Below, piece by piece: positions 1-39,754 of a stretch of DNA of 39,754 nucleotides. Every line of letters starts with the position of its first letter. Position 1 is the first letter of the stretch. Both the position numbers and the translations under genes were made by a program. A model generated the notes under the pieces. That model saw only the letters and a list, made by a program, of their open reading frames with translations. It did no database searches and was not told the DNA's origin. Origin of the DNA: a virus; the IMG/VR virus record IMGVR_UViG_3300022602_002313, positions 1 through 39,754 of that record, one strand, 5' to 3'.

Positions 1-231
1 TGGAAAATGACTAATAATCAAATCCAGTGCTTCAATAGTACGCATGTTGATTACTATATCCTCAGGATGCAACCAATAGCCATCTGGGTTAGCTTCTGTC
101 TTTGGATTTTTCTTCCATTGCTTGATTTCTTTCTTAAGATACGCACGATAGTCTTTTAAATTAAGACTAGTAATACGATCCGCAGTTTCGCCATCAATCC
201 ACTGATAAGGTTTATGTTTAGCTTTACTCAT
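1..231 (-). CDS. Hypothetical phage protein, C-terminus cut by the window edge
   Basis: Reading the minus strand from the ATG at 231 gives an open frame of 77 codons running off the left edge. It begins MSKAKHKPYQW and is rich in Lys, Trp and acidic residues, with no membrane segment or recognisable motif. The next gene upstream ends in an ATGA overlap with this start, which supports the start and translational coupling. Function is unknown. It is too short to appear as a complete ORF because its stop lies outside the window. Confidence 0.7.
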   Translation of the reverse strand, partial: MSKAKHKPYQWIDGETADRITSLNLKDYRAYLKKEIKQWKKNPKTEANPDGYWLHPEDIVINMRTIEALDLIISHFP

Positions 232-425
232 AGTTCTGCCTGTGCTTTAGTTAAGGGTGTTTCTAAATCAAATGTATCTTCTTCGGGCAAATGTGCTACA
301 GTATTCATTTCTTTCAACTTGCGTAGCATAAACAATCTGAATGAATCTTCAGTCAAGTCCATAACATCTACAGTTGCCCAGCGACTGTCACTAGTCTTAG
401 CTCTTACAAATACTCCGCTTTTCAT
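228..425 (-). CDS. Small hypothetical phage protein (65 aa)
   Basis: A 65-residue charged, soluble protein starting MKSGVFVRAK. It overlaps the next upstream gene by 4 bp (start at 425, upstream stop at 422) and overlaps the downstream gene start by ATGA at 228-231, so three genes form a tightly coupled minus-strand operon. No motif is recognised. The overlapping plus-strand frame at 214-501 is treated as a shadow because it breaks this operon architecture. Confidence 0.7.
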   Translation of the reverse strand: MKSGVFVRAKTSDSRWATVDVMDLTEDSFRLFMLRKLKEMNTVAHLPEEDTFDLETPLTKAQAEL

Positions 426-1102
426 TGTACTGCCTTTACAAAGTTTAATCTTGTTTCGTCATTACCGTGTTTCCAATGTTTGCCCTGAGCTTTTACTTTA
501 GCTTTGACAATTACACAAGGACCACGAATTAATTCTTTTTGGCTCATCCAGCTGGCCATTTTATTGTTTATTATAGCACACACATTCCAGCCGTCAAAGT
601 TCTTTGACTTGATTACTTCAAGTATTTCACAATCTAAGTCAATCAGTCTATCACCCTCACTACCCAGGAATCCGTCTTCAACTGCTTTAGAAGCTTTCTT
701 AACTTCATTGTGCATCTTGTCTTTGGCTTGTACGCTAGGCAAACAGGCTATCCAACCAAATTCATTTTCTTTAATAGTATCACTGCCCAACAAACTATTA
801 ACTTTGGTTAGGAACTCGTTCTCACCTTCGATGGCCACAAACACTAGACGCTTGTAATACTTTTGTATTTCCTCTGCACGAGCAACATCTTCAGGTTCAA
901 TTTTAAGTATCTTAGTGTCGGGTATGACCATCTTGCTGTCTAACGTATAAAGCATTAGAGTTTTATTAGCCTGTTTAGTATACATGAATGCACCATCGTT
1001 GGCATAAACAGCCTCAGGTACTTTAAGGTACTCACCGTTAATTCTTTGTGCGGCACAAGCCAATTCTAATACTTGTTTGGTTGGGAATACTTTTGTCTCC
1101 AT
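422..1102 (-). CDS. Hypothetical phage protein (226 aa)
   Basis: A 226-residue soluble protein with mixed alpha/beta composition and many Lys and Glu residues. There is no signal peptide and no cysteine cluster. The C-terminal half (about residues 160-226) contains a short-strand pattern ending in a basic KAKVKAQGKHWKHGND stretch that could bind nucleic acid, but this is only an impression. A purine-rich AGAGC lies about 8 nt before the ATG. It is first in a three-gene coupled operon with the two small downstream genes. I do not recognise the family. Confidence 0.65.
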   Translation of the reverse strand: METKVFPTKQVLELACAAQRINGEYLKVPEAVYANDGAFMYTKQANKTLMLYTLDSKMVIPDTKILKIEPEDVARAEEIQKYYKRLVFVAIEGENEFLTKVNSLLGSDTIKENEFGWIACLPSVQAKDKMHNEVKKASKAVEDGFLGSEGDRLIDLDCEILEVIKSKNFDGWNVCAIINNKMASWMSQKELIRGPCVIVKAKVKAQGKHWKHGNDETRLNFVKAVQ

Positions 1103-1136
1103 GTCAACTTGCTCTAAAAGTTAATATACAAGTATT

Positions 1137-1799
1137 TTACATGAAAATGTATCGTTTGTCAACCGTTTCTAAATGTTTAAGTATCTTTTTGGACATACGT
1201 TTGACTATAGTATTAAGTCCAAAATAACTAATGTATGCACGTAGGACTGGGCTAGAATAAACGGGTCCTGTTCTCATTTTGGACATAATTGTAATTCTGC
1301 CCAAATTGCGTCGAGCTCGTTGTACGTCCATTGCTCGAAGTAGTTCGATAGTAATACTTAATGCGTAAGCATCTATCTCATCGTTATCGGACAAATATTC
1401 TTCATATGGAGAGTGTGGCGGAGATGGATAGTCTCTAAAGTCTCTACGCATACTTTGATATTGGTGACGGAACTCGTGTGCTACTGCATCGTAAATTTCT
1501 ATGAGAAAATTAGTTATTTGAAATTCGCCAAATGATTCAGTGCCTATTAAATTATGATGCACCACAACTTCCATTGGTGTTTCTCCGTGAGCATCATTTT
1601 CACTGTCATAGTAAGCCATGACATAAAATTTATCTATGTCTAAATCTTTTTCTCTTTTGGTTTTTATTGATATGTCAAAATTGTGACGTTTAAATGATCT
1701 GCGTGTTTGCAGTATGATTTTTTTAAATGATGTAGGCTTTTCGCACTTTTCTCGAACTTCCTTACAGACATTATTAATACGTTCGAGAATTATGTTCAT
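1137..1799 (-). CDS. Putative zincin-type metalloprotease (HExxH protein, 220 aa)
   Basis: The protein contains HEFRH at residues 108-112, the HExxH signature of zinc metallopeptidases, inside a predicted helix (AVAHEFRHQYQ). About 30 residues later SDNDEIDAYA supplies a candidate third ligand, Glu141. Such short SprT/zincin-like proteins occur in T4-like marine phages, usually without known substrate. The start at 1799 lies just after the infA stop at 1803, so the two are likely co-transcribed. There is no signal peptide, so it would act in the host cytoplasm. Protease activity is inferred from the motif only. Confidence 0.6.
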   Translation of the reverse strand: MNIILERINNVCKEVREKCEKPTSFKKIILQTRRSFKRHNFDISIKTKREKDLDIDKFYVMAYYDSENDAHGETPMEVVVHHNLIGTESFGEFQITNFLIEIYDAVAHEFRHQYQSMRRDFRDYPSPPHSPYEEYLSDNDEIDAYALSITIELLRAMDVQRARRNLGRITIMSKMRTGPVYSSPVLRAYISYFGLNTIVKRMSKKILKHLETVDKRYIFM

Positions 1800-1802
1800 A
1801 TG

Positions 1803-2021
1803 TTACAACCTATAAGTTACTCTACCTTTGGTTAGATCATAAGGACTGACTTCTAACCTAACACTATCACCTAGGATAATGCGTATCTTGTTTTGTTTCA
1901 ATTTACCACCCATATAACATAGTAGCAAGTTAGGCATATTTTCAACCTTAACTCTAAACATGTTACCCGGTAATACTTCGTCTACTGTGCCTGTTAATTC
2001 TAGTATATCGTCTTTAGCCAT
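1803..2021 (-). CDS. infA: Translation initiation factor IF-1, phage-encoded
   Basis: The 72-residue product begins MAKDDILELTGTVDEVLPG and ends SPYDLTKGRVTYRL. Along its length it follows bacterial IF-1: MAK start, GTV-x-E-x-LP, MFRVKVEN, GK-x-K-x-N-x-IRI, GD-x-V, and the SPYDL-TKGR-V terminus, a one-domain S1/OB fold that binds the 30S A site. The frame is open 11 codons further upstream, but the family boundary and the overlap with the upstream gene (ATGGCTAA) support the ATG at 2021. Cellular IF-1 is normally chromosomal; a copy in a phage operon next to a MazE-like gene suggests control of host translation initiation. The identification is strong, the role is inference. Confidence 0.93.
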   Translation of the reverse strand: MAKDDILELTGTVDEVLPGNMFRVKVENMPNLLLCYMGGKLKQNKIRIILGDSVRLEVSPYDLTKGRVTYRL

Positions 2022-2184
2022 TTTTTGCTTTCGATATGGACCAGGTGCCGTCACCGTTATCTGTCCATTCGAGTGTATCTCCTTCTTTCCATCCTTGTAA
2101 GTCTAACAGTTCTTGTGGCAATGGCAGTACTACGTCTCCGCTACCGTCATCTGCTTCTTCAACTGTTACTGTCCATTTTGTCAT
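2014..2184 (-). CDS. MazE/SpoVT-AbrB-like small phage protein (56 aa)
   Basis: A 56-residue protein starting MTKWTVTVEE, with the sequence VLPLPQELLDLQGWKEGDTLEW typical of AbrB/MazE swapped-hairpin domains (about residues 18-40), followed by DNGDGTWSI. Similar short proteins are common in marine T4-like phages. The gene is missed by a length cutoff but is framed by a TGTAAATA octamer five bases before its ATG and by an 8-bp overlap with infA. No toxin partner is adjacent, so it may be a stand-alone DNA-binding or modulatory protein. Confidence 0.8.
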   Translation of the reverse strand: MTKWTVTVEEADDGSGDVVLPLPQELLDLQGWKEGDTLEWTDNGDGTWSISKAKNG

Positions 2185-2189
2185 GCTAG

Positions 2190-2197
2190 TATTTACA
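2190..2197 (-). promoter_or_regulatory. Candidate T4-type late promoter octamer before the MazE-like gene
   Basis: The minus strand reads TGTAAATA, one or two changes from the T4 late consensus TATAAATA. Only five bases separate it from the ATG at 2184, so a T4-like start site would fall on or next to the start codon. It would drive the MazE-like gene and infA. Confidence 0.4.
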
Positions 2198-2204
2198 CCT
2201 TTAA

Positions 2205-2600
2205 TTAATCATCTTCCCAAGGAACAGGAAACCAGCCCAAACGGTTAAAGTCGGCTAGTACTTCACCAGTAATAACACCTTCTGAAACATATCCGTTTTT
2301 GGTAAAGTAATCGTCATCCTCTTTACCGTCAAAACTCAAACCGCCTCTAATGCCAGAACAGTACCAATCCATGTAGTCTCCGCCCTTGCCCTGCCAATCG
2401 GCAACTAACCCGCCAGCACTACGCCAACTACAACTCCAAAGGTCCTTGTTGGGGTCTTGTCTTAGTGCAGGAAAAGTTTCTCTGGGGCACCAACGCATAT
2501 TACAAAATGCCGCGTAGACATTTTGAGCATAGTCATCACGAGTCCTAATTTTATTTAGGATCTCAGCATCCTGCAAAATGTCTTGTTCTAAATCTCGCAT
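2205..2600 (-). CDS. Hypothetical phage protein, Trp/Cys-rich (131 aa)
   Basis: The preferred ATG at 2600 gives MRDLEQDILQ and lies just past the stop of the upstream secreted protein gene. The open frame continues to 2645 (ATG) and 2654 (TTG), which would overlap that gene by 40-50 bp. The product has clustered aromatic and cysteine residues (CNMRWCPRE, WSCSWR, WYCSG) and an acidic tail, and no family I recognise. No signal peptide is visible from the chosen start. Position suggests partnership with the upstream HExxH protein. Confidence 0.6.
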   Translation of the reverse strand: MRDLEQDILQDAEILNKIRTRDDYAQNVYAAFCNMRWCPRETFPALRQDPNKDLWSCSWRSAGGLVADWQGKGGDYMDWYCSGIRGGLSFDGKEDDDYFTKNGYVSEGVITGEVLADFNRLGWFPVPWEDD

Positions 2601-2601
2601 A

Positions 2602-2937
2602 TTAATAACTGTGCCAGCTTCCTTGAAAGCAATGACGCATTTCATGTCCAACAACTGCTAGGTTAGATGTAGTACCTGTAATAATTGTACAAATAGTAGT
2701 ATCGCCTACTTGATCATGAAATGAGCAAGCATACATACTTGTGTCACCAAATCCGCCTAATCCTCTACGATTACTTTCGGCATTACAGGCTTTGTCAACA
2801 TCATCTGCTGTGCGCCAAGTGATAGTAGATTTATTAGCTATCCTTTTGGTTGCATCAAATGATTTAAATGGCTCATCGTGATACTCCGCATGAACAACAG
2901 ACGTAACTAACAGTAACATAAAAAATATCTTCTTCAT
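2602..2937 (-). CDS. Secreted or periplasmic HExxH protein (111 aa)
   Basis: Residues 1-17 form a clear Sec signal peptide (MKKIFFMLLLVTSVVHA, likely cut after HA). The mature part carries HEMRH at residues 98-102 in VVGHEMRHCFQG, an HExxH zinc-binding signature, with His109 close behind as a possible further ligand. Four cysteines in the mature chain fit an exported protein with disulfides. A purine-rich ribosome site (AAGAGGC) precedes the ATG. Proteins of this size with GHE-x-RHC are seen in phages and bacteria, and the substrate is not known. A role in the host envelope is inferred. Confidence 0.65.
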   Translation of the reverse strand: MKKIFFMLLLVTSVVHAEYHDEPFKSFDATKRIANKSTITWRTADDVDKACNAESNRRGLGGFGDTSMYACSFHDQVGDTTICTIITGTTSNLAVVGHEMRHCFQGSWHSY

Positions 2938-2966
2938 CTTTGCCTCTTTTTGCCTAAGTTAATAAA

Positions 2967-3078
2967 TGGTGTGGACGGGAAGATTCGAACTTCCAAAGGC
3001 AGTCTAAGACCAAGCCCCGTTCCCTCCGTTCGGCTTTCGCTTACTAGGAGGAGGTTTACCAGTTACACTCACGTCCAC
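2967..3078 (-). tRNA. Oversized tRNA-like gene, anticodon not assignable
   Basis: The minus strand has a perfect 7-bp acceptor stem (GTGGACG at 3078-3072 with CGTCCAC at 2977-2971), then A-CCA encoded at 2970-2967. It also has a perfect T arm (GGAAG, loop TTCGAAT, CTTCC) and a D-loop GG. The body is about 108 nt instead of 72-90. The extra length lies between D arm and T arm: a CCTCC/GGAGG helix closing a loop of 19-22 nt, then a hairpin with GTC-TTA-GAC that resembles a class II variable arm. I could not place a normal 7-nt anticodon loop. It may be an interrupted tRNA, a degenerate class II tRNA or a tRNA mimic. Confidence 0.6.
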
Positions 3079-3098
3079 GTAACTATTGTAACACCGTG

Positions 3099-3106
3099 TG
3101 TAAATA
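3099..3106 (+). promoter_or_regulatory. Candidate T4-type late promoter octamer at the start of the rSAM cassette
   Basis: TGTAAATA sits directly before the ATG at 3107 and six bases before the in-frame ATG at 3113. No Shine-Dalgarno sequence precedes either. If used, the transcript would start at about the second ATG and be leaderless. Confidence 0.4.
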
Positions 3107-4072
3107 ATGTCAATGAACTTTAACACTATACCATTCCAAAATGTTGTTTCGTTTGGACAACAAACAATGCTAGATCGTCCTTTATTTAACGTAAGTTGGA
3201 TATTGGGACGCTTTTGTAACTATAACTGTAGCTACTGCTGGCCTTATGCTCGTAGTGACAAAATGGACTACCAGCCATTTGAAGTGTACATTCGAGCAAT
3301 AGACGAAATTAAACGGCAAGCTCGCCAAAACGGATTTACCCAATTCCACTGGAGTTTCAGCGGAGGTGAGCCAACTGCTTACAAACAACTGCCCGAACTA
3401 ATAAAATATTTAGACGAAACAGAAAGTCCGTACCAAAGCATCCACATGACAACTAATTTGAGTCCTGGATCTAAATGGTGGAACAATTGGTGTAACATTA
3501 CGTTGCCCTTACAACGTAAAAGCATTACAGCCAGCTTTCATGCAGAGTTTGCCAAGGAGCAAGAGTTTGGCGACAAGTGCTTACAGTTAATGTACGAAAG
3601 TGTACACGTAACAGTTAACCAAGTTATGGTTCCAGAAAAGTTTTTTGAAACCCTAGAACGCTGTGAACGACTACGTGCTCGTGGAATCAATGTAACGCTC
3701 AAGCCGCAAAGTAATGATAGTGCTACAGCTATAGTAGATGGCTATACTCCTGAAATGATTGCTATAATGCAAAATGACTTTGAGCAACAAGAGGGATATC
3801 AAATTAGACTAACAGATGGCGACAAAGATTATTATGTAGATCAAGCAGAAAGATTTAACGCATTGGGGTTTAACTCATTTACCAATTGGACTTGTAATGC
3901 AGGATATCAGAGTGTTATAATAAGAGGTAATGAAGTCAAACGTGCATATAGCTGTCACGAAGCACCGTTGGGGACGATAGAAAAATTTACTTTGTTTTCC
4001 GCCCCACAAAAATGTATAACTGCTAGGTGCGTTAGTTCGGCTGATAGCAAAATACCAAAATGTATAAAATAG
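3107..4072 (+). CDS. Radical SAM protein with C-terminal auxiliary-cluster region
   Basis: The canonical CX3CX2C cluster motif is CNYNCSYC (Cys37, 41, 44), followed by SFSGGEPT (GGEP at 86-89), which binds the SAM amino group. The C-terminal part holds WTCNAG (Cys263), Cys283, Cys303, Cys308 and Cys319, matching in spacing the tails of the rSAM proteins at 8115 and 9132, so a second Fe-S cluster is likely. The three form one paralogous family sharing W-x(5)-CN-x-x-C-x-YC. The start could be 3107 or the in-frame ATG at 3113. It opens the plus-strand cassette; its stop overlaps the next gene by 13 bp. Substrate unknown. Confidence 0.85.
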   Translation: MSMNFNTIPFQNVVSFGQQTMLDRPLFNVSWILGRFCNYNCSYCWPYARSDKMDYQPFEVYIRAIDEIKRQARQNGFTQFHWSFSGGEPTAYKQLPELIKYLDETESPYQSIHMTTNLSPGSKWWNNWCNITLPLQRKSITASFHAEFAKEQEFGDKCLQLMYESVHVTVNQVMVPEKFFETLERCERLRARGINVTLKPQSNDSATAIVDGYTPEMIAIMQNDFEQQEGYQIRLTDGDKDYYVDQAERFNALGFNSFTNWTCNAGYQSVIIRGNEVKRAYSCHEAPLGTIEKFTLFSAPQKCITARCVSSADSKIPKCIK

Positions 4073-5040
4073 AAGATATAAGAGATATTCATTTAGAACT
4101 AACTAGCAAGTGTCAAGCACGTTGTCCTATGTGCCCAAGGCGCCTCAACGGCGGTCCTATGAATCCTTTGTTCGATCCAACTGAGATAGATTTAGTAACA
4201 TTCAAGACTTGGTTCAAACCAGAATTTATACAACAACTTAATAAATTGTTTATGTGCGGTAATTTAGGCGATCCTATTATTGCAGAAGATTGTTTAGAAA
4301 TATTTCAGTACCTTAGAGAAACAAATCCTAACATGCAACTGACCATGCATACCAATGGCAGTGCTAGAAATGTTGATTGGTGGAAGGCACTAGCCGAGTG
4401 CGGAGTTAAAGTTACATTTGGTATCGATGGTTTAGAAGATACACATAAGCTATATCGTGTAAGCACAGATTGGCATAAGATTATAAAAAACGCTTGGGCA
4501 TTTATACAAGCAGGTGGTGAAGCTGAATGGCACATGTTAGTGTTCAAACATAACGAACATCAAATTGAAGAGTGTCGTGCTATAGCAACAGAAATGAAAT
4601 TTAAAAATTTTCAAGTTAAACATACTTCAAGATTTGTAGAAGATAAACTTCATGTGTTAGATGATGCGGGAAGAACTACGCACATACTGTATCCTACAGA
4701 AACTAGCAAAGCCATAGTTAATAAAGTTAAAGATAATATAAATTCTACTAAGATTAACTGTAAGGCTGTGCAACATAAACAAATGTACATTGCCGCAGAC
4801 GGTACTGTAAACCCTTGCTGTTGGTTAGACTTTAGTTGGCAATTACCTAATCAATCAAGTCGAGTAGACTATATGGATGCTGTTGGGATATTTCCTAACT
4901 TGCACAAGGACTCGTTAGAAAATATATTCTCTTCAGGACACTTTAAACAAATTGAAGATACTTGGGCACACAAGCCTTTGTTAGAATGTTCACGCCAATG
5001 CGGCAAGTTTGATAAACTAGGAGAACAGTTTGTTAATTGA
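4060..5040 (+). CDS. Radical SAM/SPASM-type protein
   Basis: CQARCPMC at residues 18-25 gives the CX3CX2C motif within LELTSKCQARCPMCPRR, a form typical of MoaA/PqqE-like SPASM enzymes. The C-terminal third has INCKA, NPCCW and LECSRQC, Cys groups expected for auxiliary cluster binding. It is closely similar in layout to the gene at 5622 (same Cys positions, shared FKHNEHQ segment), so they are likely duplicates. The methyltransferase-like gene lies between them. SPASM enzymes often modify peptides, but also sugars and other small molecules; the substrate is unknown here. Confidence 0.85.
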   Translation: MYKIEDIRDIHLELTSKCQARCPMCPRRLNGGPMNPLFDPTEIDLVTFKTWFKPEFIQQLNKLFMCGNLGDPIIAEDCLEIFQYLRETNPNMQLTMHTNGSARNVDWWKALAECGVKVTFGIDGLEDTHKLYRVSTDWHKIIKNAWAFIQAGGEAEWHMLVFKHNEHQIEECRAIATEMKFKNFQVKHTSRFVEDKLHVLDDAGRTTHILYPTETSKAIVNKVKDNINSTKINCKAVQHKQMYIAADGTVNPCCWLDFSWQLPNQSSRVDYMDAVGIFPNLHKDSLENIFSSGHFKQIEDTWAHKPLLECSRQCGKFDKLGEQFVN

Positions 5041-5629
5041 TACTGAACATCTGCACTATTGGATGCAGGCCATCCGCAATAGTGAAAATCCTATGCGAAC
5101 TATGGATGCCTTTTGGAGTGGACAACTAAAAAGCAAAGAGTGGTTAATTACATCATTAGCTATGCATTGCCCTGATGGTCCATACTCAATTGACATACAC
5201 GGCGGCTGGGTTGGTGTACTAGCCAGTATGTTATTTCAAAGTTCTATTCCTGTTAAGCATATTCGAAGTATTGATATTGATCATACCTGCGAAGACATTG
5301 CAACTATGATGAACAAAGGTGAAGAGATTGCAGGTAAGTTTCGTGCTGTAACATCAGACATGTGTACTATTCGCAGTGACGCTGACGTTATTATCAATAC
5401 CAGTTGTGAACATATTACACAAGATCAATACGACTTATGGCTAAGTGGACATCCGCAAAATAGTTTAATTGTTCTACAAAGTAACAACTATAACATACCA
5501 GAACATATTAGAATTGCTAATAGCTTAGAAGAATTCAAAGAACAAAGCCAACTTAAGGTTTTGTATGCTGACGAATTGCAATTACCGTTGTATAATCGTT
5601 ATATGATAATAGGTTCAAAATATGCTTAA
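5030..5629 (+). CDS. Methyltransferase-like protein with a TTG start
   Basis: The central region resembles a Rossmann SAM-binding fold: SIDIHGGWVGVLASML (residues 53-68) as motif I, then RSIDID (79-84) as the acidic end of strand 2, and DVIINTSCEHI as motif IV. At 199 aa it is short for a class I methyltransferase and lacks a clear substrate domain. The start is TTG at 5030, six bases after AGGAG, a strong ribosome site; the first internal ATG would remove the N-terminus. It overlaps the upstream rSAM gene by 11 bp and the next by 8 bp. A nicotianamine-synthase-like or other SAM-using activity is possible. Confidence 0.6.
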   Translation: MLIDTEHLHYWMQAIRNSENPMRTMDAFWSGQLKSKEWLITSLAMHCPDGPYSIDIHGGWVGVLASMLFQSSIPVKHIRSIDIDHTCEDIATMMNKGEEIAGKFRAVTSDMCTIRSDADVIINTSCEHITQDQYDLWLSGHPQNSLIVLQSNNYNIPEHIRIANSLEEFKEQSQLKVLYADELQLPLYNRYMIIGSKYA

Positions 5630-6707
5630 ATTTAATGAACTTAAAAGTATACAAATAGAGATTAGCAATAGGTGTCAAGCTTCATGCCCTATGTGCCCAC
5701 GTAATATACACGGTGGTATAGAAAATCCATTATTACCTATTAATGAATGGTCGTTAGATGATTTTAAAAAAATATTTACTACAGATATCTTAGCACAACT
5801 TGAACTAATTGATTTTTGCGGTAACTTCGGTGACCCATTAATGAACAGCGATCTTGTTAGTATGTGCGAGTATGTTAAAGTTAATGCGCCAAACATTAAA
5901 GTTGTTATACACACTAATGGAAGTTTAAAATCTACAGCATGGTGGAAAAGTTTATATCACGCATTGCCCGAGAATCATATTGTAGCATTTGCATTAGACG
6001 GACTAGAAGATACACACAGTCTTTATCGAATTGGTACTAACTATAATTTAATTATAAAGAACGCTAAAACATTTATTGACGAAGGTGGATCGGCTGAATG
6101 GGTATTCATTAGATTCAAACATAACGAACATCAAGTTAGTCAAGTAGAATTTTTATCTAACAGTTTAGGGTTTAAAAAATTTACAGTAAAAAATAGCAAA
6201 CGTTTTGCAAAACCCTTTCCTGTAGTTGATAGCACTGGAAAATTTTTATACAATATTGAGCAAACATCTGATAGCGTTATTAAGTTTGTAAGTAAATCAG
6301 ATGTAGCAGGACACCAAAATTGGCCTGATGCAGATAAGATTAACTGTATGGCGATTGCAAATAAAGATTTGTATATAGATGCACATTATCAACTAAGCCC
6401 TTGCTGTATGATTGGAGCATTCCTTTATACAAACTATGATGTAGATTTATATAAATCATATAACTTGTTTCAAAAAGATTCTATAGTTGAAGAAGGTGCA
6501 AAGGTTCAAGAACAAGTCTTAGGGTTTCCAAGATTTAATGTATTAGAATTAGGATTGCAAAACATTGTCAACACTGAACAATGGCAAACAATGTGGCAAC
6601 AAAAATGGAAAGACAAATCTAGTTCAACTTGTATAATAATGTGTGGCCCTCATAGTCCTTACATAAGTATAGATGATCAAAAAATTAAGATGATAAACAA
6701 TGAATAA
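5622..6707 (+). CDS. Radical SAM/SPASM-type protein, paralogue of the 4060 gene
   Basis: CQASCPMC at residues 18-25, in IEISNRCQASCPMCPRNIHGG, gives the rSAM motif at exactly the positions used in the paralogue at 4060. Both share ALDGLEDTHSLYR/GIDGLEDTHKLYR and FKHNEHQ blocks. C-terminal cysteines in INCMAI, SPCCMI and TCIIMC indicate auxiliary clusters. At 361 aa it is about 35 residues longer than its sister, mostly near the C-terminus. The ATG overlaps the previous stop as ATGCTTAA. The pair may act in sequence on one substrate or form a heterodimer; both are inference. Confidence 0.85.
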   Translation: MLKFNELKSIQIEISNRCQASCPMCPRNIHGGIENPLLPINEWSLDDFKKIFTTDILAQLELIDFCGNFGDPLMNSDLVSMCEYVKVNAPNIKVVIHTNGSLKSTAWWKSLYHALPENHIVAFALDGLEDTHSLYRIGTNYNLIIKNAKTFIDEGGSAEWVFIRFKHNEHQVSQVEFLSNSLGFKKFTVKNSKRFAKPFPVVDSTGKFLYNIEQTSDSVIKFVSKSDVAGHQNWPDADKINCMAIANKDLYIDAHYQLSPCCMIGAFLYTNYDVDLYKSYNLFQKDSIVEEGAKVQEQVLGFPRFNVLELGLQNIVNTEQWQTMWQQKWKDKSSSTCIIMCGPHSPYISIDDQKIKMINNE

Positions 6708-8118
6708 AGTATTTTGGATACAACCAGAAGAGACACAGTTAGGTAATTGGCAAAGACAAATTACTGAAGTGTCTGGCAGTCCTAGTTTTTGTGTATTACC
6801 TTGGATACATCTGGCAACTCGCCCAAACGGCGATATGCGTATATGCTGTGTTGCAAATGCATCAGGTGCTGACACTGGCGACTATACTGTTGGCTTAGTT
6901 AAAATGGAAGACGGTAAGCCAGCTAACTTTTCACATGACTTGCCTACACAAGCATTTAACAATGACTATATGAAGTCAGTGCGTAAAACTATGCTAGCAG
7001 GAGAAGTACCTGCCAGTTGTGTTAAGTGTTATGAAGAAGAAGCAGAAGGTATCGCTAGTAAACGTATTTGGGAAACTGGTACTTGGTACTTAAATGAAAA
7101 GATTGATATTAAAGAACTAATTGCTGAAACAGAATTAGACGGATCAGTTCCTTACAAATTACAATACTTAGACTTACGATTAGGGCATACTTGTAATTTA
7201 AAATGTATCATGTGTAGTCCGCATGATTCAAGTATGTGGGTGCCAGAACATAAAAAAGTGTTTCCTATATTCACTAGCCCATTAATCAAAAAACAAATGA
7301 GCTGGGAAGCAACTGATTTTAATAACAAGTGGCATGAGAACCCAGAGTTCTGGAAAGAAGTTTACGATCAAATTCCTAATATCAAACAATTATACTTTGC
7401 AGGTGGTGAGCCATTACTAATCAAAGAGCATAAAGTATTCCTGCTAGAAATTATCAAGCGTGGGTATGCTGGACAGATTAGTCTACGCTACAACACTAAT
7501 GGCATATTAGTCAATGATGAAATTATTGAAATATGGAGCCAGTTCCGTAAAGTTAAAGTAGGTGTTAGCCTAGACGGTATTGGTCCACGTGGCGAGTACA
7601 TACGTTATCCATTAGATTGGAAAGTTGTAGAGGAGAATCTAATTAAACTAGACAATGCTCCAGACAACATACAAACTAACATTGCTATGGCTGTACAAAT
7701 CTTAAACATCAAACACGTTCCAGATTTTATTAAATGGAAAGTGCGTATGAACTTTAAGAAAGTTAACTTTGATAAAAATGCCGCTGGACAAATTATGGGT
7801 GGTGGATTAGTAGGTGTACACTTACTATGGATACCTACATGGCTAAGTCTACGTGTACTGCCTAAAGAAGATAAACAAGAAGTACGTCAATTATTTGCAG
7901 AACTGCAAGAATGGTTATGGAAAAATTACACACAGGACAAGGAGTTCTGGGAAGTTAATCCGTACGGATGGAAACGTTGGGAAGGCATCTTAGATTGGAT
8001 GGACAAAGAGGACCACACTAATTTATTACCAGACTTTAAGGATTACATTACTACAATGGATACCCAACGCAGTACAGATTTTAAAACAACATTTCCAGAG
8101 TTGGCACACTTACTATGA
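6700..8118 (+). CDS. Twitch-domain radical SAM protein (472 aa)
   Basis: An N-terminal cysteine region comes first: FCVLPW (Cys31), RICCVA (Cys49, 50) and CVKCYEE (Cys107, 110). The rSAM core follows with CNLKCIMC at residues 165-172 and FAGGEPL. This N-terminal SPASM/twitch cluster before the TIM barrel is the architecture of phage and bacterial 'twitch domain-containing radical SAM' proteins, of unknown function. Its paralogue is at 10815 on the other strand with the same order. The C-terminus ends FPELAHLL, like PEFKLYV in the paralogue. Coupled to both neighbours by overlapping ends. Confidence 0.88.
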   Translation: MNKVFWIQPEETQLGNWQRQITEVSGSPSFCVLPWIHLATRPNGDMRICCVANASGADTGDYTVGLVKMEDGKPANFSHDLPTQAFNNDYMKSVRKTMLAGEVPASCVKCYEEEAEGIASKRIWETGTWYLNEKIDIKELIAETELDGSVPYKLQYLDLRLGHTCNLKCIMCSPHDSSMWVPEHKKVFPIFTSPLIKKQMSWEATDFNNKWHENPEFWKEVYDQIPNIKQLYFAGGEPLLIKEHKVFLLEIIKRGYAGQISLRYNTNGILVNDEIIEIWSQFRKVKVGVSLDGIGPRGEYIRYPLDWKVVEENLIKLDNAPDNIQTNIAMAVQILNIKHVPDFIKWKVRMNFKKVNFDKNAAGQIMGGGLVGVHLLWIPTWLSLRVLPKEDKQEVRQLFAELQEWLWKNYTQDKEFWEVNPYGWKRWEGILDWMDKEDHTNLLPDFKDYITTMDTQRSTDFKTTFPELAHLL

Positions 8119-9152
8119 TACCTATTAAGATTGTATCAACGCAGAAACCCAACATCTTAGCAATAAGATGGAATCCTAATAATGTTTGTAATTACAAATG
8201 TGAATACTGCTGGCCCGATAACAATGCGGGCGACTATCTTTCTCCAAAGAATTTAGATTTAGTAGTTAAAAACTTTAATCACTTTATAGCAACTTACAAA
8301 CAAAAACTAGGCAAGACTAAAATACATCTTAGCCTAGCAGGTGGAGAGCCTACACTATGGAGAGACCTTGCGCTATTCATAGAAGAAATTAAAAAAGAAA
8401 ACGACATCTATTTAAGTTTAATCAGCAATGGGTCACGCACACTACGCTGGTGGAAAGAATACGGACACTTAATTGATAACGCTCATTTGTCATACCACAT
8501 CTCCCAAGCTGATCCGGATCACATGATTGCTGTAGCAGATACATTATTTGAATACAACAAAAAAGTAACTGTTAAAGTTCTAATGGATCGCAAGCATTGG
8601 CAAGAAGGATTAGACGTTATTGACTATATGAAAAAGAACAGCAAGTACAATTGGTTTATTATAACTTGCGAAGTTATCGAACCTGAAGTTGCTAAGATTG
8701 GTAACATCAAAGTTGTCAATGCTGATGATATACAAATAACACCTGAGCAAAAACGTTTCTTAAAAAACCCTTTAAAGCGTATACCTAATCTTCTTTGGAT
8801 TTGGAAAAACAGAAAATTAATATTTGAAGGGCAAATGCGTCTATACGAAAGTGTAGCAACACTTGATAACGGCAAAACTGTACGAGCAAAGTCTAACACT
8901 TACATTAACAATAACTGGACTAACTTTGAAGGTTGGAGTTGCGATATAGGACTAGACAATGTTTATATCAGTTGGACAGGAGAAATACAAGGATCATGCC
9001 AACAAACTATCTACGGGTTAGACTACTCGTTTAACATACTAGATGAAAACTTTGTAGAAAAATTTAATCCTGAATTTAAATCTAGTATCTGTTCTATTAA
9101 GAATTGCTTATGTAGTTGCGAAACGCACCAATCAAAGTTTAAACTTAGTTAA
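8115..9152 (+). CDS. Radical SAM protein with C-terminal auxiliary-cluster region
   Basis: CNYKCEYC at residues 25-32 is the rSAM motif, in IRWNPNNVCNYKCEYCWP; LAGGEPT follows. The tail has WSCDIG, GSCQQ and a CSIKNCLCSC cluster, aligning with the 3107 and 9132 proteins, and ends SKFKLS. The start overlaps the twitch rSAM stop by ATGA. The last 21 bp overlap, tail to tail, the end of the minus-strand paralogue at 9132. Likely binds a second Fe-S cluster. Substrate unknown. Confidence 0.87.
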   Translation: MIPIKIVSTQKPNILAIRWNPNNVCNYKCEYCWPDNNAGDYLSPKNLDLVVKNFNHFIATYKQKLGKTKIHLSLAGGEPTLWRDLALFIEEIKKENDIYLSLISNGSRTLRWWKEYGHLIDNAHLSYHISQADPDHMIAVADTLFEYNKKVTVKVLMDRKHWQEGLDVIDYMKKNSKYNWFIITCEVIEPEVAKIGNIKVVNADDIQITPEQKRFLKNPLKRIPNLLWIWKNRKLIFEGQMRLYESVATLDNGKTVRAKSNTYINNNWTNFEGWSCDIGLDNVYISWTGEIQGSCQQTIYGLDYSFNILDENFVEKFNPEFKSSICSIKNCLCSCETHQSKFKLS

Positions 9153-10028
9153 CGGTATATCAGCGGCGCAGGTACAGAAATTACGGTCACAAGTTACGGG
9201 TTCGCTAGGAGCAACGAAGCTTCCTTCATATATGTTGCCAAGACTACCACCGACTCTACAAGTCGCTCTGTGTACATCTCCGTCCCAATTTATCATTAGG
9301 CTTTCTATACCTGCGTTGCATGACCAGTCTTTGTATTTGTTCATGTGCAGTTTAATTATGTCGTTGGCATGATACATTTGTTTAGGATCATCATCAATAA
9401 CACAATTTGCTTCTACTGTTGCTTCATACTCTTTGACCCAAGCTAAGTCTTCTGCATTATATCGCATGTCATCAAACAAGTCGTGATCACCTTGTGTCCA
9501 ACGAACTCTACGAACGGCATGAGGTACATTACTTGCTCTTAACGCTTCTGCAATATATCTAGTACGTTTCATGTGATCCTGATGTGCCATCACGTGTACT
9601 AATATCTTTCCACTGAACAGTTCTTTAGTATTAACAATAGTATCTAACACACGTCTAACGTCGTACTCCATATGTACACTAAACACAAATTGATCCACGG
9701 GCAAACTAGAATAGAATTCATGTGGTAGTGTTCCGTTAGTTGTTACACTAATCCATGTGATGCCAACATGCTTACAGTATGTAACAAGCTCTTTAAACTT
9801 AGGATGCACAGTTGGCTCGCCACCTGTGAAACTCAAACGTATAGGTTTGCCTAGTGTAACAAGTTTGTCAACACATGCCTTTAATTTTTCTATGTCAGTG
9901 TGCGGGCTAGAATTATCGTGTATGCTACTAGGGCAGTAACTACAATCAAAGTTACAACGCTTGCCTAAGTTCCATTCAATCTTAATAGTACCTGTATGTG
10001 TCGGGTATCGACTGGCTACTTTAAACAT
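9132..10028 (-). CDS. Radical SAM protein, paralogue of the 3107 and 8115 genes
   Basis: CNFDCSYC at residues 25-32, in IEWNLGKRCNFDCSYCPSS, sits at the same position as in the 8115 protein; SFTGGEPT follows. C-terminal cysteines appear in WSCNAG, RATC, TCDRNFCTC, and the protein ends LTKFKL, matching the KFKL end of its convergent neighbour. At 298 aa it is the shortest of the three. It ends the minus-strand cassette 13534-9132 and overlaps the gene at 10016 by 13 bp. A GAGG lies about 12 nt before the ATG. Substrate unknown. Confidence 0.87.
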   Translation of the reverse strand: MFKVASRYPTHTGTIKIEWNLGKRCNFDCSYCPSSIHDNSSPHTDIEKLKACVDKLVTLGKPIRLSFTGGEPTVHPKFKELVTYCKHVGITWISVTTNGTLPHEFYSSLPVDQFVFSVHMEYDVRRVLDTIVNTKELFSGKILVHVMAHQDHMKRTRYIAEALRASNVPHAVRRVRWTQGDHDLFDDMRYNAEDLAWVKEYEATVEANCVIDDDPKQMYHANDIIKLHMNKYKDWSCNAGIESLMINWDGDVHRATCRVGGSLGNIYEGSFVAPSEPVTCDRNFCTCAADIPLTKFKL

Positions 10029-10822
10029 GTTACTTTTTTAACCTCGTTAAATTTTAATAGTGTAGATTTATCTATTGGCGTAACTAAATCTGCAACTGGA
10101 ATCATTCCTATATTTAAATTTTTAAATTTAAAGTTTCTTTTTAATAACCACAACTTAATTATAAAGGAACGAGCCGCATACGCTAACCAATTAGTGCTTG
10201 GGCCAAACTTAACCATAAAGTCTGCGCTGTAATGAGTTTGTGGACGTACTGCTTCTGATAGTGTATCTTTATCTTTAAACACATCTAACACTGTCTTGCC
10301 TACTTGACAATAGTTTATATACACAGTACCTTGTTTCCATTTGTAAGTAAACTGTCGCATGTCACTTTCTGATAATGCTAATCTAAGATTATCTTTAAAT
10401 GTTACAACTACTGTAGGATGTTTTTGTCCTGTTCTAATCGACGACTCAAGTTGATGTATTAGTATGTTAAATTTTTCTACAGCAATTTTTACATCTATGG
10501 GTGCAGTATTAAACCAAACAGTTCCAATAGATACTTCTCCTCGCAAGTCTTCGAAGAACCTGTGCAGATAGTTTAGTTCTTGTTGTGTAGATGATGCTGT
10601 AACACGTTTATCTATAATAGGCTGATAAGCATTTATGATATCAATTTGTTGATTAAGCTGATTGACAAAATCATGCGGACCCCAGTTGCTAAATCTATTA
10701 GTTTCGTACAGGGCATAATCTTTAGACAATTCGTTAAACCACTTGTTGGCAATATTGGTATTTCTTAACTTAAAAGTCAATACCAAATCCTCAACACCGT
10801 TAGTTAATGTTAGTTCAAACAT
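10016..10822 (-). CDS. Uncharacterised island protein (268 aa)
   Basis: A soluble 268-residue protein beginning MFELTLTNGVEDLVLTFKL. The middle contains amphipathic helices (residues about 50-130, including FVNQLNQQIDIINAYQ and FNILIHQLESSI) and the end is basic (LLKRNFKFKNLN). There are only two cysteines and no Fe-S, zinc or nucleotide motif. It lies between a twitch rSAM and another rSAM gene, overlapping both, so it probably serves the same pathway, perhaps as a partner or substrate-handling protein. I do not recognise the family. Confidence 0.65.
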   Translation of the reverse strand: MFELTLTNGVEDLVLTFKLRNTNIANKWFNELSKDYALYETNRFSNWGPHDFVNQLNQQIDIINAYQPIIDKRVTASSTQQELNYLHRFFEDLRGEVSIGTVWFNTAPIDVKIAVEKFNILIHQLESSIRTGQKHPTVVVTFKDNLRLALSESDMRQFTYKWKQGTVYINYCQVGKTVLDVFKDKDTLSEAVRPQTHYSADFMVKFGPSTNWLAYAARSFIIKLWLLKRNFKFKNLNIGMIPVADLVTPIDKSTLLKFNEVKKVTCLK

Positions 10823-12074
10823 ACAATTTAAACTCCGGTGTCACATCTGTGAAACTTTGATTACGAGTAGTGTCTAGTGCTTGATTAAATGCTACACAGT
10901 CTTGCCACTTGTCGCTTTGATCACGAGCCATTAGATAGTTAATGTTATCTTGTATCTGTCCTCGAGTGTATGCTAACAACTGGGGGTGCTGTTTAACCAT
11001 TTTAAATTCTTCTAATCGTTGTTCAACAGCACGAAGTTTTGTTATGGCTAACACTTGTAACTCACGAGGGAGGACCTGTGCGGATAATACTTTAGGGTAC
11101 TCGACACGATGTGTATGGAACACAATGCCTAAGTCGTCTAGGAAGTATTCAATCATCTTATCAAGCACAAGTACATTACTAACTTGTACAGTAACCGCAC
11201 CAACTATACGACTGATGTTTGGAATAGTTTGTATTTGTTTAATATTATTAACTAACTCAGTCCACGACGCATTGCCACGAACATATTCATAGCTATCACC
11301 AATACCATCTATGCTTACATTAACTGCTACTGATTTAAACTTGGGCCAGTATTGCCATACAGTACGATTGCTCTTACCTAGCATACTTAGATTAGTAGCA
11401 TACTTAATTTCAATCTGGTGTCCGTAAGGTGCAAGCATATCTAAAATACGATAGTGCTGTGGATCCATCAATGGTTCACCACCGGCAAACTCAACACGGC
11501 GGAAGTGCGGAAGCAACTTTTCTAAACTAGCCCACCATTCCGGACTGTCCTGGAACTTGTCCAAATGTGGCTTGTTTTCCAAATCATGTTCTTCAACAAT
11601 AGCATACATGATGTTGTTTTCTTGTTTGTAATACTTTTTTACTACACTCCAATCATTCCAACTAGTTGAGTCCATTGGGTGACACATACGGCACTTAAGG
11701 TTACACAAATTGTTTAATTTTAGTTCCATTGTAGGAATCTCAAACGGCATGCTGTAATCGTCTTTTAAAGCGTCTAACGCATTAGGGTATAGTTTGATAC
11801 GTGCTTCGGGTATTGCACCGCTTATATGACGTTTTCGCAAGGATTCGACGCCCTGATCTTCTAGGCTAAAGCAGGGCTCGCACTCCGGTGGACGTATGTT
11901 AGTAAGTACTGACTTACGTATACGTTTCATAGTGTCATTATTCCAAATTTCTTCTAAGGAATTCTGTTGTATAAAACCAACAGGATGGCTACGACAGCAG
12001 GCACAAATGGCTCCGTCTTCTCTAGTTGCTAGCCCTGTAAAAGGGTGCATACAAAATGTTTCACTTTGGTTCAT
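10815..12074 (-). CDS. Twitch-domain radical SAM protein, paralogue of the 6700 gene (419 aa)
   Basis: N-terminal cysteines are Cys8 (FCMHPF), Cys24, 26, 27 (ICACC) and Cys65, 68 (CEPC). Then the rSAM motif CNLKCRMC spans residues 124-131, with EFAGGEPL downstream. The pattern FCxxPF/W...GxxxxCC...CxxC...CNLKCxMC matches the 472-aa paralogue on the plus strand. It overlaps the gene at 10016 by 8 bp and the SGNH hydrolase gene by 14 bp. The presence of this pair on divergent cassettes suggests duplication followed by inversion. Confidence 0.88.
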   Translation of the reverse strand: MNQSETFCMHPFTGLATREDGAICACCRSHPVGFIQQNSLEEIWNNDTMKRIRKSVLTNIRPPECEPCFSLEDQGVESLRKRHISGAIPEARIKLYPNALDALKDDYSMPFEIPTMELKLNNLCNLKCRMCHPMDSTSWNDWSVVKKYYKQENNIMYAIVEEHDLENKPHLDKFQDSPEWWASLEKLLPHFRRVEFAGGEPLMDPQHYRILDMLAPYGHQIEIKYATNLSMLGKSNRTVWQYWPKFKSVAVNVSIDGIGDSYEYVRGNASWTELVNNIKQIQTIPNISRIVGAVTVQVSNVLVLDKMIEYFLDDLGIVFHTHRVEYPKVLSAQVLPRELQVLAITKLRAVEQRLEEFKMVKQHPQLLAYTRGQIQDNINYLMARDQSDKWQDCVAFNQALDTTRNQSFTDVTPEFKLYV

Positions 12075-12690
12075 TTATTATCTTATGTAATCGTTCAGCC
12101 GCCTGACGATGTGATATCGGTCCAGGGTGGCTGTTATCTAATGCCATGTCTAACTTGTGTTGTATTATTTCGTTTGGAATAAAATTTTCTAACGGCTGAG
12201 TAAAATGAGGCATCACTTCATACCATCCATGATATGCACAAAAATGATGTTGCTTTACCCCTTTAATTTTTAAATAGGATTCTGCATGGTGCATATACAA
12301 CCCCATCCTAACAGCCATGTCGTAATCATTGTGTACATCGAAATATTTTTTAATAAACTTTGTATCCTTGTGCCACACACTTAGTCGAAGTGCAGATTCA
12401 ACACCGAGCATATTTTTACTAAAGATACAATCTCTTAAACTGTAAGTCCATCCAACAATTACAGTATCAGTTGGCAATGCATCAAAACTTATAATCTCTC
12501 TCAAAATTTGTATGTTGCTAAATCCCGGAGTTGATTTATTAACAACTTCAAGCCCTAACATATTGCCTAGCACTTGTGGCCAGGCTAATTTACTAGCAGT
12601 AGGTCCGTGCCATCCTTTATCTGGAATCCAACAATCTTCTAATCCGTGTCCAAATGTAAAACTATCACCGAACGTTATTAATCTAGGCAT
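12061..12690 (-). CDS. SGNH/GDSL-family hydrolase-like protein (209 aa)
   Basis: The start MPRLITFGDSFTFGHG holds block I GDS with Ser10 as nucleophile. A block II-like Gly occurs in NKSTPGFSN, and DNSHPG (Asp185, His188) supplies the DxxH block V. The block III Asn is not obvious (VGWTYSLRD). Members hydrolyse esters on sugars, peptidoglycan or lipids, or transfer acyl groups. No signal peptide is present, so a cytoplasmic role in the island pathway is likely. A second SGNH gene lies at 16921. It overlaps the PLP-enzyme gene by 8 bp. Confidence 0.78.
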   Translation of the reverse strand: MPRLITFGDSFTFGHGLEDCWIPDKGWHGPTASKLAWPQVLGNMLGLEVVNKSTPGFSNIQILREIISFDALPTDTVIVGWTYSLRDCIFSKNMLGVESALRLSVWHKDTKFIKKYFDVHNDYDMAVRMGLYMHHAESYLKIKGVKQHHFCAYHGWYEVMPHFTQPLENFIPNEIIQHKLDMALDNSHPGPISHRQAAERLHKIINEPK

Positions 12691-13534
12691 TTTCTAAATA
12701 CCTTATTAACGGGCTTACACCTACAGGTTGGTTATCACGCAATGCTAGGTAGATGCTTTTAGTTGGAGTTAAATTAAAATCTTTACAAATTTTGTAATAC
12801 CTATCACCGTGTGTATTCCAAAGATAGTCTGTTGGTAGGTTGCGAAGAAAATGTAATCCTATCATAGCAGGCGCACGAAGATTCATATTAAAATCATTCA
12901 TAATAGTAATAGCATCTGCTGAGGACTCTCTAGTCCAACGTAAGCCAATCCTATTCCACCCTAATCCTAACCCTTTGCTCAAGCTAATACCTACAGACCG
13001 GATTGCGCTATGAGATACATCAAAGTCAATTCCGCGGCAGCAAGTAAGCCAAGCGCCATCCACATGTACACTAATACCTTTGTCTCTCGCTTCATCTAAT
13101 ATCTCCTTCATCTCTATGTGTACATCTCCTGTACTAGGAAATGGCATAGCAATGATTAATGGTAAATCTTTACGCAAGTATCCAGGAACGCTGTAGACTA
13201 AATTTGGATCTAATCTACTGTGATACCTATAGTCACCTTTTAATGTTTGTACTGGACCTTTCATGTAGACAGTATCAATAAATTGGGTGCATCCATTAAT
13301 AATATCTACACGACTAAAATCATCAAACCCAGTTAACTTATTGTGTGTGCTTTGAAACAACCAATCGGTCATTTCTTTTTTAAAGTTAGTATAAACCTTA
13401 TCAGTAATGTCCTTATCTAGTTTACCAGACATTACATCTTGAATTAATAGTTCAATACGATTATCCACTAATGGTTGTGGTCTTTCTATTTCTAAATATT
13501 TTGGATCGTATTCTGGAGCAATCTTAATCTTCAT
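12683..13534 (-). CDS. PLP-dependent aminotransferase-like protein, short (283 aa)
   Basis: The segment ISVHVDGAW (Asp159) and SISLSKG-type GISLSKGLGLGWNR (Lys187) are the pyridine-N-binding Asp and the Schiff-base Lys of fold-type I PLP enzymes, at normal spacing of about 28 residues. At 283 aa the protein is about 100 residues shorter than typical aminotransferases; the C-terminal small domain is reduced and the N-terminal glycine-rich cofactor loop is unclear. It may be a minimal transaminase, decarboxylase or lyase. A CGTAAATA octamer lies four bases before its ATG. It heads the minus-strand cassette ending at 9132. Confidence 0.75.
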   Translation of the reverse strand: MKIKIAPEYDPKYLEIERPQPLVDNRIELLIQDVMSGKLDKDITDKVYTNFKKEMTDWLFQSTHNKLTGFDDFSRVDIINGCTQFIDTVYMKGPVQTLKGDYRYHSRLDPNLVYSVPGYLRKDLPLIIAMPFPSTGDVHIEMKEILDEARDKGISVHVDGAWLTCCRGIDFDVSHSAIRSVGISLSKGLGLGWNRIGLRWTRESSADAITIMNDFNMNLRAPAMIGLHFLRNLPTDYLWNTHGDRYYKICKDFNLTPTKSIYLALRDNQPVGVSPLIRYLENA

Positions 13535-13538
13535 GTTT

Positions 13539-13546
13539 TATTTACG
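13539..13546 (-). promoter_or_regulatory. Candidate T4-type late promoter octamer before the PLP gene
   Basis: The minus strand reads CGTAAATA, followed by AAAC and the ATG at 13534. No Shine-Dalgarno sequence is present. It shares a 38-bp divergent spacer with the octamer at 13561. Confidence 0.4.
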
Positions 13547-13560
13547 TCATTATAGTAGCA

Positions 13561-13568
13561 TATAAATA
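13561..13568 (+). promoter_or_regulatory. T4-type late promoter octamer TATAAATA, divergent
   Basis: An exact TATAAATA lies four bases (TTTC) before the ATG at 13573, with no ribosome site between. T4-like initiation about six bases downstream would place the start at the ATG itself. Confidence 0.5.
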
Positions 13569-13572
13569 TTTC

Positions 13573-14238
13573 ATGCTTATACCTACCAATTATACAACAG
13601 ATCCAAAATTATTTCAAGAGGCGTGTAGCCAATTACCTAAAGCAGGTATGAAAACTACTATTAATCAACCCACAGGCAATTTCTTTTATGACCCTTGGGA
13701 GTTAAAAGAAGAGTACAAAGGAACCATTTGGGAAACGCTTTATAACTCATTGCCTGTTGTTAAAGGTGAAGCGAGAATAATTATTTTGGATCCAGGACAA
13801 AGTTATACAGCTCATGCAGACATTGATGACAGATATCATTTAAACATTTTAGGAGATGAAAGTTTCCTAATTGATTTAATGCGCGAGCAGATGCACAAGT
13901 TGAATCAAGACGGCATATGGTATGATATGGATGCGGGCTTTCTGCATACTGCCGCTAATTTTGGTCGTCGTGCTAGAGTGCAATTGGTTATTAGAAAATT
14001 ATTAAAAAAGAATAAGTTAGTTAACCCTATTGAAGTGGCATTAACTACAACAATGACAAACGCAGACCATGCTAGATACTTGTTTGACAACACAATTAGT
14101 ATTTGGCTCAACGAAGCAAACAAGCACGGATACATAACTAACTTTGCATACTCGTCACCTTTTGTAAAATTTACTATAGAACAAGATAAGTTAGATTCTT
14201 TAAAACATATTTTGCCAGACGAGTTTAAGATCCTATGA
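13573..14238 (+). CDS. 2OG-Fe(II) oxygenase-like protein, Asp/Asn-hydroxylase type
   Basis: DPGQSYTAHADIDDRYHLNI gives HxD (His81, Asp83), and DAGFLHTAANFGRRARVQLV gives the distal His125 and a 2OG-binding Arg135. This is the jelly-roll layout of the aspartyl/asparaginyl beta-hydroxylase group. The N-terminal 65 and C-terminal 80 residues are family-specific extensions. It begins the plus-strand cassette 13573-16955 and overlaps the B12-type rSAM gene by ATGA. Likely hydroxylates a pathway intermediate or peptide side chain; substrate unknown. Confidence 0.75.
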   Translation: MLIPTNYTTDPKLFQEACSQLPKAGMKTTINQPTGNFFYDPWELKEEYKGTIWETLYNSLPVVKGEARIIILDPGQSYTAHADIDDRYHLNILGDESFLIDLMREQMHKLNQDGIWYDMDAGFLHTAANFGRRARVQLVIRKLLKKNKLVNPIEVALTTTMTNADHARYLFDNTISIWLNEANKHGYITNFAYSSPFVKFTIEQDKLDSLKHILPDEFKIL

Positions 14239-15779
14239 CCCACGCACTATTCTTTAGCCTAACAGGTAAACGCTGGGAACGCATATTGTGGACTCACCGT
14301 GTAGCTACCTTTCTACGTATGAATGACTGGGATGCAGAAGTTGTAGACTTTACAGCATTTTGGCAACTAGAAGAATTACAAGAGTTTGTGCGTTCACGCA
14401 CTACTGGCAAGACAGTTATGTTTTGTTTTGGTACTGCTTTCCTAAATCCATGGAGCCCATACCTAAATGAATTCATTGCTTGGCTAAAGAAAGAATATCC
14501 AAGCATACCAGTTGTAGTTGGTGGTAACAATTCATTAACTACTCCTGCTAATGGTGTAGACTATTGGGTTGATAGTTATGGAGAAAATGCTGTACTAGCA
14601 TTGTGCCAACATCTTATTGGAACGCTAGGTGCTCCATTAATGACTGACCCTGCGTTTTTTGGATCAAAGAAAGTTATTCGTGGGCTTCATCATTATCCTT
14701 CAGCACCATTAGATAGTTATCTAGTGGACTATGAAGCACGTGACTTTATGATGCCTTGGGAGTGCCCACAGATTGAAACAGCACGTGGTTGTATGTTTAG
14801 TTGTAGCTATTGTAACTTTCCTATCATAGGACAAGCCAAAGATGTTAGTGTTAGCAAAGAACAATTTAAACTGCAAATGCAAACAGGCTACGAAAAGTGG
14901 GGCATTAAGAATTGGCGTGTAATGGACGAAACATTTAATGATCGTCCTGAGAAACTACAAAAGTATGCTGAAGCTGTAGATGAACTAGGATACAATCCTT
15001 GGATATGCGGATTTGCTCGTGGCGATTTAGTAGTAAAACATCGTGAGCATTGGGACACTTATATTAGATTAGGATTCCTTGGACACTCAATGGGCATTGA
15101 AACATTTAATCATGCCGCAGGCAAACTTGTACGTAAGGGCATGGATCCTGATAAGCTACAACAAGGACTGGTAGAGTTTCAAGAGTATACTGATATTCAT
15201 GCGCCTAATCGATACAGAGCTAACATACAAATGATATGTGGTATCCCTGGAGAAAGTGTTGAGTCTTGGAATACATCTTTAGAATGGCTTAATACTAATT
15301 GGACTAGACAAAGTGCCAGCGCACATATTTTAGAAGTACCCGATTATGATGAGTCATTAACTAATCAAAGTCGATTTACTAAGGAACTTGTAAGCAATGG
15401 GTTAGTTAAGTTAGAGGCTAGACAAAATCCAGGGTACGAAGTTACTAAAGACAGCAGGGGCAATGTTGTATTCAAATCTACTACCCCAAGAGGCGGTGGC
15501 GTGGGCAGTACTAGAAACGACATTGTTATTTGGAGTCATAACACTATGGATTGGTATCAAGCTGAAACATTGGTGCAAGAGTTTTATAGCGATAATGGAT
15601 TCAAAGGACTGCGTGGGTGTAATCCATTCTTATCTGATAGGCTATTCGCTTTCTACGAAACAAACTCCTATGAAGAAATATATAATTACAAACTATCAGA
15701 TGTAGATACAGCCGATCAAAAGTTTAAGGATCAAGTTCAATCTTACATTGATAAAAAATTAAATTGGAATACACAATGA
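14235..15779 (+). CDS. B12-binding-type radical SAM protein (514 aa)
   Basis: Residues 1-130 resemble the Rossmann-like cobalamin-binding domain of class B rSAM enzymes (strand-loop-helix pattern, VMFCFGT, VVVGGNN, GENAVLALC), although no DxHxxG cobalamin ligand is visible. The rSAM core follows with ARGCMFSCSYC (Cys186, 190, 193) and GIPGES near residue 334. Members methylate unactivated carbons or rearrange rings. Missing the DxHxxG motif does not rule out base-off B12 binding. Coupled by ATGA overlaps to the oxygenase before and the kinase-like gene after. Confidence 0.85.
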   Translation: MTHALFFSLTGKRWERILWTHRVATFLRMNDWDAEVVDFTAFWQLEELQEFVRSRTTGKTVMFCFGTAFLNPWSPYLNEFIAWLKKEYPSIPVVVGGNNSLTTPANGVDYWVDSYGENAVLALCQHLIGTLGAPLMTDPAFFGSKKVIRGLHHYPSAPLDSYLVDYEARDFMMPWECPQIETARGCMFSCSYCNFPIIGQAKDVSVSKEQFKLQMQTGYEKWGIKNWRVMDETFNDRPEKLQKYAEAVDELGYNPWICGFARGDLVVKHREHWDTYIRLGFLGHSMGIETFNHAAGKLVRKGMDPDKLQQGLVEFQEYTDIHAPNRYRANIQMICGIPGESVESWNTSLEWLNTNWTRQSASAHILEVPDYDESLTNQSRFTKELVSNGLVKLEARQNPGYEVTKDSRGNVVFKSTTPRGGGVGSTRNDIVIWSHNTMDWYQAETLVQEFYSDNGFKGLRGCNPFLSDRLFAFYETNSYEEIYNYKLSDVDTADQKFKDQVQSYIDKKLNWNTQ

Positions 15780-16471
15780 CAGATACAAGCACATGGGATT
15801 ACTATCACAAATTAAATCCAACTGGGACACCTTATCCTTCAAACTTGTTATACACACCTAGGGTTAATCCAGAACGAACAGTAATGTGTGCCCACTACTG
15901 TATTGATCCAGCTTACAGACCGGACGAAACAATACTAGTACCAGAAGAGTTAGTAGACTGGTTCTTTCATAGAGATGTTAAGTTTTTAAAACAGTTGTCG
16001 CATCTTAAGACTACACCGGAACTATATGATGTAGACTTTGAAAATAGAAAAATTTTTATGGAGTGGAATAACGAAACACTATCACAAGTATTGTTTACTC
16101 CAGGAAGAAGCCTAGATGAAGAAGTTCCTAATTGGAAAGAACAAATGAAGGATTTCTTTATTGCAACAAAAGCAAATAATTTTTGGAAAGTATCTTTGTA
16201 TCCAAATTGTTTCTTTATGTCAAAAGATGGTCAGTTAAAAACTATAGACAACTATGCTGTTATTCCTTACGAAGAACGTTTTATAGAAAGAAAAATAATA
16301 GAAGGCATTATTGGTAAAGACGGTGCGTATCGTTTTGATCAATCTACAGATGAAAAAGGTTTTATTGATTTTAAAAAGTTCTTTGAAATTACAATTACAA
16401 AACATTTAAAAGAACGATCATGGGGCAATACTGTATTTGCTGAAATATTTGAAGAAGTTTACAATGATTGA
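15776..16471 (+). CDS. Kinase-like-fold protein, paralogue of the 21745 gene (231 aa)
   Basis: The chosen ATG gives MTDTSTWDYY and an ATGA overlap with the rSAM stop. The sequence shows a kinase N-lobe-like series: a basic strand region, FLKQLSHL, TPELYDVDFENRKIFMEWN (hinge-like), then helical KDFFIATKANNFWKVSLYPNCFFMSKDGQLKTIDNY, which resembles a degenerate catalytic/metal-binding segment. The paralogue at 21745 shows the same order. Canonical HxD and DFG residues are not clear, so it could be a pseudokinase or a divergent small-molecule kinase. The assignment to the kinase fold is tentative. Confidence 0.5.
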   Translation: MTDTSTWDYYHKLNPTGTPYPSNLLYTPRVNPERTVMCAHYCIDPAYRPDETILVPEELVDWFFHRDVKFLKQLSHLKTTPELYDVDFENRKIFMEWNNETLSQVLFTPGRSLDEEVPNWKEQMKDFFIATKANNFWKVSLYPNCFFMSKDGQLKTIDNYAVIPYEERFIERKIIEGIIGKDGAYRFDQSTDEKGFIDFKKFFEITITKHLKERSWGNTVFAEIFEEVYND

Positions 16472-16955
16472 TTGGAATTCAGTAATAGCTAATCTCAAAG
16501 ACGGGCGAGTTGTTACTGTTGATCCTGCTCGATGGAATATGAGTAATCCTGAGTACGCAGAAATACTCAAGCTATGGAAAGACAGCAACTTCAATACTGA
16601 TAGCGTCAAGTGGACCAACTACTATGATACTAAGGATATTGAATCAAAGCTAGCTGAACAATTTTATGTAAAGCCGTTGCGCAGTTGGATCAGTTGTGTA
16701 GAACCTGGATACATGACTGGACATCATTATGACATTGATGACAATGAACAAGAGTATTTAAAACTAGGTAAAATAAAAAGATTCTCTGTGTTTATGAGTG
16801 AGCCCAGTCCAGGGCAACTATTCATAATGGGGGACACCTATTACTACAACATGGAACAAGGTGCTGTGCTAGTTTGGAAAAACTACAGAGAATGGCACAA
16901 CGGCATTAATGGCAGTCTTGCTAACAAATATATGTTCCATTTGCTAGGATATTGA
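16464..16955 (+). CDS. 2OG-Fe(II) oxygenase-like protein (163 aa)
   Basis: GHHYDID gives HxD (His88, Asp90), REWHNG gives the distal His145 and NKYMFHLLGY a possible Lys/Arg partner. The PSPGQLFIMGDTYYYN and QGAVLVWKN pieces match the GHIFVWDDKYISNY and AGDMYEW blocks of the proteins at 17759 and 19090, so the three form one family. The ATG at 16464 overlaps the kinase-like stop by 8 bp. The gene ends with a 35-bp tail-to-tail overlap with the SGNH gene. Substrate unknown. Confidence 0.72.
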   Translation: MIDWNSVIANLKDGRVVTVDPARWNMSNPEYAEILKLWKDSNFNTDSVKWTNYYDTKDIESKLAEQFYVKPLRSWISCVEPGYMTGHHYDIDDNEQEYLKLGKIKRFSVFMSEPSPGQLFIMGDTYYYNMEQGAVLVWKNYREWHNGINGSLANKYMFHLLGY

Positions 16956-17757
16956 TTACATCGTTAGCAAACTGTTTGTGTGACAGTACTCCCGGGTGTC
17001 CATCCCTAGCTCTATCAATAGTATTAAATTTAAGTATGTCAATGTTAAATGCGGCTTTGACTATTTGAATCATATCATCGTCCCAAGAGCTTAATACTAA
17101 ATTAATGTCTTTTGATTTAGCAATATCAATAATCCATTGAATAGAATCAACAGTTTGTGATAATAAAAACTGATCACTAAAGTCTTTTACTATATCAACC
17201 CTAACTGATTCTAGTTCCTGCTGTGTTGTGCTGTAGGCTAATAATATTGATTGTAGATGATTAGTTTTATCACTGTAGTGAAATCTTGTAAACGGTGGCA
17301 AGTTTATTACTGCTGTTTTTATATCCCATATCTTTGATGCGGCTGAAAGAGTTAATGCTATCCGGTGACATCCTGCACCTGGGATTCCTAAATTTAAATA
17401 TTTTGTGTCTTGATGCTTAGAAATCAAATCAGCATAAATGTCATGCTCAGGCAACCCTTGTCCAAAGGTTATGCTACATCCAAGAAATGCTAACAGTTCT
17501 TTTTCATCAGTAGCAGGGTAATTTCCTCTAAACCCTATGTCGTTTATATAATAGCTAAACGATTCTTGACCGCTTGATTGCGATTTAGTTCGTTCCTCTT
17601 CTGACAAATATTTGATCCAACCAAAGCTACTATATTCGTCAAAGTGTTCATTGTTAACAGCATACTGAAGGCAACTAAACTGTAACATATCTAAAGGAGT
17701 ACTAACCAATGCTGGACTTTTTCCTTTTAAAAAATTTAGCAAGTGCTCAGTCAGCAT
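16921..17757 (-). CDS. SGNH/GDSL-family hydrolase-like protein (278 aa)
   Basis: FLGCSITFGQG supplies block I with Ser95 (GCS in place of GDS), LGIPGAGCH the block II Gly, and RARDGHPGVLSHKQ the C-terminal Asp/His pair near residues 252-254. An N-terminal 90-residue extension includes INDIGFRGN, a segment common ahead of SGNH domains in marine bacteria. It is longer than and only distantly related to the SGNH protein at 12061, but both end with HPG-x(2-3)-SH. The start is one base after the upstream oxygenase stop. Probably cytoplasmic. Confidence 0.75.
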   Translation of the reverse strand: MLTEHLLNFLKGKSPALVSTPLDMLQFSCLQYAVNNEHFDEYSSFGWIKYLSEEERTKSQSSGQESFSYYINDIGFRGNYPATDEKELLAFLGCSITFGQGLPEHDIYADLISKHQDTKYLNLGIPGAGCHRIALTLSAASKIWDIKTAVINLPPFTRFHYSDKTNHLQSILLAYSTTQQELESVRVDIVKDFSDQFLLSQTVDSIQWIIDIAKSKDINLVLSSWDDDMIQIVKAAFNIDILKFNTIDRARDGHPGVLSHKQFANDVINILANGTYIC

Positions 17758-17758
17758 A

Positions 17759-18283
17759 TCAATCGTACATTGTTATTTGTAGTGTGTATCTTACATTATA
17801 GCCTACGTTAGCAGGACCGTGTATAGTCATAGGATCACTCCACTCATACATGTCTCCTGCCTTGTAATTAGATATGTATTTGTCATCCCATACAAATATA
17901 TGTCCAGGCTCCCAATCTTGTAAGAACATTGTATAGCGCACAGGATTACTAACTTCAGTTAGTTGAGGATCAATGTGCATAGCCTGAAACTCTCCTGGAT
18001 ACAACATTACAAACCACCAATTAATATTAGAACGGTGCTCGGGCACCGCTGGTAATGTAAATTTAAAATCCTGCATTTCTTTAGACTTAGGATTCATCTG
18101 ATGAAAGAAATGTTTGTTACTAGAATAACCTGGACGAGCCATCTCTGTAAATTTTTCTAGGATAGGATTACCTTTCCATCGATCTGGCTGCCAAACAGGA
18201 GTGCGATCACCTTGGGACGCTTTTAGATGTTCTATAATACCCTGTTCTTCAATCCAGGATTTAAAATTGTCAATATATTTCAT
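17759..18283 (-). CDS. 2OG-Fe(II) oxygenase-like protein (174 aa), paralogue of 19090 gene
   Basis: QAMHIDPQ gives His103 and Asp105, TIHGPANVGYNVRYTLQIT gives His155 and Arg165, the full iron triad plus 2OG-binding Arg on a jelly-roll. FLQDWEPGHIFVWDD and YISNYKAGDMYEWSDP are shared almost unchanged with the protein at 19090, showing recent duplication. The two copies flank another oxygenase gene (18283). Start at 18283 overlaps the upstream stop as TAATG. Substrate unknown. Confidence 0.78.
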   Translation of the reverse strand: MKYIDNFKSWIEEQGIIEHLKASQGDRTPVWQPDRWKGNPILEKFTEMARPGYSSNKHFFHQMNPKSKEMQDFKFTLPAVPEHRSNINWWFVMLYPGEFQAMHIDPQLTEVSNPVRYTMFLQDWEPGHIFVWDDKYISNYKAGDMYEWSDPMTIHGPANVGYNVRYTLQITMYD

Positions 18284-19086
18284 TAATAGCTCTCTAAATG
18301 ATCAATGCCTAGCTGTTTACGAAATTCTTCTGTAAACTTGCCATCAATTCTCAAACTATAGCTTTGCTCCATAATACGTTCGCCACCGTGCCAGTCAACA
18401 TCATTCCACCATGCGGCTCTAGTGTTAAGATACGTCTTGTCTTTTGTTTCTGGATCCCATAGGTACATAGCTTTCTTTGTGTTGGGGCGAACGTGTATAA
18501 ATTCGTTGCGATGCGGTTTAACTACATTAACACCATTCTTAGCATCTAAGTCTCTGTGTTCAAACGGGATACCATCTGCTTCACAGTGGAAGAATATAAC
18601 ACGGCCGATGTCTTCAAATACAGTACCTACTAGGCTTTCTACCCATTTAACTGTTCCTGGAAAGTATTTGGCTTCGGGTGTTAACTTACGTGGAGCAGTA
18701 CGATCATCCCACGAACCCTCTTCCCACAAGTAATAGTAAATGTATGGATCGTATGAACCCATAGCCATTTTTAAAAAACGTGTAAAGATATTGCGCTGTT
18801 GGAAATTTTTAAAATCTGTTGGCATTAATTTTATGCCTGCTTGATATATTGGATCGTCTTTAGGCAGTTCCATAAACTCGTCCATAGACTGATAGATAGG
18901 TTTCCAACTAAGTTTATAGCTCATGTCGTCGAATGTAAAACCTGGTTTCATCCATGTGCCTTCTTTGGCAAACTCTCGTGCTAGAGCAAATCCTGTAAGT
19001 ATCTCAGGTTGTAATTGATCAAATTGATTCATGTCTAAGTATGGAGACATATCAAAGTAATGTTTGTTGTTTATGCCGTGTATCAT
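18283..19086 (-). CDS. 2OG-Fe(II) oxygenase-like protein (267 aa), paralogue of 28273 gene
   Basis: The C-terminal half has FEHRDLD (His177, Asp179), WHGGERIMEQSYSLRIDGKF (His233, Arg246) and a DPETKDKTYLNTRAAWWN block; the equivalent block in the 28273 protein is DPETGERIFMNTRVAYWN. Both start MIHG and share an N-terminal helix region (FDQLQPEI/FDSLRLEI and AREFA/ARDFA). The N-terminal 150 residues are specific to this family. It sits between two related smaller oxygenases. Iron and 2OG dependence are inferred from the residues. Confidence 0.7.
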   Translation of the reverse strand: MIHGINNKHYFDMSPYLDMNQFDQLQPEILTGFALAREFAKEGTWMKPGFTFDDMSYKLSWKPIYQSMDEFMELPKDDPIYQAGIKLMPTDFKNFQQRNIFTRFLKMAMGSYDPYIYYYLWEEGSWDDRTAPRKLTPEAKYFPGTVKWVESLVGTVFEDIGRVIFFHCEADGIPFEHRDLDAKNGVNVVKPHRNEFIHVRPNTKKAMYLWDPETKDKTYLNTRAAWWNDVDWHGGERIMEQSYSLRIDGKFTEEFRKQLGIDHLESY

Positions 19087-19089
19087 ATT

Positions 19090-19617
19090 TTAATCGTTTA
19101 ATGTAATTTGAAATGTATATCTTGGATTGTATCCTATGTTAGCAGGCGCATGTAATGATAACGGATCACTCCATTCGTACATATCACCTGCTTTATAGTT
19201 AGAAATGTATTCATCATCTAACACAAATATATGTCCGGGCTCCCAATCTTGTAAGAATATAGTGTACCTTACAAGATTTTTAACATCTACGGTATGTGCA
19301 TCTAAGTGCATACACTGATATTCACCTGGCAGTAATTTCACAAACCACCAATTTGTATTTGTACGAGTCGCCGGCAAGTCTGGCAAATCAAATTTAAAAT
19401 TTGCTATCTCTTGAGAATCTGGCCCGAGCGTGTGAAAGAATGCCTGATCGTTTGAGTACCAAGGGTATGCTAATTCTCTAATTTTTTCTAGTACAGGATG
19501 CCCGGACACTGTATCTAATCCTGATGCTAACGAAAACTTCTCCCATTGAAGGCTTGTTATATTTTCTATTATCTTTTGTTCTTTGATCCAAGATGAATAG
19601 TTTCCAATAAATTTCAT
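19090..19617 (-). CDS. 2OG-Fe(II) oxygenase-like protein (175 aa), paralogue of 17759 gene
   Basis: His104, Asp106 (QCMHLDAH), His156 (SLHAPANIGYN) and Arg166 make a complete site. The start at 19617 follows directly after the upstream rSAM stop and aligns with the MKYIDNF start of its paralogue; the open frame extends to 19638 but that would overlap the rSAM gene. Differences from the paralogue cluster in residues 20-85, likely the substrate-facing part. Co-transcribed with the tandem zinc-motif rSAM genes. Confidence 0.78.
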   Translation of the reverse strand: MKFIGNYSSWIKEQKIIENITSLQWEKFSLASGLDTVSGHPVLEKIRELAYPWYSNDQAFFHTLGPDSQEIANFKFDLPDLPATRTNTNWWFVKLLPGEYQCMHLDAHTVDVKNLVRYTIFLQDWEPGHIFVLDDEYISNYKAGDMYEWSDPLSLHAPANIGYNPRYTFQITLND

Positions 19618-19618
19618 T

Positions 19619-20683
19619 TTAGATAGTTCGTGCATCATATTTCCTTTGATACTTTTCAGGTATAGTATCGTATAGTGGTAAGTTTTTATTTACTGAACCA
19701 TCACGAAGTATAACTTGATGCACTAGTGGACTTACAGGTTTTCCTGGTATCATATCTGCCCATGATTCTGTTTGATCCTCTTCTAAGTCAATAGTACGAG
19801 CGTCGGGCCACTGAATTATTTTAACAAGTATTCCGTTTATGCGTAACGGATAATGAACTCTAATTCCAAAATTAGGATCGTATTTGTGTTCCCAACCTTT
19901 TTTATCGCAAATCTCTATTACACGATCTACCAGTTGTGATAGATATATTTTTTCTTCGCCTGGATGTCTTCCGATATCAGTACCAACTCGAATCCTATAC
20001 TGTTGGCAAATACGCTCTCCAAACTCTTGTATTTCTTCTAGGCAATATTCAAGTTGAGCAACAGTTTCCAAAGTGTAGCTAACATTTTTAATTTTCATAC
20101 CTAGCTTCAGGCAATTCTCAATCCCTTCCATTTGTTTTTTTCTAACAGTGTGTCCTTGATAGTCCGGATGATTTAAACCTATAGTCCACAATACTTTAGG
20201 CATGTTGGCAAACTGTTTAGCATAATCATAATCAGATAGATAGACGCCATTAGTTAAAATCATAATTGCTCTATGCTTGCCCGGCAATGATTGAATAGCT
20301 CTACACAACTCTGGCAAATCTTTACGTACTGTAGGTTCAGCACCCATTAGTGCAACTGCGTAGCCATCGTCATCCCAAGATTTAATTATATCAAGAATGC
20401 TTTCTATTGAAGGATCCTTACTCATGTTATCTGGAATTTGATAACAATGCGGGCAATTTAAATTACACTTATTAGTAATGTCTAAACAGTAGGTTGTGTT
20501 CTCTGGCTTTGGATATTTGTAATTGATATAAAACTCAGCATTTGGTTCTACAAGGTGTTCGCTGTAGCCGTGCCACTTGCAAGTCTTTCCTAACCATACT
20601 GCGCCATCACGTTCAAAACGGATTGCTGGTACGTGTCTATAACAATGCTCACATACTGACGTTGTATCTGCTAGTTTATTCAT
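19619..20683 (-). CDS. Radical SAM protein with N-terminal CxxC...CxxH motif (354 aa)
   Basis: The N-terminus has CEHC (Cys11, 14) and CKWH (Cys35, His38) around RHVPAIRFERDG, a small metal-binding domain. The rSAM core follows with CNLNCPHC (Cys73, 77, 80) and the Gly/Glu pair LMGAEPT in place of GGEP. This N-terminal domain plus CPHCY core recalls archaeal MJ0619/tetraether-synthase-like rSAM proteins, but that match is from memory of the motif only. It overlaps its tandem paralogue at 20676 by 8 bp. Substrate unknown. Confidence 0.82.
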   Translation of the reverse strand: MNKLADTTSVCEHCYRHVPAIRFERDGAVWLGKTCKWHGYSEHLVEPNAEFYINYKYPKPENTTYCLDITNKCNLNCPHCYQIPDNMSKDPSIESILDIIKSWDDDGYAVALMGAEPTVRKDLPELCRAIQSLPGKHRAIMILTNGVYLSDYDYAKQFANMPKVLWTIGLNHPDYQGHTVRKKQMEGIENCLKLGMKIKNVSYTLETVAQLEYCLEEIQEFGERICQQYRIRVGTDIGRHPGEEKIYLSQLVDRVIEICDKKGWEHKYDPNFGIRVHYPLRINGILVKIIQWPDARTIDLEEDQTESWADMIPGKPVSPLVHQVILRDGSVNKNLPLYDTIPEKYQRKYDARTI

Positions 20684-21713
20684 GTCTATATTTTTCAGGT
20701 ACTGTATCTAACAACATCTGTCCTTTGTTAACTGCTTGATCTCGTAATATAACTTGATGTAGCAATGGGCTCATTGGCTTTCCGGGTACAATGCTAGCCC
20801 AAGATTCGCTTTGTACTTCTTCTAAATCAATTGTATCTACATCACACCATTTGATAAATTTGTGCTCAATACCATTTATTCTAACAGCATAGTGTGTACG
20901 GTTACCGCCTACATAATCGGGATCCCATGACCACCCGTTATTCTTACAAAATTCTTCTGCAACTGCAACTAACTCAGACAAGTAAAGTTCTACAAAGTCA
21001 CCTTCTGGTACACGGCCAATTTCAACGCCTAATTGTATTCTAGCATTGATACCAAATTTTTGTACTTCATGCATGACATCCGTTAATTGTTCTAAGTTTG
21101 CTAATGTGTAAGTTAGTGTCTTAACATCTAATCCTAGCTTAAGGCAGTTTTCTAAACCTATCATTTGTTTAGTACGAATTTGCCCGCCATTATAATCAGG
21201 ATGGTTAAGTCCAAAGGTCCATTTGAGATTAGGTATGTCTTTAAATCGTGCAACGTAATCCCACTTGGCCAAATACACACCATTCGTAACTATTATAACA
21301 TTTCTGCGTTTAATGGGCAATGCATGGATTGCCAAAACTAAATCGGCTAAGTCCTTGCGTACAGTAGGTTCAGCACCAACTAGACTAACAGGATAGCCAT
21401 TGTCTGGCCACGACATAACTTCTGCTAACAGATAATCTATACTAGGATCCTTACTGTTATTGTCGGGCATTTGATAGCAATGTGGACAGTCTAAGTTACA
21501 ACGATTAGTAATGTCTAACCAATATGAACCTGGTCTACGTTTTTGATATTGTTGCGAGTTGTAAAACTCTGAACTAATGTCTAACACAGCTTCTTGGTAT
21601 CCGTGCTTTGGACAAGTTTTGCCTAGCATCATTCGACCATCTTTTTCAAATCGTTCAGCTGGTACGTGACGATAACAATGCCTGCATAGTGAAATAGTTT
21701 CTGAATTATTCAT
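20676..21713 (-). CDS. Radical SAM protein with N-terminal CxxC...CxxH motif, tandem paralogue
   Basis: Cys10, Cys13, Cys34 and His37 repeat the N-terminal metal motif; CNLDCPHC (Cys72, 76, 79) and LVGAEPT are the rSAM core. Blocks such as NGVYLAKWDY, GLNHPDY, RKDL and SPLLHQVILRD are shared with the downstream copy, so this is a tandem duplication. An AATAAATA octamer lies eight bases before the ATG at 21713. It heads the minus cassette 21713-16921, which pairs these rSAMs with three oxygenases and an SGNH hydrolase. Confidence 0.83.
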   Translation of the reverse strand: MNNSETISLCRHCYRHVPAERFEKDGRMMLGKTCPKHGYQEAVLDISSEFYNSQQYQKRRPGSYWLDITNRCNLDCPHCYQMPDNNSKDPSIDYLLAEVMSWPDNGYPVSLVGAEPTVRKDLADLVLAIHALPIKRRNVIIVTNGVYLAKWDYVARFKDIPNLKWTFGLNHPDYNGGQIRTKQMIGLENCLKLGLDVKTLTYTLANLEQLTDVMHEVQKFGINARIQLGVEIGRVPEGDFVELYLSELVAVAEEFCKNNGWSWDPDYVGGNRTHYAVRINGIEHKFIKWCDVDTIDLEEVQSESWASIVPGKPMSPLLHQVILRDQAVNKGQMLLDTVPEKYRHE

Positions 21714-21721
21714 GTGGCAAA

Positions 21722-21729
21722 TATTTATT
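21722..21729 (-). promoter_or_regulatory. Candidate T4-type late promoter octamer before the tandem rSAM cassette
   Basis: The minus strand reads AATAAATA, eight bases before the ATG at 21713 and without a Shine-Dalgarno sequence. The predicted start site would leave a leader of about 0-3 nt. Confidence 0.4.
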
Positions 21730-21744
21730 GATAATTACTATACC

Positions 21745-22428
21745 ATGGAATATTATTACAACAACGTACCTGGGCAAGGTCTTTGCCGCAACAATTTAAT
21801 TTACACTAGTCTTATATCCGAAGACAAGAAACTGTTTTGCCAATGGTATCACAATGATACTGAATATCACAAAGGCAAGAACCAAGTTGTCGATCCTGCC
21901 AAAATGGAAGAAAAATGGCTACGTGAAGTGAACTACTTAACACAGATGCGTAACATCTATCCAGACTTGATTCCAAAAATTACTAAAATTGATTTGGAAA
22001 GTCGTAAGTTGTTTCTTGAAATAGACGGACCTGACTTTTGGGAACAAGCAGGTTGTGACATAGCAAACTACGATAGCGTAGTTCCAGACTGGCAAGAACA
22101 GATGCTTGAAATTATTAAGGCACATAAAAAATTAGGTTGGCACAAATATAGTATGCATCCTAGCAGTTATTTTGTTGTCAAGGGCAAGTTAAAAAGTATT
22201 AACTATTTTTTTACCTATCGTGATACTGAACCTAATATCAGTATTGCAGATGTTGAAAGTCATATCTATACAACTAGACAAGATGAAATGCGTAAGCATT
22301 TAGATACACTAGGAATCAAATGGGACAAACCACAACCGTGGGAAGTTATGGATCAACTATGTTGGGCAAGTTTTAGTACAAACTATCCAGCAGAATTTAT
22401 AGAGCGTGTAAAAGAATGTATAAAATAG
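21745..22428 (+). CDS. Kinase-like-fold protein, paralogue of the 15776 gene (227 aa)
   Basis: The chosen start at 21745 gives MEYYYNNVPGQG and avoids overlap with the divergent rSAM gene; the frame is open to an ATG at 21712, which would add 11 residues. The series WLREVNYLTQM, PDLIPKITKIDLESRKLFLEIDG, WQEQMLEIIKAHKKLGWHKYSMHPSSYFVVKGKLKSINYF matches the 15776 protein in order and spacing. It looks like a divergent small kinase or pseudokinase without clear catalytic Asp residues. It is coupled to the GNAT-like gene by a 13-bp overlap. Confidence 0.5.
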   Translation: MEYYYNNVPGQGLCRNNLIYTSLISEDKKLFCQWYHNDTEYHKGKNQVVDPAKMEEKWLREVNYLTQMRNIYPDLIPKITKIDLESRKLFLEIDGPDFWEQAGCDIANYDSVVPDWQEQMLEIIKAHKKLGWHKYSMHPSSYFVVKGKLKSINYFFTYRDTEPNISIADVESHIYTTRQDEMRKHLDTLGIKWDKPQPWEVMDQLCWASFSTNYPAEFIERVKECIK

Positions 22429-22949
22429 TTCCTTGGTCGGAGGATTTAGATTTAACCAACTTCTATGCTGAAGCAGACCGTAGGGGTTTTGTAAATAACG
22501 CAAATCAGAAATCAATGATCGATTGCTTTCGTAATGAGCGTGAATGGTGCGTGTGGATTCTTTACTACAACAATAACGCCATAGGCAGTGTAGGCGCACA
22601 CAGCATAGAAGAAGGTTATCGTATTTGTGCAAGGACTTGTGTACTGTCTAATTTATTACCATTAACTACACTTCGAACACGTAATCAAATTGCTACACAT
22701 CAGCATGTTACAGCACAATACTTAATGCCCGCTTGTATTGCTTGGGCTAAAGAACCTATGTATATTACTAGTCACCCTAGCGAAGTCGGTACACAAAGAC
22801 TAGTACATACAGTTTGGGGTCCTACATTAGAAAAGACAGGAGTGCTTACTAGAGCATTTGAAAAAGAATACAGAGGGCATCTGCAGACTTTTTGGAAATT
22901 AAATGTAGAGGTGTTCCTTGATCAATTAAGCAACACCCCTAAGATTTAA
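22416..22949 (+). CDS. GNAT-like acyltransferase candidate (177 aa)
   Basis: Residues 1-60 resemble the GNAT N-terminal helices and strands (ADRRGF, WCVWILYYNNNAIGSVGAHSIEEG, where the enzyme's substrate strand 4 would be), followed by RICARTCVL, a strand-5-like piece, and a long helical half. The acetyl-CoA pyrophosphate loop (Q/RxxGxG/A) is not clear, so this is a tentative fold call. It ends exactly abutting the convergent ANL gene (stops at 22949 and 22950). The stop/start overlap with the upstream gene is ATGTATAAAATAG. Confidence 0.5.
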   Translation: MYKIVPWSEDLDLTNFYAEADRRGFVNNANQKSMIDCFRNEREWCVWILYYNNNAIGSVGAHSIEEGYRICARTCVLSNLLPLTTLRTRNQIATHQHVTAQYLMPACIAWAKEPMYITSHPSEVGTQRLVHTVWGPTLEKTGVLTRAFEKEYRGHLQTFWKLNVEVFLDQLSNTPKI

Positions 22950-24398
22950 TTAACGAATTGCTTCTATTCCGTTAGTAATAGCAAGTCTAACCATAGCATT
23001 ACTAAACTTCCAACCGTCAATAAAAAACTGCTTCCTTGGTCCTACAATTTGTTTGCGTATACTGTAGTAGTCAGGATCAACATGTGGTTCCATTTTCTTG
23101 TTTAAATCTTCAAGATCAAGTTCTTGATCTGTTCTGATATACCAGCACTCTTCTTCACTATCAAATACAATATCAAAACTTTGTTCACGTACTAAACCAG
23201 TGACTTCTTCTACAACTGAATTTAAGAAATATGTGTAGACTGTTTTACCATTAATACGACAAAGGTCTGCTCTACCAAGGAACGTGTAAACATTGTTTTC
23301 AACATCGAATCTATCACCAGTAAAATGCTCTCTACCCTTATAATCAGTTATTCTTAATAGCTTGTCATTGACGGTTGTAACTTCTTTGTAAAACGGTGTT
23401 GGAGTTCCGTAAGTTCTAATGTTCCAATTTTTATAGTTAGATTGATTTATTTCGCAATAAAAAACGGGCCCGCCAACTTCTTGACTGCCAAATGTTGGAA
23501 TTATCGTATAACCGAATTCTCCTGCTATCTTGTTAAAGTATTTTTCTTTTAACGACCCTATGTAGTGTATTTTCATATTGTCGTGTTGTTTCTTAGTAAT
23601 ATCTATAAGGTCTGAAAACCATTCCATAGCATCAAAGAAAACTGCAATTCGATTAATTTTTTCAGACTGTACTTTTTCAACTGTAGCTCTATGTAACGCT
23701 TCTTCTCTTTCGCCGCCGCCCCAACCGATGGGCGAATGATAATGTGATTTGCATCTGTTAGCCATTGGTAAAAAGTACACGCCGAGGATCACCCCATGCT
23801 GTAAATTCTTATCATGCCAACATTTTTCATCTTCTTTTAATCCATACAAATCAGCATCTGAATTCATCATTTTAAAAAAGAATTCGTGATCGTGCTCGAT
23901 TAGTTTAGGCGTACCAGTTGTACCAGAACTTGTTGTTATCATTATGCTATCACTAGGCTCACACCACACAGGCGAAACAATCTCGTCTGGATTATAAGTT
24001 TCTAAAACATTGCAATTTAATTTTCTATCTGAATACTGTGGCTGATCATAACCCGGTGGATAAATCATGTCCCATAATACAATGTCAGCTGTTTTATACA
24101 GAGGCATCTTTTCCATTGCTAATGCTGTTTTTGGAAAATCAGAAATGATAAATTTCATTCCAAGCTCTGAACATGCAAAAAGCCATATTGGGTAGTTAGG
24201 CCAGTATGTCATTGACATTACTACTCGTTGACCTTTCTTCACATTAAATTCTTTTATTAAATACGTTTTGGCAAGATCGATCTTTTCATTGAGCTCTTGT
24301 CTGCTCATGTAGACAGTGATAATATTATCATCTTTGTCTCTGTTTAGTGCTGTTATTTCAAACTCGGGATGTAACACATCTCTAGTAATTATGTTCAT
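22950..24398 (-). CDS. ANL-superfamily adenylating enzyme (acyl-CoA synthetase/ligase-like)
   Basis: TTSSGTTGTPK at residues 155-165 is the ATP-binding A3 motif, and GDRFDVENNVYTFLGRADLCRINGKTV gives the A7/A8 hinge region before the mobile C-terminal domain. The 482-aa length is near the small end of the family. These enzymes make acyl-adenylates and pass the acyl group to CoA, a carrier protein or an amine. No carrier-protein gene is visible nearby, so CoA, a host carrier or direct amide formation are options. It has an AAGGGA ribosome site. It is single-gene on its strand between two plus cassettes. Confidence 0.88.
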   Translation of the reverse strand: MNIITRDVLHPEFEITALNRDKDDNIITVYMSRQELNEKIDLAKTYLIKEFNVKKGQRVVMSMTYWPNYPIWLFACSELGMKFIISDFPKTALAMEKMPLYKTADIVLWDMIYPPGYDQPQYSDRKLNCNVLETYNPDEIVSPVWCEPSDSIMITTSSGTTGTPKLIEHDHEFFFKMMNSDADLYGLKEDEKCWHDKNLQHGVILGVYFLPMANRCKSHYHSPIGWGGGEREEALHRATVEKVQSEKINRIAVFFDAMEWFSDLIDITKKQHDNMKIHYIGSLKEKYFNKIAGEFGYTIIPTFGSQEVGGPVFYCEINQSNYKNWNIRTYGTPTPFYKEVTTVNDKLLRITDYKGREHFTGDRFDVENNVYTFLGRADLCRINGKTVYTYFLNSVVEEVTGLVREQSFDIVFDSEEECWYIRTDQELDLEDLNKKMEPHVDPDYYSIRKQIVGPRKQFFIDGWKFSNAMVRLAITNGIEAIR

Positions 24399-24494
24399 TC
24401 GTTTGGTCCCTTCAAGTTGTTTCTAATTTAATTAAGCTACATTTTAATAAAGATATATAACTGTAGACGAAACTATTTATGATAGGAAATTAAC
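24399..24494. promoter_or_regulatory. Divergent intergenic region between ANL gene and the 24495 gene
   Basis: Ninety-six A+T-rich bases separate two divergent starts, one of the few real gaps in the island. On the minus strand CATAAATA (24467-24474) would give a leader of about 65 nt for the ANL gene. On the plus strand, ATAGGAAAT before the ATG at 24495 is a ribosome site and AATAAAGATATATAA is a loose -10-like element. Confidence 0.35.
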
Positions 24495-25943
24495 ATGGTG
24501 ATGAAGTTCCGAACCGAAAAGCAAAGTACTATTGCTTTTTGTATATTGGATATTATGGACAAGTGCCAAAGTGGCGAAGCCAGAGAAGTGTGTGCTAACT
24601 TAACGGATTTTTTATTACACCGAATTGACAAGTACCAATATGATATCTTTATTGGTAAAGATGAGGACGAGCTATTAAAGACAGTGACTGATGACGGATA
24701 CCGTCATGCTGTTCTTATCTCAGCAGGAACAAGTTTAGGACTATCTGATAGATTGTTTGATGCTGTTGAAGATCAATGCAACGAAGATTTTTTTATAGCC
24801 GGGCATATATTAGACAGAGGCGATCATTCTTACTATAAAAAGAATGCCTGTTTTGAACTACATCAACAATTTTATATTGTCAATCTTGAGCAGTATAAAG
24901 AATTAGGATATCCTACAGTAGGTAATGAGGAATGGGTTGAGTATCAACAAATTGCTCCTCTCCGTAGCGAGGAATGCTTACACGGCGATCCAGAAATTCC
25001 AGCATGGATGAAAAAAGGTACTGAACTTAGAACCTACTCTGTTAAACTGCATGGATGGAATATACTAAACGTTGGGCTAGAAAATGATAAACTTTTAATA
25101 CCATTGACTCGACGAATCCGTGATAGCAAAAAATATTTGTATTATGAACATGATCATGTGTTCCTAAGACAACTAGCAGATATAAAATACTATCAGTTCT
25201 TTGGAATGAATTTCTTTGCAGGTTGGAACTCAGATCGTCTTAGAGCAGACTTGCCCTTTGATGGCCCCGTGGAGCAATATGCTAGTGTGGGCATTGGCTT
25301 TAACTGGATTAAGAATTTAGAAATTATAGGCTTTACAGAAAATACCAAAGTAATTTTTACAGACATCAATTACAACTGTTTGATGTTTATGAAAAAAATG
25401 GTTGAAGAATGGGACGGAAAAAATTACGCAGATTTTTATTGGGAACACAAACCTATGCTTCCTAACAACCCTCCGTACATTCCCGAAACATACAAAGATC
25501 AAATAGCAGAACAGTGGGATAAGTTCTTAACAACAGTTGAGGATTGGGAAGGGCTTTGGGCTAAGGTTAAAAACTTAACATACGAGTATATTCTCATAGA
25601 CTACACGGCGTCATTTAACTTTGATTGGTTAGAAGCTGGTAAGAAAACGTTATTGAACCTAAGCGATTTGTATAACCACTCTCCATTCATTGCCGCAACT
25701 AGCATGAAGTATCGTATTAGTTGTGAAAACAATTTGTTACAGAAACTTAAAAACAAAGATCCAAATATAACATTACTAATAACTTCTAGAACTGCTGATG
25801 GGTTTTGGAAAGTTAAAAAACCAGATCAGCGTTTAGATAAGGTTAGCAATTTTGACTACACAGATATTAATGAATTAAAAACACCGGACTGGCATAAACT
25901 AGATTGGGCACACAATAGCGAGCGTCCACTAGGAGTTGTTTGA
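24495..25943 (+). CDS. Large uncharacterised island protein (482 aa), possibly glycosyltransferase-like N-terminus
   Basis: The N-terminal 160 residues have alternating strands and helices ending in FIAGHILDRGDHSYY and HQQFYIVNLEQYKELGYP, a pattern that recalls GT-A-like sugar transferases with a His/Asp pair, though no DxD motif is certain. The C-terminal half (about 270-440) is another alpha/beta domain with VIFTDINYNCLMFMKKM and YILIDYTASFNFDWL, possibly Rossmann-like. I do not recognise the family. A RBS (AGGAAAT) precedes the ATG. It overlaps the oxygenase gene at 25943 as TGATG, so they probably act together. Confidence 0.6.
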   Translation: MVMKFRTEKQSTIAFCILDIMDKCQSGEAREVCANLTDFLLHRIDKYQYDIFIGKDEDELLKTVTDDGYRHAVLISAGTSLGLSDRLFDAVEDQCNEDFFIAGHILDRGDHSYYKKNACFELHQQFYIVNLEQYKELGYPTVGNEEWVEYQQIAPLRSEECLHGDPEIPAWMKKGTELRTYSVKLHGWNILNVGLENDKLLIPLTRRIRDSKKYLYYEHDHVFLRQLADIKYYQFFGMNFFAGWNSDRLRADLPFDGPVEQYASVGIGFNWIKNLEIIGFTENTKVIFTDINYNCLMFMKKMVEEWDGKNYADFYWEHKPMLPNNPPYIPETYKDQIAEQWDKFLTTVEDWEGLWAKVKNLTYEYILIDYTASFNFDWLEAGKKTLLNLSDLYNHSPFIAATSMKYRISCENNLLQKLKNKDPNITLLITSRTADGFWKVKKPDQRLDKVSNFDYTDINELKTPDWHKLDWAHNSERPLGVV

Positions 25944-26587
25944 TGAAAGAGTATTTTCAATCTGACGGACGTTATTTAAAACTAGATATACCCCTTCCAT
26001 ACAAAGAAATGTGTGCAGAAGCATTTGCACTAATTGATAAATTTACACCTCACAGAGGCGATGAAGATTCTCATGGTTGGGAAAGTTTAACCATACACGG
26101 CTTAGGTTGGAACAAGCACGAGAACTATGACGTCTATGGATTTAAGAAAGGCAAAGATGCTAGCAACAGTATGCATTGGACTGAAATAGCAGACTTATGC
26201 CCTATAACAACTCATTGGTTGAAAGAAGTGTTCCCCTCTAACAAATATGGTCGTGTTAGATTTATGTTGTTACGTGCCGGAGGGAAGGTTGCTCTACACA
26301 GTGATTCAAGTATAAAATTAATTGAAAACATAAATGTTGCGCTTAACAATCCAATTGGATGCAAATGGATATGGGGAGACGGTGAGGAGTTAATAATGGA
26401 GCCAGGCGGAGTATACGCTATGAATCTACACTATCAACATTCTGTTGTTAATAACAGTAATGAAGATCGTATGCATATGATTATTGCTCGACACGATGCT
26501 ACAGACGGATGGAAACAGTTGATAGAAGATGCCTCTGTCAAGCAAGGCGTTACTGGAAACTATATTGTAATAGACGAATTGCCGTAA
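25943..26587 (+). CDS. 2OG-Fe(II) oxygenase-like protein, Asp/Asn-hydroxylase type (214 aa)
   Basis: RAGGKVALHSDSS gives His119 and Asp121; YQHSVVNNSNEDRMHMII gives His166 and Arg176. The GRVRFMLLRAGGKV strand and PGGVYAMNLHYQHSVVN block fit the aspartyl/asparaginyl hydroxylase jelly-roll. The ATG at 25943 sits in TGATG with the upstream stop. The gene ends with a 28-bp tail-to-tail overlap with the TauD-like gene. Likely partner of the large unknown protein before it. Confidence 0.78.
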   Translation: MKEYFQSDGRYLKLDIPLPYKEMCAEAFALIDKFTPHRGDEDSHGWESLTIHGLGWNKHENYDVYGFKKGKDASNSMHWTEIADLCPITTHWLKEVFPSNKYGRVRFMLLRAGGKVALHSDSSIKLIENINVALNNPIGCKWIWGDGEELIMEPGGVYAMNLHYQHSVVNNSNEDRMHMIIARHDATDGWKQLIEDASVKQGVTGNYIVIDELP

Positions 26588-27438
26588 TCCTGATCCGGAA
26601 AATCAAAAGCCATTCTGTGTAAGAGTCTGCGTTCTATTTCTTTAAATGGCCAACGTTTGTGTATACCAAGCCATTGTTCTGCTATAACAACATCTCCGTC
26701 ATCCCAATCGTGATGATAACAATACTTGTCTTGTATTGTATGCTCGGATAACCAACTAATGATGTTTTTATTTTCTTCCTCTGACAATCCTACAAATCCA
26801 GAAATTTGTAAGAACGGAAAATAAAATCCTTTTCTGCCTGCTATGTTTTTCATAACAAGACTAGGTGTATAATCGTCAATTACATCAGGCGCATCGTACC
26901 CTAAGTTCATTTCTTCTTTAGACCAATTTGCCATTATAATTTTTAAATTTTCTAGAGCATTTCTTTTAGCTGGATCTAACTCGTCGTATGCAAGTATATT
27001 ATTGTTCCAAGTAGTTCTAGAACCTTTAGTGCCACGCACACCGTATAACCAAATTAAAGATCGCTTTAATGGATCGTGTGGATCATTGCAGTGCCATACC
27101 ATTTCATCTTCCCATCCTGCAATTCCGGGTAATCCTTTTTCATTCTTTTCACCTGTAACTCTTAATGCAAACTTTTCAGAGCCGTCAACTTCCGCGCCTC
27201 GATAACATTCTGCATCAAAAGACCCTTCAACATCTAAATGAAATTGCTGAGGATTTTTAAACATCTTAGCAACCCTAACTTCATCTTCTACGGTTAAGGC
27301 TTGCCCCTTGGCCACTACTAGTGTATTTGTTGCTAGTAGTTTTGCTACATCATTAATGTCTTCTTGCGTGGCTTTTTTAAAATCAAAATTTTCAAGTATA
27401 ACAGTCCAACCGTTTTCGTGTAATTTATATTGTATCAT
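26560..27438 (-). CDS. TauD-like dioxygenase with an altered iron triad (292 aa)
   Basis: It matches the TauD/TfdA-like protein at 27425 over its length: KLHENGWTV start, RTTWNNNILAY, YHHDWDDGDVVIAEQW, GIHKRWPF. The distal His is His260 and the 2OG Arg is 271 or 275. At the proximal position the paralogue has WHSD (His112, Asp114), but this protein has VWHCND: His116-Cys117-Asn118, then Asp119. The HxD carboxylate is therefore an Asn, or the site uses Asp119 shifted by one. This could lower iron affinity, open a ligand site as in Fe halogenases (where Asp is Ala or Gly), or mark loss of activity. Confidence 0.78.
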   Translation of the reverse strand: MIQYKLHENGWTVILENFDFKKATQEDINDVAKLLATNTLVVAKGQALTVEDEVRVAKMFKNPQQFHLDVEGSFDAECYRGAEVDGSEKFALRVTGEKNEKGLPGIAGWEDEMVWHCNDPHDPLKRSLIWLYGVRGTKGSRTTWNNNILAYDELDPAKRNALENLKIIMANWSKEEMNLGYDAPDVIDDYTPSLVMKNIAGRKGFYFPFLQISGFVGLSEEENKNIISWLSEHTIQDKYCYHHDWDDGDVVIAEQWLGIHKRWPFKEIERRLLHRMAFDFPDQDYGNSSITI

Positions 27439-28276
27439 TTAGCACCTCTGTGTAATCTACTCCTGCTCTGTGCAACACTCTAATATCCATTTTATCAAAG
27501 GGCCAGCGTTTGTGTATGCCATTCCATTGATCAGATATAACTACATCACCGTCTTGCCACTCGTGATGATAAACATATTTTTCACTTAGTACGTGTTTAC
27601 AAAGTAGTGATTTAAGTTCATCAGATTGTTCTTGTGTAAGTTCTACAAACTTACCTAGCTGAAAAGGTGCAAAATACATCCCAGTGTTTCCAGTAAGGGT
27701 TTGATGAACAAGCGGCGGGTTCCACTCTGTGTTATACACTACTCCGACATGATCAGGAGCATTAGGTGCATTTATATTTCCATAAACAGAGTGTAAATTT
27801 GAAATTTGATTTTTAATAGTATCGTCTAGATCAGCGTATGCAAGTATGTTGTTATTCCAAGTAGTTCTAGAACCTGCTGTTCCTCTAATACCGTACAAGT
27901 ACAATAACGAACTACGATCTGGTTCTTCTGGGGTATCACTGTGCCAGTCAAATCCTTCTTCCCAATCAGCCATCCCAATTTTTCCATCGCGAAGTTCTTT
28001 AGTAACTCTAAAAATTATTCCGTCTGGATCTTTATTAATGTCTATTGCATAATCGTTAAAGAATGGAGAATCTTTAGGATACAATGATTTTACATTTCTA
28101 AACATCTTTAGAAATCTTAATTCGTCATCAACAGTCAACGATTGATTTCTAATAACAACACAAGTATATGTTGCAATTAATTTTTCAAGCTCTTTAATAT
28201 CTTCTTGTGTACAATTTTTTATATCAAAGTTAGCAAAAATAGTCCAGCCGTTATCGTGCAATTTATAATTTATCAT
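27425..28276 (-). CDS. TauD/TfdA-like 2OG dioxygenase (283 aa)
   Basis: FDWHSDTPEEPDR gives HxD (His112, Asp114), WNGIHKRWPF gives the distal His255, and an Arg follows in KMDIRVLHR. The length, the GVVIRNQSLT-type N-terminal strand (VVIRNQSLTVDDEL) and RTTWNNNILAY after the HxD are standard for the family, whose members oxidise sulfonates, amino acids and many intermediates. It overlaps the altered paralogue by 14 bp and the oxygenase at 28273 by ATGA. A tandem duplication with divergence at the metal site is the simplest history. Confidence 0.83.
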   Translation of the reverse strand: MINYKLHDNGWTIFANFDIKNCTQEDIKELEKLIATYTCVVIRNQSLTVDDELRFLKMFRNVKSLYPKDSPFFNDYAIDINKDPDGIIFRVTKELRDGKIGMADWEEGFDWHSDTPEEPDRSSLLYLYGIRGTAGSRTTWNNNILAYADLDDTIKNQISNLHSVYGNINAPNAPDHVGVVYNTEWNPPLVHQTLTGNTGMYFAPFQLGKFVELTQEQSDELKSLLCKHVLSEKYVYHHEWQDGDVVISDQWNGIHKRWPFDKMDIRVLHRAGVDYTEVLNDTI

Positions 28277-28998
28277 ACTGGCATTCCTACTTTACGTTTA
28301 AAGTCATCAGTAAAGTAGCCATTCACTCTTAAAGTATAAGTGGGTCTCCATACAGGTAACCCTCCATGCCAATCTCTCTCATTCCAATATGCTACCCTAG
28401 TATTCATAAAAATACGCTCGCCAGTTTCTGGATCAAGTATATAGAAAGGTCTATCTATATCGGTTTTTATGTGTATAAATTCTGGAAGGAAGCCTTCTGT
28501 TTCAGTACCGTCTGATGGATCAAAGTGTTCCCATGGTATGCCGCCAGCATCTACAGATATTAGATTTGAACTATGTAGGTTAGTTATTATGCCTGCTGTT
28601 ACAAAACTTTGTACCCATTTTAGTAAACCAGGGAAATGATCAGCTACAGGATGGTTAACGCCGTCTGATGTAACTAATTGAAAAAGTCGATAGTAGTCGT
28701 ATGCACCGTATGCGTTTTTTAAAAAGTCAGTGCGTTGATTATATGTTAGATCCTTGCCAGCAATTTTTAATGGATCAGTATCTGGTAAAGAATTCCATTT
28801 ACGTGCTACATCAAATAATGGATTAACCTGGTACCCTTGTGCATGAGGATGCATTGTACCTTCTGGAACTTCTTGGAGTCCGTCATATGCAAAGTCTCTA
28901 GCAGTTGCTATTCCTCTGCATATTTCTAAACGTAAGGAATCAAATTCTGTTAAGTCTATGTATTTTTCTAAATCTATAAATCGTTGGCCATGTATCAT
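28273..28998 (-). CDS. 2OG-Fe(II) oxygenase-like protein (241 aa), paralogue of 18283 gene
   Basis: WEHFDP gives His158 and Asp160, WHGGLPVW His211, and TLRVNGYF Arg224. The MIHG start, FDSL-x-LEI, DPETGERIFMNTRVAYWNERDWHGG and the C-terminal VNGYFTDDFKRK match the 267-aa protein at 18283. It heads the minus cassette of three oxygenases (28998-26560). An AATAAATA octamer lies five bases before the ATG with no ribosome site. Substrate unknown. Confidence 0.7.
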   Translation of the reverse strand: MIHGQRFIDLEKYIDLTEFDSLRLEICRGIATARDFAYDGLQEVPEGTMHPHAQGYQVNPLFDVARKWNSLPDTDPLKIAGKDLTYNQRTDFLKNAYGAYDYYRLFQLVTSDGVNHPVADHFPGLLKWVQSFVTAGIITNLHSSNLISVDAGGIPWEHFDPSDGTETEGFLPEFIHIKTDIDRPFYILDPETGERIFMNTRVAYWNERDWHGGLPVWRPTYTLRVNGYFTDDFKRKVGMPV

Positions 28999-29003
28999 AT
29001 CTA

Positions 29004-29011
29004 TATTTATT
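29004..29011 (-). promoter_or_regulatory. Candidate T4-type late promoter octamer before the oxygenase cassette
   Basis: The minus strand reads AATAAATA, then TAGAT and the ATG at 28998. Spacing matches the other leaderless candidates in the island. Confidence 0.4.
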
Positions 29012-29043
29012 AGATACGATCAGCCTCTAATTATATAACAGAT

Positions 29044-30597
29044 TTAACCAATACGCCAAACAGAACCATCTGAGTAAACTGGCACTTTGTTTGAACCGCC
29101 ACCTGTGTATGTAGATGCATAAGTTGTTGCTGTTGCATCTGACACAAATGCTCTTGCGCCAACACCAGATGTTGCCGCGCTAGGTAATGCTGTGCCTGCT
29201 ACAGAATATACTGTTGTTTGTAATACTGCGGAATTGAATATACCGGCACTATTGAATATAGCATAGTTAGCAACAGATCCGCCGCCACCTGAAATCAAAG
29301 CAATAGATGATTTTGGATAAGGATCGCTGATGTTTGCAGTAGAATCCCAAATAGTACCAATCGCGCCTGAGAATCCGTAAGTGTTTGCACCAATATATCC
29401 TTTTATTGATATAACCATACCACCAGTGTTTACAGAAACAGGAGTTGGAGCGGCAAGTGTACCATTATAGTAACCTACGCTCAAACTGTTACCTAATTTG
29501 GCAGCTAGTGTCATACCATTTCCGGCATCAGGAGCATTAATAGTCGAAGTATTTAAAGTAGTTATTGTACCAGTAGTAATGTTAGTTGTGCCTAATGTTG
29601 TAGTTCCTGACACTCCTAAAGTACCACTAGCACTTAGGTTACCAGTTATGTTAATTGAACCAGTACCAGTAATGTTATTGTTGTTTAATACTAAATTGCC
29701 GCCTAGTGTAGGAGTAGTATCTTGTAGAATTGCTGTTAATCCGCTAGCGGCAGAGTTTACACTCATTGTACCAGTTGACGCATTATATACAAATGTAATG
29801 TTTGAATCTGGACCGCCTGCTGAGAATGTTGTAGATGAAAGACTAGCTACAGTTAAATTGGTAATAGCTATTCCGTTTTCTGCATTAGCAAGGCTTGTTG
29901 CTACTGTAATTTGGTTAGTACCTGCTGTAGGATTAATGATGTAATATGTACCTGCAGACAACCCACCGCCACCTACGCCAGTAACAATAATCGGAGTAAG
30001 AGCTACTAGCCCAGTATTCGAACCAAGTGTAACAAAAGAGATAGTTCCAGTAATTGCAATGCTTGTGCCTGCTGTAGGTGCCGCACTTAATATAAATCCA
30101 CTGCTTTGTGTTCCGGAAACAATATATGTGCCAGTAGTAATACCTGTGCCTACTAGTACCATACCTATTTGAGGAACAGTACCACTTACGTAAGTTAAAA
30201 TGCCAATACCGTTAATTGTTGATAATGTTCCTATAAACGATATTGTAGAAGTAGTAGTAGCAGTAACGTTTCCTGTAACAGTTGGAGATCCTTTAGCAGT
30301 AAACATTGTAGCCACATCGTTTTTAGCTTTAGTAGAATTGTAATATAAATTTACTGTACCTTGTGCTAAATTATCAGTGGTATAACCGGATAAAGTTCCT
30401 GCAAAGTTAAGCGTTTGTGTTGTTGAATTCCAGCTTAAACCGGTACCGGCTGCTGTAGAAAGTACGTTAACACCGCCAGCAGTACTGCCGTCGCCAATAT
30501 ATAATTTCTTACTGTCTGTTGTGTATACAATTTCGCCTAAGTCAAAAACAACTGTTTGTCTTTGGGCATCAGTTCCGCGTCTAATTTGTAGCGACAT
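29044..30597 (-). CDS. Tail-fibre-like structural protein (517 aa)
   Basis: The N-terminus MSLQIRRGTDAQRQTVVFDLGEIVYTTDSKKLYIGDGSTAGG is the RRGT...GE-xx-xxD-xxKLYIGDG module that starts many phage tail-fibre and head-fibre proteins. The rest is low-complexity, rich in Gly, Thr, Ser, Val and Ile, with TGN(I/V)T-type repeats typical of beta-helical fibres, and a C-terminal RAFVSDATATTYASTYTGGGSNKVPVYSDGS region, common at fibre ends. It probably binds the host surface. The ATG has GGAGAT eight bases upstream and a separate late promoter further up, unlike the island genes. Confidence 0.85.
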   Translation of the reverse strand: MSLQIRRGTDAQRQTVVFDLGEIVYTTDSKKLYIGDGSTAGGVNVLSTAAGTGLSWNSTTQTLNFAGTLSGYTTDNLAQGTVNLYYNSTKAKNDVATMFTAKGSPTVTGNVTATTTSTISFIGTLSTINGIGILTYVSGTVPQIGMVLVGTGITTGTYIVSGTQSSGFILSAAPTAGTSIAITGTISFVTLGSNTGLVALTPIIVTGVGGGGLSAGTYYIINPTAGTNQITVATSLANAENGIAITNLTVASLSSTTFSAGGPDSNITFVYNASTGTMSVNSAASGLTAILQDTTPTLGGNLVLNNNNITGTGSINITGNLSASGTLGVSGTTTLGTTNITTGTITTLNTSTINAPDAGNGMTLAAKLGNSLSVGYYNGTLAAPTPVSVNTGGMVISIKGYIGANTYGFSGAIGTIWDSTANISDPYPKSSIALISGGGGSVANYAIFNSAGIFNSAVLQTTVYSVAGTALPSAATSGVGARAFVSDATATTYASTYTGGGSNKVPVYSDGSVWRIG

Positions 30598-30643
30598 GTG
30601 CTATCTCCGTTATTCTGTACATCCAAGGATGATTATTATAGTG

Positions 30644-30651
30644 TATTTATT
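30644..30651 (-). promoter_or_regulatory. T4-type late promoter octamer for the tail-fibre gene
   Basis: The minus strand reads AATAAATA about 46 bases before the ATG at 30597, leaving an ordinary leader with a GGAGAT ribosome site. It lies just downstream of the terminator at 30674, so it starts a separate late transcript. Confidence 0.55.
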
Positions 30652-30673
30652 AAAATGTACAGAACGCAGAGCC

Positions 30674-30698
30674 AAAAAAATAGGGCCCTAAGGCCCTA
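30674..30698 (-). terminator. Rho-independent terminator after the metallophosphoesterase gene
   Basis: On the minus strand TAGGGCC-TTAG-GGCCCTA forms a 7-bp stem with a 4-nt loop, followed by seven Ts (30680-30674). It ends the long minus-strand transcript of 39.7-30.7 kb and isolates the tail-fibre unit. Confidence 0.85.
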
Positions 30699-30712
30699 TA
30701 AAATGCTAACTT

Positions 30713-31318
30713 TTAGTCAGCTTTTGTGAAGTTACCGTTTTTAAACCCTACTTCACCGCCTTCTTCCTTAATACGCTTTACAACGTCTTCAAAAAGTATA
30801 GGAGCAAAGTCAGTTTGTTCAACGCAAACGCAATGATAACGAACATCGTTTTCATCACTGTACAGTACTGTGCCTGTCTTTGCGTCAACTCCCCGTGCCT
30901 TTTTAACACGATTTGCGTGAGTGTGTCCGTGTACGTTGACACCAAAACGACCCAACGAATCTGCGTGAAGCGGTATATGGCTAAGAATCATACCATCCAT
31001 AACGTGATAAGCTCTAAGCTCCCTAAAGTACTGTCTGTACTCTACATCAGGGAAAATATCGTGATTACCACGAATTAAAACTTTGTCGCCGTTAAGTCTA
31101 GCAAGAGTTGGCAGTGCTCTACGATTAATAACAACATCGCCCAAGTGATAGACCTTGTCATTGGGTTTTACCCGTTCGTTCCACGCCTTAACCATTGCTT
31201 CATCCATTTCCTCAGGAGTATCCCAAGGACGGAGTTTTGTAACACCATCGTTACGTGTAAAGTGGCATACGCCTTTGTGACCAAAGTGCGTATCACTTAC
31301 TAGAAATACACTAGGCAT
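30713..31318 (-). CDS. Metallophosphoesterase (calcineurin-like, 201 aa)
   Basis: All signature blocks are present: DTHFGH (Asp9, His11), HLGDVV (Gly60-Asp61), RGNHD (84-87), LSHIPLH (His114) and HGHTH (131-134). The family hydrolyses phosphomonoesters or diesters using two metals. The short form with DTHFGH is common in phages and is likely a nucleotide or RNA-end phosphoesterase. AGGAGGGG is a strong ribosome site. Its neighbours are a Tyr-phosphatase-like and a polynucleotide-kinase-like protein, all three acting on phosphate groups. Confidence 0.9.
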   Translation of the reverse strand: MPSVFLVSDTHFGHKGVCHFTRNDGVTKLRPWDTPEEMDEAMVKAWNERVKPNDKVYHLGDVVINRRALPTLARLNGDKVLIRGNHDIFPDVEYRQYFRELRAYHVMDGMILSHIPLHADSLGRFGVNVHGHTHANRVKKARGVDAKTGTVLYSDENDVRYHCVCVEQTDFAPILFEDVVKRIKEEGGEVGFKNGNFTKAD

Positions 31319-31332
31319 AAGCCCCTCCTTTC

Positions 31333-31800
31333 TTAAAAATCGTTTGTAAACTTGCGCCAGTCATCGATGTTTGGTTTTTCGTCTGCATCGTATGTCCAGC
31401 CCAAGTGCTTCATCATTCTATGCTTGACTAGCAAATTAGGGCTACGGAAACGTTCTGTATCCTGAAAACCCATCATTACGCCAACTTCGCATACTGCACC
31501 ACTACGACAAATACCTGCAAAGCAATGAACAATTACGTCCATGCGATTGTCTAATGCGTGTTGTAGCAAACGAACAAGCTCTGCGGCCTGCTCATGACTA
31601 CATTTCATAGCTTCGTCATCGACGTGATCCTTTTCTTCTACGTCCAGAAACTCAAATCGATGAACTTCTTTGAAGTTATGTTTTGAAGTAGGGAACCAGC
31701 TAGCAGGATCCGCAATTTGGATCAGCATACTGTTTTCACCTACTGCGACATGAAATCCTTTTGGGATATCATCAGCCGCACAATTTTGAATCCAAGGCAT
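31333..31800 (-). CDS. Tyrosine/dual-specificity phosphatase-like protein (155 aa)
   Basis: VHCFAGICRSGAV contains the CX5R P-loop (Cys93, Arg99) followed by Ser100, the active-site signature of Cys-based phosphatases. An acidic loop near residues 54-64 could hold the general acid (EEKDHVDDE). The start MPWIQNC at 31800 gives a TAATG overlap with the kinase-like gene; a longer frame would overlap it further. It may remove phosphate from proteins or from nucleic-acid ends. Small enzymes of this type occur in T4-like phages. Confidence 0.82.
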   Translation of the reverse strand: MPWIQNCAADDIPKGFHVAVGENSMLIQIADPASWFPTSKHNFKEVHRFEFLDVEEKDHVDDEAMKCSHEQAAELVRLLQHALDNRMDVIVHCFAGICRSGAVCEVGVMMGFQDTERFRSPNLLVKHRMMKHLGWTYDADEKPNIDDWRKFTNDF

Positions 31801-32261
31801 TATACCCTCCAAATTTCTGTAAACCCTTCATCTTCAGTTGGCTCTTGCCAATTAGCAATCATACTTTCCATAATTTCCTGAGGAATAACTTTACCAGGGC
31901 GGTTACCCAATCGACGAGCTAACTCGTCTGCATCAGGAGTAAGAAATACTACAGCAATATGTTCATAATCAGGCAACATATTAAACTTACGTTCACGACT
32001 TGCTATAGTAGTACTAGTTTGATCCCAAATTATATCCTTACCGTCTTCTCGTGCTTCGACAACTTCTGCGGCCATCATTTCAACAGCCTTAGGCATAATT
32101 TCTTTAAACACTTCCGAATAAGTCTTACCAACATTATGTGCATGTGCATCTACAAACTTGTCTGTAGAAATGTATGCGCACTTGTTTGTCCAAGTTTGGG
32201 AATTAACCCATGTACTCTTTCCTGACCCCGGAACCCCAATTAGTTGATAACACTTAGGCAT
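31800..32261 (-). CDS. P-loop kinase, polynucleotide-kinase-like (153 aa)
   Basis: GVPGSGKST at residues 9-17 is the Walker A motif; ISTDKF resembles the substrate-binding Asp after it and IIWDQTSTT is a Walker B-like end. This fits the AAA/zeta-toxin/T4 Pnk kinase-domain group (PF13671 type). It could phosphorylate 5' ends of nucleic acids or a small molecule. AAGGAGTAG is a strong ribosome site. It is coupled to the phosphatase gene, which suggests paired kinase/phosphatase work on one substrate, as in T4 Pnk but on two chains. Confidence 0.82.
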   Translation of the reverse strand: MPKCYQLIGVPGSGKSTWVNSQTWTNKCAYISTDKFVDAHAHNVGKTYSEVFKEIMPKAVEMMAAEVVEAREDGKDIIWDQTSTTIASRERKFNMLPDYEHIAVVFLTPDADELARRLGNRPGKVIPQEIMESMIANWQEPTEDEGFTEIWRV

Positions 32262-32270
32262 AACTACTCC

Positions 32271-32438
32271 TTAATGCACTGATTCTTTTGCGTCCACTTC
32301 GCATTCTACAATCCAGTTGTTAAACTGGGTAAATTTGTTTACTTCAACACCTAGCCCAACTGCTTCGTTTACAAAATGCTGTAACAGCGCATTGTATAAT
32401 TCATCGGGCATAGTGTCTTTATCAAACTTAATTTTCAT
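32271..32438 (-). CDS. Small hypothetical phage protein (55 aa)
   Basis: A 55-residue frame from the ATG at 32438 reads MKIKFDKDTMPDELYNALLQ and ends ECEVDAKESVH. The start overlaps the upstream stop by ATGA, which supports it even though it is below usual length limits. No motif is seen. It is one of three small coupled genes (32859-32271). Confidence 0.65.
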   Translation of the reverse strand: MKIKFDKDTMPDELYNALLQHFVNEAVGLGVEVNKFTQFNNWIVECEVDAKESVH

Positions 32439-32659
32439 GATACGATTGCCTCTGCTACTAACAACGCAAATGTACGCATTTTAGCATCCATTTCTACATT
32501 ATAAACGTATTCACCGTCGAAGTTTCTCAAGAACATATCGTTGAATCCAATATTCTCACCAAATGCAAACAAGACAGTACTTTCAACTCCTGGCATGCGA
32601 TACTTGTCAAATTCGCCAGGTGCTAGCGCAAATGATCTAATACTTTCTGCTAATGTCAT
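32435..32659 (-). CDS. Small hypothetical phage protein (74 aa)
   Basis: The ATG at 32659 gives MTLAESIRSFALAPGEFDKYRMP and an ATGA overlap with the upstream stop, so the longer open frame to 32680 is not needed. The product is acidic with a helical C-terminus (RTFALLVAEAIVS). No family recognised. Coupled to both small neighbours. Confidence 0.65.
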   Translation of the reverse strand: MTLAESIRSFALAPGEFDKYRMPGVESTVLFAFGENIGFNDMFLRNFDGEYVYNVEMDAKMRTFALLVAEAIVS

Positions 32660-32859
32660 TGTGTTCTCCTTTTCATCCAAGTATAATCAACACCATCTGG
32701 ACACTTGCCGTTTACAATACTGTCCGCACCAAACTTGCCTACAAGTTCCATACCATTAATTTTAATAGTTACGAACTCACCTAATTCTTTTGCCCAATCC
32801 ATTGCTTGGGTTAGAGTTTCAAACTCTACTTCTACTTCTTTATGTTCTATTGTTATCAT
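32656..32859 (-). CDS. Small hypothetical phage protein (67 aa)
   Basis: Starting at the ATG at 32859 (MITIEHKEVEVEFETL), the product looks like a compact alpha/beta domain: a strand, the helix TQAMDWAKELGE, then strands FVTIKING and LVGKFGADSIVNG. It ends in a basic WMKRRTQ tail. The frame is open further upstream, but IEHKEVEVEF is the natural first strand. No function can be given. Confidence 0.6.
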   Translation of the reverse strand: MITIEHKEVEVEFETLTQAMDWAKELGEFVTIKINGMELVGKFGADSIVNGKCPDGVDYTWMKRRTQ

Positions 32860-32878
32860 TAATACTATTATAAGCTCA

Positions 32879-32908
32879 AACAATCACCCTGTCAAGCAGG
32901 GTGTTGTT
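32879..32908. terminator. Strong hairpin after the 102-aa gene, possible terminator
   Basis: CACCCTG (32885-32891) and CAGGGTG (32897-32903) form a 7-bp stem with a 5-nt loop, extended by AACAA/TTGTT with a bulge on the minus strand. A T-rich tract follows only on the plus strand (TTGTTTT), where no gene needs it. On the minus strand it may attenuate or protect the transcript end. Confidence 0.5.
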
Positions 32909-32921
32909 TTATTGCCACAGA

Positions 32922-33230
32922 TTAAATCTCTGTTATTTTTGTTGTGCTAGTTATGCCGTGATACTTATTGTACTTAAATCGGATAACATTTTCTTGATAT
33001 TGTAGGATTTCATCGTTTACAAAATCATCATAATCTTTTTGTGATTTAAAAATTAGTACTTTAGTTTCAGTGGTGTAGTCTTCGCTAATTGTAGTGTTGA
33101 CGCCAATAAGTTTATTAGTATCTTTAAAATTTGTTTTAATGTATTCTTTAATACCAAGATCACTATTGTAAAATTGATAAACTTTTTTCTTATCTAGTGG
33201 TCTTACGCTGACGATTTCTAATTTTATCAT
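32922..33230 (-). CDS. Hypothetical phage protein (102 aa)
   Basis: A 102-residue Lys/Asp/Tyr-rich protein starting MIKLEIVSVRPL, with a strand-helix pattern (KKVYQFYNSDLGIKEYI, KSQKDYDDFVNDEI). Start and upstream stop overlap as ATGA. It ends before the hairpin at 32879. No family recognised. Confidence 0.6.
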   Translation of the reverse strand: MIKLEIVSVRPLDKKKVYQFYNSDLGIKEYIKTNFKDTNKLIGVNTTISEDYTTETKVLIFKSQKDYDDFVNDEILQYQENVIRFKYNKYHGITSTTKITEI

Positions 33231-33826
33231 GTGTAATCCTTAACAAAATCAACGTCAAGTTTTGGACAAGATTCAAACAACTCAGCTCTAGTCCAATCCC
33301 AATTATGGGGACTATCAGGTATTAATTTTTTACCTATACAGATAAATGTTCTTACAGGAAAGTCGTCATCATTTTTAGATGCGGCAAAAGAATCATAATC
33401 AATGTGTAAGTACTCTTGCAACTCACGCACTCTTGGATCATGATAGTCTAAACTGTTTTGGAAAGCTAGCGCATATCCTCGCTTTAGTACTTCCATTCCT
33501 AATTTAGAATAAAATCTACCAAGATTGATTAGAGCCTTACCATCTGTTCGATCAACTGGTGGAAGAACAATTATTAATGGTGCCCATAATGAAGGAAGTT
33601 TGTACTCGCCGTTGTACTCGCCGTCTCTGTTCCAAATACCTACATAATAAAGTTTTTTGATAATTTCTTTGTCTTGAATTACGCTCTTGTTAGCAATTGG
33701 ATTTTCTCCCAAGAACTTATCTATCATATAATTCAAATATGCTACAGTATCCTCGTCTACAGGTGTATCAATATCAAACGATCTGTTAGCATGAGACAAC
33801 GTATGATTTAATGTAAGATTATACAT
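33227..33826 (-). CDS. Nitroreductase-like protein (199 aa)
   Basis: The middle region LWAPLIIVLPPVDRTDGKALINLGRFYSKLGMEVLKRGYALAFQ resembles the FMN-dependent nitroreductase core, with W-AP, a conserved helix and GxxLxxxxxGYAL. RTFICIGKK near the end matches the family's final strand. Nitroreductase-fold proteins reduce small molecules with NAD(P)H, and phage copies are known. The N-terminal FMN-binding Arg/Ser motif is weak, so this is a tentative call. The gene overlaps 33819 by 8 bp and 33230 by 4 bp. Confidence 0.55.
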   Translation of the reverse strand: MYNLTLNHTLSHANRSFDIDTPVDEDTVAYLNYMIDKFLGENPIANKSVIQDKEIIKKLYYVGIWNRDGEYNGEYKLPSLWAPLIIVLPPVDRTDGKALINLGRFYSKLGMEVLKRGYALAFQNSLDYHDPRVRELQEYLHIDYDSFAASKNDDDFPVRTFICIGKKLIPDSPHNWDWTRAELFESCPKLDVDFVKDYT

Positions 33827-34145
33827 TTACTAATACCTCAAAATATTCTGGTGAATTAGACTCATCTATGTTGTAAGGAATTCCGTTATTTTGAAAAAAA
33901 CATTCTAATGCACCTATAGCTAATCCAGTATGATGATGGCTTTCATAAAAGCTAAAAGAATGTGCCATTATACCTTCATCATCTTTTCTATTATCTATTT
34001 TAAAATACTCGACAGTAGGAGAAAATTTTATTTTGATAGTATTGTCTACTTTTGTTATTACACAATCGAAATAAACTCTGCCGCATCTTGCAGGGGAGTT
34101 TTTAACTACATTTTTAATAGAGTCGACTAAATTAGGATATTTCAT
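33819..34145 (-). CDS. Hypothetical phage protein (108 aa)
   Basis: From the ATG at 34145, just after the TraR/DksA stop, the product begins MKYPNLVDSIKNVV and contains FSFYESHHHTGLAIGALECFFQ, a His-rich helix with little else to identify it. The open frame upstream of 34145 would overlap the TraR gene and is not used. It is coupled to the nitroreductase-like gene through ATGTATAA. Function unknown. Confidence 0.6.
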   Translation of the reverse strand: MKYPNLVDSIKNVVKNSPARCGRVYFDCVITKVDNTIKIKFSPTVEYFKIDNRKDDEGIMAHSFSFYESHHHTGLAIGALECFFQNNGIPYNIDESNSPEYFEVLVNV

Positions 34146-34146
34146 T

Positions 34147-34392
34147 TTAAGCTCGTTGTTTACGGCGATCGTGAAATAGTTGGCACTCAATGCACATCAT
34201 ACAACCCATAACTGCCTTACGGCGTGCTTCTGGGATTTCTTCTCCACAGTCATCGCAATGTGTTAGGCTTGGACCCTTTGGTAAACTAGCACGAAACTTA
34301 GCCACAGCATCTGCGTTTGCAGTTACTGATAGCAACTGTGCCATATCCGATTCTTCTAAATTTTCACCTTGTATGCTTTCGTATTCTCTCAT
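34147..34392 (-). CDS. TraR/DksA-type C4 zinc-finger protein (81 aa)
   Basis: HCDDCGEEIPEARRKAVMGCMMCIECQ closely follows the TraR/DksA zinc finger (CxxCGxxIPEARRxA-x-GCxxCxxC). The preceding helices fit the coiled-coil arm seen in TraR. DksA/TraR proteins bind the secondary channel of RNA polymerase and alter promoter choice, TraR doing so without ppGpp. In the phage this may help shift host transcription. It has an AAGGAAT ribosome site. It lies upstream of a tRNA-Cys and next to the RpoZ gene, giving two RNA polymerase-related genes within 600 bp. Confidence 0.88.
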   Translation of the reverse strand: MREYESIQGENLEESDMAQLLSVTANADAVAKFRASLPKGPSLTHCDDCGEEIPEARRKAVMGCMMCIECQLFHDRRKQRA

Positions 34393-34421
34393 AATAAATT
34401 CCTTAACTCAATTACTATTTA

Positions 34422-34499
34422 TGGAGCAACGGGAGGGATTTGAACCCCCGGTTTTACGGATTTGCAATCCGTTGCATTGGGCCGCTCTGCCACCGTTGC
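34422..34499 (-). tRNA. tRNA-Cys (GCA)
   Basis: The minus strand has acceptor GCAACGG/CCGTTGC, anticodon loop TTGCAAA between ACGGA and TCCGT stems (anticodon GCA), T-loop TTCAAAT, and encoded U-CCA. Typical size, complete cloverleaf. It begins six bases after the RpoZ stop. Confidence 0.95.
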
Positions 34500-34504
34500 A
34501 CTAA

Positions 34505-34738
34505 TTATTTTACACGTTTAAGGTATTCAATTGGATCGATTTTACCTTCTTGGATTTCTAAAAGGGTAGTTACAATTGGATGAATGTGTTCAAATTTTTC
34601 ACTGCTTTTGTGCTGTCTACGGATTTCTCTAGCACGAATTGATGCGGCTATGATGAGATTGTATACATTTTCCCCTGCGTTGGTAACACATAGTTGACGA
34701 TCAATTTGTGGACCACGACTTAGAATTCTACTTTTCAT
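34505..34738 (-). CDS. rpoZ: RNA polymerase omega-like subunit (RpoZ), phage-encoded
   Basis: The 77-residue chain has the omega core: NVYNLIIAASIRAREIRRQHK (residues 24-44) corresponds to the RFDLVLVAARRAREI helix that contacts the beta' subunit, and HIHPIVTTLLEIQEGKI matches the conserved xxVVxALxEIxEGKI segment. Length is that of short omega proteins. Omega assists beta' folding and influences ppGpp response. A phage copy could replace host omega or recruit the polymerase to phage promoters. GGAGATACTA is a good ribosome site. Identification is strong, role inferred. Confidence 0.88.
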   Translation of the reverse strand: MKSRILSRGPQIDRQLCVTNAGENVYNLIIAASIRAREIRRQHKSSEKFEHIHPIVTTLLEIQEGKIDPIEYLKRVK

Positions 34739-34774
34739 TAGTATCTCCGTTAAAATGTTATTATAACATCTAAT

Positions 34775-35335
34775 TTACTCGTAGTCAATGTCTGCGGCTA
34801 AAATAAATCGATATTTGTTACTCTGCACAATTCCCGGGCGATGCCAAGTATTGCTGGGATAAATTAGCCAAGTGTAGTAACTTGGCTTGATAAAAAACTT
34901 GCCGTCTGATTCGGGCCCATTTGGGGCTATTTCAGTTCCGCAAGTATCAAAATCGTTAACATCATCGGGTATGTGCAAATACATTATGCCACTTAGGCTT
35001 TGCCCACTGTGTTTATTATGATGATGCCAATATTTGTCGCGATCCTCTACTGTACTTAGATTAGTCATAAAACTCCAAGCCATCATATTGCTGACTTTGT
35101 GTTCTTTTCCTAAGTACAGAAATACACTGGTTAAAAATGTCATGCGATATTTTAACCAAATATCCTCACTACGTCCAAACAAATTTTCTTGTGTTTGGAA
35201 CGGAGGACTATTCTTAAAGTAGTTGCCGCTATCTATAATATTTTTTATTATGCCTATGGCTGATTCTGTATCGGCGGCTGTGATTAAACTACTGTAATCA
35301 TATTTGCGACAAAGATCATTTTGATCAATTATCAT
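34775..35335 (-). CDS. 2OG-Fe(II) oxygenase-like phage protein (186 aa)
   Basis: YWHHHNKHSGQSLSGIMYLHIPDD and WLIYPSNTWHRPGIVQSNKYRFILAADI match the phage-rich 2OG-Fe(II) oxygenase family with H-x-H-x(4)-SG and a C-terminal WH...R. The histidines at the proximal site are crowded (HHHNKH), so the exact ligands need an alignment. Such genes are frequent in cyanophage and pelagiphage genomes without known substrate. Overlaps the PpiC gene by ATGA. Confidence 0.65.
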   Translation of the reverse strand: MIIDQNDLCRKYDYSSLITAADTESAIGIIKNIIDSGNYFKNSPPFQTQENLFGRSEDIWLKYRMTFLTSVFLYLGKEHKVSNMMAWSFMTNLSTVEDRDKYWHHHNKHSGQSLSGIMYLHIPDDVNDFDTCGTEIAPNGPESDGKFFIKPSYYTWLIYPSNTWHRPGIVQSNKYRFILAADIDYE

Positions 35336-35592
35336 GCTGTACGATGAATTAAGTGATAACCAAATTGTGTTTGTACTGGTTGGCTAATAGACCCAACAGG
35401 TGTTGATACAGTAGCATCTTCAAATGGCTTTACCATCATGCCTGGGCCAAAGTCTCCTAAGTCTCCGCCACGTGCTTTGCTTGGACACTTGCTGTGTTGC
35501 ATAGCTAGTTGCGGAAATGTCAACGGTGTTGCTTCTGCTAGGATTGATTTAGCCTGCTCTAATGTATCTACCAAAATGTGACTTGCTCTCAT
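35332..35592 (-). CDS. PpiC-type (parvulin) peptidyl-prolyl isomerase, single domain (86 aa)
   Basis: RASHILV at the start, FPQLAMQHSKCPSKARGGDLGDFGPGMMVKPFEDA in the middle and QTQFGYHLIHRTA at the end are the standard parvulin segments, including the catalytic His/Cys region (SHILV, HSKCPS). It is a minimal single domain with no signal peptide, so it acts in the cytoplasm on phage or host proteins. A phage-encoded parvulin may help fold virion proteins. It has an AAAGGAACT ribosome site and sits between two 2OG oxygenase genes. Confidence 0.92.
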   Translation of the reverse strand: MRASHILVDTLEQAKSILAEATPLTFPQLAMQHSKCPSKARGGDLGDFGPGMMVKPFEDATVSTPVGSISQPVQTQFGYHLIHRTA

Positions 35593-35627
35593 GTGAGTTC
35601 CTTTTAAAAATATATATATGCTGTTAT

Positions 35628-36203
35628 CTAGCGGTAGTCAAAATTTATGACTACACGTTTTTCAGATTGATTTGGATGTCTACCAGCATGAAACTGTGAT
35701 CCATTAAAAATTACAAATCTACCTCTTTTAGGACTAACACGTTTCAGTATTGATCCGTCATTGTTAAAAAATAATGTATCCCCATCACTGTCATTTACAT
35801 AGTATAATGCTACCTTGTGATCAATTAAACAATCTAAGTGAGGCATGTTAGTAAATTCTTCTTTAGAAAAATTACACTGTGTTTGTAAGTTTGCTTTAAC
35901 TCTTAAAAATTCGTTAAACACAATATGTTGTTTTAGTTTTTCAAACAGTGGAACAGCAATACTAGAGTATGCCGGACTACATGCTTGTTTTTCAATAGTA
36001 TAGAACATGTGTATAAACTGCGGATATTCTTTTACTTGATAATCTTTCCAAAGTTCCTTAGGAAGATATGAATTTAAATATTCGTAATTCTTTTCCTCTA
36101 CAGTAGCCTTAGTCAAGTACCAAGGAAATGCACCGTCTGTCATAGCATCTTCAACAAACGCTTGTTGTTCTACTGGAATTAAGTTATCGTAGATTTCTAT
36201 CAT
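35628..36203 (-). CDS. 2OG-Fe(II) oxygenase-like protein (191 aa)
   Basis: MPHLDCL gives His122 and Asp124; GSQFHAGRHPNQSEKRVVINFDY gives His172 and Arg183. The SPKRGRFVIFNGSQFHAG block is standard for prolyl-hydroxylase-like phage proteins. It starts by ATGA overlap with the carbamoyltransferase gene. It may hydroxylate the same intermediate handled by the carbamoyltransferase and halogenase. Substrate unknown. Confidence 0.78.
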   Translation of the reverse strand: MIEIYDNLIPVEQQAFVEDAMTDGAFPWYLTKATVEEKNYEYLNSYLPKELWKDYQVKEYPQFIHMFYTIEKQACSPAYSSIAVPLFEKLKQHIVFNEFLRVKANLQTQCNFSKEEFTNMPHLDCLIDHKVALYYVNDSDGDTLFFNNDGSILKRVSPKRGRFVIFNGSQFHAGRHPNQSEKRVVINFDYR

Positions 36204-37648
36204 TTTAATAAAATTTCATTGCCGATAATCATGCAGTCTATTGCACTATTATAAAATAATTCTTTAGCATTTTCTATATGCCCTGCAATAGGTTTGCCAG
36301 CAGTATTTAAACTAGTGTTTAGTAGTACAGGCAAACCTGTAAGTGCTTTGAACTCTTCTAGAAGTAATCTAAACACAGGATTGTTATTGCCTACAGTTTG
36401 TAATCGGCAAGTGCCGTCAGTATGTGTGATAGCGCCTAATTCATTGCTAGAAACATTGGTTACAAACAACATATAATCATCATCAAATTTGTAATCAAAA
36501 TATTCGCTAGCATATTCTTTTAGAACACTTGCACCAAACGGTCTATAATTTTCTCTGTTCTTAATACTGTTAATCTTTTCACGTCCGTTTGGTATACTAG
36601 GGTTCATTAGTATACTACGATTACCTAGCGCACGAGGGCCAAGTTCTCCATGTCCCTGATACCAGCCAACTGTTTTACCAGATGCTAGTAACTGTGCGGC
36701 TTGTTTAATTGTATCTATAGTAGGAGTACTAGATGCTTGATCCTCTACAATGTAAGGGAAGTTATCTAGTTTAAACTTTGGCAATCCGTTTTTAATTCGT
36801 AACCATTCTATAGCACCTAGACTTATTCCTTCGTCACTGCAATGCGGAGGAATAATCAAATTGGGAAAATAATTTTTAAGTTCTGTGTTCCAGATTACAT
36901 TTTGTGCTACACCGCCTGTATAACTAATCACATCATCTTTGTTAGCATACTGCTTAAAGAAATTTAACAGTACAGAACCCATATAGGTATGTACAGTTTT
37001 AATCCAATCTAAAGATGTAAGATCACCTAATAATTGATCACCTTTAAAAGCATACCAATGTTCCTTAGAAAAGATATCATGTATACTACGCATATCGAAT
37101 TGCTGTAGAAACTCTAAATAGTTTTGATCAACTGTGCCGTATGATTGTAGGCCCATGAGCTTGCCTGCAACGTCATCGGGTATAGAAGCTTTAATACCTA
37201 ACGCATATCCAACATCGCGCATAGCGAAGCCAATTGACCCTGTAGATAAATCTCCAGAATCGATTAACTTGTCATTACGATAAACACTCCATGTTTTCAT
37301 ACTGCCTAATCCGTCGATAACAATGTGTACGTCTGGAGTTTGTTCAGTAAGCATCCATGTGCTTAATGCGTGACAGTAGTGATGATTTAAAATATGAACA
37401 CTAGGATGATTTAAAAACCAAGTGTTGGCTTCATCGGCTATGGGTAAGTGTACAGCAATATCATTAACGTCTGCTAGCTCAATTCCCCAAACTTTTTTAA
37501 TAGTATGTAACCATTGCCAATTATTAGGATACGAATATTTTTTAATGTTTTCGTATCGTTCTAATTTTAGATAGCGTAGACTGTTACCATCGTAATAGGA
37601 AATATTACAATCATGTGCTAGTAGGTTTACAGCCAGCAATTTTTTCAT
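36200..37648 (-). CDS. NodU/TobZ-type O-carbamoyltransferase (482 aa)
   Basis: HHYCHALS (residues 89-96), DGLGSM, GGVAQNVIWN, PPHCSDEGISLGA and GELGPRALGNRSIL are the signature blocks of the NodU/CmcH/TobZ carbamoyltransferase family, which makes carbamoyl-adenylate and transfers the carbamoyl group to a hydroxyl. The C-terminal YrdC-like block with NRENYRPFGASV is complete. At 482 aa it is slightly shorter than the usual 540-600. It overlaps the halogenase gene by 38 bp, indicating a joint role, possibly in decorating a sugar or virion component. Confidence 0.9.
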   Translation of the reverse strand: MKKLLAVNLLAHDCNISYYDGNSLRYLKLERYENIKKYSYPNNWQWLHTIKKVWGIELADVNDIAVHLPIADEANTWFLNHPSVHILNHHYCHALSTWMLTEQTPDVHIVIDGLGSMKTWSVYRNDKLIDSGDLSTGSIGFAMRDVGYALGIKASIPDDVAGKLMGLQSYGTVDQNYLEFLQQFDMRSIHDIFSKEHWYAFKGDQLLGDLTSLDWIKTVHTYMGSVLLNFFKQYANKDDVISYTGGVAQNVIWNTELKNYFPNLIIPPHCSDEGISLGAIEWLRIKNGLPKFKLDNFPYIVEDQASSTPTIDTIKQAAQLLASGKTVGWYQGHGELGPRALGNRSILMNPSIPNGREKINSIKNRENYRPFGASVLKEYASEYFDYKFDDDYMLFVTNVSSNELGAITHTDGTCRLQTVGNNNPVFRLLLEEFKALTGLPVLLNTSLNTAGKPIAGHIENAKELFYNSAIDCMIIGNEILLK

Positions 37649-38771
37649 ATAATTTTAAATTCTCTAGATTTTGTTTAAACGATGCTACGCCCCATGTGCC
37701 ATAATTGCCGTCTAGTCTTAATGCCATGTCTTTTTCTAATTTTGAATGCTCAACAAAGTCATTAAACTTTGTATTGTGTTTAGCACGAGCTATAATTTTT
37801 TCTCCACGTTCTTGAGCAAAATCCCAGAAAGGTGTTTTAAATTCTGATCCAGCAAAATAGTGTAGCATAATGACTGTTTCAATTTCTTGCACATAGTCAG
37901 TATAATCTTTATTAAGCATATCTACATTGCCGTTATTAAACCAACTGTCATAGGCCATTTTGTTGATAACATTCATTAAAGCTATGCTGGTTGCTTCTAG
38001 TGGTTCTAAGAAAAAACTAGCATTACCATTGTGTGCTACTCTGCCAGCAAAGTTTTGTTTTCTATAATAATTTTTAAAACTAAATGTGTTGTAATCTGTA
38101 CTTGGAGTTAGATCATAATCTGCAAATATCTGCTTAACATCTTCTTTAACTTCGTCAAGTGTGTTTATTGTATTGTTGTACATATAGCCTATACTACAAC
38201 GATTTTGTAATGGTATACCAAAAACCCAACCGTATGGGCGAGCTAGTGTTAGCGTGTGCTGAAACCTAGCATGGTCCCAGTAACAAGGTGTAACGTGTAC
38301 TGAGTTGACTGGGATAGATTCTGTAAGATTAAATTCGTCATACGATGTAGGCTTGCCAGAACAATCCATTACAAAATCTGCATCAATGTCATTTGCTGAA
38401 ACAGCACGTTCAATTATTTTAACTTTATCTTTAAGTTGATTTAGAATGTATTCTTGCAGTTTGACTGCATTAAAATGATAGCCAACTCCTGGAGGTATGA
38501 AATGATGGGTGTATGCTGTTCCATCACTCCACCCTGTTTTATAAATTCCGCCTTTGAATGATCCGTTTACATGATTTAAATCATCATGTGTGAATCCAAT
38601 ATTTTCGTATAAGGCGGCGGGGAAATCCAACGTAGAACCCTCTCCAACTGCTTGAGGATTTACGTTGGGGTCATAATATAATTCTATTTCGCAATTTTTA
38701 GCCCAGCGATAGAAATGTGTTAGAGCTAACATTCCTGCAGTTCCGCGACCTACTACTGCTATTTTTTTCAT
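37611..38771 (-). CDS. Flavin-dependent (tryptophan-type) halogenase (386 aa)
   Basis: GRGTAGM is the FAD dinucleotide motif, NGSFKGGI holds the catalytic Lys73 (compare the NASYKVAI Lys of PrnA), GWVFGIP (181-187) is a variant of WxWxIP, and FFLEPLEATSI holds the second catalytic Glu in the position of PrnA PLESTG. A viral halogenase from a cyanophage (VirX1) is known to iodinate diverse substrates. At 386 aa this protein is shorter than the 500-aa bacterial enzymes. The flavin reductase would come from the host. Substrate unknown. Confidence 0.87.
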   Translation of the reverse strand: MKKIAVVGRGTAGMLALTHFYRWAKNCEIELYYDPNVNPQAVGEGSTLDFPAALYENIGFTHDDLNHVNGSFKGGIYKTGWSDGTAYTHHFIPPGVGYHFNAVKLQEYILNQLKDKVKIIERAVSANDIDADFVMDCSGKPTSYDEFNLTESIPVNSVHVTPCYWDHARFQHTLTLARPYGWVFGIPLQNRCSIGYMYNNTINTLDEVKEDVKQIFADYDLTPSTDYNTFSFKNYYRKQNFAGRVAHNGNASFFLEPLEATSIALMNVINKMAYDSWFNNGNVDMLNKDYTDYVQEIETVIMLHYFAGSEFKTPFWDFAQERGEKIIARAKHNTKFNDFVEHSKLEKDMALRLDGNYGTWGVASFKQNLENLKLYEKIAGCKPTST

Positions 38772-38787
38772 ATAGTTTACCGTTATT

Positions 38788-38861
38788 TGGAGCGGGACAC
38801 GAGAATCGAACTCGTAACTGAAGTTTGGAAGACTGCCGTTTTACCACTAAACTAGTCCCGC
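38788..38861 (-). tRNA. tRNA-Gly (TCC)
   Basis: Acceptor GCGGGAC/GTCCCGC, D-loop GTTTAGTGGTAAAAC, anticodon loop CTTCCAA (anticodon TCC), T-loop TTCGATT in ACGAG/CTCGT, and encoded U-CCA. The anticodon stem has one C-T mismatch. It directly abuts the inverted repeat at 38861-38959. Confidence 0.93.
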
Positions 38862-38959
38862 ACTTTAATCAAATACACTTATCACTTTTGGATCAAAACC
38901 TGGTGTGCCGTCCTTACTACTTAACCTATGGTTTAAGTTAAATGTATTTGATTAAAGTG
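38861..38959. repeat. Perfect 17-bp inverted repeat closing a 65-nt loop beside tRNA-Gly
   Basis: CACTTTAATCAAATACA (38861-38877) is exactly complementary to 38943-38959. A nested hairpin ACTTAACC-TAT-GGTTTAAGT (38919-38938) lies inside. One arm includes base 1 of tRNA-Gly. The structure may guide tRNA processing, cap a non-coding RNA or be the end of a small mobile element. No ORF crosses it. Confidence 0.6.
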
Positions 38960-39155
38960 TCTAGCTACCCTCACCACAAGGGCCCTAGACTGAGCTGTTA
39001 CTCTGTCCACGTTCTTTTCCATTTAGACGGGATAGCGTCCCCGCCTTTGTGATTTCTCAAGTCGCTTTAAACAAGCCTTGCGGTAAGATCCAATGCACCG
39101 TGCTATTAAGGTGTAGCAATTACCTAACTCTATTACGCTGAGTTAACGCGGGGTT
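38960..39155 (-). ncRNA. Structured non-coding stretch, identity unknown
   Basis: About 195 bases between the inverted repeat and the oxygenase gene have no ORF but several local hairpins on the minus strand: AACTC/GAGTT, TGCTA/TAGCA, GGGA/TCCC and CCCT/AGGG. The GC content looks higher than in flanking genes, typical of functional RNA in an A+T-rich genome. No tmRNA tag ORF, RNase P signature or group I core was found. Confidence 0.45.
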
Positions 39156-39734
39156 CTAAAATTCTATCCAACCATTTATGATATACTTAGTATTGCTTAA
39201 CGGAGGATTGCCTCGATGCGAATGTGTAAACGCACCTGGGAACAAAAGTAATCGTCCTGCTTTTGGTTGTACTCTTCTAGGGTAAAACAAAAATTCTGTT
39301 TCACCTCCCTCTGCTACATCGTTGAGATACAATATAAAAGTTAAAAATCTTGAACTATTAATTCTCGATCCATTTTCATGATGCCAGATATGATAACCTT
39401 GTCCAATATCAATTTTTTGCATTTTAAAATTAAAAACGCCATGCGGGTCCATATCTTGCAAAGTGTGATATTTGTCAATATAGGTAGCATATATCTGCTG
39501 ATTAAAAATATCTATAAAGCTATGAGATATAGAACCAAATATGTGACCAGGAATGTCAAGATTAAAAATCTGATCACCGTCCTTTTTACCTCTCGGAGCA
39601 TTATCGAGCTGTTGTCGACTTCCGGCTAGACCTTTAAGATCTAAATCTTTATAAATGTCGATAAATGCATTACAGTGATCTACACTAATTGCATCATCAA
39701 ACACACCGATAAAATCTTTTATATCTGCTATCAT
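39156..39734 (-). CDS. Prolyl-4-hydroxylase-like 2OG-Fe(II) oxygenase (192 aa)
   Basis: GYHIWHHENG gives an HxE proximal pair (His118, Glu120), AEGGETEFLFYPRRVQPKAGRLLLFPGAFTHSHRG gives the family core with distal His171 or His173, and NTKYIINGWIEF a Lys183. The HxE form with W-x-x-E is usual in phage prolyl-hydroxylase-like proteins. It is the first visible gene of the long minus-strand transcript and lies just before the structured RNA. Substrate could be a phage or host protein, or a small molecule. Confidence 0.82.
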   Translation of the reverse strand: MIADIKDFIGVFDDAISVDHCNAFIDIYKDLDLKGLAGSRQQLDNAPRGKKDGDQIFNLDIPGHIFGSISHSFIDIFNQQIYATYIDKYHTLQDMDPHGVFNFKMQKIDIGQGYHIWHHENGSRINSSRFLTFILYLNDVAEGGETEFLFYPRRVQPKAGRLLLFPGAFTHSHRGNPPLSNTKYIINGWIEF

Positions 39735-39754
39735 CTAAATTAACCTGGTGCCCC

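Follow-up and report, generated by a model that had tools for sequence, protein, structure and literature searches.

An Asn in place of the iron-binding Asp is, to judge from the sequences compared here, kept by a large virus-only group of TauD-like proteins, where almost all cellular relatives bind iron via Asp or Glu. Gene A, a homologue of the TauD-like Fe/2OG oxygenases, belongs to this group. It lies in the window, that is, the whole stretch of 39,754 bases that was analysed (IMG/VR virus record IMGVR_UViG_3300022602_002313). Its Asn118 is genuine, neither an error nor the mark of a lone decayed copy.

Gene A occupies positions 26560..27438 on the minus strand. The ORF of 292 amino acids runs over 26563-27438, and the stop codon extends it to 26560. 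The residues W115-H116-C117-N118-D119 are encoded at 27082-27096, within the interval 27079-27101 singled out by the preliminary description, and the Asn118 codon, AAT, is at 27085..27087 on the minus strand. In the alignment with E. coli TauD, whose site residues we take to be H99, D101, T126, H255, R266, and R270, Asn118 falls on D101, and H116, T142, H260, R271, and R275 fall on the other five. The spacing of the Arg pair from the distal His (His+11 and His+15) is the same in both proteins. The preliminary description had read WHCND as an Asn substitution in an otherwise intact site, with the distal His and Arg retained, and the ORF and this spacing bear it out. Gene A departs from the 2-His-1-carboxylate pattern H-x-D/E...H in having H116-C-N118...H260, and it also departs from the H-x-A/G motif of the halogenases.

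The match of gene A to PF02668 has an E value of 2.9e-22 and 80.3 bits (cut-off 27) and spans residues 16-276; the protein matches TauD and not the AspH family PF05118 (Asp_Arg_Hydrox). The AlphaFold2 model, calculated with an 81-row alignment as input, has a pLDDT of 94.1. It is predicted to have the double-stranded beta-helix TauD fold: the top 50 PDB matches are all of the TauD/TfdA type, and the nearest folds are FT_5, RdpA, AAD-1, taurine dioxygenases, and PlaO1.

Scans of viral contigs with gene A gave 22 loci at first and 75 in the second, alignment-based scan. When all TauD ORFs of this A group were read, 86 had Asn and 16 had Asp, and H-x-N was present in about 85% of the viral-contig relatives. 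Position 118 in the deduplicated alignment (81 proteins) is Asn in 65, Asp in 15, and His in one, a frequency of Asn well in excess of chance. H116, T142, H260, R271, and R275 are invariant in 65/65 of these HxN proteins; R271 and T142 are, by homology, the Arg and Thr that bind 2OG. For four A orthologues, dN/dS was 0.03-0.09 where computable; dS was near 2 or beyond, close to saturation, so that the ratios are rough but clearly low. The idea that the Asp-to-Asn change may be functional is supported. The proposal that Asp119 serves as a shifted ligand was rejected, because residue 119 varies freely in the HxN proteins of the A-group alignment (Q, D, H, K, V, E, M, R, L, S, P, T, or G). Six residues ahead of the distal His, position 254 is Glu in 49/65 HxN proteins and in 0/15 HxD proteins, whereas Asp occupies it in 15/15 HxD proteins (gene A numbering). 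Glu254 might be a coupled second-shell change; this is only a lead, and the pattern is partly due to descent.

The same residue is found beyond the A group. All 42 readable members of the group obtained by a scan seeded with Mosig have Asn (42/42), and the group seeded with P-HM1 has 23 Asn and one Ala. The cultured Prochlorococcus phages P-HM1, P-HM2, and MED4-213 read WHSNESG, and the cultured Pelagibacter phage Mosig reads WHSNGNS. The T142 position aligns with Leu in the Mosig group, which may be a matter of alignment or a genuine difference. It should be mentioned that the TauD gene of MED4-213 (201-1270 of locus L129) is represented in GenBank by two overlapping ORFs, CPMG_00110 and CPMG_00109; it is probably frameshifted or mis-sequenced in that entry. 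A divergent relative of the P-HM1 TauD, lying directly after ribonucleotide reductase genes in two near-identical contigs (L157:3223-4290 and L261:6004-7071), has H-S-A (WHSAEAG), a halogenase-type pattern, and a scan seeded with this HxA protein returned no contigs beyond these two. Viral TauDs are not all of the HxN type, since an ordinary HxD form is present in one record of an uncultured freshwater phage.

As a cellular control, 143 TauD-family proteins from cellular genomes were read: 128 had Asp, 15 had Glu, and none had Asn. The exception to Asp or Glu is one HxH protein, encoded beside a fibre-like gene on a MAG contig that also has phage tail-like genes. This protein was the one close relative in a scan of 84,980 species' genomes, and a cellular origin of HxN was rejected on this result. 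Its contig, NHCU01000062.1 (L099), binned as "Betaproteobacteria bacterium TMED41", resembles a phage fragment: it carries fibre-like genes, several oxygenases, and an SGNH gene, and its TauD reads HxH and is directly followed by a fibre-like gene. The genome of a Rhodospirillaceae MAG (G001, the source of locus L102) has 49 TauD-family matches in about 3.1 Mb.

Gene B (27425..28276, minus strand) is the tandem paralogue of gene A, with 43% identity over 288 columns, and the start of gene A overlaps its end. As first described, it reads WHSD; the Asp114 codon is at 27935-27937. Copies were counted in the 74 A-group loci and the window, near-duplicates and contig fragments included. A single copy is present in 46 loci, and every one of these is HxN. 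An HxD copy is present in 16 loci, in 16/16 of them together with an HxN copy, and the number of HxD-only loci is zero.

The direction of change was analysed with a narrower tree, made of the A group and cellular outgroups, and a wider tree to which the P-HM1 and Mosig groups were added, with the motif column masked. In both, the state reconstructed at the base of the viral side is Asn. One branch of the wider tree separates 60/60 viral rows from 49/49 cellular HxD rows with a support of 91, which is under the starred level. In the narrower tree, one long-branched cellular row groups with the viral side, which leaves the exact rooting of the clade insecure. The HxD members, namely gene B and its orthologues, a second group (HHDF/HLDF/HSDP), and one further protein, are nested among HxN lineages. 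A tree forcing all HxN proteins together without HxD was rejected, with a log-likelihood 205 lower and a p-AU of 2e-6 (the constraint group was set by motif, and the test was made once the tree had been seen); this means that the HxD copies are nested inside. On this phylogeny, H-x-N is ancestral in the viral clade, and the WHSD of gene B, itself a derived member of that clade, is a later return to Asp. The tree and the copy content together reverse the earlier picture, in which a decayed copy accompanied an intact gene. What had been described as an odd copy beside a normal one follows the rule of a large viral clade, and an HxD copy as the ancestral intact partner is ruled out by the tree, the AU test, and the copy distribution.

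The surroundings of gene A are also conserved. A gene at 28273..28998 (minus strand) lies between the fibre gene and the TauD copies, and its end overlaps the start of gene B by 4 bases. It has no Pfam match, looks like a 2OG oxygenase by eye, and has homologues near A-type genes in 32/74 loci. Upstream of the oxygenases, on the same strand, the gene at 29044..30597 (minus strand) encodes a receptor-binding tail-fibre protein with a Major tropism determinant N-terminal domain (Mtd_N; PF18454, E 4.7e-11), a domain known from a phage receptor-binding protein. The order of fibre gene, 28273 gene, and B/A recurs. A fibre homologue is present in 21 loci, as counted by homology (a regex search was less sensitive and was set aside), and others reach a contig edge or carry a diverged gene.

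On the opposite strand, convergent with gene A, is an oxygenase of the aspartyl/asparaginyl beta-hydroxylase type (25940..26587, plus strand; PF05118, E 2.3e-11; 30/74 loci). It is accompanied by a conserved 482-aa protein (24495..25943, plus; 30/74 loci), whose structure model (pLDDT 87) weakly resembles methyltransferases, with some glycosyltransferases lower among the matches and no Foldseek match with E below 0.001. Two further conserved cassette proteins, both in 34/74 loci and both with no Pfam match, are encoded at 22416..22949 (plus; perhaps acyltransferase-like, by eye only) and 21712..22428 (plus). Two radical-SAM enzymes with an HMPTM-type zinc ribbon follow at 20676..21713 and 19619..20683 (both minus; PF04055 and PF23545; 34/74 loci), and downstream of this pair is a conserved cassette gene at 18283..19086 (minus; 33/74 loci; no Pfam match). 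About 34/74 loci have this arrangement: the fibre gene, the 28273-like gene, and one to four TauD copies, with the PF05118 hydroxylase and the 24495, 22416, and 21712 genes on the opposite strand, followed by one or two radical-SAM enzymes of the HMPTM type and additional genes; the details vary locally. The TauD gene of Mosig is within a biosynthetic gene run that ends at tail-fibre genes, and the P-HM1 group is without the fibre/cassette setting. From gene order, a setting absent from many loci of the clade, a role of the A group in modifying the fibre or something carried by it can reasonably be inferred.

Other parts of the window are also rich in enzyme genes. A dense run of radical-SAM-type genes (3107-12074 and 14235-15779; Pfam matches for those tested, with one SPASM and one weak B12-binding match) also holds SGNH-type and aminotransferase-like genes, which is unusual for a 40-kb phage stretch. 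A NodU-type carbamoyltransferase (36200-37648) is beside several small 2OG oxygenases (34775, 35628, and 39156), the last of which reads WHHEN, suggesting HxE. A flavin-dependent halogenase-like protein (37611-38771; PF04820, PHROG tryptophan halogenase) has 386 amino acids compared with about 530 in the solved members, and its matches include the viral halogenase VirX1.

The invariant His and 2OG-binding residues, the strong selection, and the repeated exchange of Asn and Asp make it most likely that these proteins are active oxygenases whose third site is filled by Asn or water, and we hold this reading with moderate confidence. H116 and H260 would hold the iron, and R271 and T142 would hold 2OG. 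The third protein site might be taken by the amide oxygen of Asn118 or by a water molecule held by Asn118; the water is proposed by analogy with human AspH, which works with two His residues and water (PMC13168262). The predicted model comprises the protein only, without iron or 2OG, so direct ligation of the iron by Asn118 is putative. The likely reaction would be an oxidation, most simply a hydroxylation, of a substrate that the fibre-linked cassette produces or carries; this might be the receptor-binding fibre itself or a group attached to it. Paralogue B regained Asp later, and the one to four tandem copies probably target different sites or substrates. More tentatively, and with some doubt, a broader statement might be made: a natural 2-His-1-Asn iron site, kept throughout an exclusively viral branch of the TauD superfamily from aquatic phages, may support 2OG-dependent chemistry, hydroxylation or other anion transfer, on the receptor-binding fibre or a group carried by it, Asp having been regained in some tandem copies and Ala or His gained in others.

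It seems unlikely that the HxN proteins are non-catalytic, binding a ligand or partner and serving to regulate or scaffold the HxD copies. Such a role would be in line with engineered variants, which also weigh against the active-oxygenase reading: loss of the Asp usually abolishes hydroxylation, and P4H D414A/G and TauD D101A are inactive (PMC2767507). A D-to-G variant of FIH, however, keeps some activity (PMC10947486); the variants cited here are Ala or Gly substitutions and not Asn. A non-catalytic role would, however, leave the invariant 2OG and His residues and the strong purifying selection to be explained. HxN is the only copy at most loci (46/74), and HxD is never alone, so the suggestion of an inactive partner of an intact copy fits badly. 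The rise of HxD within HxN lineages is also hard to reconcile with a dead site.

We do not favour, and regard as quite improbable, the explanation that halogenation or a similar group transfer is what the HxN proteins catalyse, the lost carboxylate letting chloride or another anion bind the iron and pass to the substrate radical. The Fe/2OG halogenases do carry Ala or Gly at the same Asp position (PMC2767507), the window itself has the flavin halogenase-like gene, and the clade includes one HxH protein and the divergent H-S-A sister; because of this Ala-bearing member, anion-transfer chemistry retains some probability. However, Asn occupies the space left by Ala or Gly and is too large to imitate them simply, and HxG and HxA are almost absent from the clade. 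The site of AspH is open yet does not halogenate, and the repeated return to Asp suggests a role compatible with an oxygenase.

Post-translational deamidation of Asn118 to Asp, giving the usual triad, seems very improbable. Asn-Gly is the classic deamidation-prone sequence, and Gly directly follows the Asn in the Mosig group (HSNG, HANG); for this reason deamidation could matter there, and in that group only. In the A group, however, the Asn is mostly followed by Q, D, H, K, or others, which are slow contexts, and a coded Asp is one base away and has repeatedly been taken, so that such a detour is unlikely to be kept. An error in sequencing or assembly can practically be dismissed, and so can a mutation that arose recently in a single phage: no supporting point was found, the residue recurs in cultured phages and across many independent contigs, its codon varies synonymously (AAT in 52 and AAC in 13 of the 65 HxN proteins), and the homologues, by which the preliminary description had proposed to detect such an error as HxD, are mostly HxN.

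The conserved Asn bears on how such genes are annotated. Bioinformatic assignments of 2OG oxygenases rely on the HxD/E...H triad (PMC10947486), and here a whole viral clade, with members in cultured cyanophages, lacks the full triad but retains the remainder of the site. This makes the effect of Asn on the facial triad testable in natural enzymes, for which the near relatives with an evolved switch from Asn to Asp offer a natural comparison. At least one recent study reads phage tauD as a taurine or sulfur-starvation gene (PMC9469726). That reading is weakened by the altered iron site and, in many loci, by the tail-fibre-linked modification cassette; the common phage "taurine dioxygenase" genes of this group probably carry the wrong label, and their iron site may be an unusual one. 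New here are the conserved Asn and the cassette; the TauD fold and most of the site were already known. A literature search of open-licence papers turned up neither a description of an HxN TauD clade nor any check of the active site in viral TauD.

Gene A was compared with four sets of known systems. The Fe/2OG halogenases SyrB2, CytC3, and WelO5 lack the carboxylate at the same position but have Ala or Gly instead of Asn and belong to different families; any halide site in gene A would be putative. The TauD/TfdA dioxygenases (E. coli TauD, AAD-1, RdpA, and FT_5) have a fold like that of the gene A model (Foldseek E about 1e-18, TM about 0.75) and share with gene A the proximal and distal His, the 2OG Arg/Thr positions, and the H-x-W strand. 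The differences are the Asn for the iron-binding Asp, an identity of only 15-20% to the solved members, the virus-only distribution of the gene A clade, and an invariant Q255 in this clade where TauD has the Asn of its WDN. R275, at the position of TauD R270, is retained, but near gene A there are no tau genes, and the fibre/radical-SAM cassette is found instead. The phage proteins labelled "taurine catabolism dioxygenase" in P-HM1, P-HM2, MED4-213, and Mosig have H-S-N and fall on the viral side of the tree, like gene A; those of P-HM1 and P-HM2 are about 23-25% identical to it, are single copies, and lie outside a cassette of the gene A type. Human AspH, a natural hydroxylase with water in place of a protein carboxylate (PMC13168262), belongs to another family and has an HxG-type site as against HxN, but it has in common with gene A the idea of a carboxylate-free iron site.
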